Assembly: GCF_016863435.1 (NCBI RefSeq)
Contig: NZ_BOOW01000006.1
Location: 248,001 to 312,000 of the forward strand
From: Sinosporangium siamense
GTDB taxonomy: Bacteria > Actinomycetota > Actinomycetes > Streptosporangiales > Streptosporangiaceae
Reading direction: 5' to 3'
Length of the DNA: 64,000 bases
Shown here in pieces: positions 1 through 64,000 of this stretch. The notes under the pieces are model-generated. The model was not told the origin of the DNA. It worked only from the letters and a program-made list of their open reading frames with translations, and ran no database searches. A program made the translations under genes and the position numbers. Numbering within the stretch: the first letter of the stretch is position 1; each line of letters begins with the position of its first letter.

Positions 1-211
1 CGGCGCCGTTGGGGCCGATGAGGGCGGTGATGGAGCCGCGCTGGATCTCGACGTGGCCGACGTCGACGGCGGTGAGACCGCCGAAGCGGCGCACGACCTT
101 GTCGACGACGAGGATGGGGTCGGGCTTCGCCACACCGGGTTCGGTGGCCAGGCCCTCGAACGCCGCGAGCGCGGCGGCCTTGCGGCTCTGGGCCGGGTTG
201 TCAGCGTGCAT
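1..211 (-). CDS. livG: Branched-chain amino-acid ABC transporter ATP-binding protein LivG (N-terminal fragment, cut by window edge)
   Basis: About 70 N-terminal residues are visible; the rest lies beyond base 1. After a hydrophilic leader of about 33 residues the product reads into a typical ABC ATPase start (LVVDKVVRRFGGLTAVD) and ends in the Walker A segment ALIGPNGA. The ATG at 211-209 overlaps the end of livM (ATGCACGCTGA), so translation is coupled. The ATPase would energise uptake of branched-chain amino acids or related ligands through LivH and LivM. The family assignment rests on context plus the Walker A; the long leader before the ATPase fold is unusual for LivG. Confidence 0.85.
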   Translation of the reverse strand, partial: MHADNPAQSRKAAALAAFEGLATEPGVAKPDPILVVDKVVRRFGGLTAVDVGHVEIQRGSITALIGPNGA

Positions 212-1190
212 CGAGCGCGATCTCCCTCTTGTCGCCGAAGATGCCTTGCGGGCGGTAGATGAGCAGGAGGATCAGGCCGAGGCCGATGATCATGTACTGG
301 ATCGCGCCGACCTGGTTGACGTTGAGGAAGTTGATCACGTTCTTGTTGATCGCCTCCTCCAGGCCCGTCTTGACGAAGATCATCAGGAACCAGAAGATCG
401 CCGCGCCGACGATGGGGCCGAGGATGCGCGCCGCGCCGCCGAGGATCAGCACGGTGTAGGCGAAGAACGTGAAATCGGTGCTGTAGAGGTCGGCCTGGGC
501 GGAGGAGCGGCTCAGGGCGAAGATGAAGCCGGCGAGCGAGCCGATCACGCCGCCGATGACGAGCGACTGCATCTTGTACGAGAAGACGTTCTTGCCGAGG
601 CTGCGCACGGCGTCCTCGTCCTCGCGGATGGCCTTGAGCACCCGTCCCCACGGGCTCCTCATCACGAGGAAGAGCAGGAGCGAGACGGCGATGACGAGGA
701 TCCAGCCGACGGTGAGGATCCACATGGTGCGGTGGTCGAACCCGATGAACGGCGGGATGACGTAGTTGCCCTCGGGGTAGGGGTTGAGCCCGTAGAACGT
801 GCCGGCGAACTCCTGCAGGCCGTCGGTGCCGCCGAAGGTGTCCTTGAGGGCGACGGCCCGCACGACCAGGCGCACGATCTCGGCGGCGGCGATCGTCACG
901 ATCGCCAGGTAGTCCGCCCGCAGCCGCAGCGTGGGGATGCCGAGCAACAGCGCGAGCAGGACGGCGAGCACGAGGCCGATGCCGACGCCGAGGAAGAGCG
1001 GCAGCCCGAAGGTCGCCACGGTGGTGGCTATCGAATAGGCGCCGACCGCGACGAAGGCGGCCTGCCCGAAGTTGAGCAGGCCGGTGTATCCGAACTGCAC
1101 GTTCAGGCCGATGGCGGCGAGGCAGTAGATGACGGCCTCGGAGCCGATGCCCGCCTCGACGGCCCGGCTGAAGATGAGTATCCAGTCCAT
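201..1190 (-). CDS. livM: Branched-chain amino-acid ABC transporter permease LivM
   Basis: 329-residue integral membrane protein with about eight to nine hydrophobic segments. It contains the LivM-family signatures GLNVQFGYTGLLNFGQAAF near residues 28-46 and SPWGRVLKAIREDEDAVRSLG before residue 200, the cytoplasmic loop that contacts the ATPase. It is the second permease of a HAAT-type importer. It starts 12 bases after the livH stop and overlaps livG, so the three form one operon on the minus strand. The binding protein and the second ATPase (LivJ, LivF) are not in view and probably lie before position 1. Confidence 0.93.
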   Translation of the reverse strand: MDWILIFSRAVEAGIGSEAVIYCLAAIGLNVQFGYTGLLNFGQAAFVAVGAYSIATTVATFGLPLFLGVGIGLVLAVLLALLLGIPTLRLRADYLAIVTIAAAEIVRLVVRAVALKDTFGGTDGLQEFAGTFYGLNPYPEGNYVIPPFIGFDHRTMWILTVGWILVIAVSLLLFLVMRSPWGRVLKAIREDEDAVRSLGKNVFSYKMQSLVIGGVIGSLAGFIFALSRSSAQADLYSTDFTFFAYTVLILGGAARILGPIVGAAIFWFLMIFVKTGLEEAINKNVINFLNVNQVGAIQYMIIGLGLILLLIYRPQGIFGDKREIALDAR

Positions 1191-1202
1191 GTCCGCTCTC
1201 CC

Positions 1203-2510
1203 TTAGCCGATCCGCTCGCGGCGGCCGAGGATGCCCTGCGGCCTGAACAGCAGCACGATGATGAGGACGGCCAAAGCGCCGACGTTTTTGATCTCCGGAG
1301 GTATCCAGAGCGTCGAGACCTGGATGAACAGTCCCACCACCAGCGAGCCGACCAGCGCGCCGAACGCGGTTCCGAGGCCGCCGAGGGTGACCCCGGCGAA
1401 CATGAGCAGCAGGACCTGGAGCCCCATCTGATAGTTGATGGTCTGGCTCAGGCCGAGGAAGATGCCCGCGAGACCGGCGATGCCGGCGCCCGCGGTCCAC
1501 ACGATGCGGATGACCCGGTCGACGTTGATGCCGGACGACGCGGCGAGCGCGGGGTTGTCGGCGACGGCGCGGGTGGCCTTGCCGAGGCGGGTGAAGAGCA
1601 GGGCCACGCCGACGGCGATGAGGACGAGGATCTCGATGCCCATGATGATGAGACTCTTGGGAGTGGCCGAGATCGGGCCGATCTGGATGCCCTCCTGCGC
1701 GCCGTACTGCCGATATGCCTCGCTGGCGCCGCCGAAGATGAAGAGCAGGAGATAGCGGAGGAAGAGCGCGACGCCGATCGAGATGATCATCATGGAGATC
1801 AGCCCGGTCTTGCGCTTGCGCAGCTGCCCCCAGAAGAACCGGTCCTGCCCATATCCGAAGGCTGCGGAGAGCACGACGGCGAGCGGGGCGGCTATGAGGA
1901 GATGAAGGCCGACGACGCTGTTGAGGAAGAACGCGATGAAGGCACCGATGGCGAGTAGTTCACCGTGTGCGAAGTTCGTCAGGCCCGTGGTTCCGAAGAT
2001 CAGCGACAGGCCGACCGCGCCGAGCGCGATCACCAAGCCGAGGCTGAGTCCCTCGAAGGCGAGCTGGGCGACGCGGGCCCAATAGGTCTCGTTCTCGGTC
2101 GGGGCGGGGTCGCCGTCAGGGGTGTTTCCCTGCTGCTGGCCTCCGGCAGCATCAAGAGCAAAAAGCACGTTACGTGCATTTCCCTCGAAAACTTGAACGG
2201 TAAGCGTGGCCCGATCCTTGAACCGCAAAGCTAAACCGGCAGGAAGTGTTGATTGATCAAGGGTGACTTTGTAGGTACCTGCCGATGGTACGGAGACCTC
2301 CCACGTGCCTTGGGCGTTGCTGGTGGCGTCGCCGACGGGCTTGTCGCTCTCGTCGGCCACGCTGATCTTGACGCCATTCACAGGCTGGCCTTGGCTTTTA
2401 AGCGTGCCTTTCACACTCTCGCCCTCGGCCCAGGCGGTGGCCGAGCCGGAGGCGAGAAGGAAGATCAGCCCACCCAGGAAGGCCGTGAAGGCGATCACGG
2501 CTCTGCGCAA
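1203..2510 (-). CDS. livH: Branched-chain amino-acid ABC transporter permease LivH with an extra secreted N-terminal beta-sandwich domain
   Basis: 435 residues if translation begins at TTG 2510, chosen because GAGGGAG lies five bases upstream. An in-frame extension to 2576 exists but has no ribosome site. Residues 1-28 form a signal peptide ending AWA. Residues about 30-117 look like a carboxypeptidase-regulatory/transthyretin-like domain (VKGTLKSQGQPVNGVKISV, ending in a VFEGNARNVLFAL strand). A Gln/Pro/Asp-rich linker follows, and the canonical LivH permease starts near 143 with GLTNFAHGELLAIGAF. Ordinary LivH is about 290 residues, so the extracytoplasmic domain is an addition. First gene of the livHMG operon. 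Confidence 0.9.
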   Translation of the reverse strand: MRRAVIAFTAFLGGLIFLLASGSATAWAEGESVKGTLKSQGQPVNGVKISVADESDKPVGDATSNAQGTWEVSVPSAGTYKVTLDQSTLPAGLALRFKDRATLTVQVFEGNARNVLFALDAAGGQQQGNTPDGDPAPTENETYWARVAQLAFEGLSLGLVIALGAVGLSLIFGTTGLTNFAHGELLAIGAFIAFFLNSVVGLHLLIAAPLAVVLSAAFGYGQDRFFWGQLRKRKTGLISMMIISIGVALFLRYLLLFIFGGASEAYRQYGAQEGIQIGPISATPKSLIIMGIEILVLIAVGVALLFTRLGKATRAVADNPALAASSGINVDRVIRIVWTAGAGIAGLAGIFLGLSQTINYQMGLQVLLLMFAGVTLGGLGTAFGALVGSLVVGLFIQVSTLWIPPEIKNVGALAVLIIVLLFRPQGILGRRERIG

Positions 2511-2532
2511 TGGTGCTCCCTCATAAACGCCG

Positions 2533-2554
2533 TGAAGGGGTATATACCCCTTCA
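2533..2554. promoter_or_regulatory. 22-bp perfect palindrome upstream of livH (operator or leader hairpin)
   Basis: Positions 2533-2554 form a perfect dyad: TGAAGGGG, then TATATA, then CCCCTTCA. It sits 22 bases before the TTG start of livH, on the 5' side of its ribosome site. Symmetry and location suggest a repressor operator; as RNA it would fold into an 8-bp stem close to the start. The cognate regulator is not identifiable here. Confidence 0.5.
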
Positions 2555-2982
2555 TCTCCATACGTGGGCATCGCAATGGGGTGCAATGCTTGGGCGGGAG
2601 CTTAAACCGACGCGCCCGGTTCTGGACTGTTTGTCACAAAACGGTGACCAGGGTGTGTCGTGGGCGTGAGGAAAACGCAGGCTTACCAGGGCTGACATGC
2701 TGCGTCAACCACGAAGCTGTATACCGCCCGTACTTTGAGCCGAGTCGCACTCCCTCATGCCGCCCCCTGCTCAGAGCCGCCGACGGTTGAGACGTCACTT
2801 ACCCCACGATCCGGGGCCGCAAGCCCTCCCAAACGCCTCGGAAGCGCCAAACCCTGGGTGGCTTGACTCAACCCCTGGGAGGCCCGCACGCCGCCGCTCC
2901 GGCGCCCTCACGCCCGCAGGGCGCCCTTCCGGCGGTCGCCTCCTCTGCGGCGTCCTCAAGCGCGCACGCCCCAGGCCGCTGA
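2555..2982. other. Intergenic region between livH (5' side) and aztA (3' side)
   Basis: No convincing gene. It must hold the livH promoter, which I cannot pin down. Near the aztA side an 8-bp inverted repeat (GGCGCCCT at 2901-2908 and AGGGCGCC at 2918-2925, nine-base loop) could act as a weak terminator for aztA, but no T-run follows. Open frames here are GC-skew artefacts rich in Arg and Pro. Confidence 0.5.
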
Positions 2983-3672
2983 CTACTCCACGCCGAGCCC
3001 CCACACCCGCACCAAGGCCTCCGGGGTCAAGACCCTCTCCGGCGGCCCCTCGGCCACGAGCCTGCCGTCCTTCAGCAGCAGGCAGTGCTCCGCCCGCCGT
3101 GCCGCGGCGATGTCGTGTGTCGCCTGCACCACGGTCGTGCCGCGCGCCACGGCCGCCTCCAGCGCGTCCGCGATGCGCTGCAGCGCCGCCGCGTCGAGCC
3201 CCGCCGCCGGTTCGTCGAGCAGAAGCAGGTCGGGCTCCTGTGCGAGCCCCTGCGCCACCAGCGCCCGCCGCCGCTGCCCCCCGGAGAGTGCGCCGAGCTG
3301 GCGCCCGGCGAGGTCGGCGATGCCGAGGTCGGCCAGACGGGCGTCCACGACCGCCCAGTCCTGCCACGTCAGCCGCCGCCACGGACTCCGGTGCGCCCAC
3401 CGGCCCATGGCCACCGCCTCCCTGACCGTCATCGGCAACGCGTCGGAGACCGCGCTGCGCTGCACCACCAGACCGGGCCGCCGCGCACTGGAGCGCTCCA
3501 CCGACCCGGCGGCAGGCCGCACGACACCCGCCAGCACCGACAGCAACGTGGACTTCCCGGCCCCGTTGGGGCCCACGACCGCTGTCGTGCGGGCCCGCGG
3601 TACCCGGGCCGTGAGCCCGTGCAGCACCGTGCGGCGGGCATAGCCGGCCACAAGCCCGCGAAGCACAACCAT
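2983..3672 (-). CDS. aztA: Zinc ABC transporter ATP-binding protein AztA
   Basis: 229 residues from ATG 3672, preceded by GGGAGGCGAGGCG; a GTG at 3750 would add 26 residues that do not resemble the family. Motifs: Walker A GPNGAGKST, Q-loop in LVVQRSAV, signature LSGGQRRR, Walker B LLLLDEPAAGLD, and switch His in QATHD. This is the size and order of the ATPase of metal-chelate (ZnuC/MntB) importers. Its partner permease aztB is divergent, and both start next to a Zur box, so zinc is the likely cargo. AztABCD naming follows from the AztD-type genes across the promoter. Confidence 0.88.
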   Translation of the reverse strand: MVVLRGLVAGYARRTVLHGLTARVPRARTTAVVGPNGAGKSTLLSVLAGVVRPAAGSVERSSARRPGLVVQRSAVSDALPMTVREAVAMGRWAHRSPWRRLTWQDWAVVDARLADLGIADLAGRQLGALSGGQRRRALVAQGLAQEPDLLLLDEPAAGLDAAALQRIADALEAAVARGTTVVQATHDIAAARRAEHCLLLKDGRLVAEGPPERVLTPEALVRVWGLGVE

Positions 3673-3761
3673 CGCCTCGCCTCCCGGGCCCTCAATCCCT
3701 TCGCGCGGCTCCTGCCGTACCCCGGCGCGGCCCTCGTGATCTGCCGACACATCGCCTCCAT

Positions 3762-3792
3762 TTGAAAGTGATAATAGTTTTCATTGTAGTAT
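3762..3792 (+). promoter_or_regulatory. Predicted sigma-A promoter of aztB (leaderless)
   Basis: A -35 TTGAAA at 3762-3767 and a -10 TAGTAT at 3787-3792 are separated by 19 bp. Transcription would begin about eight bases later, at or next to ATG 3801. No ribosome site precedes that ATG, which fits a leaderless mRNA. Confidence 0.5.
3769..3783. promoter_or_regulatory. Zur box in the aztA/aztB divergent promoter
   Basis: TGATAATAGTTTTCA matches the actinobacterial Zur operator TGAAAATNATTTTCA at all but two positions outside the centre. It lies between the -35 and -10 of the aztB promoter and upstream of aztA, so zinc-loaded Zur would repress both directions. Derepression in zinc starvation is established behaviour of such boxes; binding here is inferred. 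Confidence 0.75.
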
Positions 3793-3800
3793 CCCGAGTC

Positions 3801-4670
3801 ATGCAGTGGTTGATAGATCCCTTTGAGGTGACGTTTGTCCGGCAGGCGCTCTGGGGCGGCATCCTCGTATCCCTCATCTGCGCCCTCGCCGGCACCTGGG
3901 TGGTCTTACGCGGGATGGCCTTCCTCGGGGACGCCATGTCACACGGCATGCTCCCCGGCGTCGCCCTGGCCTCCCTGCTCGGCCTGAACCCGCTGCTCGG
4001 CGCGCTCCTCAGCGCGGCGGCCATGGGGGCCGGCGTGACGGTGCTCGCCAGGTCGCCGAGGCTCTCCCGGGACACGAGCATCGGCCTGCTGTTCGCCGGC
4101 ATGCTCTCCCTGGGCGTGATCATCGTGTCGCACGCAGAGTCGTTCGCGGTCGACCTCACCGGGTTCCTGTTCGGCGACGTGCTCGCGGTCCGCGACCGGG
4201 ACCTGCTCTACCTCGGCGCCGCGCTCGTCCTGGCCGCCGCCGTCGCCGCGCTCGGCCACCGCTCGTTCACCGCGCTCACCTTCGACCCGCGCGTCGCCCA
4301 CACGCTCGGACTGCGTCCCCGCCTGGCGCACGTCGCCCTTCTGGGCCTCGTCACGCTCGCCATCGTCGCGTCGTTCCACGTTGTCGGCACGCTGCTGGTC
4401 TTCGGCCTGCTCATCGCGCCGCCCGCCGCCGCGGCCCTGTGGGCGGGGCGCATTCCGACGATCATGCTGGGCGCCGCGCTGCTCGGCGCCCTCTCGACCG
4501 CGGCGGGCCTGCTCGTGTCGTGGCATCTCGGCACCGCGGCGGGCGCGACGATCGCCGCAGTCGCGGTCGCCCTCTTCTTCCTGTCCGCTCTCGCGGCCCG
4601 AGTACGGCACCGAGTACGGCACCGCCCGCCTGCCGCCACTCCCTCACAAGAGGTGGAGACCCCGGCGTGA
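3801..4670 (+). CDS. aztB: Zinc ABC transporter permease AztB
   Basis: 289 residues with eight or nine membrane segments, of the ABC-3 (ZnuB/MntC-type) permease family. Characteristic stretches are GTWVVLRGMAFLGDAMSHGMLPG near residues 33-55 and HVVGTLLVFGLLIAPPAAAALW near 195-216. ATG 3801 is preferred over the upstream TTG at 3762 because 3762 is the -35 box and the first 13 codons there overlap the Zur site. Its stop overlaps the GTG start of aztD (GTGA), so aztB-aztD-aztC are translationally coupled. The C-terminus is basic (RVRHRVRHR). Confidence 0.9.
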   Translation: MQWLIDPFEVTFVRQALWGGILVSLICALAGTWVVLRGMAFLGDAMSHGMLPGVALASLLGLNPLLGALLSAAAMGAGVTVLARSPRLSRDTSIGLLFAGMLSLGVIIVSHAESFAVDLTGFLFGDVLAVRDRDLLYLGAALVLAAAVAALGHRSFTALTFDPRVAHTLGLRPRLAHVALLGLVTLAIVASFHVVGTLLVFGLLIAPPAAAALWAGRIPTIMLGAALLGALSTAAGLLVSWHLGTAAGATIAAVAVALFFLSALAARVRHRVRHRPPAATPSQEVETPA

Positions 4671-5866
4671 AGACCACCGGATCGGCCCTCGCGCTGGTCA
4701 TCACAACTGTCCTGGCCGCCGGATGCGCGGCGGAGTCCCCACGCCCGGTCGCCGTCCCCGCCACAGCCGGCGACGTCCCCCACGGATATGTGGAGGGCGC
4801 GGAGGAGACCGCCGAGCCGCAATACCGGCTCGTGCTCGCCGACCCCGCCACGGGGGCGGTGCGTGTGCTCGACCTGATCACGGAGAAGGCCGTGCCCATG
4901 TCCGCCGTGCCGGACGTCGACCGCGTGACGGGCGACGGGCGCTTCGCCTACCTCGCGGCGCGCGGCGGCCCCCTCCGCATCGTCGACAGCGGCGGCTGGA
5001 CCGTCGACCACGGCGACCACGTCCACCACTACCGCGCCGAGATCCGCGACCTCGGCTCTCCGGAGGGCGGCGATCCGATCGGGGCCGCCGCCGACTCCGC
5101 CGTCGTCGCGCTCTCCTCCGGCGACGGTGCGGTGACCGTCCTCGACCGGGCGGCCCTCGAAAAGGGCGCCGTCGCGGCCAAGGCCCACTTCAGGCTCGCG
5201 GGGCCGCCCGGCGTGGCTGTGCCGTACCGCGAGCGGCTGCTCGTGCCCGGGCCCGGGGCGGCGGTGGAGGTGCGCGATCGGGGCGGCGCCGTGCTCGCCA
5301 CCCTCGGTGAGACGTGCGTCGATCTCCGGGGGCACGCCGTGACCCGACGGGGGGCGGTCCTCGGGTGCGCCGACGGGGCACTGCTGGTCACACCCGACGG
5401 AGACGGCTTCAAGAGCACGAAGATCGCCTATCCCGGCAAGGTACGGGAGAAGGAACGCGCTCAGGAGTTCGTGTCCCGGCCCGGGAGTCCCGTCGTGGCG
5501 GCGAAGGCCGGCGACAAGGGCGTCTGGGTGCTGGACACCGGCCGTGAGCGCTGGCGGCTGATCGAAAGCGGCCCCGCGGTCGCGGTCACCGCGGTCGGCG
5601 AGGGGGCGCCGGTGCTCACTCTCGACGCGGAAGGGGTGCTTCGCTCCTTCGACCCGGATACCGGGCGGAAGACGGCACAGGTCACACTGCCCGTGCGGGA
5701 CGCCGGGGCGGGGCGGCCGGTCGTCCAGGTGGACACCGGCCGGGCCTACGTCAACGACCCGGCGGCCAAGGCGGTCTACGAGATCGACTACAACGACGAC
5801 CTGCGCCTGGCCCGCACGTTCACCCTCGACATCGCACCCGGGCACATGGTGGAGACGGGCCGATGA
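4667..5866 (+). CDS. aztD: Zinc metallochaperone AztD, copy 1 (beta-propeller lipoprotein)
   Basis: About 399 residues from GTG 4667, which overlaps the aztB stop. Signal peptide with lipobox LAAGC (Cys20), so the protein is tethered outside the membrane. The rest is a repeated beta-rich pattern (RYLVLADPATGAV-like blades, CVDLRGHAV, LTLDAEGVLRSFDPDTG) as in the AztD propeller, which hands zinc to AztC in Paracoccus. A His cluster, DHGDHVHHY, near residue 110 is a plausible metal site and is absent from the second copy. It overlaps aztC by ATGA. Confidence 0.8.
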   Translation: MKTTGSALALVITTVLAAGCAAESPRPVAVPATAGDVPHGYVEGAEETAEPQYRLVLADPATGAVRVLDLITEKAVPMSAVPDVDRVTGDGRFAYLAARGGPLRIVDSGGWTVDHGDHVHHYRAEIRDLGSPEGGDPIGAAADSAVVALSSGDGAVTVLDRAALEKGAVAAKAHFRLAGPPGVAVPYRERLLVPGPGAAVEVRDRGGAVLATLGETCVDLRGHAVTRRGAVLGCADGALLVTPDGDGFKSTKIAYPGKVREKERAQEFVSRPGSPVVAAKAGDKGVWVLDTGRERWRLIESGPAVAVTAVGEGAPVLTLDAEGVLRSFDPDTGRKTAQVTLPVRDAGAGRPVVQVDTGRAYVNDPAAKAVYEIDYNDDLRLARTFTLDIAPGHMVETGR

Positions 5867-6813
5867 GGACGCAGAGATGGACGGCACTGCTCACGGCGGC
5901 CGTGATCGCGGGCTTCGCCGTACTCGCCGGGTGCGCATCGGGGCGGGAGACGCGGGCGGAGATCGTGGTCACCACCAACATCCTCGGCGACGTCACCCGC
6001 GAGATCGTCGGCGGCCAGGCCGAGGTCACCGTGCTCATGAAGCCGGACTCCGACCCGCATTCCTTCGGCGTGTCCGCTCAGCAGGCGGCCCGGCTGTCGC
6101 GGGCGGCGCTCGTCGTGCACAACGGGCTCGGCCTGGAGGAAGGGGTGCTGCGGCACGTCGAGGCGGCCAAGGAGACCGGGGCGGCGGTCCTCGCGGTGGG
6201 TGAGGCGGCCGACCCGATCGTTTACGCGGCCGGCGCGGGGGACGAAACAGCGGGGCGGCCCGATCCGCACTTCTGGACCGACCCCCGGCGGATGGCCCGC
6301 GCGGTCGGCGCGATAGCCCGCCACGTGGTCGAGTCGGTGCCCGGAGTCGACGCGGAAGCCATACGGAGAAACGCCGCCGCCTATCGCGGGAAAGTGGAAA
6401 AGCTGGATGCCTGGATGGAGGCTGAGTTTGCCGCGATTCCCGCGGGGCGCCGCAACCTTGTGACCAACCACCATGTGTTCGGCTATTTCGCGGAGCGTTT
6501 CTCTTTCAAGGTCGTCGGCACCGTGATCCCCAGCGGCACGACGCTCGCCTCCCCGAGCGCCTCCGACCTGAAGTCGCTGGTCGACGCGGTGCGCGCGGCC
6601 GGAGTGCGCACGATCTTCGCCGACTCCTCCCACCCCGACCGGCTGGCCAAGGTGCTGGCCGCGGAGGCCGGACTGGACGTCGCCGTGGTGCCGCTCTTCA
6701 CCGAATCCCTAAGCACGGCGCGCAAAGGCGCGTCCACCTATCTCGACATGATGCGCTCCAACACCACCGCCATGGTCAACGGTCTGGTGGAAAAGAGCGC
6801 AAGAGCGCAGTGA
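5863..6813 (+). CDS. aztC: Zinc ABC transporter substrate-binding lipoprotein AztC
   Basis: 316 residues, a cluster A-I (ZnuA-type) metal-binding protein. Lipobox LAGC places the mature N-terminus at Cys24. The expected zinc ligands are visible: His66 in SDPHSF, a His in PDPHFWTDP, a His in TNHHVFGYF, and an acidic ligand in FADSSHPD. The His-rich flexible loop of proteobacterial ZnuA is missing, as in AztC, where the chaperone AztD supplies zinc. Translation is coupled to copy 1 of aztD (ATGA); copy 2 follows after 29 bases. Confidence 0.9.
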   Translation: MRTQRWTALLTAAVIAGFAVLAGCASGRETRAEIVVTTNILGDVTREIVGGQAEVTVLMKPDSDPHSFGVSAQQAARLSRAALVVHNGLGLEEGVLRHVEAAKETGAAVLAVGEAADPIVYAAGAGDETAGRPDPHFWTDPRRMARAVGAIARHVVESVPGVDAEAIRRNAAAYRGKVEKLDAWMEAEFAAIPAGRRNLVTNHHVFGYFAERFSFKVVGTVIPSGTTLASPSASDLKSLVDAVRAAGVRTIFADSSHPDRLAKVLAAEAGLDVAVVPLFTESLSTARKGASTYLDMMRSNTTAMVNGLVEKSARAQ

Positions 6814-6842
6814 AACACACCCATGGAAAGGAAGAATCGCCG

Positions 6843-8045
6843 GTGAAATCCACTCGGACGGCAGTTTTGGCGACCGCCGCGGCGGCAGGTCTCCTCCTCG
6901 CGGCGGCCTGCGGATCATCGCCGCGGCCCGCCGCGGTCGCTAGCCCCGCTCCCGCCCCCGCGTCGCCGTCGGCCCCCGCCCAGGTCGTCGCCGAGCCGAT
7001 CGTCGCGACCTACGACGGCGGTCTTTACATCCTCGACGGCACCACCCTGGCCCTCGCGAGGGACATCCCGCTGCCCGGCTTCAACCGCGTCAACCCGGCC
7101 GGCGACGAGAGCCACGTGATGGTCTCCACCGCGACCGGGTTCCGCGTGCTGGACGCGGTGGCCGCGCGGTTGAAGGACGACGAGTTCAAGGGCGCCAAAC
7201 CCGGCCACGTCGTACGGCACGCCGGCAAGACCGTGCTCTTCTCCGACGGCACGGGCGAGGTGACCGTGTTCGACCCCAAGGAGCTCGCGAACGGCTTGCC
7301 GAAGGGCGAGGTCTACACCGCGGCGGCCCCCCACCACGGGGTCGCGATCGAGTTGAGCGGCGGCGAACTCCTCGTCACCCTCGGCACCGAGGAGAAGCGG
7401 GTGGGGGCCCTCGTACTCGGCAAGGACCGCAAGGAGATCGCCCGCAGCGAGAAATGCCCCGGCGTGCACGGGGAGGCGACGGCCAAGGGGGAGGCCGTGG
7501 TGATCGGCTGCGAGGACGGCGTGCTCATCTACAAGGACGGGAAGTTCCGGAAGGTGGACAGCCCCGACGACTACGGGCGGGTCGGCAACCAGGCCGGTGC
7601 GGAGGACTCCGCGATCGTCCTCGGGGACTACAAGAAGGACCCGGAGGCGGAGCTGGAGCGTCCCGAGCGGATCTCGCTCATCGACACGGCGGCGGGCACG
7701 ATGAGCCTCGTGGACATCGGCACGAGCTACACCTTCCGCTCCCTCGCCCGGGGGCCCGGAGGTGAGGCCCTTGTGCTCGGCACCGACGGCGGGATCCACG
7801 TGATCGACCCCGGCAAGGGGAAGGTCGTGGACACCGTCGAGGTCACCGGCGAGTGGCGGGAGCCGATGGAGTGGCAGGAGGCCCGCCCGGCGATCTTCGT
7901 GAGAGGCGGCACGGCCTACGTGAGCGAACCGGCCACCGCCCAGGTGCACGCCGTCGACCTCGCCACCCGGAAGAAGATCAAGTCGGTGACGCTTCCCAAA
8001 CCGCCGAACGAGCTCTCCGGGGTGAAGGCCGAGACCCACCACTGA
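6843..8045 (+). CDS. aztD: Zinc metallochaperone AztD, copy 2 (beta-propeller lipoprotein)
   Basis: 400 residues from GTG 6843, with AAGGAAG eight bases upstream. Lipobox LAAAC (Cys23) followed by an Ala/Pro/Ser linker. The body shows six or seven propeller-like repeats, for example TYDGGLYILDGTTLALARDI, VVIGCEDGVLIYKDG and IHVIDPGKGKVVDTV. It shares its overall pattern and the C-terminal VYVSEPATAQVHAVDL/VYVNDPAAKAVYEIDY block with copy 1, so the two are paralogues. It lacks the DHGDHVHHY cluster and instead has KPGHVVRHAG and CPGVHGEA. Last gene of the zinc operon. Confidence 0.8.
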   Translation: MKSTRTAVLATAAAAGLLLAAACGSSPRPAAVASPAPAPASPSAPAQVVAEPIVATYDGGLYILDGTTLALARDIPLPGFNRVNPAGDESHVMVSTATGFRVLDAVAARLKDDEFKGAKPGHVVRHAGKTVLFSDGTGEVTVFDPKELANGLPKGEVYTAAAPHHGVAIELSGGELLVTLGTEEKRVGALVLGKDRKEIARSEKCPGVHGEATAKGEAVVIGCEDGVLIYKDGKFRKVDSPDDYGRVGNQAGAEDSAIVLGDYKKDPEAELERPERISLIDTAAGTMSLVDIGTSYTFRSLARGPGGEALVLGTDGGIHVIDPGKGKVVDTVEVTGEWREPMEWQEARPAIFVRGGTAYVSEPATAQVHAVDLATRKKIKSVTLPKPPNELSGVKAETHH

Positions 8046-8643
8046 CCTCGCGGCAGACACCACGCCCGGGGGGCGGGACGGCGGGTTCGGCGCCGCCGTC
8101 GCGGGTGCGGGTGGCGGTTTGGCGGGCTCGTGCCATACGGCGCTGCCCGGCGGTTGGCCGGATGCCGTCTGCTCGGGCTCACGCCGTGCGGTGCCGCCCG
8201 GTGGTTGGCCGGATGCCGGCTAGGCGTGCTCGTGCCGTGTGGCGGAGGGGTCTTCGCCCGTGGTGGAGTGTGAACGCCGACCTGTGAGCGCTCTTGCCAG
8301 GAGCTCACGGAGGGCCTTGGAAAGCAACGAGCCCGGGGGTGACCTTTGGTGCCGTGTAGGGCTTCCCCGGCCCTGCACGTTGTCTACTCAGTCAGCCCTC
8401 CGGGCTTCGTTCGATGCGTAGCCAACGCTAGCGACCGGAGGGGCGCTTGCGCAAAGGAAGACACGAGTCAACTTTGAGATTCCTGATGACAGCGGGGTCG
8501 GAGTTTTCGCCACTCACCCATGAGAGGGGGGCGGGGTCACCCCGGAGGGGTAAACCTCGCCCCCGGCGGCACTCACAGGTGTGTGATCCGGTGCCCGCCC
8601 GTCGCCTCCCGCGTCTCGCCGGCGGCGCTCATGGGCGTGCGGT
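8046..8643. other. 600-bp intergenic region between two convergent genes
   Basis: No convincing gene. Just after the aztD copy 2 stop a 7-bp stem (GACGGCG at 8077-8083, CGCCGTC at 8094-8100) might stop transcription but has no T-run. A 51-bp tandem repeat lies at 8132-8242. The remainder (8243-8643) has lower GC around 8440-8510 and holds nothing I recognise. Confidence 0.5.
8132..8242. repeat. 51-bp tandem repeat, about 2.2 copies
   Basis: Units begin at 8132 (GCCATACGG), 8183 (GCCGTGCGG) and 8234 (GCCGTGTGG), an exact 51-bp period. The most conserved core is GGTTGGCCGGATGCCG. 51 is a multiple of three, but the frames through it are Arg/Pro/His-rich and lack a start site, so it is probably non-coding minisatellite DNA. 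Confidence 0.7.
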
Positions 8644-9066
8644 CTAGGCGTCCTTCAGGACACACGTCAGACGGGAGGTGCACACGCGGCGGCCCCGGTC
8701 GTCGGTGATCTCGATGTCGTAGGTGGCCACGGTGCGCCCTCCGTGCAGCCGGGTCGCGACGCCGGTCACATGCCCGGTGGAGACGCTCCGGTGGTGGGTG
8801 GCGTTGAGCTCGATGCCCACGGCGATTCGCCCAGGGCCCGCGTGCAGGGCGGCGCCGACCGACCCGAGGGTCTCGGCCAGTGCGGCGGAGGCTCCGCCGT
8901 GCAGCAGGCCGTACGGCTGGGTGTTGCCCTCGACGGGCATGCGGCCGACGACACGCTCCGCGGTCAGCTCGGTGATCTCGATGCCGAGACGGGCGGCGAG
9001 ATTGCCCGCCGTTTCGCCGTGAGCTGCGAAGAACGACTGCAGATCGTCGGGGTTGGCCATCGTCAA
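8644..9066 (-). CDS. Hotdog-fold thioesterase, PaaI family
   Basis: 140 residues. GNTQPYGLLHGGASAALAETLGS near residues 48-70 is the PaaI/4-hydroxybenzoyl-CoA thioesterase core: the HGG turn precedes the long hotdog helix carrying the catalytic acidic residue. Such enzymes hydrolyse aryl or acyl CoA thioesters in the cytoplasm; the substrate cannot be told from sequence. TTG 9066 has AGGAGG seven bases upstream and is preferred to ATG 9060, for which the spacing is 13. The gene is divergent from polA, with only 62 bp between starts. Confidence 0.9.
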   Translation of the reverse strand: MTMANPDDLQSFFAAHGETAGNLAARLGIEITELTAERVVGRMPVEGNTQPYGLLHGGASAALAETLGSVGAALHAGPGRIAVGIELNATHHRSVSTGHVTGVATRLHGGRTVATYDIEITDDRGRRVCTSRLTCVLKDA

Positions 9067-9116
9067 GGAGGCGCCTCCTGTCTGTCGTGCATGGGTTTTC
9101 CGTCGTACAGGGAGAC

Positions 9117-9122
9117 TAGGCT
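9117..9122 (+). promoter_or_regulatory. -10 box for a leaderless polA transcript
   Basis: TAGGCT at 9117-9122 is followed by six bases and then GTG 9129, the TANNNT-N6-GTG arrangement of leaderless actinobacterial mRNAs. AGGGAGA just upstream could also serve as a ribosome site if transcription starts earlier. Confidence 0.45.
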
Positions 9123-9128
9123 GCGAGT

Positions 9129-11822
9129 GTGTCGAAGACCGAAACGACCCCCAGCCGTCCGCGCCTGCTCCTCCTGGACGGGCACTCGTTGGCCTACCGG
9201 GCGTTCTACGCGCTGAAGGACGCCCAGCTCGTCACGACCGACGGGCAGCACACCGAGGCCGTCTACGGCTTCACGTCGATGCTGACCAATGTTCTGCGCG
9301 ACGAGCGGCCGACCCATGTCGTGGTGGCCTTCGACCGGTCCGAGCCGACGTTCCGCCATCAGGAATACGCTGAATACAAGGCGAACAGGTCGGAGACGCC
9401 GGAGGACTTCCGGGGGCAGGTCGCCCTGATCTTCGAGGTCCTCGACACGATCGGCGTCAGCTACCTGTCCCTGCCGGGCTTCGAGGCCGACGACCTCATC
9501 GCGACGCTCGCCACCCGCGGCGCCGAGCACGACATGGACGTGCTGATCGTCACCGGTGACCGCGACGCGCTCCAGCTCGTCGACGACCGCGTCACCGTGC
9601 TCATGACCCGGCGCGGCATCAGCGACATGACCCGCTTCACCCCCGAGGCCGTCGTGGAGAAATACGGCCTCACTCCGCTGCAATATCCGGACTTCGCCGC
9701 CCTGCGCGGCGACCCGAGCGACAACCTGCTCAGCATCCCCGGCGTGGGGGAGAAGACCGCCGCCAAGTGGGTGCGCGAGTTCGGGTCCCTCACCGAGCTC
9801 GTCAACCGGGTCGACGAGGTCAAGGGCAAGGTCGGCGAGAAGCTGCGCGACCACCTCGACCAGGTGCTGCTCAACCGCAGGCTCACCGAGCTCAAGCGCG
9901 ACGTGCTGCTCGACGTCGAGGTCCCGGCGCTCACCATGCGCGAGTGGGACCGCGACGAGCTGCACAAGCTGCTCGACACGCTCCAGTTCCGCGGTGAGCT
10001 GCGCGACCGCCTGTTCAAGGTGCTCGGCGCGACCGAGGCCGAGGCGGAGGCGGCCGGGTTCGAGGTCGAGACGGTGGCGCTCGGCCCCGGCGAGGTCGCC
10101 GCGTGGCTCGACGCCCTGCCGCGGGGCCGCGCCGGGCTCGCCTTCCGCGGGTCCTACGGCAGCGGCACCGGCACCGTTGAGGCCCTCGCCGTCGCGGCCC
10201 CCGGCGGCGCCGCCGCCCACCTCGACCCGCGGCAGCTCACCGAGTCCGACGAGGCGGCGCTGCGCGTCTGGCTGGCCGACGAGACCAAGGAGAAGGCCGT
10301 CCACGACGCCAAGGGGCCGATGCTCGCCCTGTGGGCGCACGGTTTCCACCTCGCCGGGCTCACCTGCGACACCGCCCTGGCCGCTTACATCGCGATGCCG
10401 GGACAGCGGTCCTTCCCGCTCGACGATCTGGTCCAGCGCTACCTCCACCGCGAGCTGCGGGTCGAGGAGGGGGCCGACGGCCAGACCGCGCTGTTCGACG
10501 ACCCGGCCGACCGCGCGGGGGAGGAGCTCGCCATCCGGGCTCACGCCGTACTCGAGCTGGCGGAGGCGCTTGAGGCGCACCTTGAGCCCCGGGGCGGCAC
10601 CCACCTGCTGCGTGATCTCGAGCTGCCGCTGGTGCCGGTCATCGCGGAGCTGGAGCGGGACGGCATCGCCGCCGACCGCGGTTACTTCGCGGAGCTGGAG
10701 TCGGAGTTCGGGGCGGCGGTCAAGCACGCGGTGGAGGAGGCCCACCGCGTCGTCGGCGAGCCGTTCAACCCCGGGTCGACCAAGCAGTTGCAAGAGATCC
10801 TCTTCGTCAAGCTCGGGCTGCCCAAGACCAAGAAGATCAAGACCGGCTACACGACAGACGCCGACGCGCTGGCCTGGCTCGCCGCGCAGACCGAGCACGA
10901 GCTGCCGGTCATCCTGCTGCGCCACCGCGACCAGACCAGGCTGCGCACCACCGTCGAGGGGCTGATCAAGGAGATCGGCGACGACGGGCGCATCCACACG
11001 ACGTTCAACCAGATCGTGGCGGCCACAGGGCGGCTCTCCTCCGAGAAGCCCAACCTGCAAAACATCCCGATCCGCACCTCCGAGGGCCGCCGCATCCGGC
11101 AGGGCTTCACCGTCGGCGACGGCTACGAGACGCTCATGACCGCCGACTACAGCCAGATCGAGCTGCGCATCATGGCCCACCTGTCGGGCGACGAGTCGCT
11201 GATCGACGCCTTCGAGTCGGGGCACGACTTCCACCAGGCGACCGCGGCGCGCGTCTTCAACCTGCCCCCCGACCAGGTCGGCGGGGAGCTGCGGGCGCGG
11301 ATCAAGGCCATGAACTACGGCCTGGCCTACGGGTTGTCCGACTTCGGGCTGGCCGGGCAGCTCAACATCCCGGTGGCCGAGGCGCGGGCGCTCAAGGAGG
11401 AATACTTCGAGGAGTTCGGCGGCATCCGCGACTACCTCCAGGCCATCGTCGCCCAGGCCCGCCACGACGGCTACACCGAGACCATCCTCGGCCGCCGCCG
11501 CTACCTGCCCGACCTCACCAGCGACAACCGCCAGCGCCGTGAGATGGCCGAGCGCATGGCGCTCAACGCGCCCATCCAGGGGTCGGCGGCCGACATCATC
11601 AAACTCGCGATGCTTGAGGTGCACAGCGCCCTCCGCGAGGCCAAGATGGCGTCGCGCATGCTGCTCCAGGTGCACGACGAGCTCGTGTTCGAGGTGGCGC
11701 CGGGAGAGCTCGACGACCTGCGCGACGTGGTGACCGCCCAGATGTCCACGGCTTACTCGCTGCGTGTTCCCCTATCGGTGTCCATCGGTGTCGGCCGCAC
11801 CTGGGAGGACGCGGGGCACTGA
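9129..11822 (+). CDS. polA: DNA polymerase I
   Basis: 897 residues. N-terminal 5'-3' exonuclease/flap domain (about 1-300): LLLLDGHSLAYRAFYAL, VAFDRSEPTFRHQEYAEYKA and the helix-hairpin-helix IPGVGEKTAAKW. The middle proofreading-fold domain lacks the DxE metal motif (RGSYGSG where other enzymes have an Asp-Thr-Glu), so 3'-5' exonuclease activity is probably absent, as known for actinobacterial PolA. The polymerase domain has motif A TADYSQIELRIMAH near 670, the O-helix RIKAMNYGLAYGLS and motif C LLQVHDELVFEV near 865. It fills Okazaki and repair gaps. GTG start. Confidence 0.98.
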   Translation: MSKTETTPSRPRLLLLDGHSLAYRAFYALKDAQLVTTDGQHTEAVYGFTSMLTNVLRDERPTHVVVAFDRSEPTFRHQEYAEYKANRSETPEDFRGQVALIFEVLDTIGVSYLSLPGFEADDLIATLATRGAEHDMDVLIVTGDRDALQLVDDRVTVLMTRRGISDMTRFTPEAVVEKYGLTPLQYPDFAALRGDPSDNLLSIPGVGEKTAAKWVREFGSLTELVNRVDEVKGKVGEKLRDHLDQVLLNRRLTELKRDVLLDVEVPALTMREWDRDELHKLLDTLQFRGELRDRLFKVLGATEAEAEAAGFEVETVALGPGEVAAWLDALPRGRAGLAFRGSYGSGTGTVEALAVAAPGGAAAHLDPRQLTESDEAALRVWLADETKEKAVHDAKGPMLALWAHGFHLAGLTCDTALAAYIAMPGQRSFPLDDLVQRYLHRELRVEEGADGQTALFDDPADRAGEELAIRAHAVLELAEALEAHLEPRGGTHLLRDLELPLVPVIAELERDGIAADRGYFAELESEFGAAVKHAVEEAHRVVGEPFNPGSTKQLQEILFVKLGLPKTKKIKTGYTTDADALAWLAAQTEHELPVILLRHRDQTRLRTTVEGLIKEIGDDGRIHTTFNQIVAATGRLSSEKPNLQNIPIRTSEGRRIRQGFTVGDGYETLMTADYSQIELRIMAHLSGDESLIDAFESGHDFHQATAARVFNLPPDQVGGELRARIKAMNYGLAYGLSDFGLAGQLNIPVAEARALKEEYFEEFGGIRDYLQAIVAQARHDGYTETILGRRRYLPDLTSDNRQRREMAERMALNAPIQGSAADIIKLAMLEVHSALREAKMASRMLLQVHDELVFEVAPGELDDLRDVVTAQMSTAYSLRVPLSVSIGVGRTWEDAGH

Positions 11823-11938
11823 ACGCGTCGGAGCACGACCGTGAAGGGCGCATCGAGCGTGATGCGGACCGACCTGACCTGGACGACCACAACCTGAGCG
11901 GGCACAACCTGAACGAGCAGACGCCGGACAAGCACGAC

Positions 11939-14140
11939 TTGAACCACGACAAGGGGAAGGAAGGCCGCGGGGCGACAGGCCCCGCCGGGGACACTGCGGA
12001 CGCCCCTCCCGGGGGGCCGCCGCTTGAGGGGGTGGGTGGGGCCTCAGAGGGCGTTGCCGATGATCCTGAGGGGCCGTCGATCTCGGAGACGGCGGGTGTC
12101 GCGTCTCGGCGGGGTGGCGGTGCCGAAGGACCTTCGCTCTCGGTCAACTCCTCAGAGGGCGTGGCCGATGATCCCGAGCGTTCGTCGCTTCCGGGCGCGG
12201 CGGGTGCCGCGCCTCAGCCGGGTGGCGGTGCCGAAGGGCCGTCGCTCTCGGGGGCGGCCGGTGCTGTGGACGGTGCCACGACTCAGGCGGCCGGCGGGTC
12301 CGGGGAGCCCGATGGCGTGGCCGGCCCTTGGGATGGTGCCGCGCCTCAGCCTGACGGGGGGGAGACACCCCGAGCCGGTGATGTGGCGTCGACGGGTGAG
12401 GGGACGGCCGGCCGCTCGGAGGGCACTCCGGCACCTGAGGACTCGCCCGGTGACTCGCCGGACGACGAGGTCACCCAGGAGCGGCGACTTCAGCGGCGCC
12501 GACCCTACGAGCGGTTCCACGGGGCCACGGCCGCGTCGATCGGCTGGCCCGAGCGCGCCGGCGAGCCTGAGGCGGGCGGCAAGAGCGACGGGAGCGGGGG
12601 CGAGAGCAGGTCCGGTGCCCGCTTGAAGCCGGCCGGCCACTCCGGTGCCGGCGACGGCGCGGAGGCCGGGAGCGATCGGGAGGGGCACTCGGCACACCGG
12701 GCCTCCGAAGGGGACGCTCGCGGGACGGGAGACGGGCTCGACGGCCCGGGCAAGGGGACCGTGCACTTCCCGCGGGAGCGACGTGTGCTCCCCAACGGGC
12801 AGGTGGGCCGCCGCCCTTACGCTTCGCTGCTGAACGGCCAGACCCCGGCCGAGCCCGGGCCGGAAGACGCAAAGGACCGTGGACGGGCTGCCGCCGCGGC
12901 CGAGGACAGGCGAGATCGCGGACGGGCCCCCGGAGCCGCGAGCGCGGCGCCGGGGGGCACCCAGCGCCGCAGACCGGCCGCCGCCACAAGTGCGTCCGCC
13001 TCGGAGGGCGGCCCGCGTGCCTCGCGCCTGGCCGGGCGGCCGAGGCCGGGGAAGGGGGCGGTCGTGGGTGACATCGCGGTCGCGCTGGTCGCGCTTCTCG
13101 TGGTGTTCCTGCTCCGGCCGGCGGGAGAGGACGCGCCCCCCGTGGCGGACGAGCGGCCCGGGCCTGCGCCCGCGCCGACCCCGGCAGCGCCCGAAGTGCC
13201 GCCGTTGCCGTCGTCCGCGCTCCCGCCGCCGGTTGAGGCGACGGTCGAGTCGGCACGGGCGGTGAAGGCCAACGAGGCCGGCGTCATCCCCGTGATCATG
13301 TATCACCGGATCGTCAAGAAGCGGATGGCCTCCATCGACCGCACCCCCAAGCAGGTGCGCAAGGAGATGGAACGCCTGGCCAAGGCCGGATATGTCCCCA
13401 TCACGGCGAAGGAGTTCGCCACGGGGCGGATCGGGGTCCCGGCCGGCAAGTATCCCGTGGTGCTCACCTTCGACGACGGCCATGAGAGCCATTTCGCCTT
13501 CGACGACCAAGGCATGCCGAAGGCGGACACGGCGGTCGGCATCATCATCGACGTGGCCCGCCGCTATCCGTCCTTCCGCCCCGTGGGCACCTTCTGGGTG
13601 AACCGGGAGCCCTTCGGGCTCAAGCGGCAGGCCGAGCAGGCTCGCGCCGTACGGTGGCTGACCGAGCGGGGTTTCGAGGTGGCGAACCACACCTGGGGGC
13701 ATCCCAACCTCGGGGCGTTGCGCAAGAAGAAGGTGCGCGAGCACATCGTGCGGGTCGAGCGTCTGCTCGTGAAGCTGGGGGCGGGGCCGTCGTCGACCCT
13801 CGCCCTGCCATATGGCATCATGCCGCGGCCGCGCAAGATCGCCCGCAGCGGCGGGTGGGACGGCGGCAAGTACGACTTCGATGGTGTTTTTCTAGCCGGA
13901 GCCGAACCCTCAAGGTCACCGTTTGCTAAGGATTTTGACAAGCTTGGCATTCAGCGGATCCAGAGCAACGGCAAGAAGGGGGAGTGCCGCCGATGGTGCT
14001 CCACTTACTGGCTGGAGTGGCTCGACAAGCATCCCCACATGCGGTTCACGTCCGACGGTGACCCGGGGCGGATCTCAGTACCGACCAGGCTTCGGGGTAA
14101 TATCCCTTCCAAGCACGCCCGGAAGTTGGTCGTCTACTAG
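11939..14140 (+). CDS. Membrane-anchored polysaccharide deacetylase with a long disordered N-terminal region
   Basis: 733 residues from TTG 11939; the true start could be later. Residues 1-370 are low-complexity Gly/Pro/Ser/Glu-rich and include a duplicated 36-residue unit. A single membrane helix (VGDIAVALVALLVVFLL, near 375-391) follows, then a Pro-rich linker and a NodB-type deacetylase domain from about 445. NodB motifs: TFDDGHES (two Asp), HTWGHPN (two metal His) and LPYG. Membrane topology would put the catalytic domain outside, acting on cell-wall or capsular N-acetyl sugars. It lies 116 bp after polA. The cytoplasmic N-terminus is the least certain part. Confidence 0.8.
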   Translation: MNHDKGKEGRGATGPAGDTADAPPGGPPLEGVGGASEGVADDPEGPSISETAGVASRRGGGAEGPSLSVNSSEGVADDPERSSLPGAAGAAPQPGGGAEGPSLSGAAGAVDGATTQAAGGSGEPDGVAGPWDGAAPQPDGGETPRAGDVASTGEGTAGRSEGTPAPEDSPGDSPDDEVTQERRLQRRRPYERFHGATAASIGWPERAGEPEAGGKSDGSGGESRSGARLKPAGHSGAGDGAEAGSDREGHSAHRASEGDARGTGDGLDGPGKGTVHFPRERRVLPNGQVGRRPYASLLNGQTPAEPGPEDAKDRGRAAAAAEDRRDRGRAPGAASAAPGGTQRRRPAAATSASASEGGPRASRLAGRPRPGKGAVVGDIAVALVALLVVFLLRPAGEDAPPVADERPGPAPAPTPAAPEVPPLPSSALPPPVEATVESARAVKANEAGVIPVIMYHRIVKKRMASIDRTPKQVRKEMERLAKAGYVPITAKEFATGRIGVPAGKYPVVLTFDDGHESHFAFDDQGMPKADTAVGIIIDVARRYPSFRPVGTFWVNREPFGLKRQAEQARAVRWLTERGFEVANHTWGHPNLGALRKKKVREHIVRVERLLVKLGAGPSSTLALPYGIMPRPRKIARSGGWDGGKYDFDGVFLAGAEPSRSPFAKDFDKLGIQRIQSNGKKGECRRWCSTYWLEWLDKHPHMRFTSDGDPGRISVPTRLRGNIPSKHARKLVVY
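12044..12259 (+). repeat. 108-bp direct repeat inside the deacetylase N-terminal region
   Basis: Two copies, starting at 12044 and 12152 (both TCAGAGGGCGT), are exactly 108 bp apart, which is 36 codons. They encode EGVADDPE...GGGAEGPSLS twice. The in-frame period shows the repeat expanded under a reading-frame constraint. Confidence 0.75.
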
Positions 14141-14182
14141 CGGATGCTCGGGATTTCGCCCTTGATCCGCAGCGTAACTGGA

Positions 14183-14211
14183 TTGACCGCGCCCTGCTTG
14201 TCTCATATCCT
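14183..14211 (+). promoter_or_regulatory. Predicted sigma-A promoter of rpsA
   Basis: TTGACC (14183-14188) and TATCCT (14206-14211) with the optimal 17-bp spacer, upstream of rpsA. It would give a leader of about 145 bases. No other gene lies between it and rpsA. Confidence 0.65.
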
Positions 14212-14363
14212 GATCGCTGCGCTGTGGGCTCTTGCGTGTCTCGGACGGAGTGGGCTCGCCCTCGTCTCCCGCCGGTGACTTGACCCTCCTGGCTGGGAAA
14301 CGAAAAGGCCTGCCGCGTGTCCCGCCACATCGACTTCTGTCCGCGTTCGGAGCAATTCCACAC

Positions 14364-15842
14364 ATGACGAGCAGCACCGAGGCCACCTCGAACACCCCGC
14401 AGGTAGCGGTCAACGACATCGGTTCCGAGGAGGCCTTCCTCGCCGCGATCGACGAGACCATCAAGTATTTCAACGACGGCGACATCGTTGAGGGCACCGT
14501 CGTCAAGGTCGATCGAGACGAGGTCTTGCTCGACATCGGCTACAAGACCGAGGGTGTCATCCCCTCGCGCGAGCTCTCGATTAAGCACGATGTCGACCCG
14601 GCCGAGGTCGTCGAGGTCGGTGAGCACGTCGAGGCCCTGGTTCTCCAGAAGGAGGACAAGGAAGGCCGTCTGATCCTCTCCAAGAAGCGCGCGCAATACG
14701 AGCGCGCCTGGGGCACGATCGAGAAGATCAAGGACGAGGACGGCATCGTCACCGGCACCGTCATCGAGGTCGTCAAGGGTGGTCTCATCCTCGACATCGG
14801 CCTGCGCGGGTTCCTGCCGGCGTCCCTCGTCGAGATGCGCCGTGTCCGCGACCTGCAGCCCTACGTGGGCCGCGAGCTCGAGGCCAAGATCATCGAGCTG
14901 GACAAGAACCGCAACAACGTGGTTCTGTCCCGTCGCGCGTGGCTGGAGCAGACCCAGTCCGAGGTCCGCCAGACCTTCCTCAACACCCTCCAGAAGGGCC
15001 AGGTCCGCAAGGGCGTCGTGTCCTCGATCGTCAACTTCGGCGCCTTCGTCGACCTTGGCGGCGTCGACGGACTCGTGCACGTCTCCGAGCTCTCCTGGAA
15101 GCACATCGACCACCCCTCCGAGGTCGTCGAGGTCGGCCAGGAGGTCACCGTCGAGGTGCTCGACGTCGACATGGAGCGCGAGCGGGTCTCGCTGTCGCTC
15201 AAGGCGACGCAGGAGGACCCCTGGCAGCAGTTCGCCCGCACCCACCAGATCGGCCAGGTCGTTCCCGGCCGGGTCACCAAGCTGGTGCCGTTCGGTGCGT
15301 TCGTCCGGGTCGAGGAGGGCATCGAGGGCCTCGTCCACATCTCCGAGCTGGCCGAGCGCCACGTCGAGATCCCCGAGCAGGTCGTCCAGGTCGGCGACGA
15401 GATCTTCGTGAAGATCATCGACATCGACCTCGACCGTCGCCGCATCTCGCTGTCGCTCAAGCAGGCCAACGAGGGTGTCGGCGCCGAGGTCGAGTTCGAC
15501 CCCACGCTTTACGGCATGGCGGCGACCTACGACGACCAGGGCAACTACATCTACCCCGAGGGCTTCGACTCCGAGACCGGAGAGTGGCTCGACGGCTTCG
15601 ACAAGCAGCGCGAGGAGTGGGAGCGGCAATACGCCGAGGCCCAGGGCCGCTTCGAAGCGCACAAGAAGCAGATCGAAGAGGCGCGCAAGGCCGAGGCCGA
15701 GGCCGGCGAGGTCCCCTCGTCCTACTCGGGTGAGACCCCGGCTCAGAGCAGCGGCGGTGGCAACGCGTCCAGCGGTGGCGCCCTCGCCTCCGACGAGGCC
15801 CTCGCCGCCCTCCGCGAGAAGCTCGCGGGCGGCCAGAGCTGA
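14364..15842 (+). CDS. rpsA: 30S ribosomal protein S1
   Basis: 492 residues with four S1 RNA-binding domains at roughly 35-105, 118-188, 205-275 and 290-362, each with the pattern V.G.V....GAFV.L....G..H.SEL. This is the four-domain actinobacterial form rather than the six-domain E. coli form. The C-terminal tail is acidic, then Gln/Ser/Gly-rich. ATG 14364 is chosen because MTSSTEATSNTPQVAVNDIG matches known starts; the ribosome site upstream (GGAG) is weak. It binds mRNA leaders on the small subunit. A monocistronic unit with its own promoter and a strong terminator. Confidence 0.98.
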   Translation: MTSSTEATSNTPQVAVNDIGSEEAFLAAIDETIKYFNDGDIVEGTVVKVDRDEVLLDIGYKTEGVIPSRELSIKHDVDPAEVVEVGEHVEALVLQKEDKEGRLILSKKRAQYERAWGTIEKIKDEDGIVTGTVIEVVKGGLILDIGLRGFLPASLVEMRRVRDLQPYVGRELEAKIIELDKNRNNVVLSRRAWLEQTQSEVRQTFLNTLQKGQVRKGVVSSIVNFGAFVDLGGVDGLVHVSELSWKHIDHPSEVVEVGQEVTVEVLDVDMERERVSLSLKATQEDPWQQFARTHQIGQVVPGRVTKLVPFGAFVRVEEGIEGLVHISELAERHVEIPEQVVQVGDEIFVKIIDIDLDRRRISLSLKQANEGVGAEVEFDPTLYGMAATYDDQGNYIYPEGFDSETGEWLDGFDKQREEWERQYAEAQGRFEAHKKQIEEARKAEAEAGEVPSSYSGETPAQSSGGGNASSGGALASDEALAALREKLAGGQS

Positions 15843-15867
15843 TGTTGCTCGACATGTGATCCACGCG

Positions 15868-15910
15868 AAAACCCCGCTCTCCTCCGGGAGGGCGGGGTTT
15901 CCGTCTTTCT
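15868..15910 (+). terminator. Intrinsic terminator of rpsA
   Basis: AAACCCCGCTCTCC pairs with the facing GGGAGGGCGGGGTTT as a 14-bp stem with one G-T wobble and a short loop around 15884; it ends in a T-rich flank. It lies 26 bases after the rpsA stop. Confidence 0.85.
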
Positions 15911-16146
15911 GGGAGGTTTTGGGGGGACGCAGCCCTCGGCGGGTTGTGCGCGGGACGGTCTTTCGATTTTCGTCATAACCCTCAGAGCCCTCAGAGGGTT
16001 CGCAACCGCCGACTTTGAGTCCATTCTGGACCGGCCCGGCCCTTCATAGCCCTAATGAGGGGCTTAATTCGGGTGAATTCCCTGTTTGCGGATCGACCCT
16101 GAGATAGCCGGTGCGGTCGAGTGTGGCTCATGGCTAAGGTGTGCGC
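15911..16146. other. Intergenic region before the GNAT gene, with a predicted -10 box
   Basis: No gene seen. TAAGGT at 16135-16140 followed by six bases and GTG 16147 fits a leaderless promoter. The stretch 16010-16100 has lower GC than the surroundings. Confidence 0.45.
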
Positions 16147-16605
16147 GTGACGCGGATTGAGCGGGCCGTGGTGGGCGATGCCGGGGAGATCGTTACGGTG
16201 CAGCGGGCGGCCTATGTGCGGGAGGCTCAGCTTTACGGGGATCCGTTCATCCCGCCGCTCGTGGAGTCGGTCGAGCAGGTGCGGGACGCGATCGGGGCGG
16301 GGGTTGTGCTGGTGGCCCGGGACGGGGGTCGGATGGTGGGCGCGGTGCGGGGGAAGGAGCGGGACGGCACCTGTCTGGTGGGCCGGCTGGCCGTGGTCCC
16401 GGACCGGCAGGGCAACGGCATAGGCGGCGCCCTGCTCGACGCCCTTCACAAGGCTTACCCGGAGGTGTCGGTGTTCGCCCTGTTCACCGGCCACCTGTCG
16501 GAGGGCAACATGCGCCTCTACCGCCGGCACGGCTATCGCGAACTCCACCGGGAGCGCGTCCACGACCACCTGACGCTTGTGCACATGCGCCGCACCGGGA
16601 CCTGA
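16147..16605 (+). CDS. GNAT-family N-acetyltransferase
   Basis: About 152 residues (154 from the alternative GTG 16141). The acetyl-CoA pyrophosphate-binding segment LVGRLAVVPDRQGNGIGGALLDAL carries the R/Q-x-x-G-x-G/A motif A, followed by VFALFTGHLSEGNMRLYRRHGY, the motif B region with the conserved Asn and Tyr. The N-terminal half (QRAAYVREAQLYGDPFIPPL) is shared with many small actinobacterial acetyltransferases of unknown substrate. It stands alone between rpsA and a secreted hydrolase. Confidence 0.88.
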   Translation: MTRIERAVVGDAGEIVTVQRAAYVREAQLYGDPFIPPLVESVEQVRDAIGAGVVLVARDGGRMVGAVRGKERDGTCLVGRLAVVPDRQGNGIGGALLDALHKAYPEVSVFALFTGHLSEGNMRLYRRHGYRELHRERVHDHLTLVHMRRTGT

Positions 16606-16875
16606 TTCCCCGCAGGGAACTCCCTTTTCAGATGCAATAGCGTGATCATCCAGCATGAGATGGCAAGCCGGTCGTAAGCGTGATCAGTCCAGGCCTCCGG
16701 GGCGCCGTCGGCCGACCATGATGTCTGCCCTGATCAGATCGCCATATATCGGGTTATCCCCATATTTGTGTGGAGGTGGCTCGAGAGTGGGGACGGTGGC
16801 CAGTTCCATGGTCCTCGTCAAGCGCCTTCGTCACTGTTGAAGGGTGATCAATAGGCATGTGATGAAGGGGGCGCG

Positions 16876-18300
16876 ATGAGATCGTTGACCGTGGGCCTGG
16901 CGCTGGCGGTGGGCCTGCTGCCCACGCCCCCGGCGGCGGCCCGCAGCGGAGCGGAGTGGAAGCCGTGCGAGGGCACGGAGATCCCGGCGGGCATGCATTG
17001 TGCCGCCGTCGAAGTGCCGGTGGACTGGGCGGATCCCCAAGGGCGAAAAATCACCCTAAAGCTCGCCCGGCTGAAGGCCACGGATCCTGACCGCCGCATC
17101 GGAAGTGTCCTCCACATTCCCGGCGGCCCCGGCGGCAGCGGCATCGACCTCCTGACAAGTACGGCGAACGATCTCGCCGAGCTCAGGCAGCGGTTCGACC
17201 TGGTCGGCTACGACCCCCGCAACACCGAGACTCTGACCCCGGACAGCTGCAGGCGGCCCGCCGTACCCCAACTGGCAGAGCCGCGCAACCGGCGGGAGTA
17301 TCACGCCCAGGCCGCCGCGTTCTCCGCCGCTTTCACCAAGTGCCGCGCCGACGACCGCAGCGGCCTGCTCGGCAACCTGGACTCGCTGTCCGTGGCCCGC
17401 GACATGGACGCGGTGCGCGCGGCCCTCGGCGAGGAGAAGCTGAGCTTCATGGCGAACTCGTACGGCGGTGTGCCCGCCGCGGCCTACATGCGGCTTTTCC
17501 CGCAGCGGATCCGCGCGATGTACCTCGACGGGGTCATCGACCAGGTGTCCGGATGGCACAGCCAGACCCTGCTGGGCTTCCAGGCCATGGAGGAGAGCTT
17601 CGCCCGCTTCGCCGACTGGTGCGGCACCACCACGGCCTGTGCCTTGCACGGTGAGGACGTCGGCAAGGTCTGGCGCGCACTCATCCGGCGGGCCGACCGC
17701 GATCCCCTCCCGGTGGAGTCGCCAGAATTCGGCAAGGGCAAGCTGACCGGCTCGCTTCTACGGTGGTTCAGCTATTCCGTCGACCCCGGCCCCGGCTCGG
17801 AGCGATGGCGTGCCTTCGCCGCCGCGGTCGACAAGGCCCGGCGCGGAGACGGCTCCGCGTTGGCCACCCCCGTGCTCGGCAACTCCCGGGTGTGGTCGAT
17901 GCCGGCCATGATCGGGAAGACCTGCGGCGACGACCGGGGCTACAGCGGATATGCCCAATACCGCGAGTTCCGCCGCCAGGTGCGGAAGGTCTCCCCGAAC
18001 TTCGGCGGAGCGACGTTCGACGCCCTGGGCTGCTCCGGCTGGCCGCGCCCGGTCGCCAACCCGTCCCGCCCCCTCCCAGTCCACGACCTCCCACCCGTCC
18101 TCGGCCTCGGCACCTGGGGGGACTACGGCATCACCGACTCCCTGGTCCGGCTCGTCCCCGGCTCCACCACCGTCCGCTACGACGGCCCTGGCCACGTGAT
18201 GTACGCCGGAGGCGACCCCTGCGCCATCGCCCACGCCACCCGCTACCTCACCGACCTGACCCTCCCCCCGCAGGGCACCGTCTGCCACCCGCCTCAGTAG
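16876..18300 (+). CDS. Secreted alpha/beta hydrolase, tripeptidyl-aminopeptidase (TAP)-like
   Basis: 474 residues. Signal peptide MRSLTVGLALAVGLLPTPPAAA. Catalytic architecture of the Streptomyces TAP/SlpD family: oxyanion loop PGGPGGSG near 81-88, nucleophile in ANSYGG (Ser195; Ala replaces the usual first Gly of GxSxG), a C-terminal TAP-like segment with GTWGDYGITDS, and His in DGPGHVMY. Four to six Cys are compatible with extracellular disulfides. It probably removes N-terminal peptides or hydrolyses esters outside the cell. First gene of the peptide-related block; GGGGGCG lies before ATG. Confidence 0.9.
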   Translation: MRSLTVGLALAVGLLPTPPAAARSGAEWKPCEGTEIPAGMHCAAVEVPVDWADPQGRKITLKLARLKATDPDRRIGSVLHIPGGPGGSGIDLLTSTANDLAELRQRFDLVGYDPRNTETLTPDSCRRPAVPQLAEPRNRREYHAQAAAFSAAFTKCRADDRSGLLGNLDSLSVARDMDAVRAALGEEKLSFMANSYGGVPAAAYMRLFPQRIRAMYLDGVIDQVSGWHSQTLLGFQAMEESFARFADWCGTTTACALHGEDVGKVWRALIRRADRDPLPVESPEFGKGKLTGSLLRWFSYSVDPGPGSERWRAFAAAVDKARRGDGSALATPVLGNSRVWSMPAMIGKTCGDDRGYSGYAQYREFRRQVRKVSPNFGGATFDALGCSGWPRPVANPSRPLPVHDLPPVLGLGTWGDYGITDSLVRLVPGSTTVRYDGPGHVMYAGGDPCAIAHATRYLTDLTLPPQGTVCHPPQ

Positions 18301-18458
18301 AGCCTCCGGCGCTGTCACAGCACACGCGCGCGATCACCGGTGGCCGGACTCTAACCGATGGGCTGGCGTGGACATTTAGGGAGTTGGCACAAGAACCCGC
18401 ACAGTGTTCGTCCGCGCGGCCGAAGCACGGGCCGAGTGGGGTGTTTACGGTCGGGGGC

Positions 18459-20330
18459 ATGGCTCGCGTCACGATCGACGATCTGTATCGTCTCGAATTC
18501 CCCGGCGACCCCCAACTCCACCCCGATGGGACCAAGGTCGCCTACACCGTCACTCGCGCGAACCGCGACAAGGACGAGAACACCTCCGAGATCTGGCTCG
18601 CCGCGCCGGGAACCGCGCCGCGGCGGCTGACCGGGGGGCCGCGTGACTCCTCTCCGCAGTGGTCGCCCGACGGCCGTACGCTGGCCTTTCTCCGCGCCGC
18701 GGACGGGGCGCCGCAGATCTGGCTGCTGCCGATGGACGGCGGTGAGGCGCGGCGGCTCACGGAGGCGAAGCTGGGGGCGGGGGCGCCGGTCTGGTCTCCC
18801 GACGGCACCGCGATCGTCTACGCCGGGCCGCACGGCGAGCCGGACCCCAATGCGCCGGTCGCCGACGACCGGCTCGATCACAAGGCGGACGGCTCGGGCC
18901 TGCTGCGCGGGCTGCGCATGCACCTCGTCACGGTCGACGTCGCGAGCGGCGCGGCCACGCAGGTCACCTCGGGTGACTTCCACGCGGGCAGCCCGGCCTG
19001 GTCGCCCGACGGATCCCGGCTGGCGTTCGTGTCGAACATGGACTCCGAGCGCGATCTCGTGGCGGGCAGCCACGTCTACACCGTGGAGGCCGCGGGCGGC
19101 GAGCCCAAGGTGCTGACCGAGCCGGACTTCATCTGCACAGGCGTGTGGTGGCACGGCGAGCGCCTGCTGGCCGTCGGCTGGCAGGGCGGGCCCGACGGCC
19201 ACCAGCGCCTCTACGAGATCGACGGGTCGGACCTGACCGAGCTCGCCGAGGGGCTGGACCGGAACATCATGGTCGGCTCGGCGGCCTACCCGGGGGCGGC
19301 GCCGCAGCTCCTCGGGGACGAGGTCGTCTTCTGCGCCCGGGACCGCGGCTTCACCCACGCCTACCGCGCCCCCGGCGAGAAGATCATCGGTGACGACCTG
19401 GTCGTCAGCGGCATGAGCGTGGCCGCCGGCCGCATCGCCTACGTGGCGGGCAGCCCCCGGTCGGCGGGCGAGCTGTTCGTCACCGACCTCACCGAGACGA
19501 CGCAGCTCACGGACCACGCCCTGGCGGACGTGGAGCTGTTCAAGCCCGAGACCCGCGTGTTCACCGCCCCGGACGGCACGCCGGTGGAGGCCTTCATCCT
19601 GGCCGACCCGGACCGCGAGCCCGGCCCGGCGCCGCTGCTGCTCGACATCCACGGCGGCCCGCACAACGCCTGGGCGCCGGTGTTCGACGGGGTGCACCTC
19701 TACCACCAGGTGCTGGCCGCGCAGGGCTGGACCGTACTCACCGTGAACCCCCGCGCCAGCGACGGGTACGGCGAAGCCTTCTACACCGCCGCAGTCGGAG
19801 CGTGGGGCATCGCCGACACAGGCGACTTCCTCACCCCGCTGGACGTGCTGGTCGCGGAGGGGGTCGCCGATCCGGCGCGGCTCGCGGTGACCGGCTACAG
19901 TTACGGCGGCTACATGACGTGCTGGCTCACCACCAAGACCGACCGCTTCGCGGCGGCGATCCCCGGTGGTGTCGTCACCGACCTGGTGAGCATGTCGGGC
20001 ACCTCCGACGCGGGGCTGCATCTCAAGAACCACGAGTGCGGCGCCGACCTGGCCGCCCAGTCGCCGATGACCTTCGTCGAGCAGGTCACCACGCCGACGC
20101 TCATCCTCCACGGCCAGGACGACGACCGCTGCCCAATGGGGCAGGCCGAGCAGTGGTTCGCGGCGCTCCGTGAGCGCAAGGTGCCGGTTCGCCTGGTGCG
20201 TTACCCGGGTGGGTCCCACCTCTTCATCGTCAATGGCCGTCCGTCACACCGTCGTGACTACAACGAAAGGATCGTTTCGTGGCTGGAGCAGTGGATCCCG
20301 GGCGCTGGGGTACCCGACTCGCAGAGCTGA
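18459..20330 (+). CDS. S9 family peptidase (prolyl-oligopeptidase/acylaminoacyl-peptidase type)
   Basis: 623 residues from ATG 18459; no signal peptide, so cytoplasmic. Residues about 1-370 form a WD/TolB-like beta propeller with repeated SPDG motifs (PQWSPDGRTLAFL, PVWSPDGTAIVYA, PAWSPDGSRLAFV). The C-terminal hydrolase has DIHGGPHNAW, nucleophile GYSYGGYM near Ser480, Asp in LILHGQDDDRCP and His in YPGGSHLF. It cleaves short peptides, matching the peptide importer downstream. A -10-like TACGGT seven bases before ATG suggests a leaderless mRNA. Its last 52 bases overlap the next gene. Confidence 0.95.
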   Translation: MARVTIDDLYRLEFPGDPQLHPDGTKVAYTVTRANRDKDENTSEIWLAAPGTAPRRLTGGPRDSSPQWSPDGRTLAFLRAADGAPQIWLLPMDGGEARRLTEAKLGAGAPVWSPDGTAIVYAGPHGEPDPNAPVADDRLDHKADGSGLLRGLRMHLVTVDVASGAATQVTSGDFHAGSPAWSPDGSRLAFVSNMDSERDLVAGSHVYTVEAAGGEPKVLTEPDFICTGVWWHGERLLAVGWQGGPDGHQRLYEIDGSDLTELAEGLDRNIMVGSAAYPGAAPQLLGDEVVFCARDRGFTHAYRAPGEKIIGDDLVVSGMSVAAGRIAYVAGSPRSAGELFVTDLTETTQLTDHALADVELFKPETRVFTAPDGTPVEAFILADPDREPGPAPLLLDIHGGPHNAWAPVFDGVHLYHQVLAAQGWTVLTVNPRASDGYGEAFYTAAVGAWGIADTGDFLTPLDVLVAEGVADPARLAVTGYSYGGYMTCWLTTKTDRFAAAIPGGVVTDLVSMSGTSDAGLHLKNHECGADLAAQSPMTFVEQVTTPTLILHGQDDDRCPMGQAEQWFAALRERKVPVRLVRYPGGSHLFIVNGRPSHRRDYNERIVSWLEQWIPGAGVPDSQS

Positions 20331-21607
20331 TCGCCGAATACGAGGTTCCCGGCGCGACGCTCGCCTTCCTGCACGACGGGGAGGTGCATGAGTTCGCGGC
20401 GGGGGTGCTCAACACGGCCACCGGGGTCGAGGCGACGCCCGATTCGTTGTTCCAGATCGGTTCCATCACCAAGGTGTGGACCGCGACGCAGATCATGCTG
20501 CTGGTCGAAGAGGGCAGGCTCACCCTGGACACCCCGGTGATCGAGGTGCTGCCGGAGTTCACGCTGCCCGATCCGGAGATCGCCAAGCAGGTCACCATCC
20601 GGCACCTGCTGTCGCACACCTCGGGCATCGACGGCGACCTGTTCACCGACGAGCCCGGCCGCGGCGACGACTGCGTCGAGAAGTATGTGGCGCTCTGCGC
20701 AGACCTCAGGCAGAACCACCCCATCGGTGTGACCCAGTCGTACTGCAACTCCGGCTTCGTCATCGCGGGCCGCGTGATCGAGCGGCTCACCGGCAAGGTG
20801 TGGGACGCCGCGCTGCGCGAGCAGATCATCGAGCCGCTGGGGCTGACCCACACTTACACGCTGCCCGAGGACGTGCTGCGTTTCCGCGCGGCGATGGGCC
20901 ATGAGGACGGCAAGCCCGCGCCGGTGTGGATGTTGCCGCGATCGGTCGGCCCGGCCGGTCTGATCTGCGCCCGGGCCCGCGACGTGGTCGAGTTCGGCCG
21001 CGCGCACCTGTCCGGCAGGCTGCTGAAGCGGCCCGAGGCCATGTGGGAGCCGCAGGTCGCGATCCCGAACCCGCACACTCTCGGCGGCCACTGGGGCGTC
21101 GGCTGGATCCTCTCGGAGTGGGACGGCCACAAGGTCGTCTCGCACGGCGGCAACACCATCGGCCAGTCCGCGATGCTGTGGGTGCTGCCCGGCTCGGGCA
21201 CGGTCGCCTGCCTGCTGGTCAACGGCGGCCAGAGCGGCTCGATCGAGCACGCGGTGGCCACCGAGCTGTTCGCCGAACTCCTCGGCATCGCCGTACCTCC
21301 CGTGCTCGGGCCGCCGGCGGAGCCGGTGACCGTGGACGTGGAGCGTTACGTCGGGGTCTACGAGCGGGTCGGCGGTCGCATCACCTTCACCAATGAGAAC
21401 AACGAGTTCCGGGTGAAATATGAGGCCACCGGTGCGCTCGCCGCCGTGAGCGAGCCCATGGAGGCCACGCTGATCCCGGTGGACGAGCGGACCTTCGTCG
21501 GGAAGTTCCGCGACGACCCCTCCTGGGCGTCGCTGGTCTTCTACGAGATCGCCGACGGCACGCCGTATGTCCACTTCGGAGTGCGTGCGACGCCCAAGGT
21601 GGCATGA
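20279..21607 (+). CDS. Serine hydrolase, class C beta-lactamase/D-aminopeptidase family
   Basis: 442 residues from GTG 20279 with AAAGGA upstream; it starts inside the end of the S9 peptidase gene, so the two are co-translated. Motifs: SxxK as SITK (Ser62), YxN as YCN (Tyr155) and the third motif HGG in VVSHGGNTIG near 288. The last 110 residues form an added beta-barrel-like domain (VDVERYVGVYERVGGRITF), as in D-aminopeptidases and esterases of this family. No signal peptide. Together with the S9 enzyme it suggests intracellular peptide or amide hydrolysis rather than antibiotic resistance. Confidence 0.92.
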   Translation: MAGAVDPGRWGTRLAELIAEYEVPGATLAFLHDGEVHEFAAGVLNTATGVEATPDSLFQIGSITKVWTATQIMLLVEEGRLTLDTPVIEVLPEFTLPDPEIAKQVTIRHLLSHTSGIDGDLFTDEPGRGDDCVEKYVALCADLRQNHPIGVTQSYCNSGFVIAGRVIERLTGKVWDAALREQIIEPLGLTHTYTLPEDVLRFRAAMGHEDGKPAPVWMLPRSVGPAGLICARARDVVEFGRAHLSGRLLKRPEAMWEPQVAIPNPHTLGGHWGVGWILSEWDGHKVVSHGGNTIGQSAMLWVLPGSGTVACLLVNGGQSGSIEHAVATELFAELLGIAVPPVLGPPAEPVTVDVERYVGVYERVGGRITFTNENNEFRVKYEATGALAAVSEPMEATLIPVDERTFVGKFRDDPSWASLVFYEIADGTPYVHFGVRATPKVA

Positions 21608-21670
21608 GATCCACGGCGGGGGCCCCGTCGCGCCGGGCCCCCGCCGTACCCCCTGGTTCTAAGGAGTGTT

Positions 21671-22549
21671 GTGAGCGTCGAGCAGCGGATCGCGGACGTC
21701 TTCGCCGAGGCGGACGCCGAGGGGTTTGTCCACGTGCGTGAGGTCGACGGGACGGCCGAGGCGGGGCTTGCGCCCGACGCGCCGGTCGTGCTGGCGTCGG
21801 TCTTCAAAGTGCCGGTTCTGGTGGAATACGCGCGGCAGGTCGCGGCGGGCACGCTCGATCCCGGCGAACAGGTCAGCGTGACCGAGGACTACAAGGACGG
21901 CGGCATCGGCACGTCGGGCTGTCTGGACGATGTGACGCTGAGCGTGCGCGACGCCGCCCACTTCATGATCACCCAGAGCGACAACGCGGCGACCGACCTG
22001 CTGATGCACAAGGTCGGCCTGGAGAACGTGCGCGCCACCCTCGCCGAGCTGGGGCTCAAGCAGACCCGCATCATCGGCGACTGCCGGACGCTGCTCGCCA
22101 CCGTGCTCACCGACCTCGGCATCTCCTCCTGGGAGGAGATGGGGGACATGGGCGAGGAGCGGATCAGGGCGCTGTCGGTGCTCGACCCCGCGAAGACCAC
22201 GGCGAGCACCCCGCGCGAGATCACCACCCTGCTGTCGGCGATCTGGCGCGACGAGGCCGGTCCCGCCGGGGCGTGCGCGGAGGTACGCAGGATCATGGGC
22301 AACCAGGTCTGGCCGCACCGGTTGTCCTCGGGCTTCGGCGACGAGGTGCGCATCGGCGCCAAGACCGGCACCCTCATGGGGGTCCGCAACGAGGCCGGAG
22401 TCCTCACCTTCCCTGACGGGAAGCGTTATGCCGCGGCGGTGTTCGTGCGGCCCCGCGGGCTCGGCCTGCGGTTGCCGAAGGCCGACGCGTCGATCGGCGC
22501 GGCGGCGAAGATCGCTGTCGACCATCTTCGTGCCGGAGGACAGCCCTGA
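21671..22549 (+). CDS. Serine hydrolase, class A beta-lactamase-like
   Basis: 292 residues from GTG 21671, AAGGAG seven bases before. SxxK is SVFK (Ser43), SDN is present in TQSDNAATD (Ser103), and KTG in AKTGTLMGV near 231. The Glu166 loop of true beta-lactamases is not clear, and there is no signal peptide, so an intracellular peptidase or amidase is more likely than a resistance enzyme. It follows the class C homologue by 63 bp. Confidence 0.88.
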   Translation: MSVEQRIADVFAEADAEGFVHVREVDGTAEAGLAPDAPVVLASVFKVPVLVEYARQVAAGTLDPGEQVSVTEDYKDGGIGTSGCLDDVTLSVRDAAHFMITQSDNAATDLLMHKVGLENVRATLAELGLKQTRIIGDCRTLLATVLTDLGISSWEEMGDMGEERIRALSVLDPAKTTASTPREITTLLSAIWRDEAGPAGACAEVRRIMGNQVWPHRLSSGFGDEVRIGAKTGTLMGVRNEAGVLTFPDGKRYAAAVFVRPRGLGLRLPKADASIGAAAKIAVDHLRAGGQP

Positions 22550-22584
22550 AGTCAAATGTCGTCTACTCCCACTATCGTGAGGAG

Positions 22585-24174
22585 ATGACGAATCGTCCGC
22601 GTGCCAGCCTGCGTCGAATCCTCGATGACCTGGGCAGCACGCTGCTGGACGTAGCCGCGTCCCCGGGCGAGCTCGACGCCGAGGTCACCGGGGTGCACAT
22701 CTACGACCCGCTCGACGAGGTGTTCTTCCCCGAGGGCGGGCTGGTGCTCGCCGTCGGAGTCGAGGGGGCCGAGCGCATCTGCGCCCTGCTCGACGAGGCG
22801 AAGACCGTGGCGGGCGTCGTCGTCAAACAACCCGTCGACGTGGACGAACGGGTGCGGGCCAAGGTCCTTGAGACCGGCGTCGCGCTGCTCGGGCTCACCC
22901 GTGCCGCCTCCTGGGCGCAGGTGGCGGCTCTGATGCGGTCGCTGCTGGCCGAGGGGGCGATCAGCGACCCGGGCGAGAGCACGCCGGACGACCTGTTCGC
23001 GCTGGCCAACGCGGTCTGCGCGCTGCTCGACGCGCCGATCACGATCGAGGACCGCTCCTCGCGGGTGCTCGCCTTCTCCGGGCGGCAGGACGAGGCCGAC
23101 CCGAGCCGGGTCGAGACCGTGCTCGGGCGGCAGGTGCCGGAGAAATACCGGCGCATGCTTGAGGAGGGCGGCTACTTCCGTCAGCTCTACCAGAGCCGCG
23201 AGCCGATCCTGATCTCACCGGGGATCGACGTGCTGCCCCGGGTGGCGATCGCGGTGCGGTCGGGCGACGAGATCCTCGGCTCCATCTGGGCGGCGGTCCG
23301 CGAGCCCCTCTCCGATCAGCGCCGGGTCGCGCTGATCGACGCGGCGAAGATCGTGGCGCTCCAGTTGCTGCGGCAGCGCGCGGGCGCCGACACCCAGCGC
23401 CGGCTCAAGGCGGACCTGCTGTCCACGGTCCTCGCGGGCGGCAAGGAGGCGGCCGAGGCCGCGGGCCGGCTCGGGGTCGCCAGCGAACGCCTCTGCGTGC
23501 TCGCCGCCCAGCTCAGCGAGGACACCGCGAGTGACGCGGCCCACCGGGAGGGTGACCGGCAGCGGTTCTGCGACGCGCTCGCGCTTCACGTTGGAGCGAT
23601 CCATCCCAAGGCCGCGGCGGCGCTGGTCGGGTCGGTGGCTTATGCCATACTCCCGCTGCACGCGAGCGGGGAAGAGGAGACGCGGGCCGTGCGGGTCGCG
23701 CAGAGTTTCCTCACCCGGGTCGGGCCGCGGCACTCCGGCAACATCGGCGTGGGGCGGCTCGCGGCCAACCTCGCCGAGGTGTCGAGATCGCGCACCGACG
23801 CCGACCGCGCGCTGCGTGTGCTGCGGTCACGGGGGGAGACCGGGCAGGTGGCGGGTTATACGGCCGTGCACTTCGAGTCGCTGCTGCTCCAGCTCGGCGA
23901 CCTCGTCACGGCCGAGGAGCAGAGCCCGACCGGGCCCTACCAGCGGCTGCTGCGGCACGACGCCGAGCACGGCACCGGGCTTGTGGCCACGCTCAAGGCC
24001 TATCTGGACGCCTTCGGGGACGTCAACGCGGCCTCGGCGGCGGTGCATGTGCACCCGAACACGTTCCGCTACCGGCTGCGCCGGCTGACCGAGATCGGGG
24101 GGCTCGACCTCGCCGACCCCGACGCCAGGCTGGCCGTGACGTTGCAGATGCGGATTTTCGAGCACCGGAATTAG
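22585..24174 (+). CDS. PucR-family transcriptional regulator
   Basis: 529 residues. The N-terminal sensory part carries PurC-like text (VTGVHIYDPLDEVFFPEGGLVLAVG) and a GAF-like middle (TIEDRSSRVLAFSG). The C-terminal helix-turn-helix (residues about 465-525) reads LKAYLDAFGDVNAASAAVHVHPNTFRYRLRR, split here only by its length; this is the HTH_30 PucR signature. Relatives control purine, amino-acid or peptide catabolism. It sits between the peptidase genes and the binding-protein genes, so it may control either set. Single-stranded transcription direction matches both sides. Confidence 0.92.
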   Translation: MTNRPRASLRRILDDLGSTLLDVAASPGELDAEVTGVHIYDPLDEVFFPEGGLVLAVGVEGAERICALLDEAKTVAGVVVKQPVDVDERVRAKVLETGVALLGLTRAASWAQVAALMRSLLAEGAISDPGESTPDDLFALANAVCALLDAPITIEDRSSRVLAFSGRQDEADPSRVETVLGRQVPEKYRRMLEEGGYFRQLYQSREPILISPGIDVLPRVAIAVRSGDEILGSIWAAVREPLSDQRRVALIDAAKIVALQLLRQRAGADTQRRLKADLLSTVLAGGKEAAEAAGRLGVASERLCVLAAQLSEDTASDAAHREGDRQRFCDALALHVGAIHPKAAAALVGSVAYAILPLHASGEEETRAVRVAQSFLTRVGPRHSGNIGVGRLAANLAEVSRSRTDADRALRVLRSRGETGQVAGYTAVHFESLLLQLGDLVTAEEQSPTGPYQRLLRHDAEHGTGLVATLKAYLDAFGDVNAASAAVHVHPNTFRYRLRRLTEIGGLDLADPDARLAVTLQMRIFEHRN

Positions 24175-24258
24175 AGGATCGAGCTTCGAATTCGCCGCCA
24201 AGGCCGTGAAAGACCGCCTCCTCCGCATAATCACGTCGTGACAGCCGTGTTCTTCAGT

Positions 24259-24315
24259 GGTCTTCGAACGGCGGCACGAGGCGTGCTTCTCTTTTCGTCG
24301 ACATGAACGAAGACC
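24259..24315 (+). promoter_or_regulatory. 57-bp inverted-repeat element, copy 1, upstream of the first peptide-binding gene
   Basis: GGTCTTCG at 24259-24266 and CGAAGACC at 24308-24315 are perfect inverted repeats at the ends of a 57-bp block. Inside are CGGCAC and TTTTCGTCG. A GGTG...CACCACC pair follows (24322-24325, 24346-24352), then GGAG before ATG 24380. The same arrangement precedes the next two binding-protein genes. It may be a structured mRNA leader or a two-part operator. Confidence 0.65.
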
Positions 24316-24379
24316 TTCATCGGTGCCGGAGGGAAGGGTGTGGGACACCACCCCCTCTCCTTTCCCGTCTGGAGTCCCC

Positions 24380-25972
24380 ATGCGAAGCACAGCGTTAGCC
24401 GCTCTCGGCGCACTCGGTCTTCTCGCCGCCGCCTGCGGTGGCGGAGGGGAATCCGGGGGCGGCGGTAACGTCGCCTCCGCGGAGAACGCCACTTTCACCG
24501 CCGCGATCGGCGCCGACCCCGGGCTTCTGGACCCGGCGACGGGTGTCCTGTCGATCACCAACTTCGCGTTGAAGTTCGCCTATGACTCGCTGGTGCACAA
24601 CGAAGACGGCAAGGTCGTCTCCGGGCTGGCCGAGAAGTGGGACGTTAAGCCCGACTCGGTGACCTTCACGATCCGCAAGGACGTGACGTGTTCAGACGGC
24701 TCCAAGGTCACGCCGTCGCAGATCGCGCAGAACTTCACCCACATCGCCGATCCCGCCACCAAGTCACCGATCTACGGTGTCCTCGTGCCCGCCGGGATCG
24801 TCGCCAAGGCGGACGACGCCGCGAATACGGTGACGATCAGCACGCCCAAGCCGTACAGCTTCCTCCTGGACGCCGCGTCGGGGATCTACATCGTCTGCGG
24901 CAAGGGGCTGGAGGACCGTTCCCTGCTGGCCAAGGGGACGTCGGGCAGCGGTCCCTACACGCTGGCCTCCTCGGTTTCGGGTGACAACTACACCTTCACC
25001 AAACGTGAGGGCTACACGTGGGGGCCGGGTGGCAAGGGCAACTCGGAGCCGGGCCAGCCGGGCAAGGTCGTGTTGAAGGTCGTGCCCAACGAGCAGACCG
25101 CCGCCAACCTCCTCATTTCCGGCGAGGTCAACAGTGTGAAGGTGTTCGGTGAGGACCGCCCGCGGCTGGAGGCCGCCCCCGGTCTGACGAGGTCTGTGGG
25201 AGGCGCGGGCAACGGACAGTTCTTCTACAACCAGAAGGACGGGCTGCCCGGCAGCGAGCTGGAGGTGCGCAAGGCGCTCACCCAGGCGGTGGACCTGCAG
25301 GAACTCGGCAAGATCGCCACCGGTGGCAAGGGCAGGCCCGTCAACGGACTCGGCATCGAAGGCATGGAACCCTGCACCGACGACAGCGTCACGGGCGCAC
25401 TGCCGGCCTTCGACCCCGCCGCCGCAGCGGCCGCCCTGGACGCGGCGGGCTGGAAGACCGGTGCGGACGGCATCCGGGTGAAGAACGGCAAACGGCTCAC
25501 CATCCGCTATGTCTACGGCACCACCCGGGGCGCGGGCATCGTGGCCGGCGCCGAATATCTCGCGGGAGTGTGGAAGAAGGCGGGCGTCGAGGTCAAACTC
25601 AACGGGATCATCGACACCAAGCTGGCCGAGGTCCTGAACAGCAGCGGTGACTGGGACGTGATCTGGTTGCCCATCGGCGTCACGAACCCCTCGCAGCTGA
25701 TGGGCTTCTTCTCCGGCCCCTCCGCGCCGAAGGGGGCGAACTTCGGTCACCTCGACAACAAGACCTATGTCGAGAAGGCCACCGAGGCCCTGAAGACGCC
25801 CGGTCCCGAGGGGTGCAAGCTCTGGGCCGAGGCCGAGCGGGCGCTGTTCACCAACTTCGACCTGATTCCGGTAGTCGAGAACACCGTTCTGTTCGCCAAC
25901 AAGGGCGCCACGAACAAGTTCTTCGGCGACCAGATCGTCCCCACCTCGATTCGTATGACCGGCTCCAGCTGA
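24380..25972 (+). CDS. Peptide ABC transporter substrate-binding lipoprotein, paralogue 1
   Basis: 530 residues, SBP family 5 (DppA/OppA type). Signal peptide with lipobox LAAAC, then a Gly-rich linker. Family features: GADPGLLDPATG, LVHNEDGKVVSGLAEKWDVK and a C-terminal LIPVVENTVLFANKGA. It would capture oligopeptides (or nickel-chelate-like ligands) for the Dpp permease encoded 3.5 kb downstream. ATG 24380 is chosen for the adjacent GGAG and lipobox position. Followed by a strong terminator, so it is transcribed apart from paralogue 2. Confidence 0.92.
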   Translation: MRSTALAALGALGLLAAACGGGGESGGGGNVASAENATFTAAIGADPGLLDPATGVLSITNFALKFAYDSLVHNEDGKVVSGLAEKWDVKPDSVTFTIRKDVTCSDGSKVTPSQIAQNFTHIADPATKSPIYGVLVPAGIVAKADDAANTVTISTPKPYSFLLDAASGIYIVCGKGLEDRSLLAKGTSGSGPYTLASSVSGDNYTFTKREGYTWGPGGKGNSEPGQPGKVVLKVVPNEQTAANLLISGEVNSVKVFGEDRPRLEAAPGLTRSVGGAGNGQFFYNQKDGLPGSELEVRKALTQAVDLQELGKIATGGKGRPVNGLGIEGMEPCTDDSVTGALPAFDPAAAAAALDAAGWKTGADGIRVKNGKRLTIRYVYGTTRGAGIVAGAEYLAGVWKKAGVEVKLNGIIDTKLAEVLNSSGDWDVIWLPIGVTNPSQLMGFFSGPSAPKGANFGHLDNKTYVEKATEALKTPGPEGCKLWAEAERALFTNFDLIPVVENTVLFANKGATNKFFGDQIVPTSIRMTGSS

Positions 25973-25987
25973 GAGCCGTCCGTCCAG

Positions 25988-26027
25988 AAAGGCGGGTCAC
26001 CCGGTGTTTTCCGGGTGACCCGCCTTT
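25988..26027 (+). terminator. Intrinsic terminator after binding protein 1
   Basis: A perfect 17-bp stem, AAAGGCGGGTCACCCGG against its complement at 26011-26027, with loop TGTTTT. The 3' arm ends CCTTT, followed by CGCG. It begins 15 bases after the stop. Confidence 0.88.
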
Positions 26028-26094
26028 CGCGTATGGTGAAGCACCTTTTCGTAGCGCCGGGTCCGGTGTTCGGGTTCTCGCCTGCCTGGCGGAA

Positions 26095-26151
26095 GATCTT
26101 CGAGCAACGGCACCAGTGGCGAAACATATTTTGTCCGACGGGATGAAGACC
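26095..26151 (+). promoter_or_regulatory. 57-bp inverted-repeat element, copy 2
   Basis: GATCTTCG at 26095-26102 and TGAAGACC at 26144-26151, again spanning 57 bp. The interior has CAACGGCACCA and TTTTGTCCG, nearly identical to copy 3. GGTG at 26158 and CACCACC at 26179-26185 follow. It lies 62 bases before ATG 26214. Confidence 0.65.
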
Positions 26152-26213
26152 GCATTTGGTGTCGCCAAGGAGGCTATACACCACCTCTCCCGCCCCCTAT
26201 GGAGCCACCTGAT

Positions 26214-27809
26214 ATGAACAAGACCGGAGCGGTCGCCACCCTCGGCGTCCTCGGAATGCTCGCCGCCGCCTGCGGATCCTCCCCCTCCGCCTCGGGCGGC
26301 AAGCCCGGCGGAGCGCCCGCGGAGAACGCCACCTTCACCTTCGCCATCTCGGCGGACCCGGGCTCTCTCGACCCCGCGATGGCGGTCGACGGCGCCACCC
26401 GGGCCACCGTCAACGTCGCCTACGACACGCTGGTGAGCATCACCCCCGACGGCAAGACCGTCTCCAACCTGGCGGAGAAGTGGGACGTCAAGCCCACCGA
26501 GGTGACCTTCACCCTGCGCAAGGGCATCACCTGTTCCGACGGGTCGCCGCTCACGGCGTCGGAGGTCGCGGCGAACTTCACCCAGATCACCGACCCGGCC
26601 TCCAAGTCGCCGCTCCGGGGGGTGCTGGTGCCGCCCGACATGAAGGCCGAGGGGGACGACGCCGCCGGCACGGTGACGTTGAGCATGCCCAAGGCGTACA
26701 GCTTCATCCTGGAGAACGCCCGCGACGTCTTCATCGTGTGCGGCAAGGGTATGAAGGACCGTTCCATTCTGGCCAAGCAGACCTCCGGCACCGGCCCCTA
26801 CGTGCTGTCGGACATGGTGGCGGGGGACACCTACAACTTCACCCGGCGCGAGGGCTACACCTGGGGTCCGGGCGGCGCGACCAACAGCGAGCCCGGCCAG
26901 CCCGCCAAAATCGTGGCGAGAGTGGTGACCAACGAGCAGACGGCGGCCAACATGCTGCTCTCCGGCCAGCTCAACCTGGGGATGTTCAGCGGGACCGACC
27001 GGGCACGGCTGGAGGCGCACCCGAGCATCAGCAAGCGCGTGATCCCCTTCGTCAACGCCGACGTGATCTTCCACCAGGCCAAGGGACGCGTGGGCGCCGA
27101 CCCCGCGGTGCGCAAGGCCCTCCTGCAAGGGCTGAACCTCGACGAACTCGCCCAGGTCTCCTCCAGCAAGACCGGTCAGCCCGCCAAGGTGATGCCGATG
27201 CAGCCGACCCCCTGCGCCGGGGACAACGTCGCGGGCAACCGCCCGGCCTTCGACGCGGCGGCAGCGGACGCGGCCCTCACCGCCGCGGGCTGGAAGCCCG
27301 GCCCCGACGGGATCAGGGTCAAGGACGGCAAGCGGCTGACCTTGGACTTCATCTACACCAACTCGCTCGGCCCGGGCGCGCAGGCGGCGGCGGAATATGT
27401 CGCCGACGCCTGGAAGAAGGTGGGCGTCGAGACCAAGCTCAACGGGCTCACCGCCGCCAAGCTCTGGGACACCCTCGACCGCACCGGCACCTGGGACGTG
27501 GTGTGGAACACGATCGGCGTGGCGCTGCCCTCGCAGCTCGTGGGCTTCTACTCCGGCCCCTCCGCCCCCAAGGGCGCCAACTTCAGCAAGGTCGACAACA
27601 AGGAGTACACCGACCTCACGAACCAGGCCATGAAGCTGACCGGGGCGCCCGCCTGCGAGCTGTGGAACAAGGCCGAGGCCGCCCTGATCAAGAACGCCGA
27701 CGTCACCCCGGTCGTGGAGCTGACCATGCTCGTCGCCTCCAAGGACGCGACCGCCGACCTGTTCGGCACCCTGGTCATGTCCCACTCCATCCGGATGACC
27801 AAGAAGTAG
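26214..27809 (+). CDS. Peptide ABC transporter substrate-binding lipoprotein, paralogue 2
   Basis: 531 residues, SBP family 5. Starts MNKTGAVATLGVLGMLAAACGSS with a lipobox at LAAAC; the upstream ATG 26199 overlaps the GGAG ribosome site and is rejected. Shares with paralogues 1 and 3 the blocks ISADPGSLDPAMA, SNLAEKWDVKPTEVTFTLRK, REGYTWGPGG and YSGPSAPKGANF. Fewer ligand-pocket positions than elsewhere are conserved between copies, suggesting different peptide preferences, but this is inference. No terminator separates it from paralogue 3. Confidence 0.92.
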   Translation: MNKTGAVATLGVLGMLAAACGSSPSASGGKPGGAPAENATFTFAISADPGSLDPAMAVDGATRATVNVAYDTLVSITPDGKTVSNLAEKWDVKPTEVTFTLRKGITCSDGSPLTASEVAANFTQITDPASKSPLRGVLVPPDMKAEGDDAAGTVTLSMPKAYSFILENARDVFIVCGKGMKDRSILAKQTSGTGPYVLSDMVAGDTYNFTRREGYTWGPGGATNSEPGQPAKIVARVVTNEQTAANMLLSGQLNLGMFSGTDRARLEAHPSISKRVIPFVNADVIFHQAKGRVGADPAVRKALLQGLNLDELAQVSSSKTGQPAKVMPMQPTPCAGDNVAGNRPAFDAAAADAALTAAGWKPGPDGIRVKDGKRLTLDFIYTNSLGPGAQAAAEYVADAWKKVGVETKLNGLTAAKLWDTLDRTGTWDVVWNTIGVALPSQLVGFYSGPSAPKGANFSKVDNKEYTDLTNQAMKLTGAPACELWNKAEAALIKNADVTPVVELTMLVASKDATADLFGTLVMSHSIRMTKK

Positions 27810-27845
27810 ACCGCCGGTCTCGTCCCCGGAGCCGCCGCAGGGTGC

Positions 27846-27902
27846 CGTCTTCGAACAACGGCACCACCTGCGACCCGTCTTTTGTCCGCGGGAACGAAGA
27901 CC
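27846..27902 (+). promoter_or_regulatory. 57-bp inverted-repeat element, copy 3
   Basis: GTCTTCG (27847-27853) and CGAAGACC (27895-27902) bound the block, with CAACGGCACCA, TTTTGTCCG and GGGAACGAAGACC inside. GGTG at 27908 and CACCACC at 27931-27937 follow, then GGAG and ATG 27961. It lies between two co-directional genes, so it can act within a longer transcript. Confidence 0.65.
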
Positions 27903-27960
27903 CTCCAGGTGTGGGCGGGGAACCTGTACACACCACCTCGCAACACGGAGCCACCTCACC

Positions 27961-29550
27961 ATGAACAAATCCGGAGCCATCGCCGCAGTCGGGGTCCTGG
28001 GGCTGCTGGCCACAGCCTGCGGGTCCTCGACCGGCGGCGGCACAGGTGGCGCGCCCGCCGAGAACGCCACCTTCACGTACGGCATCGCCGGCGACCCCGG
28101 CGCCCTGGACCCCGCCATGGCTATCAGCGGCATCACCAACGCCGCGCTGAGCGTGGCCTACGACTACCTGGTCAACAGGAACGCGGACGGCAAGATCGTC
28201 TCCGGGCTGGCCGAGAAGTGGGACGTCAAACCCACGGAGGTGACCTTTACCCTCCGCAAGGACATCACCTGCTCCGACGGGACAAAGGTCACGCCATCGG
28301 ACGTTGCCGCGAACTACACCCACCTCCTCGACCCGGCCACGAAGTCCCCCCTCGTGGGGATCCTGGTGCCCCCCGAGATGAAGGCCAAGGCGGACGACGC
28401 CGCCGGCACGGTGACGCTGAGCACGCCTCAGCCGTTCAGCTTCATCCTGGAAACCACGGCCAACGTCTTCATCGCCTGCGGCCAGGGGCTGAAAGACCGC
28501 TCCATCCTGGCCCGGCAGACCTCGGGAACCGGGCCCTACGTCCTCTCCGACATGATGGCCGGCGACTCGTACACCTACACGAAGCGCGAGGGCTACACGT
28601 GGGGGCCCGGCGGCGTGACCAACAACGAGGCGGGCATGCCCGCCAAGGTCGTGGTGAAGGTGGTGCCCAACGAGCAGACCGCGGCGAACCTCCTGATGTC
28701 CGGCGGACTCACGCTGGGCATGTTCGGCGGCACCGACCGGGCACGGCTGGAGGCGTCGCCCGCGATCACCAAGCGCGACATCCCGTTCGGCAACTCCGAC
28801 CTGCTCTTCAACCAGGCGAAGGGCAGGCCCTTCGCCGGCCTCGCCGTGCGCAGGGCCGTCGCCCAGGCGCTGAACCTCGACGAACTCGCCAAGGTCGCCT
28901 CCAGCGGCAAGGGCCGCCCGCCGACGAGCCTCGTCATGAAGCCGGGCCCGTGCACCGGCGACACCGTCGCGGGCAACCGCCCCGCCTTCGATGCGGCGGC
29001 GGCGGGCGCGGCGCTCACCGAGGCCGGCTGGCAGCCGGGACCCGACGGGATCAGGGTCAAGGACGGCCAGAAGCTGACCTTGACCTACCTCTACACCCCC
29101 TCAATGGGACCGGGCGCGCAGGCCGCGGCGGAATACATCGCCGGAGAGTGGAAGAAGGCCGGGGTCGAGGTCAAGCTCGCCTCCGCCACCGTCGGCAAGA
29201 TGAACGAGACCATGGGCAGCGGCGGCGACTGGGACGTCGCGTGGGTCTCGGTCGGTGTGCCGCTCCCCTCCCAGCTCATGGGCTTCTACTCCGGCCCCGC
29301 CGCGCCGAAGGGGTCGAACTTCGGCGGCGTCGACAACAAGGAATACGTCCGGCTCAGCGAGGACGCCATGAAACTCACCGGCGAGCCCGCGTGCGAGTTG
29401 TGGAACAAGGCCGAGTCGGCACTGGTCAAGAACCTCGACGTGCTCCCCGTGGTGGAGAACACCATGCTCGTGGCCGGCAAGAACGCGACCGCGGGCAACC
29501 TCGGCTACATGATCCTGCCGACGACCATCCGCATGACGAAGGGAAGCTAA
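27961..29550 (+). CDS. Peptide ABC transporter substrate-binding lipoprotein, paralogue 3
   Basis: 529 residues, SBP family 5; lipobox region GLLATACGSS. Closest in sequence to paralogue 2 (NKSGAIAAVGVLGLLATACGS, FTYGIAGDPGALDPAMAISG, GNLGYMILPTTIRMTK). Its TAA is immediately followed by the GTG of dppB, so this copy is the one built into the transporter operon. It would deliver oligopeptides to the DppB/DppCD membrane channel. Confidence 0.93.
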   Translation: MNKSGAIAAVGVLGLLATACGSSTGGGTGGAPAENATFTYGIAGDPGALDPAMAISGITNAALSVAYDYLVNRNADGKIVSGLAEKWDVKPTEVTFTLRKDITCSDGTKVTPSDVAANYTHLLDPATKSPLVGILVPPEMKAKADDAAGTVTLSTPQPFSFILETTANVFIACGQGLKDRSILARQTSGTGPYVLSDMMAGDSYTYTKREGYTWGPGGVTNNEAGMPAKVVVKVVPNEQTAANLLMSGGLTLGMFGGTDRARLEASPAITKRDIPFGNSDLLFNQAKGRPFAGLAVRRAVAQALNLDELAKVASSGKGRPPTSLVMKPGPCTGDTVAGNRPAFDAAAAGAALTEAGWQPGPDGIRVKDGQKLTLTYLYTPSMGPGAQAAAEYIAGEWKKAGVEVKLASATVGKMNETMGSGGDWDVAWVSVGVPLPSQLMGFYSGPAAPKGSNFGGVDNKEYVRLSEDAMKLTGEPACELWNKAESALVKNLDVLPVVENTMLVAGKNATAGNLGYMILPTTIRMTKGS

Positions 29551-30483
29551 GTGTTCGCACTGCGCCGCCTGATTCGCTTCATGGTGTCGCTGGCGGTGCT
29601 CGTGGTGGCGTCCTTCGCGATGATCCACCTCATCCCCGGCGACCCCATCAGGGTCGCCCTGGGCATGAACGCACCGCCGGAGCTGGTCGCCCAGCGCCGT
29701 GAGGAACTGGGCCTCAACAACCCGTTGCACGAGCAACTCCTCGCCTACATCCAGCAGATCTTCAGCGGGGAGTTCGGCACCTCCTTCATGAGCAGGGAAC
29801 CCGTCGGGCAGATCATCGTCGACCGCCTGCCGAACACCCTCGCCCTCGGCGTGCTCGCCACCCTGGTCACCCTGCTCGTCGCGATCCCCCTCGGCATGTG
29901 GGCCGGCATCCGCACCGAGAACGGCCGCAACCGGGGCACCGAGATCGGCTTCACCTCGACCACCGGCGCCGCCGTCGCGGTGCCGGAGTTCCTCTACTCG
30001 ATCGCGCTCGTGGTCGTCTTCGCCATCGGCCTCCAGTGGTTCCCCCCGGCGGGACGCGAAGGCGTCGCCTCCTATGTGCTGCCCATCCTCGCTCTGTCGA
30101 TCGGGCCGATCGCGATGGTCGCCCGGCTCGCGCGGGTGGAGACGCTCAGAGAGCTCGGCACCGACTACATCCGCCTGGCCCGCGCGAAGCGGCTACCGGA
30201 GTTCCGGCTCTACTTCCGCCACCTGCTGCCGAACACCCTGACCGCCACCCTCACCATCGGCGGCCTGCTGCTCGGCGGGCTCATCGCGGGCAGCGTGCTC
30301 GTCGAATATGTCTTCGCCTGGCCGGGGCTCGGCATGCGGATGGTCGAGTCGATCACGCAGAAGGACTATCCGGTCGCCCAGGCGATCATCCTCGTCTACG
30401 GCGCGATCGTGCTGGTGGTGAACCTCGTGGTGGACCTCATTCTGGCCAAGCTGGATCCCAAGTCGATGATCAAGGAGTCCTGA
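29551..30483 (+). CDS. Peptide ABC transporter permease, DppB type
   Basis: 310 residues from GTG 29551, adjoining the previous stop. Six membrane helices; N-terminal FALRRLIRFMVSLAVLVVASFAMIHLIPGDP is diagnostic of DppB/OppB, and the EAA loop reads ELGTDYIRLARAKRLPEFRLYFRHLLPN. It forms half of the translocation pore with the permease part of the next protein. Its TGA overlaps the next ATG (TGATG). Confidence 0.94.
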   Translation: MFALRRLIRFMVSLAVLVVASFAMIHLIPGDPIRVALGMNAPPELVAQRREELGLNNPLHEQLLAYIQQIFSGEFGTSFMSREPVGQIIVDRLPNTLALGVLATLVTLLVAIPLGMWAGIRTENGRNRGTEIGFTSTTGAAVAVPEFLYSIALVVVFAIGLQWFPPAGREGVASYVLPILALSIGPIAMVARLARVETLRELGTDYIRLARAKRLPEFRLYFRHLLPNTLTATLTIGGLLLGGLIAGSVLVEYVFAWPGLGMRMVESITQKDYPVAQAIILVYGAIVLVVNLVVDLILAKLDPKSMIKES

Positions 30484-32336
30484 TGCGCCAGCTCCTGCGC
30501 ACCGCGACCGGGGTGATCGGGCTTGTCCTCGTCACGCTCACACTCGTGATCGCGATCATCGGCCCGGTGATCTGGGGCGACGAGGCCGAAGCCGTCAACG
30601 CCGGCGCCGCCCTGCAAGGCGCCTCGGCCGAGCACTGGCTCGGCACCGACCACCTCGGCCGCGACATCATGGCCAGAGTGCTGGCCGCCGGGCAGTTCAC
30701 CGTCACTCTGGCCTTCCTCGCCACCGCGATCGGCACGGTGGCCGGCATGGTGCTCGGCCTCCTGCCCGTCGTGCTGCCGCGGCGCCTCGGGCGGTTCGTG
30801 ACCTCCGCCGTCAACGCGCTGGTGGCCTTCCCCTCGCTGCTGCTGGCGATGTTCACCGCGGTCGTCGCCGGCCTCGGCGCCAGGGGAGCGGTCCTCGGCA
30901 TCGGCGTCGCCTTCGCCCCCTCCATCGCCCGCCTCACCCAGACCCTGGCCGCCTCGGTGGCGAACGCCGACTACGTCGCGGCGGCCCGCCTCCTGCGGGT
31001 GCCCCGCTGGCGCATCGCCACCCGGCACGTGATGCCGAACATCGCAGAACCGGTCATCCTCAACCTCACCACCGTGCTCGGCGGCAGCCTGGTCGCGATG
31101 TCGGGGATGTCGTTCCTCGGTCTCGGTGTGCAGCCGCCGTCCTACGACTGGGGCCGCCTCCTGTTCGACGGGTTCGCCCGCATCTACGTCGACCCGGTGG
31201 TCGCCATCGGCCCCGCCGTGGCCATCGTGGCCGCCGGTGTCGGCTTCAACCTCATCGGCGAGGCACTCGCCAGGTCCGTCGCCCGCACCCCCGCCCGCGC
31301 CAAGCAGGGAGGCCGTACGGCGAAAGCCGGCAAGGCGGCCGGCTCCCAGCCCGTCGAGGGCGCCGTGCTGGACGTCAAGGACCTCACGGTCACCTTCCCC
31401 GGCGCGGTCACCCCCGTGCGCGGACTGTCCCTCACGCTCATGCCCGGCGAGATCGTCGGCCTGGTGGGCGAGTCGGGCAGCGGCAAGAGCATGACGGCCA
31501 ACGCCGTCGGCGGGCTCGTGGCCTACCCCGGCGTCGTGACCAGCGCGCGCATGCGGCTCTGCGGCGAGGAGCTCACCGAGCTCGGCCAGGCCAAACGCCG
31601 CAAGCTGATGGGCACCTCGATGGCCATGGTGTTCCAGGACCCCATGGCGTCGCTCAACCCCGCGCTCAAGGTCGGCGGGCAGCTCTCCGAGGTGTCGATC
31701 GTGCACCAGGGCGCGGGGCCCAAGGCGGCCTGGGACCGTGCGGTGGACCGCCTCGGGCACGTGCACATCCCCGACCCGGAGAAGCGCGCCCGGCAGCACC
31801 CGCACGAGTTCTCCGGCGGCATGCGCCAGCGGGCCGTCATCGCCATGGGCCTCATGGGCACGCCCAGGCTGCTCATCGCCGACGAGCCGACCACCGCGCT
31901 CGACGTCACCGTGCAGCGCCAGATCCTCAAGCTGCTGCGCGAGGTCGCCGACGAGACCGGCGCCGCCGCGCTGTTCATCTCGCACGACATCGCCGTGGTC
32001 AGCGAGCTGTGCCACCGGGTCATGGTGATGTACGCGGGGAACGTCGTGGAGGAGCTGCCCGTCGCCGCCCTCGCCACGGATGCCAGGCACCCGTACACGC
32101 GGGCGCTCGTCGCCTCCCTGCCCGACATGGAGACCGACCGCGACAAACCGCTCGCCAGCATCCCCGGGCACCAGCCGTCCCCGGCCGACGTCGGCGCCGG
32201 CTGCGCATTCGCGGCCCGCTGCGCGCTGGCCACCGACAAGTGCGCCGAAAGCCCGCCGCTCGACCGGACCGCCGACGGCCGCGCCGTGGCCTGCTGGCAC
32301 CCCGTGATCTCGAAAGCCGAGGTGGCCGTCCCATGA
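30483..32336 (+). CDS. Peptide ABC transporter permease-ATPase fusion (DppC-DppD)
   Basis: 617 residues in one frame. Residues 1-275 are a DppC permease: LGTDHLGRDIMARVLAAG, five or six helices and EAA loop ASVANADYVAAARLLRVPRW. A Lys/Gly-rich linker (about 278-300) leads to a DppD ATPase: Walker A GESGSGKS, QDPMASLNP, signature FSGGMRQR, Walker B LLIADEPTTALD and the C-terminal oligopeptide-transporter Cys cluster (GCAFAARCALATDKC...AVACWHP). No stop or frameshift is seen at the join. The fusion fixes one ATPase per permease. Confidence 0.92.
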   Translation: MRQLLRTATGVIGLVLVTLTLVIAIIGPVIWGDEAEAVNAGAALQGASAEHWLGTDHLGRDIMARVLAAGQFTVTLAFLATAIGTVAGMVLGLLPVVLPRRLGRFVTSAVNALVAFPSLLLAMFTAVVAGLGARGAVLGIGVAFAPSIARLTQTLAASVANADYVAAARLLRVPRWRIATRHVMPNIAEPVILNLTTVLGGSLVAMSGMSFLGLGVQPPSYDWGRLLFDGFARIYVDPVVAIGPAVAIVAAGVGFNLIGEALARSVARTPARAKQGGRTAKAGKAAGSQPVEGAVLDVKDLTVTFPGAVTPVRGLSLTLMPGEIVGLVGESGSGKSMTANAVGGLVAYPGVVTSARMRLCGEELTELGQAKRRKLMGTSMAMVFQDPMASLNPALKVGGQLSEVSIVHQGAGPKAAWDRAVDRLGHVHIPDPEKRARQHPHEFSGGMRQRAVIAMGLMGTPRLLIADEPTTALDVTVQRQILKLLREVADETGAAALFISHDIAVVSELCHRVMVMYAGNVVEELPVAALATDARHPYTRALVASLPDMETDRDKPLASIPGHQPSPADVGAGCAFAARCALATDKCAESPPLDRTADGRAVACWHPVISKAEVAVP

Positions 32337-33022
32337 AGATCGAAGGCATGACCGTGCGGTTCGGGGCGTTCACCGCGGTCGACGACGTCACCCTGGAGGT
32401 GCCGCCGGGGTCGATCGTCGGGCTGGTGGGCGAATCCGGATCGGGCAAGTCGACCGTGGCCAAGGCCGTGTGCGGGCTCGTGCCGTACTCCGGGAAGATC
32501 ACCGGGGTCGACGTGACGCGGGTGCAGATGGTGTTCCAGGACCCCTACGCCTCGCTCAATCCGCGCATGACCGTCGCCGCCTCGGTGGCCGAGGGGCTGC
32601 GCCTGCCGCGCGCCGCTCGCGACGCCGAGGTCGAGCGGCTGCTTGAGCTTGTGACGCTGCCGACGATATGCGCCGGGCGCTACCCGCGTGAGCTGTCCGG
32701 CGGGCAGCGCCAGCGAGTCGCCATCGCGCGGGCGCTCGGCGCGAAGCCGTCGCTGCTCGTGGCCGACGAGATCACTTCGGCGCTGGACGTGTCGGTGCAG
32801 GGCGCGGTGCTCAATCTGATCCGCTCGCTGCGCGAGGAACTCGGGTTGTCGATGTTGTTCATCTCGCACAACCTCGCCGTCGTCCGCTACGTGTCGGACG
32901 TCGTGGCGGTGATGCAGAAGGGCAAGCTCGTGGAGGTGGGGCCGGCCGAGCAGGTCGTCGGCTCACCACAGCACGACTACACGCGCGAGCTGCTTGAGGC
33001 CGTGCCCAGGCTCAGGAGCTGA
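32333..33022 (+). CDS. Peptide ABC transporter ATP-binding protein, DppF type (short)
   Basis: 229 residues, starting by ATGA overlap with the fusion gene. Walker A GESGSGKST, QDPYASLNPRMTV, LSGGQRQR, Walker B LLVADEITSALD (Ile where most have Pro) and switch His in ISHNL. Most DppF proteins are 300 or more residues; this one ends just after the ATPase fold and lacks the C-terminal oligo-HPY domain. Its last 46 bases overlap the convergent regulator gene. Confidence 0.92.
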   Translation: MKIEGMTVRFGAFTAVDDVTLEVPPGSIVGLVGESGSGKSTVAKAVCGLVPYSGKITGVDVTRVQMVFQDPYASLNPRMTVAASVAEGLRLPRAARDAEVERLLELVTLPTICAGRYPRELSGGQRQRVAIARALGAKPSLLVADEITSALDVSVQGAVLNLIRSLREELGLSMLFISHNLAVVRYVSDVVAVMQKGKLVEVGPAEQVVGSPQHDYTRELLEAVPRLRS

Positions 33023-33849
33023 CCCTCGCGGATCGCGTCGCACAGGGTCCGCAGCGCCCTGTGCGGCGCCGAGCCCGGCTCGGCGGTGTAGGCCACGATG
33101 CGCTGGTCGGTGTCCTGGATCCACAGGATCTGACAGATCACCTCGAAGGGGCCGGTCAGCGGGTGGTAGAGATGCTTGCTCATGTTGCGTTTAACGGCGA
33201 TCCTGTGGTCCGCCCACAGACCGGCGAAGTGCGGACTCGACGCGGACAGCTCCTGGACGAGGTCACGAATGGCCTGATTGCCGGGAAAACGGGCGGCTGA
33301 GGCGCGCAGATCGGCCACGAGGAGTTCGCCGAGATAGTCGCGTTCGGGATACCAAGCGCGGGTCTGCTCGTCGGGTTCGCGGAAGGCCCACCGGATGACA
33401 TTGCGGTCGTGCGCGGCCCGCGTCTCAAGGCCGCCCATGACCACACTCGCCATCGTGTTCCAGGCCAGCACGTCGTAGATCGGGTTTACCACGAAGGCGG
33501 GGACCTCGGCCATGTTGCTCAGCAGGAGCCGGATCTCCGGCGTCACCTCGCCGGGCGCGGGGCTCACGAGGGGATGCGACCGGCCGGCCAGGTGGAACAG
33601 GTGCGCCCGCTCGTCGGCGTTCAGCATGAGCGCCCGGCCGAGCGCGTTGAGCACCTGCCGCGACGGCGTCGGCCCCCGGCCCTGCTCCAGCCGGATGTAG
33701 TAGTCGATGGACATGCCCGCGAGCTGCGCGACCTCCTGGCGGCGCAACCCCGGGGTACGGCGGCTGCCGCCCTCTGGCAGCCCCACCTCCCTCGGCGTGA
33801 CGTGGGCCCGCCGCGAGCGCAGGAAGTGCGCGAGCTGCTGTTTGTCCAT
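32977..33849 (-). CDS. XRE-family regulator with MmyB-like ligand-binding domain
   Basis: 290 residues from ATG 33849; an in-frame TTG at 33867 is less likely. N-terminal helix-turn-helix: TPGLRRQEVAQLAGMSIDYYIRLEQGRG. The C-terminal half (PAFVVNPIYDVLAWNTMASVV...) is the MmyB-like PAS-related domain thought to bind a fatty-acid-like ligand. Such regulators are usually divergent from a short-chain dehydrogenase gene that they control, exactly as here (100-bp gap). The 3' end runs into dppF on the other strand. Confidence 0.92.
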   Translation of the reverse strand: MDKQQLAHFLRSRRAHVTPREVGLPEGGSRRTPGLRRQEVAQLAGMSIDYYIRLEQGRGPTPSRQVLNALGRALMLNADERAHLFHLAGRSHPLVSPAPGEVTPEIRLLLSNMAEVPAFVVNPIYDVLAWNTMASVVMGGLETRAAHDRNVIRWAFREPDEQTRAWYPERDYLGELLVADLRASAARFPGNQAIRDLVQELSASSPHFAGLWADHRIAVKRNMSKHLYHPLTGPFEVICQILWIQDTDQRIVAYTAEPGSAPHRALRTLCDAIREGQLLSLGTASSSSRV

Positions 33850-33951
33850 GTGGTCAGGATGCCGCAATCAGGGACGCCGTGGGTGGTACCGCTGATCCCA
33901 GTCTCAGGTGGTCTCTCCAGCTTCGCGGCCGGCCGGGTCATCGTGGGGCTC

Positions 33952-34659
33952 ATGATTGCTTTCATCACGGGTGCCAACAAGGGAATCGGCTTCGAGATCG
34001 CCCGCCAGTTGCGGGATAAGGAGGTCACCGTGGTCATCGGCGCGCGGGACGCCGAACGCGGTCAGGCCGCGGCCGACGAGCTCGGCGCGGACTTCGTGCG
34101 GATCGACGTCACCGACGACGACTCCGTGGCCGCGGCGGCCGGGGTGCTGTCGGAGAGGTACGGCAGGCTCGACATCCTCGTTAACAACGCAGGCATCGCC
34201 GTCTGGGGCGAGGAGGGGCTCGTGCCCAGCGAGGCGCCCCTCGGCGCGGTCAGGAAGCTGTACGAGACCAACGTCTTCGGCGGGATTCGGGTGACCAACG
34301 CCTTGATGCCGCTCCTGCGCAAGGCCGACGCGGCGCGGCTCGTCTTCGTGTCCAGCGGGCTCGGCTCGATCGGCGCGGGCCTCGACCGCGGTCAGGAATT
34401 CTGGGCGCTCAACTTCCTCGGCTACAACTCCTCCAAGGCCGCGCTCAACATGGTCGCGGTGTCCTACGCCAAGGAGCTCTGGGACACCCCGATCAAGGTC
34501 AACCTCGCCGACCCCGGCTACTGCGCCACCGACCTCAACGAGCACACCGGGCCGCGGACCCCGGCCCAGGGCGCGGCGGTAGCCGTACGCCTCGCACTGC
34601 TCGGCGCGGACGGGCCGACGGGCGCCTACATGAGCGACGAGGGCGAGGTGCCCTGGTGA
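33952..34659 (+). CDS. SDR-family NAD(P)-dependent oxidoreductase
   Basis: 235 residues. Rossmann signature TGANKGIG at 7-14, NNAG in ILVNNAGIAVWG, catalytic Ser in VFVSSGLGS and YxxxK as YNSSK. PGYCATDLNEHTGPRTPAQGA is typical of the carbonyl-reductase-like SDR group often paired with MmyB-type regulators. Substrate unknown. ATG follows GTGGGGCTC without a clear ribosome site. Probably repressed by the adjacent XRE protein. Confidence 0.93.
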   Translation: MIAFITGANKGIGFEIARQLRDKEVTVVIGARDAERGQAAADELGADFVRIDVTDDDSVAAAAGVLSERYGRLDILVNNAGIAVWGEEGLVPSEAPLGAVRKLYETNVFGGIRVTNALMPLLRKADAARLVFVSSGLGSIGAGLDRGQEFWALNFLGYNSSKAALNMVAVSYAKELWDTPIKVNLADPGYCATDLNEHTGPRTPAQGAAVAVRLALLGADGPTGAYMSDEGEVPW

Positions 34660-34682
34660 ACCGGGACTCCTGACCGGCGCCG

Positions 34683-34715
34683 CCGGTGCCGGCGGTCCCC
34701 GGGCGCCGGCACCGG
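34683..34715. terminator. Bidirectional terminator-like hairpin between convergent genes
   Basis: CCGGTGCCGGCG (34683-34694) and CGCCGGCACCGG (34704-34715) form a perfect 12-bp stem with a nine-base loop, midway between the SDR stop and the ABC permease stop. No T-run, as is common for GC-rich actinobacterial terminators. Confidence 0.6.
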
Positions 34716-34720
34716 GTGTC

Positions 34721-35458
34721 TCAGGTGTAGCGCCGGCCCTCGTCGCGGCGGTAGCCCCACACCGCCAGCGCCGCCGTCGCCACGATCCAGACGGCCAGCA
34801 TGGCCATCGCAAGGGGATCGACGGGATAGCCGGCGACCGCCGCCCACATCAGCTCGACCGAGCCCCTCGTCGGCAGGAAGGGCGCGACGGCCTCCACGAA
34901 ACCGGGGGCCTGGCCGGGGGCGGACATGAGGCCGCCGCCGAAGGCGAACGGGAAGAAGACGACCTGCGCGACCGCGAGCGCCGCCTTCGACGGCAGGGTG
35001 TAGCCGATCGCCAGCCCCATCAGGGTGAAGGGCACCGACACCACGACCAGGGTGCCCGCCGCCAGCAGCAGGCGCGGCGGGGTCGTGGTCGCCTCCGTCA
35101 GCGTGGCGGCCACCGCCACGATGGGGACCATGCTCAGGAGCGTGGTCAGAAGGCCGGTGAGCAGGCGGCCGGCGAAACGCGGGAACGGGCCCGCGGGCAG
35201 GGTGCGGGTGTAGGGCTCGAACGGCTGGGCGCGGTCTTCCGCGATGCCTGCGCCGTATTGGAACAGGCACGTCATCATCACGGCGAACGTGACCGTCGAC
35301 GCGGTCGCGTAGGTCGCGCCCACCGGGTCGCCGCCGGCGTTGGGCACGACGAAGAAGATCATGGAGAGGGCGGGGAAGAGCATCGAGCCGATCACGGCGA
35401 TCGGCACGCGGACGACCTCCAGGAACTGATACCTGGCGTGGGTCAGGACTAGTGACAT
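34721..35458 (-). CDS. ABC-2 type transporter permease
   Basis: 245 residues with six membrane helices and the ABC-2 pattern: N-terminal ARYQFLEVVRVPIAVIGSMLFPALSMIFF, and a C-terminal FLPTRGSVELMWAAVAGYP loop before the last helix. With the ATPase 100 bp upstream it forms a half-size exporter of the daunorubicin-resistance type, moving drugs, lipids or peptides outward. The cargo is unknown. Confidence 0.9.
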   Translation of the reverse strand: MSLVLTHARYQFLEVVRVPIAVIGSMLFPALSMIFFVVPNAGGDPVGATYATASTVTFAVMMTCLFQYGAGIAEDRAQPFEPYTRTLPAGPFPRFAGRLLTGLLTTLLSMVPIVAVAATLTEATTTPPRLLLAAGTLVVVSVPFTLMGLAIGYTLPSKAALAVAQVVFFPFAFGGGLMSAPGQAPGFVEAVAPFLPTRGSVELMWAAVAGYPVDPLAMAMLAVWIVATAALAVWGYRRDEGRRYT

Positions 35459-35557
35459 CGGGGGTGGTCCTTCGTCGCGGTTTTCATGGGCGCTGGTTCT
35501 GCGGCGCTGCCTGTGTGGGGTTATCCATGCGGTGCTCTTTGCTCGCGCCTTTTGCGG

Positions 35558-36457
35558 TCACGAGGCGGCGGGTACAAGGTCGCCGGACTCGGCTCCGGTG
35601 ATCGTCAGGAACGCCTCCTCCAGGGACGTCTGACGCACCTCAAGGTCGCGGAACTCCGCCCCCGACATCACGAGGTCGCGGACCAGGCGGTCGGCGTCGG
35701 CGGTGAGCAGGTGAGTGCGGTCACCCTCGGCGGACGACTTGAGCAGGCCCGGCAGCGGCGGCACCGCCCGCATCGTCACACTCACCCTGCGCAGGCCCGC
35801 CATCCTGCGCACGCCGTCGAGGTCGTCGTCGGCGAGGATCCGCCCCCGCCCGAGCACCACGACACGCTTGGCGAGCGCCTCGACCTCCTCCAGGTAGTGG
35901 CTGGTGAGCAGCATCGTGCCGCCTTCGGCGTGGAACGCGCGGACGGCGTCCCACAACTCGTGCCTGGCGCCCACGTCCAGCCCGGTGGTGGGCTCGTCGA
36001 GGAAGACCAGCTTCGGCCGCCCCACGAACGCCAGCGCCACCGACAACCGCCGTCTCTGCCCGCCCGACAGACCCCCCGTCTGCCGGCGCCGCAGCGTGGC
36101 CAGCCCGAACCGCTCCAGCAACTCGCCGGTCGGCAGCGGATCAGGGAAGTGCGCCCGCACGAAGTCCACACACTCACCCACGCGCAGCGACCCCGGCAGC
36201 GCCGTCTCCTGCGGCGCCACCCCGATGTGCCTTCGTGCCATCGGGGTGCGGGGGTCCAGGCCAGACAACATCACCCGGCCGGAGTACGGCTTGCGCAGTC
36301 CGGTGAAGAGATTGATCAGCGTGCTCTTCCCGGCGCCGTTGGGGCCGAGCAGGCCGACCAGTTCGCCGGGGCCCACCTCCAGTGAGACGCGGTCGAGCGC
36401 GAGCACGTCGCCGTAGCGGCGGGTGACCTCGATCGCCTGGGCCAGGGGTGGGGACAT
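35558..36457 (-). CDS. ABC exporter ATP-binding protein (DrrA-like)
   Basis: 299 residues from ATG 36457, AAGGAG six bases before; upstream codons to 36502 are in the promoter. Walker A GPNGAGKST, SGLDPRTP, signature LSGGQRRR, Walker B LVFLDEPTTGLD and LTSHYLEEVEALA are all present. The C-terminal 80 residues (RVVVLGRGRILADDDLDGVRR) match the DrrA-type extension. It partners the permease downstream in the same operon. Confidence 0.92.
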   Translation of the reverse strand: MSPPLAQAIEVTRRYGDVLALDRVSLEVGPGELVGLLGPNGAGKSTLINLFTGLRKPYSGRVMLSGLDPRTPMARRHIGVAPQETALPGSLRVGECVDFVRAHFPDPLPTGELLERFGLATLRRRQTGGLSGGQRRRLSVALAFVGRPKLVFLDEPTTGLDVGARHELWDAVRAFHAEGGTMLLTSHYLEEVEALAKRVVVLGRGRILADDDLDGVRRMAGLRRVSVTMRAVPPLPGLLKSSAEGDRTHLLTADADRLVRDLVMSGAEFRDLEVRQTSLEEAFLTITGAESGDLVPAAS

Positions 36458-36488
36458 CGTCGGCTCCTTGTGGTTCACATCGGTGACT

Positions 36489-36505
36489 GGTTTGCATTTC
36501 AAACC
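36489..36505. promoter_or_regulatory. Operator 1 (GGTTTG-N5-CAAACC) over the exporter -10 box
   Basis: Perfect 6-5-6 inverted repeat. The minus-strand promoter has -35 TTGACA (36524-36519) and -10 TGAAAT (36501-36496) with a 17-bp spacer, so the operator covers the -10 of the exporter operon. Confidence 0.7.
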
Positions 36506-36553
36506 ACTCTGTCGAATGTGTCAACTTCTTGACCGGGTAGGAGTGGGCAAACT

Positions 36554-36570
36554 AGTTTGTATGGCAAACT
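36554..36570. promoter_or_regulatory. Operator 2 (AGTTTG-N5-CAAACT) over the membrane-protein -10 box
   Basis: Second 6-5-6 repeat of the same design, 65 bp from the first. The plus-strand promoter has -35 TTGACC (36529-36534) and -10 TAGTTT (36553-36558), spacer 18, so this operator covers its -10. One dimeric regulator could silence both divergent units, most likely the winged-helix protein encoded at 37256. Confidence 0.7.
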
Positions 36571-36629
36571 TGGCGCGTTGAGTCGTGACGGTGGCCGCAC
36601 TCGGTCGATCGGTGAAGGTGAGGCGTCCA

Positions 36630-37262
36630 GTGGACAGTCATGAGGACGGCGCCCCGGTGAGCGTCGCCGAGTCGCTCCGCCTCATCGAGCGCGAGCAGGC
36701 GCAGGCCCGGCGCAGGCTCGTGCCCAACCTCGCGCTGGTCTACATCATGTGGGGTGTGGCCTGGCTGGTCGGCTATGGATTGCTCTTTTTGAGGTTCGGG
36801 CCGGGCGGGCAGGTGCTCGTGCCGATGCCCGCCTTCCTGCCTCTGGCGACACTGGGAGTGCTCGGTGCCGCCGCCGTGGTCGCCACCGCCGTCACCGGCT
36901 GTCGCGGCAGCCGTGCGGTCGCCGGGCCGTCGAGGGTGCAGGGGGCGATGTACGGCTGGTCGTGGGCGCTGGGGTTCCTTGTGCTGATGGTGCTGGGCGC
37001 TAAGGTCACGCCGTTCATGCCCCCGGAATATGTCCAGTTGTTCTACGCCGCGGGCTCAGGAGCCGTCGTCGGCCTGCTCTACAGCGTGGGCGGGGCGGTC
37101 TTCCAGGAGCGCTATCTGTTCATGCTGGGCGTGTGGATCATCGTGACCGACGTTCTCGGTATCCTGGCGGGACCCGGATGGCACTCCTTGGTCACCGCGC
37201 TCGCGAGCGGCCTCGGGATGATTCTCTTCGGCCTCATCGCGTGGAGACGGCAGCGTTGCTGA
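36630..37262 (+). CDS. Uncharacterised multi-pass membrane protein
   Basis: 210 residues from GTG 36630, with AAGGTGAGG six bases upstream; the longer GTG 36585 has no site. The N-terminal 27 residues are charged (SVAESLRLIEREQAQARRRL); six hydrophobic segments follow. No catalytic motif is visible. It is co-transcribed with the winged-helix regulator: its stop overlaps the TTG start of that gene. In similar loci such proteins accompany small regulators of drug exporters; a sensing or anchoring role is a guess. Confidence 0.75.
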   Translation: MDSHEDGAPVSVAESLRLIEREQAQARRRLVPNLALVYIMWGVAWLVGYGLLFLRFGPGGQVLVPMPAFLPLATLGVLGAAAVVATAVTGCRGSRAVAGPSRVQGAMYGWSWALGFLVLMVLGAKVTPFMPPEYVQLFYAAGSGAVVGLLYSVGGAVFQERYLFMLGVWIIVTDVLGILAGPGWHSLVTALASGLGMILFGLIAWRRQRC

Positions 37263-37714
37263 ACAACCACAAATCCCCGCGGCAGTCCAGGGCGCGGCGG
37301 TCCCAGGAGCCTGAGGCTCAGGCGCCTCAGCCACAGGAGGCTGTGTCGTCCCAGCCTGTGCCGTCCCAAGATGTGCCTCTCGCCGAGCTTGATCCGGTCA
37401 TCCACGCCCAGGCCCGGCTTCGGGTCATGGCGGTGCTCTCGACCCTCACCGTCGGTGACAAGATCACCTTTCCCGCGCTCAAGGACATCCTCGGCATGAC
37501 CGCAGGGAACCTCTCGGTGCACCTGCGCAAGCTGGAGGACGCCGACTACATCGGCGTCACCAAGACCCATCAGGGCCGCACCCCCGTCACCTTCGTCGCC
37601 CTCACCGCGCGCGGGCGGCTCGCCTTCGACGACTACACGGCCTCGCTGCGCCTTCTCCTCGACTCCGCCACCTCCGGCGAACTCACCGCGCACCGGGATG
37701 ACAAAGGCTCCTAA
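37256..37714 (+). CDS. Winged-helix transcriptional regulator (HTH_34/MarR-like)
   Basis: 152 residues from TTG 37256 with GGAGACGG upstream; a GTG at 37241 is possible. The first 45 residues are Gln/Pro/Ser-rich. From about 46, HAQARLRVMAVLSTLTVGD, then FPALKDILGMTAGNLSVHLRKLEDADYI is the recognition helix region, and a wing (KTHQGRTPVTFVALTARGRLAF) follows. It ends its operon and is the best candidate to bind the two 17-bp operators upstream. Confidence 0.85.
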   Translation: MLNNHKSPRQSRARRSQEPEAQAPQPQEAVSSQPVPSQDVPLAELDPVIHAQARLRVMAVLSTLTVGDKITFPALKDILGMTAGNLSVHLRKLEDADYIGVTKTHQGRTPVTFVALTARGRLAFDDYTASLRLLLDSATSGELTAHRDDKGS

Positions 37715-37844
37715 ACATTTCGGGTGGGCTAAAGAAAGTAAGTCGGGTGGGAGAAAACTCGATACGGCGATTTAATGGTGGAAACCGTTATCCCCCCATA
37801 CTCCCTCGAAGTGTGACCGATCGGGTAAAACTCATGTATGTAAC

Positions 37845-37870
37845 GCAACCCTGATGGCGTCCGGTCGTTT
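37845..37870 (+). promoter_or_regulatory. ECF-sigma-like promoter of PBP-receptor gene 1
   Basis: GCAAC (37845-37849), 16 bp, CGTTT (37866-37870), 35 bases before the start codon. AAC-N16/17-CGTT is the classical ECF (SigE-type) promoter shape. The same pair precedes the other two paralogues at almost the same distance. Confidence 0.55.
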
Positions 37871-37905
37871 ACCGGACAGGGGTGGGATGCTGCATGAGGA
37901 GGGCC

Positions 37906-40563
37906 ATGGGCACATCTCCGTTACGAGATCTCGCTATACAGTTGGCCGCCCGGCCGCGGGTCTGGAGAAGAGATGTCTTCGTGCCGGCGGTCGTTTTTGT
38001 GGGGGAGGGCGCGTCCGCCGACGCAAGGGCTTTTGCGGGTACTTTGGCGGGTGAAGTCCCTTATGCGGATATTGGTCAGGTCAGTATGGATTCGTCGGCC
38101 AGCGTGCGGGACCTAGTCGAACACGCTGCCGGTGAGGTTGGGGCGCTTGGAGCTAGAGTGCCTGGTTCGCTGCTTCCGGCGCCCCGCTTCCCCCTCACCC
38201 AGATCATCCTGTGGGCACTGGACCTCGGTGAGGAGCGCACCACCGAATCCCCCCGAGCCAGAACCGCGGTCTATCGCGAAAAGCTCCGTGAATGGCGCCG
38301 CCAGCGGGTGCCGTTTCGCTCTCTCGGCGGCAGGCTTGAATATTTGGTCAGGTTCCTGAGCGGTCCCACCCTTGGCGCGGCGTTGGCCACCGTCATCCTC
38401 ACGGAATGGCTCGACACCGCAGGTCCGATCAACTTCGCCATCCTGGTGGGAACGTTTGCCGCGGCCATCGGCTTGGCGCGGCTTCTCGCCGGCTTCTGGT
38501 TCAGCGGGACGTTTCGTTATGGCTGGTTTTTCCGCCAGAGGTACAAGCCGCGGAAACGCTCCGAGGAGCTCGCCGGCTATCTCTACCGGATCGGTGAGGC
38601 GGAGCGCGACGACGTGGAGGTCGACCGGCTGCTCGTGAACGCCTTCATCGAGGACCTGCGGCTGGCGTACAGCCGCAGGATGCCGTGGCCGGGGTGGGGC
38701 CGCAGCGGCTATGCCGTACTCCACCTGGGCGACGCCGGTGAGGGGAGCGCCGGGCGGCGGTTCCTCGCGGTGCTGCACAAGGTGCTAACCGACACCGGGC
38801 TGAAGGTCCCGCTGCTTATCGTGGCCCACTCGCCCGAATGGTCGCCGGCGTTGTGCGGTGACCACCCGTCGGTGCTGCTGCCGAAGCGGGAGGCCGCCGA
38901 GGACGTCAGGCGGGCCCACGGCACATGGCGGACGCGCACCGCCCACCTGGCGCCGTGCCCCTATCTCGCCGTGGACGCCAAAGGCATTCGCGGCATCGAA
39001 CCCGCGGGGGCGCCGCCGCGCCGGCGCCGCGCCATCAGCAGGCTGCGTCCCGTGGGCTATTGGCTGATCGCGGGGGCGGCCGTACTCATCCCCTTCGCCT
39101 GGGGCGGATGGACGGTGCTGCGCCCCTGCGAACCCGGCCTCACGGCCATCGAGGGCGAATGTGTGGGCGTGAGCACCGCCACCAAGAACTTCGACCCCGC
39201 GCTGATCCCGATCCTCAACCTGATCGGCGCGGAGAACGACCGGATAGCGCTCAACACCAAGGTCTTCCGCGTGGTCTACTTCGGCCCGCTCACCCAGCGG
39301 CCGGGCAGCACCGACCCGGGCGACAAACTGATCGGCACCGCCGCAGAACTCGTCGGGGTCTATGCCAGGCAGAAGGAATACAACCAGGTCAAGGGCGACT
39401 GGAAGCTGATGGTGGAGTTCGCCAACCCCGGGCAGGACTACGCCTACGCCGACGTGGCCGCCCGCACCATCGCCGAGCGGGTGCCGCACGACCGCACGAT
39501 CGCGGCGGTCGTCGGGCTGGGCTGGAGCCGAAAGGCGGTGAAGGACGCCATCGGCATCCTCAACACGGCGCAGATACCGGGGCTCAGCACCACGGCGACG
39601 GCGGAGAACCTCTCGATGGTTGACGGTGATCCGTCCGGATATTTCTACCGGCTGCCGCCCTCCAACGCCAGGCAGGCCGTCGCCGCGGTGCACTGGCTCA
39701 GGGCGCTGCCGGTGTCCAAGGACAAGACCATGAAGGAATATCCGCGGGTGGGGATCCTGCGGTTCTCCGACGCGTTGGAGCTTTACAGCGCGGACCTGGC
39801 CGAGCAGTTCGCCAAACGTTACAAGGGCCGGGGGGAGTCTTCGATCTATGACTTCTCCGATTCCGCCGGGTTGAAGAAGACGATTCAGAAGGCCTGCGAC
39901 GACGGGGTCGAGGTGCTGTTATACCTCGGGCGCGGCGACCAGTTCCCGGCGTTGAAGGAGGGCTGGGGCAGTCACTGTTCGGGCAAGAAGGTCGTGATCC
40001 TCGCCGGTGACGACATCGCCAACGCCGTGGCGACCGAGGTGCTGGAGCACGGCGAACGGCACAGCCTCGACCTGCGTTACATCGCGCTGAGCGACCCTCG
40101 GCCGCCGAACTCCACCAAACCCATTCCGTATTACGGGACGGTGGTCCAGCGTGTGCTGAGCGAGACCGAGGTCGAGCGGGGGAGGAAGGCCAAGGAGGCC
40201 GGCCGCACACCGCCGGTCGCCCTGCCGCCGGACCACGCCGTGCTGGCGCATGACGCCACCCTCGCGGTCACCACCGCCTTCGACCGCAGTCGCAGCCGGG
40301 GGGACATCGTGGACGTGCGCGCGGGAGTTCAGGAGCGCCTGCGCGGCCTTAAGGTCGACGGCGCGAGCGGCTCCCTGGAATTCGCCTCCGACAGAAATCA
40401 GAACGAGGCCCTTAAACGCCCCCTGTGGCTCATGTCTGTTTACCCCGGTCAACCCCTGACAGCGGAATTGAGTTGCACGCCGGTGGGCGAGGAACCTGAA
40501 TGCGGCAAGCCCCTTGGCGGGGATACGGTGAAGCCGAAGGAGAAGGAGGAAGAGGACAACTAG
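37906..40563 (+). CDS. Transmembrane protein with degenerate NTPase-like cytoplasmic part and extracellular type-1 periplasmic-binding domain, copy 1
   Basis: 885 residues. ATG 37906 is chosen because MGTSPLRDLAIQLAARPRVWRRDV aligns without gaps to the GTG starts of the two paralogues. Residues 20-150 look like the start of a P-loop NTPase (VFVPAVVFVGEG) but have no GxxxxGK[ST]. Helices lie at about 155-170 and 175-199. Residues 205-380 are cytoplasmic, with RLLVNAFIEDLRLAY, a Walker-B-like VLHLGDAG and PLLIVAHSPEW. A third helix (384-404) leads outside to paired Cys (408, 419) and a LivJ/ANF-type binding fold to about 830. Looks like a receptor; its ligand is unknown. Confidence 0.75.
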   Translation: MGTSPLRDLAIQLAARPRVWRRDVFVPAVVFVGEGASADARAFAGTLAGEVPYADIGQVSMDSSASVRDLVEHAAGEVGALGARVPGSLLPAPRFPLTQIILWALDLGEERTTESPRARTAVYREKLREWRRQRVPFRSLGGRLEYLVRFLSGPTLGAALATVILTEWLDTAGPINFAILVGTFAAAIGLARLLAGFWFSGTFRYGWFFRQRYKPRKRSEELAGYLYRIGEAERDDVEVDRLLVNAFIEDLRLAYSRRMPWPGWGRSGYAVLHLGDAGEGSAGRRFLAVLHKVLTDTGLKVPLLIVAHSPEWSPALCGDHPSVLLPKREAAEDVRRAHGTWRTRTAHLAPCPYLAVDAKGIRGIEPAGAPPRRRRAISRLRPVGYWLIAGAAVLIPFAWGGWTVLRPCEPGLTAIEGECVGVSTATKNFDPALIPILNLIGAENDRIALNTKVFRVVYFGPLTQRPGSTDPGDKLIGTAAELVGVYARQKEYNQVKGDWKLMVEFANPGQDYAYADVAARTIAERVPHDRTIAAVVGLGWSRKAVKDAIGILNTAQIPGLSTTATAENLSMVDGDPSGYFYRLPPSNARQAVAAVHWLRALPVSKDKTMKEYPRVGILRFSDALELYSADLAEQFAKRYKGRGESSIYDFSDSAGLKKTIQKACDDGVEVLLYLGRGDQFPALKEGWGSHCSGKKVVILAGDDIANAVATEVLEHGERHSLDLRYIALSDPRPPNSTKPIPYYGTVVQRVLSETEVERGRKAKEAGRTPPVALPPDHAVLAHDATLAVTTAFDRSRSRGDIVDVRAGVQERLRGLKVDGASGSLEFASDRNQNEALKRPLWLMSVYPGQPLTAELSCTPVGEEPECGKPLGGDTVKPKEKEEEDN

Positions 40564-40776
40564 GCTTCGCCGTACTCGGCGGGGTTGACGGCGTCGGGGG
40601 ACGTCATGTTATAGGTGAGCGCTGTGGTGGTCGCACCGGTGTTCGTTGGTGTTGCCGCGGGGCGCGGGGTGTGCTCCGGGGATTTCGGCCCTTGGTGATT
40701 TTCGGGCTTTTAAGGCAGGCTATTAAGTTCGTATGTTCCTGTGGCTTGCCGTCGAGACCCTGACTTTTACGCTGAG

Positions 40777-40803
40777 GCAACTTTCTGTATGGAGCGTTCG
40801 TTT
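40777..40803 (+). promoter_or_regulatory. ECF-sigma-like promoter of PBP-receptor gene 2
   Basis: GCAAC (40777-40781), 17 bp, CGTTT (40799-40803), 37 bases before GTG 40841. The flanking bases ACTTTC...TTCGTTT are shared with copy 3. Confidence 0.55.
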
Positions 40804-40840
40804 ATCGGGTGGATCGAGGCAAGGTGCAACTGGGGGGATC

Positions 40841-43690
40841 GTGAGTGCTTCTTCATTACAGTCACTGGCAGTGCGGATGGTGCGGCGTCCGCGTGTCTGG
40901 AGAAGGGATGTCTTCGTCCCGATAGTCATTTTCACCGGCGATAAGCAGGGCGACGCCGAGAGTTTCGCGCGGACGGGCAAGGGCAAGGTGCCTTACGCGA
41001 AGGTGGAGTCCGCGAGGGCCGATCAGGCTGAGGTGAAATCCGCGGGAGCCGGTGAGTTCGCCGCTCTCCGAAAGTTGATCGGCGAGGTGATCGCTGAGGA
41101 TAAGGGACTCGGGAGCAAGGTGGCTGGGTCGCTACTGCCCGCACCGCGTTTTCCGCTCACCGAGATCGTCCTGTGGGCGCTGCAGCAACGTGACGACTTT
41201 GAGAAGTCGCAGAAGGTAGAAGGGAAGGCTCAGCCGGACGCGAAGCTCGACTGGGCGGACAAGATGCGGGAAAGGCGGCGGGAGCGCTCCTCGGCGTGGT
41301 CGAAGGGCGGCTCTTTCGAGTCACTGGTGCAGTCGGTGGGCGGGGGACTCGAATATCTGGTGCGTTTCCTCAGCGCCCCGGCCGTCGGTGCGGCCGTCGT
41401 GACCGTCACTCTCACCGAGTGGCTCGACACTGCGGGCCTGATCAACGTGGGGATCCTGGCCGGAGCCGTGTTGTCGGCGTTGGTCGCAGCGGGCCTGCTG
41501 GCGGGCCTCTGGTCCAGCAGCGAATTCCGCTACGGCTGGTTCGCTCGCCAGAGGTACGAACCACGTAGGCGGGGCGAGCAGCTCCACCTTTACATGCAGC
41601 GCATCGCCTACCCGGAGTCCTCTCAGGCAGAAGTGGAGCCGCTGCTCATGAACGCCCTGCTGGAGGATCTCAGGCTGGCCTACAGCAGGAGGCATCCCTG
41701 GCCGGGGTGGGGGCGAGGCGGCTATGCCGTACTCCTGCTCACCAATGCGGGGGCGAACACTGTCGGTCGGAGATTCCTCACCGTCATGCACGAGGTGCTC
41801 GCCGTCACCGGGCAGAAGGCCCCACTGCTGGTCGTGACGTCTGCCGATAGCTGGCCTGAGGAAATCTGCGGAGACGAACACCCCTCATGGACTTCGCTGG
41901 AACCTGTCGCTGAACCGTCGAAGGTATCTCCCGCCGGTGAGCCACCGGAGGCATCCCCTAAAGATAAGCGAACGGGGACATATACCAAGTGGTTGGCCAG
42001 CTCCTCCCGCGTCGCTCCGTGCCCCTATCTCGTAGTCGACATGGGGAAATGGGATAAGCACCGCGGCTTCACGGAGGAGGGGGCTCGGCGGCTTGTCGGC
42101 CGCATGCGGCCGATCGGCTACTGGCTGATCGTGGGGATGACCGTGCTTTTCCCTCTCGGGCTCGGCGGGTGGACCGTGCTGCGCCCGTGTGAGCCCGGAC
42201 TCAGTCTCGTCGAAGGCGAGTGTGTGGGAGTGAGCAACGCCACCAAGAACTTCGACCCCGCACTCGCGCCGATCCTCAATCTGATCAACAAGGAGAACGA
42301 CAGGATTCCATCGGATGCCAAGATGTTCAAGATCGTCTACTTCGGTCCGCTGACCACCCGTCCGGGGAGCCGCGCCCCCGGCACGAGGGTGGACGGCACG
42401 TTTTCCGAACTCGCCGGCGTCTATGCGAGGCAACGGAGGTACAACAACAACAAGAACAGCCGGTGGTTGTATGTGAAGTTCGCCAACTCGGGTGAGGACT
42501 TCAGGCATGCCGACGTGGCTGCTAGGGCGATCGCCGAACGTGCGGCCGAGGATCGGGCGATCGCCGCGGTGATCGGACTCGGGTGGAGCCGGACGTCGGT
42601 GCAGAGGGCGATCGCCACTCTCCACGGGGTGCAGGTGCCGATGCTCAGCACGACCGCGACGGCCAACAGGCTGGCGGTTTTCGGCCGCGAGAGATCCGGC
42701 TACTTCTATCACATGGCCGCACTTAACTCGCGGCAGGCCCTTGTCATCGCACGCTGGCTTGAGCGGGGACTGCCGGCCGCCCTCGACCGGAAGGTGAGAC
42801 CGAACCCGAAGGTCGGGATCCTCCGGTTTACGAACCCCGAGGAGATCTACAGCGTCGACTTGGCCGAGGCATTCCAGGATCGATATGCCGGCGAGTCGGA
42901 GTTCTATGACTTTCAGGACCCGACCGGTCTGAAGCGCGAGATGGACAGGGCGTGCGACGACGGCGTCGAAGTGCTTTTTTATACGGGCCGTGGGGACCAG
43001 CTGGCGGTGTTGAAGGAAGGCTGGGAGAGCTTCTGCGCCAAGAAAAAGGTGGTGCTGCTCGCCGGCGACGACATGACGAACACCGCGTTGGCCGAGGTCG
43101 CGCGCAACGAGACTGGGCACGACATAGACCTGCGCTTCATCGCGCTGAGCGATCCCGCGCCGGAGAAGAAGTCTGGGCTCCGCGGTTATGAGGGGCATGT
43201 CGTCAAGGTGCTGAACGAGGTGAAGAGCGAACTCGCCAAGAGCGTCGGCGACGACCAAAAAGGGGGCCTCGCCCCAGTGGTGCCGCCGAGCCACGCCATG
43301 CTCGCCCACGACGCCGCCTTGGCCGTCACCACCGCGGTCGACCGCATGCTGGCCGCCAGCTGGAGCGAGGCCACCGACGTTCGCGCCGGCACCCAAGAGC
43401 ATCTGCGCGGGCTGGAGGTCACCGGAGCGACCGGCGAACTCCGGTTCTCGGCGGAGCGGCGCCGGGAAGACGAGAAAAGGTCGTTGTGGCTGTATTCGAT
43501 CTTCCCCAAGCGGCCGCACAAGTTTGAAATGCGCTGCACACCGGTTGGCAACGTCGCCAACTGCACGTCCGACATGACAGAGGAGCCGATCGGCCCTAAG
43601 GACGACACCCGCGCCGGTCCCCCACCGGCCACGCCTGGCCCCAGTGCAAGCCCGAGCAATAGTGCGGCTCTGCCTTCCAGCCCTTCATGA
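40841..43690 (+). CDS. Transmembrane PBP-receptor-like protein, copy 2
   Basis: 949 residues from GTG 40841 (GGGGGG three bases upstream); paralogue of the neighbours throughout. Same order: N-terminal VFVPIVIFTGDK in place of a Walker A, helix pair after YLVRFLSAPAVGAAVVTVTLTEWLD, cytoplasmic LLMNALLEDLRLAYSRRHPWPGWGRGGYAVLLLTNAG, third helix GYWLIVGMTVLFPLGLGGW, Cys pair in RPCEPGLSLVEGECVG, extracellular binding fold from NATKNFDPA. It differs by an insertion after the Walker-B-like part (SLEPVAEPSKVSP...) and a 30-residue Pro/Ser C-terminal tail. Confidence 0.75.
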   Translation: MSASSLQSLAVRMVRRPRVWRRDVFVPIVIFTGDKQGDAESFARTGKGKVPYAKVESARADQAEVKSAGAGEFAALRKLIGEVIAEDKGLGSKVAGSLLPAPRFPLTEIVLWALQQRDDFEKSQKVEGKAQPDAKLDWADKMRERRRERSSAWSKGGSFESLVQSVGGGLEYLVRFLSAPAVGAAVVTVTLTEWLDTAGLINVGILAGAVLSALVAAGLLAGLWSSSEFRYGWFARQRYEPRRRGEQLHLYMQRIAYPESSQAEVEPLLMNALLEDLRLAYSRRHPWPGWGRGGYAVLLLTNAGANTVGRRFLTVMHEVLAVTGQKAPLLVVTSADSWPEEICGDEHPSWTSLEPVAEPSKVSPAGEPPEASPKDKRTGTYTKWLASSSRVAPCPYLVVDMGKWDKHRGFTEEGARRLVGRMRPIGYWLIVGMTVLFPLGLGGWTVLRPCEPGLSLVEGECVGVSNATKNFDPALAPILNLINKENDRIPSDAKMFKIVYFGPLTTRPGSRAPGTRVDGTFSELAGVYARQRRYNNNKNSRWLYVKFANSGEDFRHADVAARAIAERAAEDRAIAAVIGLGWSRTSVQRAIATLHGVQVPMLSTTATANRLAVFGRERSGYFYHMAALNSRQALVIARWLERGLPAALDRKVRPNPKVGILRFTNPEEIYSVDLAEAFQDRYAGESEFYDFQDPTGLKREMDRACDDGVEVLFYTGRGDQLAVLKEGWESFCAKKKVVLLAGDDMTNTALAEVARNETGHDIDLRFIALSDPAPEKKSGLRGYEGHVVKVLNEVKSELAKSVGDDQKGGLAPVVPPSHAMLAHDAALAVTTAVDRMLAASWSEATDVRAGTQEHLRGLEVTGATGELRFSAERRREDEKRSLWLYSIFPKRPHKFEMRCTPVGNVANCTSDMTEEPIGPKDDTRAGPPPATPGPSASPSNSAALPSSPS

Positions 43691-43741
43691 ACGAAGTCGT
43701 TAATCGCCCTGGCTCATGCCTGTTTGCCTGAGTCGTCCGCT

Positions 43742-43822
43742 GACGGCGGGCGAGGATCCAGAATGCGGCAAGCCGGCCGACATCATGGATCTACCGAAGT
43801 AGAAGGAGGAAAGGGATAATTT
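43742..43822 (+). pseudogene. 3' remnant of a fourth PBP-receptor gene
   Basis: This stretch after gene 2 reproduces the last 80 bases of gene 1, including GAATGCGGCAAGCC and GAAGGAGGAA with the stop region, although gene 2 itself ends differently. About 26 of the first 30 positions match gene 1 (40485-40515). It is best read as the scar of a deleted copy or of unequal crossover in the array. Confidence 0.65.
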
Positions 43823-43853
43823 GCCGTTGCCATTCTCTGTCGGTCGTGCTTGA

Positions 43854-43880
43854 GAAACTTTCGGCTTGAGGTGTTCGTTT
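43854..43880 (+). promoter_or_regulatory. ECF-sigma-like promoter of PBP-receptor gene 3
   Basis: GAAAC (43854-43858), 17 bp, CGTTT (43876-43880), 37 bases before GTG 43918, matching copies 1 and 2 in spacing and distance. Confidence 0.55.
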
Positions 43881-43917
43881 GCCGGAGGGGCCAAGGTTGG
43901 ACGCAAGAGGGGGAGAC

Positions 43918-46554
43918 GTGAGCGCGTCTGCATTAGGGGCTCTGGCGGTGCGGATGGCACGGCGTCCGCTTATCGGGAGAAAGGATGTCTTCGTCCCGGC
44001 GGTCATATTCACCGGGGAGGACGGTGCCGTCCACGCCAGGAGATTCGTGGGAACGGTCGCGGGCGAGGTTCCCTACGCGGAGCTGAATTCCTCGCACAAC
44101 GGCAGGGACACTCAGATTAGAGATCTGGTCGAGCGGGCGGCGGGCGAGGACGGGGATCTCGGGGCGGGGGTCTCGGGGTCGCTGCTTCCGGCGCCGCGCT
44201 TCCCGCTCACCCAGATCATCCTGTGGGCGCTGAGGCATCGCGACGAGCAGGCCGCGCTGTGGGAGAACGGCGAGGAGGCCCCCGACGGGTCACAGCGGGC
44301 CTTGGACTCGGCCTACCGGGAGCCGCTGCGCCAATGGTCCCGTGGGCGCACCCCGGTGCGGTCGCTGAGCGGGCGCTTCGAATATGCGGTGCGTTTCCTC
44401 AGCGCGCCCTCCATCGGCGCCGCCGCGGTGACCGTCGTCCTGACCGAATGGCTCGACACCGGGGGCTTGGTCAACGTGTGGATCCTGATCGGAGCCGTCA
44501 CGTCGGCGTTCGCCCTGGCGGGCCTGCTGGCCGGCTTCTGGTCCAGCGGCACGTTTCGCTACGGCTGGTTCGCGCGCCAGCCGTACATTCCTAGAGGGCG
44601 CGGCGAGTGGCTCGCCGGTTATGTGCGGCGCGTCGCCGAAACCGAGAAGGGCGATCCGGAGATCGTGGAGCGACTGCTCGTGAACGCCCTGCTGGAGGAC
44701 CTCAGGCTCGCCTACAGCAGAGGACGACCCTGGCCGGGGTGGGGAAGAAGCGGATATGCCGTGCTCCTGATCGAGGACGCCGGGCACGGCACCGTCGGCC
44801 GGAGGTTTCTCACCACACTGCACAAGGTTCTCGCCGACACCGGACGCATGGCCCCGCTCCTGGTCGTCGCGGCGGCGGACGAGTGGCCCGCGGACCTGTG
44901 CGGAGGGGACCACCCCACAGCGGTCAGGGTGAACCCGGCGGCCAGTGACATGCTGAAGGTCTATGCCGAGTGGCGGACCCGCAGCGCCAAGGTCGCCCCC
45001 TGTCCATACCTCGTGATCGACACCGGCATGTGGCGCGGTGACGCGGGCGCCGTGGACATGGGGCGCAGGCGGGTGATCGGGCGTCTGCGGCCGGTCGGTT
45101 ACTGGCTGATCGCGGGCACGACCGTGCTCGCCCCCCTCGGGTTCGGCGCTTGGACCGTGCTGCGGACCTGCGAGCCGGGGCTCAGCCTCCTCGGCGGGCA
45201 GTGCGTGGGGATGAGCAACGCCACCAAGAACTACGACCCGGCGCTGATCCCGATCCTCAACCTGATCAATAGGGAGAACGACCTCATCCCGCCGTCCGCG
45301 AAGGTGTTCAAGGTCATTTACCTGGGTCCGCTGACCACTCCCTCCGAGAGCGGCGACCCCGGCACGAGAGTGCTCAGCACCGCGTCGGAGCTCGTGGGCA
45401 TCCATGCCAGGCAGGTGGAGTTCAACGAGCGGGGTCAATGGCGCATGCGTGTGGAGTTCGCCAACGCGGGAGAGGACTACAGGTTGGCCGTCGAGGCCGC
45501 CGAGGCGGTCGCCGAACGGGCGGCAGAGGACCGGTCGATCGCCGCGGTGATCGGCCTGGGATGGAGCCGCAAGTCGGTGCAGAAGGCGATCGGTGTCCTG
45601 CGCGGGGCGCAGATGCCGGCGCTCACCACGACCGCGACGGCCGACAGCCTGGCGGAGGTCGACGGCGAGAGGTCCGGCTATTTCTATCGCATGGCTCCCC
45701 CCAACTCCCAGCAGGCGCTCGTGGCGGCTCACTGGCTGGGGCAAGGTTTGCCCGCCGCCCCGGGTGAGAAGCTGGATCCCAACCCGAAGGTCGGCATCCT
45801 CCGCCAGGACGACGCCGAGGAGCTTTACAGCGCGGACCTCGCGGATTCCTTCAAGCGGAAATACGTTGGCGAGTCGGTTGTGCACGACTTCCGCGACTCG
45901 GCCACGCTGAAGCGCGAGATACGCCGGGCCTGCGACGACGGCGTCGACGTGCTCTTCTACACGGGGCGCGGGGAGCTGCTGGCCGCCGTGCGGCAGGGGT
46001 GGAACGACTTCTGCGCCGACGAGGTGGTGGTGCTGGCCGGAGACGAGGCGGACACCGCCTTGGCGGAGGTCGAGCGAGACCCGCAAGGGCACCGCGTCGA
46101 CCTGCGTTTCCTCGCGCTGAGCAATCCCGCGCCGCACAAGCAGGGGGTGCTGGGGAGATATGAGGAGCACGTGAAACGGGTGCTGGAGGGGGCGCAGACG
46201 GATCTGCGCAACAGCGTGCCGAAGGGGCAGGAGAGGCGCGCCGGCAACCTCATGTTGCCGCTGAGCCCCGCCATGCTGGCGCACGACGCCGCCCTGGCGG
46301 TCACCACGGCGCTCGACGGCCTGCTGACCGGCTGGGCGGAGGGCATGGACGTGCGAGCGGGCGTGCAGGAGCATCTCCGCGGTCTCAAGGTCACCGGCGC
46401 GACCGGTGAGATCGAGTTCTCGGCGAAGCGGGAGCAGCACGACGCGCTGCACAGGACTGTATGGCTGTATTCGATCTTCCCAAAGAAGCCGCTTGAGTTT
46501 GAGATGAGCTGCGCGCCGACCGGGAGCGACGCGAATTGCACCTCTTCGGGGTAG
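43918..46554 (+). CDS. Transmembrane PBP-receptor-like protein, copy 3
   Basis: 878 residues from GTG 43918 with GGGGGAGAC before it. N-terminal VFVPAVIFTGEDGAVHARRF occupies the Walker A position without Lys-Ser/Thr. Helices follow YAVRFLSAPSIGAAAVTVVLTEWLD; the cytoplasmic block has GYAVLLIEDAG (Walker-B-like Asp/Glu) and PLLVVAAADEW (sensor-like strand). GYWLIAGTTVLAPLGFGAW is the third helix, and the Cys pair sits in RTCEPGLSLLGGQCVG. The outer domain has the type-1 binding-protein pattern SRKSVQKAIGVLRGAQMPALTTTATADSL split across two lobes. Last gene of the array. Confidence 0.75.
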   Translation: MSASALGALAVRMARRPLIGRKDVFVPAVIFTGEDGAVHARRFVGTVAGEVPYAELNSSHNGRDTQIRDLVERAAGEDGDLGAGVSGSLLPAPRFPLTQIILWALRHRDEQAALWENGEEAPDGSQRALDSAYREPLRQWSRGRTPVRSLSGRFEYAVRFLSAPSIGAAAVTVVLTEWLDTGGLVNVWILIGAVTSAFALAGLLAGFWSSGTFRYGWFARQPYIPRGRGEWLAGYVRRVAETEKGDPEIVERLLVNALLEDLRLAYSRGRPWPGWGRSGYAVLLIEDAGHGTVGRRFLTTLHKVLADTGRMAPLLVVAAADEWPADLCGGDHPTAVRVNPAASDMLKVYAEWRTRSAKVAPCPYLVIDTGMWRGDAGAVDMGRRRVIGRLRPVGYWLIAGTTVLAPLGFGAWTVLRTCEPGLSLLGGQCVGMSNATKNYDPALIPILNLINRENDLIPPSAKVFKVIYLGPLTTPSESGDPGTRVLSTASELVGIHARQVEFNERGQWRMRVEFANAGEDYRLAVEAAEAVAERAAEDRSIAAVIGLGWSRKSVQKAIGVLRGAQMPALTTTATADSLAEVDGERSGYFYRMAPPNSQQALVAAHWLGQGLPAAPGEKLDPNPKVGILRQDDAEELYSADLADSFKRKYVGESVVHDFRDSATLKREIRRACDDGVDVLFYTGRGELLAAVRQGWNDFCADEVVVLAGDEADTALAEVERDPQGHRVDLRFLALSNPAPHKQGVLGRYEEHVKRVLEGAQTDLRNSVPKGQERRAGNLMLPLSPAMLAHDAALAVTTALDGLLTGWAEGMDVRAGVQEHLRGLKVTGATGEIEFSAKREQHDALHRTVWLYSIFPKKPLEFEMSCAPTGSDANCTSSG

Positions 46555-46578
46555 AACAGGCGGGCTCCCGTCGCGGAG

Positions 46579-46859
46579 GGCCGGTCGCCGCGACGGTCGT
46601 GGGGGCCGGTCGCCGTGACGTGGTGGGGGCTGGTCGCCGTGATGGTGATGGGGGCTGGTCGCCGTGACGGTCGTGGGGTGCCGGTCGCAGCGCGGGCGGT
46701 CCCGATCTCAGCCCGTCATGAGCGGGGCGGCATCCGGGTCTGAGGCGGTGAGCCGGAGCTGTGAGAGTCGGCCTTATGAGCTGGATAGGGGCGAGCCGGC
46801 CCTATGAGCTGGAGGGGTGCGAGTCGGCGCCGCGAGTGGCGGCGCCAGGTGAGCCCGCC
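46579..46859. repeat. Two tandem-repeat tracts (about 25 bp and 28 bp) in a gene-free stretch
   Basis: From 46579 to about 46692, GGTCGCCGTGACGGTCGTGG-like units recur at 46583, 46608, 46632, 46657 and 46683 (24-26 bp apart). From 46765, units GAGTCGGCC...ATGAGCTGGA recur at 46765, 46793 and 46821 (28 bp apart). No gene is seen from 46555 to 46859 between the convergent array and the TPR operon. Confidence 0.7.
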
Positions 46860-47336
46860 CTAGATGAACCGCCGACGCCGCCGGGACCAGCAGTGTGAGC
46901 GGCTGAACTCCGTCTCCCCGAGATGGACGGACCGGCATGAGGTACGGCACTGCCGGGCGCGTCGCCGGCTGCCCGAGCAGGAGAACACCGCCTGCGGCAG
47001 GCCGGGCCTGGCCGCGTCGACCGGCTCGGCCGCCGGGTCGCTGAGGGTGGAGGAGGCTATGAGGACACACCGCACCGGGTGTCCCTCGGGCAAGGTGAGC
47101 AGGATTTGAATGATCGCTGCCCCGAGCCGCTTGCGGCGCGGGTCGGGAGGATCGGTCTCACCCAGCTCGCCGGCGAAGGCGGCGAGGCGGGCGGCGGTCT
47201 TGGCCCCAAGGCACTCGCGGACGTCGGCCCAGTGCTCGGTCAGGGCCACGATCACGTCACGGAATGCCACGGCCACCTCCTCGGAGGGCTCAGGCTGCGC
47301 TCCTGAACACGGCTCAATGCGAATCTCCTCAATCAT
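46860..47336 (-). CDS. Small helical protein of unknown function, second gene of the TPR operon
   Basis: 158 residues from ATG 47336 (161 from GTG 47345). Not recognised. Residues 15-85 look helical and folded (VAVAFRDVIVALTEHW, then AKTAARLAAFAGELG, then RLGAAIIQILLTLPEGHPVR), while the last 50 residues are Ser/Arg/Cys-rich and may be poorly ordered. It lies 36 bases after the TPR protein stop, so it is co-transcribed. Short helical proteins with the ending LP.GHPVR accompany TPR/CHAT conflict genes in actinobacteria as I recall them; this link is tentative. Confidence 0.6.
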   Translation of the reverse strand: MIEEIRIEPCSGAQPEPSEEVAVAFRDVIVALTEHWADVRECLGAKTAARLAAFAGELGETDPPDPRRKRLGAAIIQILLTLPEGHPVRCVLIASSTLSDPAAEPVDAARPGLPQAVFSCSGSRRRARQCRTSCRSVHLGETEFSRSHCWSRRRRRFI

Positions 47337-47372
47337 GCTAGACACAACTAAAGGAACGGGGGTGGGTTTCGG

Positions 47373-49508
47373 TCAAGCCTCCTCCCAAAGCTGGTCATCC
47401 TTAGCGGAGTCCGCACGAGCCCCCAAACGGGTGGTCAGAGCGAGGGCCTTGGCGAGCAGAGGGTGGCCGTCGCCGAGTGCCGGCCGGTCGTGGGCGAGGT
47501 GGTCACGCCTGGTCAGGGTGTGGACGAGCGCCGCCGCCGAGTCCAGATCGCCCGCCTGCACCAGGCGGACGGCTTGGTCGTGACGCGCCGTCAGGATGTG
47601 AAGGTGGGTGGGGTCGATGCCTGAGGCGGTCAAGGCCGCGACCTCGTCGGCATGGGGGCACGGGTCCTCGTCGAGGGCGTGGGCGGCGCGGGCCAGCAGC
47701 AGCAGGGTCTCCGCCTGCCCCGCGGGATCGTCGCCGATGTGCGTCTCGGCGCGCCTGACGTCGTGAAGCAGGTCTGCGGCGCCGTCGAACTCGCCGCCCG
47801 ACATCAGGACGCGGGCCAGCGCGCGCCGCAGGGTGAGCGTCACGGGGTCGGCCTCGCCGCCGCGGCGGGGCGAGGCGAGCAGATCCCGCAGGATGAGCTC
47901 GGCCGCCGTGAGGTCGCCCGTGCTGGCGAGCGCCAGGGCGTGCACCCGACGCGCGTCGGCGGCGAGCCGGTGGGACACGTGCTGCTCGAACCACTCGGAG
48001 GTGGCGCACGAGTCGGCCAGCAGGCGCAGCGCCGCGTCGGGGTCCTCCAGTTCAAGCTCGATCTCGGCGAGCTTGACCACGTCGAACTGCGTCTTGTAGC
48101 CGTGCCGCGGCAGGGATTCGACCCGGTGGCGGTGGGCCTCCGTCAGGTGGTAGCGCGCCTCGGTGGGGTGGCCCGCGGCGAGAAGCGCCTCGGCGAGGGT
48201 GACCCGCGCGGCCGCGGTGTTGGCGTTGTCGAGGCCGCCCAGCCGGTCCCGGCGGTCGTTGAGCACCTCCTCGGCCAGCCGCACCCCCTCAACCACCCGC
48301 CCGGCGGCGTAGCAGGCGCGGGCCCGCGCCTGCTCGGTGAGAGTACGGCGGCGCCACACGGCGCCATCGTCGCCGCCCTCGGTCCTGCCGCCCTCGGTCC
48401 TGGCGCCGTCGCGGTCGCGCCGGGCGTGCTCGATCTCCACCATGGCCGCCAGGGGGCGGCCCGCGTCGAGCAGCGCCTCGCCGAGGTTGTGCCGGGCGCG
48501 GGCGACATAAGCCACCTTGTCGTGCTCGGGGAGCGGGGCGTCGTCGACCTGCGCCGACAACCGGAACGACGCCTCGGCCTCGGCGACGTCGCCATAGCGC
48601 AGCAGCGCCAGCCCCCGCCTGCTGGCCGCGTCGAGAAGGTCGCGCACCTCGGCCGGCTCCTTGGGCGAGGCGGAGAGCAGATCAACGAGCAGGTCCCCGG
48701 CGCGGGCGGCACGCTCGGCGAGCGGTGTGCTCGTGAGCAGCGTGCGGGCCATCATGCCGACCGCCGCGGCCCGTTTGCGGGGCTCGGCTCCGTCGGACAG
48801 CGTGACCATGTGCTCGGCGGCGGCGAGGTCGTGCAGCCACTCCCCGGCCAGCGGCACCAGGTCACGCTCGAACCAGTGGGCCGCGAGCGCCGCCGCCTGC
48901 CGCTCGGCGGGCCCGTCGAGGTCGCCGGTGAAGGCGTGGAAGGCCAGATCCGACAGGCGGGCCGCGCACCGCTCCGCCCACCCCGGCGGAACCGGTGCGA
49001 CCGTCAGCGCGGCACCGCGCAGCACCTGCGTGAGATGGGCGGCATATGCCACCACCTGGCCGTTCCAGGCGGCGGCCGCCACACGCCCGCACGGCCCATC
49101 GGGCCAGGCCGGAGGTTGCGAACGTGTCGCCCGCCCGGGCTTGGCCCGCTTCTCGGAGTTGGCGATGTCGCCGATGCCGAGCCCGACCTGGGTGACCAGG
49201 GTGCGCTCGGCGAGGTGGAAACGCGCGATGTGGAGCAGCCCGAGTGTGGCGTGCGAACGCAGCGCGGCCACCGTGCGCGGCCGGTCGCACTGGCCGAGAG
49301 CGGGGAAGCCGGCGAACGCGTGATGGAGCGCGAGTGAGACGAGCACCCGGCGGCTCTTCACCTCGTTGTAGAGCCAGACCGCGCTGCGCCCGCCCGGGGG
49401 CACCTGTGCCGCCACATCCTCGGCTCGCACCAGGTGGTATTCCCCTCGCCTGAGCACCCCCGCCGCGGCGGCCCCGATAGCCTCAAGCCGTTTTTCCTGA
49501 CTTGACAC
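47373..49508 (-). CDS. TetR-like HTH fused to a TPR-repeat domain
   Basis: 711 residues from GTG 49508 (GGGGAGAGG before it). Residues 6-70 follow the TetR DNA-binding pattern: AIGAAAAGVLRRGEYHLVRAEDVAAQV...AVWLYNEVKSRRVLVSLAL. Residues 70-230 are helical, perhaps a ligand or dimer domain. From about 290 to the end lie eight or more tetratricopeptide-like helix pairs (ARHNLGEALLDAGRPLAAM, ARVTLAEALLAAGHPTEA, RRALARVLMSGGEFDGAA). A DNA-binding protein with a protein-interaction scaffold is the simplest reading; target unknown. Divergent from the dioxygenase gene. Confidence 0.75.
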   Translation of the reverse strand: MSSQEKRLEAIGAAAAGVLRRGEYHLVRAEDVAAQVPPGGRSAVWLYNEVKSRRVLVSLALHHAFAGFPALGQCDRPRTVAALRSHATLGLLHIARFHLAERTLVTQVGLGIGDIANSEKRAKPGRATRSQPPAWPDGPCGRVAAAAWNGQVVAYAAHLTQVLRGAALTVAPVPPGWAERCAARLSDLAFHAFTGDLDGPAERQAAALAAHWFERDLVPLAGEWLHDLAAAEHMVTLSDGAEPRKRAAAVGMMARTLLTSTPLAERAARAGDLLVDLLSASPKEPAEVRDLLDAASRRGLALLRYGDVAEAEASFRLSAQVDDAPLPEHDKVAYVARARHNLGEALLDAGRPLAAMVEIEHARRDRDGARTEGGRTEGGDDGAVWRRRTLTEQARARACYAAGRVVEGVRLAEEVLNDRRDRLGGLDNANTAAARVTLAEALLAAGHPTEARYHLTEAHRHRVESLPRHGYKTQFDVVKLAEIELELEDPDAALRLLADSCATSEWFEQHVSHRLAADARRVHALALASTGDLTAAELILRDLLASPRRGGEADPVTLTLRRALARVLMSGGEFDGAADLLHDVRRAETHIGDDPAGQAETLLLLARAAHALDEDPCPHADEVAALTASGIDPTHLHILTARHDQAVRLVQAGDLDSAAALVHTLTRRDHLAHDRPALGDGHPLLAKALALTTRLGARADSAKDDQLWEEA

Positions 49509-49680
49509 TGCGACCTCTCCCCAAGATCTGTTTAGCTGACTATACCGATGTGGCGGCCCCCGGGGTATGCCGACTTCGAAGGTCTTTACTCAACCTGAAG
49601 TCACCCGGAAGACGACCCGCCCGCGACCGGCTCCGCACCTTCGTCATGGAATCCACTGGAAGGGCGAAGGGAGGAGGGCC

Positions 49681-50445
49681 ATGCCGTCGCAGTCGCTGAG
49701 TGATCTGCCGGTGGAGCGCGCCCGGGCGGACCTCGCGCGGAGAGGCTGGGCACTGCTCCGCGACCTGCCGTTCACGAGTGCCGCACATGCCCGCACCGAG
49801 AACGCCGACACCGGCCCAACATACGCCTACGACGAGGACGCGGTCCGCCGGATCGCCTCATGCTTCGGCATCCCGTCCGACCGGGACGGCGGCCGGACCG
49901 TATGGCGGGTCAGCCCGCGCACCCGCCGCGGGCGCGGGACGTTCTCCATGCGTGCCGGGGGAGCGGGATTTCACACCGACTCGCAATATCACAACCGCCC
50001 CGAGGATTTCGTCTGCCTGTTCGTGGTCACCCCTGCCGCCCACGGCGGCGACACCCTGCTGGCCACCGAGAGCAGCACCATCGCGGCGCTCGGCCGCCAC
50101 CCTGACGGCGGCGTCGCCCTCGACGCGTTGTCCCGCCCGGTCTGGCGGTGGCGCGCCCCCGAGGTGTACGGCCCGCCGCCGATGCAGTTCCCCACGGCGG
50201 TGCTGCCCGGCGACGGGACGATCCGGTGGCGTGCCGACAACCTGGTGGCCGGGTTGCCCCCGGCCCAGTGCCGCGCCGCCGCGCTCCTTGAGCACTGCCT
50301 GACCGGCCTGCTGCGCCCCACCCGGATCGTGCAGCGCCCCGGAGACCTGATCCTGATCGACAACCACCGCACCATGCACGCGCGGACCGCCTTCCACGAC
50401 CCCGCGCGGCTGCTCCTCCGGGTCCGGCTGTGGGCGGGCCCGTGA
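49681..50445 (+). CDS. TauD/TfdA-type Fe(II)/2-oxoglutarate dioxygenase
   Basis: 254 residues from ATG 49681, GGAGGAGGG directly upstream. Iron ligands: HxD in GFHTDSQYHN (His98, Asp100) and distal His233 in NHRTMHARTAF; the 2-oxoglutarate Arg is in LLRVRLW. Relatives hydroxylate small amino acids or peptide-bound residues in natural-product pathways (clavaminate-synthase-like). The next gene starts by GTGA overlap, so the two proteins are made together and may act in one pathway. Confidence 0.88.
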   Translation: MPSQSLSDLPVERARADLARRGWALLRDLPFTSAAHARTENADTGPTYAYDEDAVRRIASCFGIPSDRDGGRTVWRVSPRTRRGRGTFSMRAGGAGFHTDSQYHNRPEDFVCLFVVTPAAHGGDTLLATESSTIAALGRHPDGGVALDALSRPVWRWRAPEVYGPPPMQFPTAVLPGDGTIRWRADNLVAGLPPAQCRAAALLEHCLTGLLRPTRIVQRPGDLILIDNHRTMHARTAFHDPARLLLRVRLWAGP

Positions 50446-51656
50446 CGGCCGCCGGGATCGCCTACTCATGGGCGGTCGCCGCGGCCATCGCGGCCACGCG
50501 TGTCCCGGCCGACGGGGAGGAGGCCGAGGCGTGGGTGGTGCGGGGATGGGCCGAGGTCGCGCTCGGCTGTGCCGTACTCGGGGCTGCCGAGGCGTTCGCC
50601 GGGCTGGATGACGTCGTGCGTGCGCACACGGTGCGCACGGGCGACCGGCACGCCGTGCGCCTGCGCGCCCTGCGGGGCCGGGCGGGAGCCGTACCCGGCT
50701 TCTATCCCCGGCACGGGCCGTTGCGGCCGGGCCGGGACGTCAGCCCGTTGACGTGGCGGCTGTGCGGGGTGCTGGGGGAGTTCTGCGACGAGGTCTTTTC
50801 CGGAACGGCTCCCGTGCCTTCACGCGGCGTCACCCGCGGGACCGGGAGCCGAGGGGGGGAGGGGGGCGGGGTGGGCCGCGGGGTGCGGCCCGTATGGCCC
50901 ACCCCGCCCGAGCACGGCGACGAGGCCGTGGAACACCTGCGCTGGGGCGAACGGCTGCGCCCGTCACCCACGTCGGAATATGTGGTGGTGACCCGGCCCG
51001 GCTACGAGGGTGCGGTATGGCGCACCTGGTTGCGTCTGCCCTGGCACCCGGGCATGGCGGGCGCGGTTCAGGCCGTTATGGCGGAAGCGGGTTCGTCGGG
51101 GGCGTGCGGCATGGCGGACGTTCTCGTCGAGGTGCCGCGGCAGGCCACCCCCGGACAGCGGCGGATCTGGCGCGGCGTCCACGACGGAGCCCACCTCGAC
51201 CACCTCGCCGCCGTGGGCGGAACAACCCGTGTCGGGCCGAGCGCCGTGGAGTTCGGCGAGGGACTGATGGCGGCCGAGTCCTATGCGATGGCCGTGGAGA
51301 TCCTCGCCCTCGTGCAGTGCGCACTGGAGGGGGCCGCGGAGGAGGTCTTCTGGCTCCGCGCCGGCCTACGCGAACGCATGGCGAGAATCCCCCGCCCAAG
51401 GTACGGCGAGAGCCCGCCCGGCCGCCCCTCCGAAGGCTTCGACGCCCTGCCCCGCCTGGCCGAGACCTACGTACTCGGTCCCCTGGCCTTGCTCACAGGC
51501 ACACTCGCCCCCGTCTCCCGCGACCTGCTACCCGACTCCCTGACCGAGCCCCTGCACGCCCGCTGGGCGAAAGTGTGCGCCGCCCACCCGGCGGCGGCCG
51601 CGCTCACCGAACGCGCAGGTGCGTACCTCGCGCCCCTCCAGTCGGTGCCCGGCTGA
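50442..51656 (+). CDS. Uncharacterised protein with an HxxxH motif, coupled to the dioxygenase
   Basis: About 404 residues from GTG 50442, which overlaps the dioxygenase stop. Not assigned to a family. The most striking segment is WRGVHDGAHLDHLA followed 30 residues on by EFGEGLMAAESYAMAVEIL; two His spaced by three and a downstream Glu suggest a metal site like that of some zinc peptidases. A Gly-rich low-complexity run (GGEGGGVGRGVRP) interrupts residues 130-145. No signal peptide. Function unknown; it could modify or release the product of the dioxygenase. Confidence 0.7.
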   Translation: MTAAGIAYSWAVAAAIAATRVPADGEEAEAWVVRGWAEVALGCAVLGAAEAFAGLDDVVRAHTVRTGDRHAVRLRALRGRAGAVPGFYPRHGPLRPGRDVSPLTWRLCGVLGEFCDEVFSGTAPVPSRGVTRGTGSRGGEGGGVGRGVRPVWPTPPEHGDEAVEHLRWGERLRPSPTSEYVVVTRPGYEGAVWRTWLRLPWHPGMAGAVQAVMAEAGSSGACGMADVLVEVPRQATPGQRRIWRGVHDGAHLDHLAAVGGTTRVGPSAVEFGEGLMAAESYAMAVEILALVQCALEGAAEEVFWLRAGLRERMARIPRPRYGESPPGRPSEGFDALPRLAETYVLGPLALLTGTLAPVSRDLLPDSLTEPLHARWAKVCAAHPAAAALTERAGAYLAPLQSVPG

Positions 51657-51702
51657 GGCCGGCGCATGATGCGCGCTGAGGCGGCGGGGGCGCCACTTCG
51701 GC

Positions 51703-51909
51703 TCACTTCGGCTCCCTCACCGGCGGATGTGTTTCGGTGCCGGTGTGGTGGTTGAACATGGGGCATGCCGGCAGGCGCGGCCCCGGTGGTTTGCGCGTCC
51801 GGTAGCCGGTGAGAAGCCCACCCCGGTCGGTCCAGGGGCAGGGACCATACGCATGGTGCACGGTGAAGAGGTCGTCGTGCAGGTTGTGCGCTTGAGACGC
51901 TGGTCGCAA
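51703..51909 (-). CDS. Possible small protein (68 residues)
   Basis: TTG 51909; the middle (NLHDDLFTVHHAYGPCPWTDRGGLL) has a coding-like third-base pattern and recalls small Streptosporangium-type hypothetical proteins, but no ribosome site is visible. Not recognised. Listed because the gap 51657-51952 is otherwise empty. Confidence 0.3.
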   Translation of the reverse strand: MRPASQAHNLHDDLFTVHHAYGPCPWTDRGGLLTGYRTRKPPGPRLPACPMFNHHTGTETHPPVREPK

Positions 51910-51952
51910 GAAGTGCGCGCCGAGACGGCGGTCATAGGGGGCGTGCCGGCGG

Positions 51953-53122
51953 TCACAGGGGGTGGGCGCCGAGGCGGTGGAGGGCGTCCAGGGCGGCGGT
52001 GGTGGGATCGCCTCCTCGGGTGATGAGGTGGACTTCGAAGTCGTCGGCGGCGAGTTCCTTCTCCAACGCCGGCCAGGCGTAGGCGGCGCTTGTCTCGATG
52101 GGGAGGCCGCCCCGGCCCGATCCGAACAGTGGCAGGCAGATAGAGCGCAGTGGCGGGTCGAACGCGTGCCGCTCGTCGCGGGCCAGGGCGAATGCCCCGT
52201 GCACGGCGCGCATCACGGCTGCCGGTTCGATGGCGTAGTCGTCGGTGTGCGGGCGGGGGATGGCGGTCGCCGCGTGGTAGACGCGCCGGATGCCCTGCCG
52301 TACCAGGTCGCCGGACGAGGTGGGCACGACCGTGCCGGGGGCCACGGGGACGCCGAAGCGGCCGTGCTTGTGCATCCACTCGTACAACTCGCGCTGGAGC
52401 ACGTCGTCGACGACCTCGCCCAGCGCGTTGCGCCGGGCGGCGACGTTGCGCAGGGTGCCCGACAAGGATGATTTGAAGGTCTTGGCCATCTCCATGTAGA
52501 TGTTCTCGGAGGAGACCACCACGTCGATGTCGCATAACGTCTCGACCGGTTTGCCATGCAAGGTGAGGGGCACGTCACGGCCCCGGTGGGTGACGGCGAG
52601 ACGGAAGACCGGCCCCGTGGGAGCCGGTCCGGTCGAAGGTGGTGTGCTCGCCCGCTGGCAGAGTTCGAGGATCTTGTCGGCGACGTGTTCGAGGATCAGC
52701 CGCTCATGATGTTTGCGAAACCTTTCGACGCTCACGCCGTACACCTCGGCGGCCTTGCGGCGGCGGTCCTGCGCGGCCATGTCGCGTGTGCCGGGCGCGG
52801 TGCCGAGGGTGAACGCCGTCGCGTCGGCGAGTGTGCCCTCGCCGAGCGCCGCCACCACGCGGTCGAGCAGCGTGGTGATCGTGGTGGGCAGCAGGCCGTC
52901 GGCGGTGGGCAGGCCGAGGCGGTCGGCACACGAGGTCAGGGCGGGGAGCGGCGCCTGGCGGAGTCTGAGGAGACCTCGCTCCCGCAGTGTCCGCAACTCT
53001 CCGATCAGGTCGGTGTGTGGCAGCTCCGGGGACTCAGGCATGTGGTAATCGTTCCACTCCGGGGGAGGCGCGACTAGGCTGCTCGGTCTGCGCTGGTTTG
53101 TGGAGCGCTTGCCGGAACTCAT
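51953..53122 (-). CDS. Macro-domain (ADP-ribose-binding) protein
   Basis: About 389 residues from ATG 53122; a later ATG at 53039 is possible, and no clear ribosome site favours either. The first 170 residues (TDLIGELRTLRERG, DRRRKAAEVYGVSVERFRKHHE) look like an effector-associated helical region also seen in caspase/TPR conflict proteins. Residues 200-389 form a macro fold: DIDVVVSSENIYMEMAKT, VPTSSGDLVRQGIRRVYHAA, and CLPLFGSGRGGLPIETSA, the phosphate loop. Macro domains bind or remove ADP-ribose. It follows a broken effector-associated-domain gene on the same strand, suggesting an ADP-ribose-linked immune locus. Confidence 0.75.
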   Translation of the reverse strand: MSSGKRSTNQRRPSSLVAPPPEWNDYHMPESPELPHTDLIGELRTLRERGLLRLRQAPLPALTSCADRLGLPTADGLLPTTITTLLDRVVAALGEGTLADATAFTLGTAPGTRDMAAQDRRRKAAEVYGVSVERFRKHHERLILEHVADKILELCQRASTPPSTGPAPTGPVFRLAVTHRGRDVPLTLHGKPVETLCDIDVVVSSENIYMEMAKTFKSSLSGTLRNVAARRNALGEVVDDVLQRELYEWMHKHGRFGVPVAPGTVVPTSSGDLVRQGIRRVYHAATAIPRPHTDDYAIEPAAVMRAVHGAFALARDERHAFDPPLRSICLPLFGSGRGGLPIETSAAYAWPALEKELAADDFEVHLITRGGDPTTAALDALHRLGAHPL

Positions 53123-53253
53123 CGAGCCTGGCGAATACTCACAGCACCTTCCGTAATTTGCATTTCGGCTTTTCCGGACTGCAAGGGCGGAATGCGACAA
53201 CCTCCTAGAGGCGCAATGTGTGCGTGCAGCTGGCGCATTGCACACGATATGCC

Positions 53254-53732
53254 CTACGAGGGTGGAACGGCGGATCGTTCTGGGATGGACGGACGGGTCG
53301 CGGAGGAGTGGGTTACGTCGAGGCCGCGCGCCCTGCGGGTGCGGGCGATGTCCGGCAGCGAGCGGTGCTCGTGGTCGAGGCGCAGTGCGGCCGATCCGGC
53401 CGGCGCGGACTGCAGGCAGAACGCCTGGAGGGGGCCGGTCGGGACGAGGTGCCGGATAGGGGTGTCGCGTAACGCTTGAAGAGCGTGCTTTCCGGATATA
53501 ACTCATGTGCGCCGTTGATCAATTCGGCGAGTCCGGGCCCTGCCATGCCGTGGGAGAGTTCACGTGCGACCTGCCGCCAATAGAGTTCGGCGCTGAGGGT
53601 GCCGAAGCGTGGGAGACGACTTCGATCGGCGCCGATGTCCCCTAGGAGAGCGTCGTTCTTGGCCTCGGAATCAAAAACCTGGGCGAGAGCGGTGAGGACG
53701 CCGTACCTTCTGACAATGTCATATGTGATCAT
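53254..53732 (-). pseudogene. Effector-associated-domain protein, frameshifted
   Basis: From ATG 53732 the frame encodes MITYDIVRRYGVLTALAQVF, then DSEAKNDALLGDIG and LAELINGAHELYPESTLFKRY, a helical domain like the effector-associated adaptors of actinobacterial conflict systems. Near 53470 the coding-like signal moves to another frame, which reads RDTPIRHLVPTGPLQAFCLQ and continues to a TAG at 53256-53254. The original frame instead runs through Pro/Arg/Ser filler to 53313. A single-base insertion explains this. The upstream start TTG 53828 is also open. A truncated adaptor may still be made. Confidence 0.55.
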
Positions 53733-53970
53733 TAGGCGGTCGCTTGATACTGGTGGGACACCGTTTGTCGGTCTATAGCGATATATCTCGGTGCCGATCC
53801 CTGATTTCTCTCGTCGATGATCAGCCAATCACGCTCACCCATGGAACGGGCATACCAGTATTCTGGTTTGCGCCCTTAGGGTAGGTCTCTGTCGTCGCAT
53901 ATTAAAGTCGGCATAGTCGTTTCGAGCTACCTGGGTTTCCCGTGAGCTCAAGGTATAGGCAGGGTGGTCT

Positions 53971-54453
53971 GTGGCGACCGATCCTTTGATGCTCTATGTG
54001 CCGTTCGTCCCGAGCAGGGGCCCGCAGCCGTTTCACGTGGACTTCGAAGGACCTCCCGAGCCGAGGGGCGGCCACACCGTCAGAATCGGCGGACACGCCG
54101 TCGAAAACGTCGTCGTGAACAAGGCCGGCCTGCGGCGCCGCCGGGGTTTCGCCGCCGTGGACAGACGGATGGCGCGCGACGTCGAGGACCCGCACCCCGG
54201 CACAGTCGAGCGGGAGAGCGGCGACACCTGCACCTTCCGCGCCACCCACGGGGCGTCCGCGCAGGGCTCGACGGCCGCCCGGTCCGCCGACTCGACATTG
54301 CATTTCGCCTCGGCCGCGCGGGTCAGCGCCGGCGGCGGCCGTTTCCCTGAGCGCGGCTTCCACCCGGGAAGGGTGCTTAAGCCGCTGCTCGCTCTGCTCG
54401 CCATGAAGGGCGTGGTCGACCCGGGACTACTCGGGCGGGAGGAGTCGTGCTGA
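53971..54453 (+). CDS. Uncharacterised protein coupled to the GAP1-like gene
   Basis: 160 residues from GTG 53971. Not recognised. N-terminus ATDPLMLYVPFVPSRGPQPFHVDFEGPP; the rest is basic and Gly/Arg-rich, ending in a helix LKPLLALLAMKGVVDPGLL. Its stop lies one base before the ATG of the next gene, and GGGAGGAG near its 3' end serves that gene. Reading-frame statistics look coding but only moderately so. Confidence 0.5.
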   Translation: MATDPLMLYVPFVPSRGPQPFHVDFEGPPEPRGGHTVRIGGHAVENVVVNKAGLRRRRGFAAVDRRMARDVEDPHPGTVERESGDTCTFRATHGASAQGSTAARSADSTLHFASAARVSAGGGRFPERGFHPGRVLKPLLALLAMKGVVDPGLLGREESC

Positions 54454-54454
54454 C

Positions 54455-56380
54455 ATGAGTGAGGTTTCCATTGACCAGATCCTGTTCGCCTGGGACGACC
54501 CAACACTGACGGGGCCCCGCGGGCTCGGCCCCGTCGCCACGTCACTGCCACCCGCCGAGGTGGTCAAGTGGGAACAGCGGCTCCTGTCGCCGGACTGGGC
54601 GGCGGCCGAGGCCGACCAGCACACGACAGGGGAGGCGGCGCTGCTTCTGCTGCGGTTCGAGCAGGAGGCCGCAGTAGTGTGCAAGAGGTCCGTGCGCGAC
54701 CCGCACGGATGGCGCGGGTCCACGGTCGCCCACGCCCTCGTCGGCCCCGCCCACCTGCTCACCGCCGAGATCGCCCTCGGGCTGGCGCCCTGGGCGGGGT
54801 GGATCGAGGAGGACGACCGGTTCGCCGGGGAACGCGTGATGGAGGCTGTGCCGTACGACGCGTTGCGGCTCACCGCCCGCGCTGGTCTCGTCGAGGTGCG
54901 CAATCGGGCGCGCGCACGCTCGCGTCACCACCTGGCCGAGCTGTTCGAGCTGGTGCTTCGCGACCCCGAGGGCTGCTTCACGCTGATCCGGCCCGAGGGC
55001 GACGCCGCCGAGCTCGTCTGCGCCGTCGTGGACGTCATGGGGGAGTCGCCGGCGGTGCCGTGGACCTTCGCGACCCGCGAGGCCGTCGAACCCTGCACGC
55101 CGAACCGGCCACGCATCGTCGCCGTCACCGAACCGCCCAGGCCCGACCTCGCCGCCACCGGGCACCGCGCCCGACTCGGGGCCGCCTCGATCGGGGTTTC
55201 CGGCGTGGCGGGCTCCGGCGACGACATGATGCCCGACCTCGCCATGGCGCTGGCTGTCGCCTACCGCCACGGGGGCACCGAGCTCGTGCGGGCGCTGCGC
55301 ACCCGCGGGCCGATCTCCACCTCCGACGACGCACTCGACTGGACCCCGTCGTGGGCGGGCATCGTGCGGCTGATGGCGCTCACCGCGGCCGAGTCCATGG
55401 CCTACCAGGAGACGCGCGCGCTGCACGCCTGGGCCGCCCGTGCCAAGGAGAACTGGGCCGAACTCGACTCCGCCGCGCTCGCCGAGGTCATCGACGGACT
55501 CGCCGCCACCGGCGGCGACTTCGCGGAGGTCGCCGACAAGGCGACGGCGGTAGCCGTACAACGCTTCATGACCGGTGTCGGCGACGAGCAGGCACTGCGC
55601 GGCGCCCTCACGCGGCACCGGCCGCCGGCCTTCCTCGTGCAGGCCGAGTTACGCGCGTTAGCGGCCAGGGCCACCCAGTCCGAGCGGCTGCGTTACATCG
55701 AACGAGCCGTCGCGATGGGGCTGGACTTCGACACGCCCGAGGTCAACGGCCTGCTGTCCGCAGCGCCTACGGCGGAGCTGCTCTCGGCCGTCGCCCGATG
55801 CGCAGAGTTGTCGCCGGACCTGGCGCTGCTGCTCATGGAGCGGGCCGCCGCCCGGCAGGACAGCATGCGTGAACGCGACAAATCCATCGCTGCCATGACA
55901 CAGCACGACTTCCTCGTGCCTGCCGTCGAACGCGTTGAACCTCGCGACCTCGCCACCCAGTCACGCATCTTGCAGTGCATGCTCGCCGTCTCGTACGGCG
56001 AAGCCTTGGCGGACGCGTGGGTCATCCGGGAGGTCATCCAGAAGTCCTCGGGAGCACCTGTGCTGCTCCACGCGATGATCGCGCAGGTGCGGGATCCGAA
56101 ACTGGCCACGCTGATCCTGGAACACGCCGGCACCCGGTGGTTCGCCGACCAGGGGCTGCCGCCGCCCAGCCGGGCGCTCAACTCATCTGAACCCGCTCAA
56201 AGCCTCACCACACAGCAACAGCAGCAGCCCGCGCGGCCGCTCGGCGCCCACCCCTTCAAGCGGTGGTGGTGGGACGGCGACACCTTGACCCGGCTGCTGG
56301 TCGGTGGCGCCGGTGTCATCGCGGTGGTCGCGCTGCTGCTGGTCGTGGCCGCGGTGGTTATCGGGTTGCGGATCCTTTAG
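54455..56380 (+). CDS. Tail-anchored protein resembling GTPase-associated (GAP1-N2-like) conflict proteins
   Basis: 641 residues. N-terminus SIDQILFAWDDPTLTGPRGLGPVATSLPPAE with RGSTVAHALVGPAHLLTAEIALGLAPWAGW resembles the second type of N-terminal domain of GTPase-associated proteins described in NTP-dependent conflict systems; I recall this from family knowledge and cannot test it. Residues 230-540 are helical. A Gln run (about 591-595) and Trp-rich FKRWWWDGDTLTRLL precede a single C-terminal membrane helix (LVGGAGVIAVVALLLVVAAVVIGL), so the protein is anchored with its bulk in the cytoplasm. No partner GTPase gene is visible. Confidence 0.6.
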   Translation: MSEVSIDQILFAWDDPTLTGPRGLGPVATSLPPAEVVKWEQRLLSPDWAAAEADQHTTGEAALLLLRFEQEAAVVCKRSVRDPHGWRGSTVAHALVGPAHLLTAEIALGLAPWAGWIEEDDRFAGERVMEAVPYDALRLTARAGLVEVRNRARARSRHHLAELFELVLRDPEGCFTLIRPEGDAAELVCAVVDVMGESPAVPWTFATREAVEPCTPNRPRIVAVTEPPRPDLAATGHRARLGAASIGVSGVAGSGDDMMPDLAMALAVAYRHGGTELVRALRTRGPISTSDDALDWTPSWAGIVRLMALTAAESMAYQETRALHAWAARAKENWAELDSAALAEVIDGLAATGGDFAEVADKATAVAVQRFMTGVGDEQALRGALTRHRPPAFLVQAELRALAARATQSERLRYIERAVAMGLDFDTPEVNGLLSAAPTAELLSAVARCAELSPDLALLLMERAAARQDSMRERDKSIAAMTQHDFLVPAVERVEPRDLATQSRILQCMLAVSYGEALADAWVIREVIQKSSGAPVLLHAMIAQVRDPKLATLILEHAGTRWFADQGLPPPSRALNSSEPAQSLTTQQQQQPARPLGAHPFKRWWWDGDTLTRLLVGGAGVIAVVALLLVVAAVVIGLRIL

Positions 56381-56519
56381 ATCGCGAGCACAGGGCCGTC
56401 GTGCTTGGGGACGGCGGCCCGGGGATTGTGGTTCCCGTTGTGCTTCAACCGGGTGGTGGGATTGTCGGTGACCCCTGGTAGAAGTGGTGCGCACGGCACG
56501 ACGCGGAGGGGAGCCCCTG

Positions 56520-57485
56520 GTGGAGGACACCGCCTTTTACGGTGATGTGAGCGCGATAGACAAGGTCTATGCCGGGCTGCCGGTGGTCTCCTCTCCCGAA
56601 GACGACGAGACACCGCTGCCTCCGGCGCGCGGGGTCGCGTGGCGCGTCGCGGCAGACATTGACGGCGAGGTCAACTCCGACGACTTCGCGACCCGGTTCG
56701 AGAGGTTGCTGAGACGCGTCGATCCCGCTCGGATCCAGGCGATTGTGGTGGGGATGTGGGCCGAGTTCGACGGCAGCTCCGCAGAGGTGGTGAGCCTGCT
56801 CGCCGAGGCCGCCGACCGGCTTCCCGCGTTGCGTTCGATCTTTCTCGGGGCGATTCCTCAGGAGGAGAATGAGATCTCCTGGATCGAGCAGAGCGACATC
56901 ACGCCGCTCCTCACCGCCTTCCCTCAGCTGGAGCGGCTGGACGTGCGGGGTGGCAACGGTGTGTCGCTGGCGCCGCTGCGGCACGAGTCCCTGCGCGTGT
57001 TGCGGTTCGAGACGGGCGGCCTTCCGGTCGAGGTCCCGCGCGCCGTGCTCGACTGCGACCTTCCCGCGCTGCGGCACCTCGACCTGTGGCTTGGCTCCGA
57101 CAACTACGGGTGCACGGTCACCGTCACCGACCTGGGCCCTCTGCTGTCCGGCGAACGTCTTCCCGCGCTCACCCACCTTGGGCTGGAGAACAGCGAGTTT
57201 CAGGATGACATCGCCCTCGCCGTCGCCCATGCGCCGATCGTCGCGCGCCTTGAGTCGCTGAGCCTCGCCCTTGGGGCTTTGAGCGATGAGGGAGCTGCGG
57301 CTCTCCTCTCAGGTCAGCCCCTAACCCACCTCAAACGGCTCGACCTGCGCCACCACTTCCTCAGCCCCACGATGGCGGCCAAGGTTGAGAGCACCTTCGG
57401 CGGCACGGGTGTCGATCTAAAGCTTGGCGACCGCTGCAGGTCCTACGGGAACGACAGCAGGCGTTACATCACGGTCTCCGAATGA
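56520..57485 (+). CDS. STM4015-family leucine-rich-repeat protein
   Basis: 321 residues from GTG 56520 with GGAGGGGAG before it; earlier GTGs at 56484/56487 are less likely. Contains irregular leucine-rich repeats: FPQLERLDVRGGNGVSLAPL, LPALRHLDLWLGSDN, LPALTHLGLENSEF and LTHLKRLDLRHHFL. Known from Salmonella STM4015; function not established. It heads a run STM4015-4013-4012-4011 joined by overlaps (ATGA with the next gene). Confidence 0.85.
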   Translation: MEDTAFYGDVSAIDKVYAGLPVVSSPEDDETPLPPARGVAWRVAADIDGEVNSDDFATRFERLLRRVDPARIQAIVVGMWAEFDGSSAEVVSLLAEAADRLPALRSIFLGAIPQEENEISWIEQSDITPLLTAFPQLERLDVRGGNGVSLAPLRHESLRVLRFETGGLPVEVPRAVLDCDLPALRHLDLWLGSDNYGCTVTVTDLGPLLSGERLPALTHLGLENSEFQDDIALAVAHAPIVARLESLSLALGALSDEGAAALLSGQPLTHLKRLDLRHHFLSPTMAAKVESTFGGTGVDLKLGDRCRSYGNDSRRYITVSE

Positions 57486-58471
57486 GCTCCGCCGTGCCTG
57501 TCTCGCCTTCCGCCGGCGCGGCCGGGATGCCTCCGGTGGTCCCTGGGACGTCCTTGTCCGAAGGAGGGACGGCTGACCTGGAGTGCTCACGCTCGGCTTC
57601 GCCTCCGTCCGTGCCCCCTCGGCCGGCCTTGTCCGAGGTGCGCGCCGCCTCGCGTTCGGTTGACATGAACGCCGTCGTCGGCACTCACGACCTGCTGCTG
57701 GTCACCCTTGACACCCTGCGCTACGACGTCGCCGCCGATCTGATGGCCCGCGGTCGCATCCCCAACCTCCAGCGTGCCCTCCCCGGCGGCCACTGGGAGA
57801 AGCGCCACACCCCCGGCAACTTCACCTACGCCGCCCACGCCGCCATGCTCGCCGGTTTCCTGCCCACCCCCGTCACCTCCGGTCCCCACCCGCGCCTGTT
57901 CGCCGCCGCCTTTCCCGGGAGCGAGACCACCGCTCCCGGCACGTGGGTGTTCGATGCCGCCGACCTGCCCACCGGCCTCGCCGCCGCGGGCTATCACACC
58001 GTGTGCATCGGGGGAGTGGGGTTCTTCAACAAGCTGACGCCACTGGGCTCCGCGCTCCCCGGGCTGTTCGCCGAGAGCCACTGGTCACCGTCGTTCGGCG
58101 TCACGTCGCCGACCTCACTGGAGGAGCAGATCGCCTGCGCCTCGCGGACCGTCGCCGGGCTTCCCGCGGACCGGCGGCTGTTCCTGTTCGTCAATGTCTC
58201 GGCGCTGCATCAGCCCAACTGGTTCCACCACTCAGGCGCCGACCGGGGGGACACGGTGGAGTCGCATGGGGCGGCGTTGGAATATGTGGATCGCCATATC
58301 GGGGAGTTGTTCGCGCTGATGAGTTCACGGCGAAGGTGCTTCGCGATCGTCACCTCAGACCATGGCACGGCCTATGGCGAGGACGGTCACGTGGGCCATC
58401 GCCTGGGCCATGAGGTCGTGTGGACGGTTCCTTATGGCGAGTTTGTTCTGGAGCAAGGTTCGTGGAAGTAA
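57482..58471 (+). CDS. STM4013/SEN3800-family sulfatase-like hydrolase
   Basis: 329 residues from ATG 57482 (ATGA coupling); the conserved part starts at ATG 57665 (MNAVVGTHDLLLVTLDTLRYD), so the first 61 low-complexity residues may not be made. Alkaline-phosphatase/sulfatase superfamily features: metal Asp in LVTLDTLRYD, a Thr nucleophile-position in TPGNFTYAAHAAMLAG, and IVTSDHGTAYGEDGHVGH. No sulfatase formylglycine motif CxPxR is seen, so a phosphatase or phosphodiesterase role is possible. The GTG of the radical SAM gene overlaps its end. Confidence 0.85.
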   Translation: MSSAVPVSPSAGAAGMPPVVPGTSLSEGGTADLECSRSASPPSVPPRPALSEVRAASRSVDMNAVVGTHDLLLVTLDTLRYDVAADLMARGRIPNLQRALPGGHWEKRHTPGNFTYAAHAAMLAGFLPTPVTSGPHPRLFAAAFPGSETTAPGTWVFDAADLPTGLAAAGYHTVCIGGVGFFNKLTPLGSALPGLFAESHWSPSFGVTSPTSLEEQIACASRTVAGLPADRRLFLFVNVSALHQPNWFHHSGADRGDTVESHGAALEYVDRHIGELFALMSSRRRCFAIVTSDHGTAYGEDGHVGHRLGHEVVWTVPYGEFVLEQGSWK

Positions 58472-59769
58472 CGAGTGGCCCCTACCAGGGGTATGTCTAC
58501 GCTTATCCCCATAAAACGGCATATCGTCAGTTCGCGCCGCGTCTTGATCTGCGTGACCTCTGGGCGGCGGAGCCGCGTCGGAAGGCACTTTTCCTCTACA
58601 TCCACATCCCGTTCTGCGAGATGCGATGCGGCTTCTGCAACCTGTTCACCCGGACGGGGGCGCCCGAGAAGCTCACCCAGGCTTACCTTGACGCCTTGGA
58701 CAGGCAGGCTTCCGCCGTACGCGCCGCGATCGGAGACGACGCACGCTTCGCGGTGGCCGCGTTTGGCGGAGGCACACCCACCTATTTGAGCGCGGGAGAG
58801 CTGGAGCGCCTGTTCGACATCGCGCAGAAGGAGATGGGGGCCGACCTCCACACCATGCCCCTGTCCGTGGAGACGTCCCCCGCGACAGCCACCCCCGACC
58901 GGTTGGCCGTGCTTCGTTCGAGTGGGACCAACCGGGTGTCCATCGGAGTCCAGAGCTTCATCGACGCCGAGGCCCGAGCCGCCGTCCGCCCTCAAAAGCG
59001 GGCGGAGGTAGAGAAAGCCCTGACCGCCATTAGAGCGGAAGGCTTTGAACGGCTGAACATCGACCTGATCTATGGCATCGACGGCCAGACCTCGACGTCA
59101 TGGCGCTATTCCCTGGACGCGGCGTTGGCATGGCGTCCTGAGGAGATCTACCTCTATCCCCTGTATGTCCGCCCGTTGACCGGTCTGGGACGGCACGCCG
59201 TGGACTGGGACGACCAGCGGATGACGCTATATCGCGAAGGACGCGACCATCTGCTGGCCGAGGGATATGAACAGGTGTCGATGCGCATGTTCCGCCTGCC
59301 CGGAACAGGTGGGGACGCCGGCGAATATTGCTGCCAACGAGACGGCATGGTCGGTTTGGGTGCCGGCGCCCGCTCCTACACGGGCGAGGTGCACTATTCC
59401 TTTGACTACGCCGTGGGGGCCCGGCACGTCCGCGCCATCATCGACGACTACGTAGGGCGCCCGGCCGGCGACTTCGCCTACGCCGAAGGCGGGTTCCACC
59501 TGAACGACCACGAACGCCGCCGCCGCTATCTCATCCAGTCACTCCTCCAAGCTGAGGGCCTGGACCGCGAAGCCTACCGAGAGACCTTCGGAACGGACGC
59601 CGTCGCGGACTTCCCCACGTTGGAGCGTTTTGCGGACACCGGCTGGTTGACCGCCGACGCCGAACGCCTGGCCTTGACGGCGGAAGGTCTGGCCCACTCC
59701 GACGCCATTGGCCCGTCGTTGTTCTCACCTGCGGTGCAAGCGCTGATGAACACTTATGAGGGGCGTTGA
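58462..59769 (+). CDS. STM4012-family radical SAM protein (HemN-like)
   Basis: 435 residues from GTG 58462, which overlaps the upstream gene. [4Fe-4S] motif CxxxCxxC at Cys52, Cys56, Cys59 (IPFCEMRCGFCNLF). AAFGGGTPTYLSAGELERLF and NRVSIGVQSFIDAEARA are HemN/coproporphyrinogen-dehydrogenase-like, but the family belongs to the STM cluster, not to haem synthesis. A C-terminal HemN-type domain ends near 415. Substrate unknown. Co-translated with the hydrolase and the second radical SAM enzyme. Confidence 0.9.
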   Translation: MEVTSGPYQGYVYAYPHKTAYRQFAPRLDLRDLWAAEPRRKALFLYIHIPFCEMRCGFCNLFTRTGAPEKLTQAYLDALDRQASAVRAAIGDDARFAVAAFGGGTPTYLSAGELERLFDIAQKEMGADLHTMPLSVETSPATATPDRLAVLRSSGTNRVSIGVQSFIDAEARAAVRPQKRAEVEKALTAIRAEGFERLNIDLIYGIDGQTSTSWRYSLDAALAWRPEEIYLYPLYVRPLTGLGRHAVDWDDQRMTLYREGRDHLLAEGYEQVSMRMFRLPGTGGDAGEYCCQRDGMVGLGAGARSYTGEVHYSFDYAVGARHVRAIIDDYVGRPAGDFAYAEGGFHLNDHERRRRYLIQSLLQAEGLDREAYRETFGTDAVADFPTLERFADTGWLTADAERLALTAEGLAHSDAIGPSLFSPAVQALMNTYEGR

Positions 59770-59770
59770 G

Positions 59771-60649
59771 ATGGCTCCGCTGACCATTCTTTACCGCGGG
59801 CCTTTGTCGAGCTGCGACTACGACTGCGCCTATTGCCCCTTCGCCAAGCGCCGCGACACCCCCACCCAGCTACGCGAAGACCGTGCCGCCCTGGAACGCT
59901 TCACAACATGGGTGACCGATGCTCCCGACCAGCTCTCGGTGTTGTTCACCCCTTGGGGAGAGGGCTTGGTGCGATCGTGGTACAGACGGGCCATGGTCAC
60001 CCTAAGCCACCTGCCCCACTTGGACAGAGTCGCCATCCAAACCAACCTGAGCTGCCGCCTGACCTGGCTGACCGAAGCCGACCTCAGCACCCTGGCCTTG
60101 TGGGTCACCTACCATCCGACCCAGGTCAGCCGTGAGCGCTTCGTGGCCCGCTGCCGTGAGTTGGCGGAGATGGGAGTGCGCTTCAGCGTTGGCATCGTGG
60201 GATTACCGGAGCACGTGGAGGAGGCCCGGCGCCTACGCGATGCATTGCCCCCTGAAATCTATCTATGGGTGAACGCCGCCGAAGGACACGTATACACAGA
60301 TGAGGACGCCGCTCCCTGGCACGACCTCGACCCACTGTTCTCCTACAGCCGCCACCCGCATCACAGCCTGGGCAGGCCCTGCCGTACGGGGGAGTCCGTC
60401 ATCTCGGTGGCCGGCGATGGGACAGTCCGTCGCTGCCACTTCGTCCCCCAAATCCTCGGCAACCTGTACGACAACTCTTTCCGCTCAGCCCTCCGCCCCC
60501 GCGGATGCCCTTTGGCTGTGTGCGACTGCCACATCGGCTACGTGCATTTGGAACCGCTGGGCCTCTATGACGTGTACGCCGGAGGCGTGCTCGAACGCAT
60601 CCCCCACGCCCCGCCGGGGGGCACGGCGAGGACGCGAAGTGTTGGTTGA
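59771..60649 (+). CDS. STM4011-family radical SAM protein
   Basis: 292 residues from ATG 59771 (GAGGGG seven bases upstream). CxxxCxxC at Cys15, Cys19, Cys22 (SSCDYDCAYCPFAK). The C-terminal Cys set (CRTGESVISVAGDGTVRRCHF, then CPLAVCDCHIGY) looks like a SPASM-type auxiliary cluster site, as in enzymes that modify peptides. Last gene of the STM run; the convergent methyltransferase ends 34 bases after its stop. Confidence 0.88.
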   Translation: MAPLTILYRGPLSSCDYDCAYCPFAKRRDTPTQLREDRAALERFTTWVTDAPDQLSVLFTPWGEGLVRSWYRRAMVTLSHLPHLDRVAIQTNLSCRLTWLTEADLSTLALWVTYHPTQVSRERFVARCRELAEMGVRFSVGIVGLPEHVEEARRLRDALPPEIYLWVNAAEGHVYTDEDAAPWHDLDPLFSYSRHPHHSLGRPCRTGESVISVAGDGTVRRCHFVPQILGNLYDNSFRSALRPRGCPLAVCDCHIGYVHLEPLGLYDVYAGGVLERIPHAPPGGTARTRSVG

Positions 60650-60683
60650 CGGTGGCCTGTCTTGGCCGGATCGCGGCTGACAA

Positions 60684-61898
60684 CTATCGGGAGATCGGAG
60701 CTATTCGCTGCCCTGGTGTATCCAGCCAGATGTCTATGCCGGCACCAGCACTTACCGTCAAACCGAACCGATCTCTGGCCGGCCTGCCCAACCTGATCCA
60801 CTCTAAGTAGGCCGCCTCGAGCTCCTCCCACAGTCGGCGAGAGCCGTATTGGGTGACTGTGTGCTTGTCCTCACCGTCCACCGCTTCACAGGTGGCCTGT
60901 GCGTCACTTTCTAGATCACGCAGCATGGTCGTGTGCACTATGCGACTCTGCCGCCGAACTCGCGAGACTTGCACCTCCACCCGAGGCAGCAGGGCCGCAA
61001 GCAGGACGGTCGCGCCTTGGTCGACCGGGTTGTCCGATAGGGAGCTGATGGTGCGTGGATCGAACAGCGTTGTTCCAACGAGAGGCTCACCGGCGGGTTC
61101 AGACCATGATGAGTGCCGCTGCCCCCGGAGCAGCATGTAGCCGCAACTGCCGTCGAAGCGGCCGACCGCAACCCCGTCTCCCACAACGTCCAGCCGCAGC
61201 CGATGACCACCTGAGAAGGATGTGACGGGAGGCAACCAGGGAAGAACGATCACCCCGCCTGGGCGTGCCTGCTCGATCCAGGCGGCGGGGACGTCGCGGA
61301 CCCCACAGGTGACGTGGATGCGATCGTAGGGAGCATGTTCAGCGAACCCTTGCTCCCCGTCTCCTGCGGCGACGGGCGGATCAAGACCGGCCGAGCCCAG
61401 GTTCGCCCGTGCGATCTCCGCCAGGTCCTTGTCGATTTCGACCGTCACAACTCTGTCGTGACCAAGCCGCCAGGCCAGCATCCCGGCCGTCCAGCCGGTC
61501 CCCGTCCCGACCTCCAGCACGCGATGGTGATCGTGCACATCGAGGAGTCCGAGAAGAGCCAGCGACTGTGACGGCAGCGTCAACGACGACGTCGGCATGC
61601 CCGAGGGATCAGCAGGATCTGTCGCCCCGTCGTCCCGCTGGGTCACGATCGTGGTGTCGGAGTAGACCGCTTTCAACCAGTCCCCGGCGTCCCGTCTTCT
61701 ATCGATAGCCCGTTCTTTCCCCTCGGTGAACGGCACCGCCCACCCGGTGGTGGGGACAAAAAGGTCACGCGGCACCTCGAACAGCCCGGAGTACCAGACC
61801 CGACTCCGCCAATCGTCGATGGGCAGAATGCGTTTGCCAGTGAGGTAGTCGACGAGAGAGCCGATCAGCTCCCGGCGCCGGACGTCCGACCATTTCAA
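60684..61898 (-). CDS. PIMT-like O-methyltransferase of a peptide-maturation system
   Basis: 404 residues from TTG 61898, GAGGAAG five bases upstream. SAM-binding motif I VLEVGTGTGWTAGML near residue 130, motif VVTVEIDKDLAEIARANL, and PYDRIHVTCGVRDVPAAWIEQARPGGVIVLPW as in protein-L-isoaspartate methyltransferases. The extra C-terminal third (TTMLRDLESDAQA, then YGSRRLWEELEAAYLEWIRLGRPARDRFGLTV) is the form found with ATP-grasp- or FxLD-type RiPP maturases. It is followed on the same operon, upstream, by the radical SAM gene, 10 bases away. No precursor peptide gene is clear. Confidence 0.8.
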   Translation of the reverse strand: MKWSDVRRRELIGSLVDYLTGKRILPIDDWRSRVWYSGLFEVPRDLFVPTTGWAVPFTEGKERAIDRRRDAGDWLKAVYSDTTIVTQRDDGATDPADPSGMPTSSLTLPSQSLALLGLLDVHDHHRVLEVGTGTGWTAGMLAWRLGHDRVVTVEIDKDLAEIARANLGSAGLDPPVAAGDGEQGFAEHAPYDRIHVTCGVRDVPAAWIEQARPGGVIVLPWLPPVTSFSGGHRLRLDVVGDGVAVGRFDGSCGYMLLRGQRHSSWSEPAGEPLVGTTLFDPRTISSLSDNPVDQGATVLLAALLPRVEVQVSRVRRQSRIVHTTMLRDLESDAQATCEAVDGEDKHTVTQYGSRRLWEELEAAYLEWIRLGRPARDRFGLTVSAGAGIDIWLDTPGQRIAPISR

Positions 61899-61908
61899 GG
61901 GGACTTCC

Positions 61909-62787
61909 TCACTCCTCTTCCAGGTCGACGCCGGGGTCACAGCCGGGATTGCATGAAGGTTCGCACGGGTAGCATTGCCCGTCGTTGTGTGGCCCGCACA
62001 TTCTGATCTCTTGCAACGCCGCGGCAATCTTGTCGGCGGCAGGCCTCATCCTGTCGAGCGCGTTACGCAAGCCCAACTCGCGCACGTCTCCGACAGCCAT
62101 CCATCGCGCCAGTGGACATGGCGTGACCTCCCCGTTAGGAAGCACAGCTGCCGACCGCAGCCCGCATGCCCCACAGAGTTCGGTGATCTCGGGTGCCTTG
62201 CGTTGCGGGCGGCCAAGCAAGCGGAGCCTGTCTACGCCGATCTCAGTCACGCCCATCGTGGTGAGCAGGTCCTTGGCCTGCTCGATTCGCTGCCCCTCTA
62301 GAATGTGCACCATCCCTATTCTCAGCGGGATAGAACGATCGAGGACACGGACGATGTTCTCCTGGGTGCTCTTCAGTGTGTCGCGACCAGTAATCTGCCG
62401 GTGCTCGCTCTCGTCATCTGAGTAAAAGGAGCACGCGATGCGCACTCCTGGCAGCGCGAACACCTCCAGCAGACGGTCGGGAAGGTGGGCCAGATGGCTG
62501 TAAACCTCCACCTAAAGGCCAAGCCCGAGGGCATGCCTAATCAGGTCCTCCAGCCCCTGATAGAGGGTCGGCTCGCCTCCGATCATAGAGATCGTACGCG
62601 CCCCGAGCCGGGCAGCCTGGTTGAACGTTGCCTTCCAGTCGGCAACGCTCATAGTTCCGTCATTTCCGTCCGGTCCTGCCGAGGCATAGCAGTGAATGCA
62701 GCGTAATCCACATCTGGTAGTTAACTCGGCCCATAGGAAACGCAGACTCGCAACTGTGGGTTGTGCGGGGAGCGGTGGAGCGGTCAT
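61909..62787 (-). pseudogene. Radical SAM/SPASM peptide maturase interrupted by an in-frame TAG
   Basis: From ATG 62787 (GAGGA nine bases upstream) the reading frame encodes CxxxCxxC (Cys26, Cys30, Cys33) in TTRCGLRCIHCYASAG and MIGGEPTLY, then reaches TAG at codon 92 (62514-62512) after LGLGL. The frame resumes with VEVYSHLAHLPDRLLEVFAL and continues to the SPASM region (CGACGLRSAAVLPNGEVTPCPLARW; CYPCEPSCNPGCDPG). Homology runs across the stop, so one base change (AAG or CAG to TAG) or read-through is implied. A GTG straight after the stop could restart a C-terminal piece without the radical SAM core. Confidence 0.8.
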
Positions 62788-63011
62788 CTGGTGACATCCT
62801 CGCGACACGGCGGCCGGATAAGAACCTCGCCCCATCAGGGCTGATGAGGCCGCACCACGACGGTCCACCACGCCCGCCGCCTCCGTCAAGCCCCTCCGAG
62901 GTGTGGTTTTTAGGGCCATGTATACCGCTTATCAGGAATACCAGAGCCTCAGAATAGTTGAAAGTCAGCTGTTTACGTTTTATGGAGAATATTTGGCGTT
63001 GAGCGATTCGA
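62788..63011 (-). other. Leader of the maturase operon; candidate site for a missing precursor peptide
   Basis: AT-richer than the flanks (62925-63000). An in-frame ATG at 62919 would add 44 residues to the maturase. A second frame reads IHGPKNHTSEGL followed by a Gly run and PSWCG but has no start codon. TGATAAG and TATAC around 62930 are promoter-like. No precursor can be called. Confidence 0.35.
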
Positions 63012-64000
63012 TTAGGTCTGCTTGAGGGGGGAGTAGTCGTCCGGCTCCACGCCGAAGGTCCAGGCGACGCCGGCTCGGGCGGTTTCGGTGGACGGGGGGA
63101 CACGGAGCCAGTAGCGGCGGGAGGTGCCGTCGGGCTCGGGCGTGGAGTTGACGACCTCCACCATCACTACGGGCTCGTCGTTGGGCATGTCCACCCGCCA
63201 CAACACGCCTGTCTCGTCCTTCTGGACGGGCTTGGCGCCGGTGTCGGTGAGGTAGCGGTCGAAGCCGTAGTGTTCGAGCATGACTCGCCGCAGCTCGGCG
63301 TTGTCCTGCTCCCTGATGTCGGCCGGGGTGGCCGTGGGCAGGGTGGCGATGAAGTCTCCGGGGACGGGCATGCCGCTCCACGCGTGCAGGGCGAACCCGC
63401 CCTGGTAGGCCAGCGCCGGGCCGTCGCCCCGGTGGAGCCGGGCCAGCTCGTCGCGGTGGAGCTCCACGGGGAGCTCGGCCGCGATGACCAGGCGCTCGAA
63501 CGGCCACCACCATCCGGCTGCCCGGGTGACCTCGGCCAGGGCAGCCAGCCCCTCGGGCCAGGCGGCCTCGGTCGCCCCCCCACCTTGAACCAGACCGTCG
63601 AACACCGCCAGCCAGGCCGCGTCCTGGTGGCCGAGGATCGCGTCGAGGGTGGCCTCGCGCAACATCCGGGCCTTGGCGTCGTCCTGCTCCGGCACCAGTT
63701 CGCCGATGGCACGCCGGACCTGGGTCACCAGGCTCGACGTGGGCGGCCAGAGACGCCCTCCGGTGAGCGACCAGGCGTGCGCCCACCCCTGCGGGCCCAA
63801 CTCGGTCACGGCAGCCGACCGTGCCGCCTCCCACGGGAGGTCGCGGACGACCCGGCGAACGCTCTGCCCCGCCTCGGCCGCCCCCACCAGCTCTCGCACC
63901 TCGGCGACCATCGCGGCCACCGGACCCTCGGTGAACCCGCCGAGGTCCTGACCGGTGACCAGCAGTGCGGCGATCGCTCCATGAGCGGGCGAAGGGACCC
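63012..64000 (-). CDS. DUF6745 protein (N-terminus beyond the window)
   Basis: The frame is open from the stop at 63012 to the window edge; a GTG at 63920 and ATG 63911 are internal, and the residues upstream (AHGAIAALLVTGQDLGGFTEG) look coding, so the gene continues past 64000. The C-terminal third (LRRVMLEHYGFDRYL, TGVLWRVDMPNDEPVVMVEVVN, RRYWLRVPPSTETARAGVAWTFGV) is the DUF6745 pattern found in many actinobacterial LRR- and conflict-linked proteins. Function unknown. It ends 5' of the maturase operon on the same strand. Confidence 0.8.
   Translation of the reverse strand, partial: VPSPAHGAIAALLVTGQDLGGFTEGPVAAMVAEVRELVGAAEAGQSVRRVVRDLPWEAARSAAVTELGPQGWAHAWSLTGGRLWPPTSSLVTQVRRAIGELVPEQDDAKARMLREATLDAILGHQDAAWLAVFDGLVQGGGATEAAWPEGLAALAEVTRAAGWWWPFERLVIAAELPVELHRDELARLHRGDGPALAYQGGFALHAWSGMPVPGDFIATLPTATPADIREQDNAELRRVMLEHYGFDRYLTDTGAKPVQKDETGVLWRVDMPNDEPVVMVEVVNSTPEPDGTSRRYWLRVPPSTETARAGVAWTFGVEPDDYSPLKQT

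Follow-up and report, generated by a model that had tools for sequence, protein, structure and literature searches.

Three paralogous genes of Sinosporangium siamense probably encode one-component transmembrane (TM) receptors, in which a type-1 periplasmic-binding (PBP1) domain lies outside the cell and a cytoplasmic pseudo-NTPase serves as output scaffold. They are located in a window of 64,000 nt (assembly GCF_016863435.1, contig NZ_BOOW01000006.1, positions 248,001-312,000, forward strand).

Three paralogous putative receptor genes in a tandem array

The genes are three co-directional open reading frames (ORFs) of 885, 949 and 878 aa (Table 1). The third ORF opens at TTG 43879, which gives an 891-aa reading; GTG 43918 was favoured as its start because of the paralogues and of an upstream element that is common to the copies. 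In the alignment, copy 3 shared 60% identity with copy 2 and 56% with copy 1, and when it was used to search the organism's own 8.86-Mb genome, the three window proteins were the only matches. ORFs, identity and genome search thus confirmed the tandem array of three paralogues that an initial annotation, made from the DNA alone, had described. Searches with single window proteins in Pfam, NCBIfam, PADLOC and PDB gave weak ANF_receptor matches or nothing: in Pfam, copy 1 alone matched no family at E <= 1, copy 2 matched ANF_receptor with E 9.8e-5 (22 bits, under the 25.4 cut-off), and copy 3 was the sole copy above this cut-off (25.5 bits). Among PDB sequences, the A4 profile had a single chance-level match (E 2.8). 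Because homologues are present at 49 named loci and the inner domain is conserved like the outer one (mean pairwise identity 40.9% and 36.2%, respectively, over the 780 pairs of set A3, that is, 40 sequences, of which the window supplied 3 and the 49 loci 37), the architecture of the three genes is beyond chance. An AF2 model of copy 3 had a mean pLDDT of 86.2.

Table 1. Positions in the window of the three genes, their parts and the elements upstream of them
Feature	Position	Strand	Basis or remark
Receptor copy 1 (885 aa), composed of a dead STAND-like NTPase with TM hairpin, a further TM helix and the PBP1 ectodomain	37906-40563	+	ORF, genome search, alignment, hydrophobicity
Receptor copy 2, 949 aa: architecture as copy 1, plus Pro/Ser-rich C-terminal tail	40841-43690	+	ORF, genome search, alignment
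Receptor copy 3, 878 aa from GTG 43918	43918-46554	+	ORF, genome search, alignment, AF2 model
Strand 1 of copy 3 with the degenerate P-loop, PAVIFTGEDGA (L183 equivalent PVVVAVGPPGSGKT)	43996-44028	+	Profile-profile alignment; weak as separate HMMER domain
Copy 3 membrane hairpin within NTPase domain, helices 163-192 and 197-222	44365-44544	+	Model, hydrophobicity
Copy 3 Walker-B-like strand VLLIEDAG	44761-44784	+	Aligned counterpart in living NTPases: ILLLDNAH
Copy 3 sensor-like strand PLLVVAA	44854-44874	+	Aligned counterpart in living NTPases: PLVVVATS
Copy 3 third TM helix, inner flank Arg-rich, then ectodomain	45085-45162	+	Model, hydrophobicity
Copy 3 PBP1/ANF-type ectodomain, six conserved Cys and YxGR signature	45169-46545	+	Foldseek, profile search, family alignments
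AAC-N16-CGTT element, 59 bp upstream of copy 1	37847-37869	+	Candidate ECF-sigma-like promoter
AAC-N17-CGTT element, 62 bp upstream of copy 2	40779-40802	+	Candidate ECF-sigma-like promoter
AAC-N17-CGTT element, 62 bp upstream of copy 3	43856-43879	+	Candidate ECF-sigma-like promoter

The inner part is a degenerate P-loop NTPase

Inside the cell, each receptor has a degenerate STAND/AAA+-like P-loop NTPase that lacks Walker A and the lid half and contains an inserted TM hairpin. The motif GxxxxGK[ST] was absent from the first 432 residues of all three copies. Of 38 fused relatives, 37 also lack it in their inner parts; this set includes four fragments (L137, L140, L143 and L219) in which the P-loop stretch may be missing. 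In L217, APLPPGKT is present but off the expected place of Walker A. The Walker-B-like and sensor-like strands could be aligned with those of living NTPases (for the latter, PLLVVAAADE with PLVVVATSAQ in full), so that a lost Walker A beside two kept strands, as first proposed, was borne out. The Walker-B strand is kept in the alignment, and the acid is found only in copy 3, the position being E in copy 3, T in copy 2, G in copy 1 and D in all 10 sequences of the live set.

In STAND proteins, a lid and winged helix with a GxP motif follow the core. As the window proteins matched the profile of live ATPases (690 positions) only up to position 348, and a TM helix (residues 403-428 in the copy 3 model) starts at residue 403, no such half follows the core here. 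All three predicted helices had TM-like hydrophobicity; together with the copy 3 model, this upheld the inserted hairpin and the third helix leading to the ectodomain.

Structural comparison of the inner domain by VIA-align returned AAA+/STAND ATPases, including 8bob, which we take by its title to be MalT (Z 8.8, rmsd 3.4, 166 aligned), and Cdc6 (1fnn, Z 8.0); the note that accompanies the tool rates a Z of 8 as middling. All 50 listed rows were P-loop ATPases as judged by title. Foldseek with the inner domain found nothing at E <= 0.001 (best E 0.099). NG86 dN/dS of the dead domain was 0.15-0.50 in six pairs, the value of 0.50 in two of them indicating moderate constraint only.

Living ATPase relatives

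As judged from sequence, the inner part descends from STAND-like ATPases. When the ORFs of the loci were searched with an HMM of the dead domain, matches included the live relatives L183 (GPPGSGKT, 1.5e-12), L050 (GPSGSGKT, 1.7e-10) and L189 (GTGGSGKS, 1.8e-9); in a larger search space the values were 2.8e-11, 3.2e-9 and 3.3e-8, and L133 and L190 reached only 0.0019 and 0.085. This link was carried by the half that contains helix, Walker B and sensor, the P-loop piece alone scoring 10.2 (L183), 2.8 (L050) and -0.6 bits (L189). Profile-profile comparison of dead and live domains gave a probability of 98.7 over 270 columns. Reciprocally, the live-ATPase profile ranked the three window proteins at the top of their own genome (E 7.9e-11, 1.8e-8 and 4.6e-8). 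Thus HMM, profile-profile, structural and reciprocal searches sustained the P-loop reading of the inner part, and favoured it over an unrelated membrane domain.

A separate STAND-like ATPase gene was located directly 5' of the TM-PBP gene at 16 of 59 class-wide loci (14 clustered rows plus L144 and L188), and in 15 of the 16 pairs the ATPase stop and the nearest candidate TM-PBP start were -4 to 84 nt apart. It should be noted that this count is silent on ATPases located elsewhere, because loci were picked via the TM-PBP module. Walker A was intact in 11 of the 16 separate ATPases versus one of 38 fused genes (Fisher p 4.9e-7, kinship ignored). In one genome (L050), a live ATPase is itself fused to TM-PBP. 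Eleven separate ATPases were given to Pfam and two passed a cut-off, L183 with AAA_22 and L187 with NPHP3_N; L050 also passed AAA_22.

The dead domain could instead be an inactive subunit that assembles into a hetero-oligomer together with a live STAND-like ATPase whose gene lies elsewhere. Live family ATPases were found at E <= 1e-15 in 24 of 121 genomes of the order, and ORC-type rings are described as combining active and inactive subunits (PMC8195603). Against this, the own genome held no live member at this threshold, its next matches to the live profile after the window proteins being at 1.3e-5 and 8.5e-4, and we consider such an arrangement unlikely.

The outer part is a PBP1 ectodomain

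The outer part has the PBP1 fold. The ectodomain matched 4evs in Foldseek (E 1.9e-15) and LivJ 4gnr in a profile search (E 1.2e-10), in agreement with the LivJ/ANF-type fold initially assigned to it. The Cys pair named at the same time was right as to conservation and not as to number: six Cys (431/442, 685/712 and 878/887 in the 891-aa numbering) are invariant in all 42 nearer-family sequences, and in wider class sets (33 and 57 sequences) three of the six are invariant and a fourth is conserved above 90%. These Cys probably pair as disulfides.

The canonical positions of the amino-acid pocket (S563, T585-A586-T587, Y650, R697 and D722) are the same in all three copies and conserved across the family. 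Ser, Thr and an acid stand at LivJ-equivalent positions, whose roles are presumably those of LivJ, and R697 replaces the LivJ Tyr. The suggestion that divergence between copies reflects different ligands was therefore unsupported, and different ligands for the three copies were rejected on account of the identical pocket positions.

Inner parts exchanged between related receptors

Related receptors carry different inner parts. L205 (kinase), L216 (TIR-NB-ARC) and L217 (dead NTPase) formed one clade (SH-aLRT 99) with TM-PBP parts that were 53-63% identical; others in the family had TIR, TIR-kinase, DUF4062 or EAD1 inside. Since inner parts are swapped under similar TM-PBP parts, the dead NTPase occupies the output slot of the receptor. 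Pfam analysis of 57 of the 59 called module genes (set A6; L201 and L212, being fragments, were excluded) identified TIR_2 in 6, DUF4062 in 5, Pkinase in 4 and EAD1 in 4 proteins. In the tree, all members of the window's own sub-clade carry the dead NTPase, and exchange occurred only in distant relatives. The tree was of a quick kind with SH-aLRT support only, was built without L037, L038, L201 and L212, which are broken genes or lie at contig ends, and 7 of its 81 rows had no assigned inner part.

These inner parts also bear on another reading, in which the inner domain is a nucleic-acid receptor and the outer PBP1 merely tunes a threshold or anchors it. Nucleic-acid binding by inactive STAND domains has been proposed (Kaur et al., 2021; PMC8195603), and the inner domain is such an inactive STAND-like core. 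Yet the inserted hairpin tethers it to the membrane, the TIR, kinase or EAD1 domains at the same place in relatives include no nucleic-acid receptor by name, and neither vWA nor MoxR was present among 10 window neighbour ORFs scanned by Pfam, all of which makes this reading improbable.

With regard to distribution, presence outside the class was rejected: 5 of 246 genomes of a phylum sample had matches at E <= 1e-25, all in the own class and one being the own genome. One scan of viral contigs gave 14 pattern matches, none confirmed; plasmids gave no pattern match; and 43 stretches of genome contigs matched patterns that proved too narrow, none confirmed.

Genomic neighbourhood

An operon with a fixed partner was rejected, as no same-strand partner gene recurred across the 49 named loci. 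The majority of these loci (35 of 49) share a chromosomal place, in that three or more of six common neighbour families are present, with direct flankers on the other strand (aminotransferase in 29 of 29 and citrate synthase in 33 of 33 cases). The families were named by Pfam on L056 alone, whose neighbours are citrate synthase, a pdxH-like oxidase, a class-V aminotransferase, a SpoIIE regulator, a rhomboid protein and enoyl-CoA hydratase. A partner scan beside ten module loci showed peptidase M3, MFS, ABC exporter, SpoIIE, KdpD, UPF0182 and GGDEF with no common theme, and a general Pfam scan of the 10 window neighbours showed no EACC1. The AAC/CGTT elements upstream of the copies are candidate ECF-sigma-like promoters by their consensus.

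It could be argued that the inner domain is a plain membrane anchor or stalk without signalling, and the receptor a decoy or ligand buffer: the partner search found none and the catalytic residues are gone. We give this little credence, because the inner domain is conserved equally to the ectodomain, contains the motifs LPxPRFPL, DLRxAY and WPxWGR with residues that never vary, and is replaced by signalling domains in relatives.

Least probable by far are membrane-tethered substrate-binding proteins of an ABC importer, which the LivJ fold and the presumable database names of such proteins as ABC substrate-binding would favour, given that none of 128 homologous loci (2.17 Mb, some overlapping) had a LivH/LivM-type permease at E <= 1e-6 with the positive control found, that the own genome's Liv permeases are ~36 kb from the receptors, that anchoring would run through a 400-aa cytoplasmic domain, and that no signal peptide or lipobox was seen by eye. 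These loci, and the TIR, kinase or EAD1 inside related receptors, bear out the early view of a sensor rather than an importer. Homologues beside their own ABC permease genes had been named as the counter-case; no Liv-type permease was found in the 128 loci, with the proviso that other ABC genes are near in the window, namely an ABC-2 type pair (34721-36502, Pfam) and ORFs with an oligopeptide-transporter look by eye (29551-33022). ABC-2 type and oligopeptide-type ABC genes are not known to work with PBP1-fold proteins, and the window's other ABC genes did not recur beside homologues as a shared cluster. An ABC exporter-type gene adjoins L194.

Comparison with known systems

The conflict system termed System 4 (Kaur et al., 2020; eLife 9:e52696, PMC7159879) consists of two genes, EACC1 and caspase, and some of its C-terminal variants are described as having TM helices followed by an extracellular PBP domain. 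Like the window receptors, it is actinobacterial and has a TM and extracellular PBP part; its constant part is a caspase, whereas the window receptors have a pseudo-STAND NTPase and inserted hairpin as inner part, and Pfam found no caspase domain in the three window proteins. The initial annotation's view that the architecture is not named in any family thus needs narrowing: TM-PBP on a caspase is already mentioned (PMC7159879), and the pseudo-STAND NTPase form is not named in that paper's account of System 4. The iSTAND and iSTAND2 domains (Kaur et al., 2020, 2021) are likewise inactive STAND NTPase domains, but they belong to ternary systems with vWA and MoxR genes and not to a membrane receptor with an extracellular sensor.

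With LivJ/LivK and ANF/mGluR-type ectodomains the outer part shares the PBP1 fold and the pocket Ser/Thr/acid, but it is receptor-integral, has conserved Cys, and the Arg of YxGR replaces the pocket Tyr. STAND NTPases (MalT, NB-ARC and NPHP3_N), reportedly a subject of Leipe in 2004, have the same core fold and Walker-B strand, with L050 and L183 (AAA_22) and L187 (NPHP3_N) as live relatives; in the window receptors, Walker A, lid and winged helix are gone and the TM hairpin is inserted. Actinomycete Ser/Thr kinases with an extracellular PBP domain are a known annotation name; they have the same TM-PBP module (found as L205 and L209), but carry a kinase in place of the pseudo-NTPase.

Proposed mechanism and implications

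In the mechanism that we propose, a Cys-stapled PBP1/ANF clamshell outside the cell would bind a small-molecule ligand, which is probably similar to an amino acid or is another carboxylate. Closure of the clamshell would be transmitted to the cytoplasmic pseudo-NTPase by the third TM helix together with the hairpin. This pseudo-NTPase, apparently a STAND-type core without the usual NTP binding and hydrolysis and without the lid and winged-helix half, would fill the slot held elsewhere by TIR, TIR-NB-ARC, DUF4062, EAD1, a Ser/Thr kinase or a separate live STAND-like ATPase. As an output scaffold, it may report the ligand to a putative partner protein by its shape or assembly state.

Bacterial TIR, NB-ARC, EAD and STAND modules are mostly known as intracellular sensors of invaders. 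Because immune or kinase domains take up this inner position in related receptors, our results suggest an extracellular-sensing branch of bacterial immune-like signalling. A wider reading, which we advance tentatively, is that filamentous actinomycetes have a modular PBP1-TM receptor superfamily wired to immune or cell-death machinery, a bacterial extracellular counterpart of NLRs that senses molecules of kin or competitors and not phage parts. Its modules would comprise TIR, TIR-NB-ARC, DUF4062 (TIR-like), EAD1, kinase, caspase (Kaur et al., 2020) and a partner STAND-like ATPase. In the window lineage the STAND part would have been fused, lost catalysis and gained the hairpin, and signalling would therefore run via the fused pseudo-STAND scaffold.

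Immune or death modules under an extracellular small-molecule sensor would tie these modules to cell-cell communication. Receptors of the window type are presumably labelled as ABC substrate-binding proteins in databases, and would therefore stay hidden. Finally, the two-gene live ATPase and receptor, the live fusion, the dead fusion and the dead fusion with hairpin make up a living series, which lets one ask what a STAND domain does after the loss of its NTP switch.

Gene organization of the receptor trio

Each member of the trio (copies 1, 2 and 3) combines a degenerate STAND-like NTPase inside, a transmembrane (TM) helix and a PBP1 ectodomain outside. Copy 3 shared 60% identity with copy 2 and 56% with copy 1, and a search of the host's 8.86-Mb genome with copy 3 matched nothing outside the trio. 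The genes were separated by 277 bp and then 227 bp. An AAC-N16/17-CGTT element, which resembles an ECF-sigma promoter, was located 59, 62 and 62 bp upstream of copies 1, 2 and 3. Since such an element precedes each start, the three genes are probably transcribed separately. In the 64-kb window (contig positions 248001-312000) the element occurred five times on the + strand and eight times on the - strand (base composition predicts three per strand), and three of the five + strand matches were those upstream of the trio. It was also found upstream of L053, L054 and L071 among 23 relatives checked. A tandem receptor pair, preceded by one more ORF that belongs to their cluster, was observed in Nonomuraea sp. 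SBT364 (L077); thus, tandem duplication of these receptors is not confined to the window.

Features of the window and of related loci (ORF, open reading frame)
Feature	Location	Positions	Orientation	Length
Receptor copy 1	Window	37906-40563	Co-directional with copies 2, 3	885 aa
Receptor copy 2	Window	40841-43690	Co-directional with copies 1, 3	949 aa
Receptor copy 3	Window	43918-46554	Co-directional with copies 1, 2	878 aa
TPR protein	Window	47373-49508	-	
ORF with Macro domain (sub-threshold)	Window	51953-53506	-	
EAD1 domain ORF	Window	53313-53828	-	
Liv-type permease pair	Window	204-2126	-	
Tandem receptor pair	L077	8890-14221	+	
TIR-kinase receptor	L145	6167-9211	-	
TIR-kinase receptor	L150	4527-8033	+	
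Tandem TM-PBP receptors	L213	6640-11569	+	
TIR-NB-ARC-like receptor	L216	5377-9024	-	1216 aa

Directly downstream of the trio lies a TPR protein whose likeness to FxSxx_TPR was sub-threshold (46.1 of 300 bits). Seven kb from the trio, an EAD1 domain ORF (E 4.8e-11) adjoins the ORF with the Macro-like domain, and the two are a possible conflict-system pair.

Outer part and genomic neighbourhood

The AlphaFold2 model of copy 3, built from an alignment of 40 sequences from the window and the named loci with homologues, had a mean pLDDT of 86.2 and a pTM of 0.66. In Foldseek, its outer part resembled PBP1 proteins (4evs, E 1.9e-15) as well as mGluR/CaSR ectodomains, and a sequence profile matched LivJ 4gnr (E 1.2e-10). 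Six cysteines (431/442, 685/712 and 878/887, numbered on the 891-aa reading of copy 3 from TTG 43879) were invariant in 42 of 42 sequences; in wider sets of 33 and 57 sequences just three of them were invariant and a fourth exceeded 90%. When aligned to 4gnr, S563 fell on Ser, T587 on Thr, D722 on an acid, and Y650 and R697 each on Tyr, positions of the amino-acid pocket in LivJ. All five residues are the same in the three copies. The GR of a YxGR signature was invariant across 57 class-wide proteins carrying the TM-PBP module (TM helix plus PBP1 ectodomain).

No LivH/LivM permease match was obtained in 128 homologous loci, while the control recovered the host's own Liv operon; in the window, a Liv-type permease pair lies ∼36 kb from the trio. 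Of six neighbour families, named from L056, three or more recurred in 35 of the 49 named loci. L056 and 34 other named loci carry the receptor at a shared, conserved site on the chromosome, next to citrate synthase and pdxH. The flanking aminotransferase and citrate synthase genes were on the opposite strand in 29/29 and 33/33 cases, respectively, and because both direct flanking genes are so oriented, the receptor gene there looks monocistronic. The trio and its closest relatives (L053-L055, 45-56% identical) are outside this site, and beyond the receptors their neighbourhoods were linked only by generic ABC ATPase likeness. In the phylum sample, the family was present in 5 of 246 genomes, every one within the class.

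The inner part as a degenerate NTPase

Modelled alone (43918-45174), the inner part reached a pLDDT of 84.7 and a pTM of 0.87. Foldseek gave no match to this model at E ⩽ 0.001. All 50 rows listed by VIA-align were P-loop ATPases judged by title, headed by 8bob (maltose system; MalT, a STAND protein, by title; Z 8.8, rmsd 3.4, 166 aligned) and including Cdc6 (Z 8.0), and such Z values are middling on the tool's own scale. The sequence evidence for NTPase descent is stronger than the structure evidence. L050, from another family of the same order, has the identical architecture with an intact GPSGSGKT (Pfam AAA_22, 34.8 bits; cut-off 27). The dead-domain HMM matched separate ATPase genes of L183 (GPPGSGKT) and L189 (GTGGSGKS), each adjoining a TM-PBP gene. 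Against these live ATPases, the score was supplied by the helix, Walker-B and sensor half (32-33 bits), whereas the P-loop piece alone scored weakly (10.2, 2.8 and -0.6 bits for L183, L050 and L189). Once iterated, the profile collected 38 fused N-termini (inner parts joined to the module) and six other ORFs, of which three were ATPase genes (L183, L189 and L132) and three (L137, L140 and L219) overlapped the module ORF start and seem to be fragments of members with a broken reading frame.

HHalign of the dead profile with 13 live ATPases gave a probability of 98.7 over 270 columns at 21% identity, pairing VLLIEDAG with ILLLDNAH and TG--- with the P-loop. A profile of 10 live ATPases, window sequences excluded, placed the trio on top in the host genome (E 7.9e-11, 1.8e-8 and 4.6e-8; next best 1.3e-5 and 8.5e-4). 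Because this match stops at position 348 of 690, the trio has lost the lid and winged-helix half. The Walker B acid position holds E in copy 3, T in copy 2 and G in copy 1. Mean pairwise identity was 40.9% for the inner domain and 36.2% for the outer, with dN/dS in six pairs of 0.15-0.50 and 0.17-0.59, respectively; on these estimates, selection maintains the dead domain.

Architecture series across the class

The module profile matched at 98 bits or more in at least 55 of 296 class genomes, no more than a few candidates being scored per genome. From these matches plus an earlier search, 59 loci were taken. A family ATPase gene lay directly 5' of the TM-PBP gene in 16 of the 59, a figure that gives no frequency of stand-alone ATPases as the loci were picked by module. 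The distance from ATPase stop to nearest candidate start codon was -4 to 84 nt in 15 of the 16, the sixteenth being unscorable. GK[ST] was present in 11 of 16 separate ATPases versus 1 of 38 fused N-termini, and 13 of the 16 kept the P-loop Lys. Short module genes without a preceding ATPase also exist (L193-L196 and L206). In a hydropathy scan, a TM-like stretch additional to the last one was found in 22 of 23 own-family fused forms and was missing in 9 of 15 from other families; the membrane hairpin therefore looks like a later insertion. Among the other-family forms, L148 and L185 had the full hairpin (two additional stretches).

Exchange of inner domains

Pfam analysis of 57 module proteins (E ⩽ 0.001) identified TIR_2 in six, DUF4062 in five, Pkinase in four, EAD1 in four and NB-ARC in one. 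Receptors of L145 and L150 join TIR and a Ser/Thr kinase to the module. The single L216 ORF carries TIR, an NB-ARC-like ATPase (GMGGVGKT; NB-ARC 19.1 bits, under the cut-off of 23.5), a TM helix and a PBP1 ectodomain, which makes it NLR-like but with its sensor outside the cell; it is a single example. In L213, the two tandem receptors are 60% identical in their receptor parts, and the first scored 24.3 bits for EAD1 (cut-off 24.2). DUF4062 stands ahead of the module in L197, L200, L202, L203 and L207, with an individual Pfam match for L197 and 5/57 proteins matched in the bulk scan; a 2026 preprint (PMC13174449) describes DUF4062 as a TIR-like NADase family.

In a quick IQ-TREE tree of 81 modules, L205 (kinase), L216 (TIR-NB-ARC) and L217 (dead NTPase) formed a single clade (SH-aLRT 99), whose sister comprised four EAD1 receptors and L135 (dead NTPase). 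TM-PBP identity was 62-63% between L205 and L216 and 53-55% between either and L217. The ten inner-part labels required 13 changes on this tree. The dead NTPase thus occupies the place where related receptors have signalling domains, which is the main reason for calling it an output domain. The window's own sub-clade contained dead NTPases only, and the L205/L216/L217 receptors are distant from it.

Relation to previous work and overall interpretation

A caspase joined to TM helices and an extracellular PBP domain is mentioned in Kaur et al. (2020; PMC7159879), and inactive STAND domains are discussed as nucleic-acid receptors in Kaur et al. (2021; PMC8195603); the sections examined of these papers name no NTPase-TM-PBP protein. 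Nor was this architecture described in the literature titles and abstract openings searched, a scope outside which most subscription papers fell. The receptor family is real, widespread and under selection. The best explanation, which we favour with moderate confidence, is that the trio would act through a ligand-driven pseudo-STAND scaffold; our confidence is reduced because the P-loop half is weak alone and the receptors that exchange inner parts do not belong to the sub-clade of the trio. In our view, the most valuable result is the architecture series together with the exchange of inner parts.
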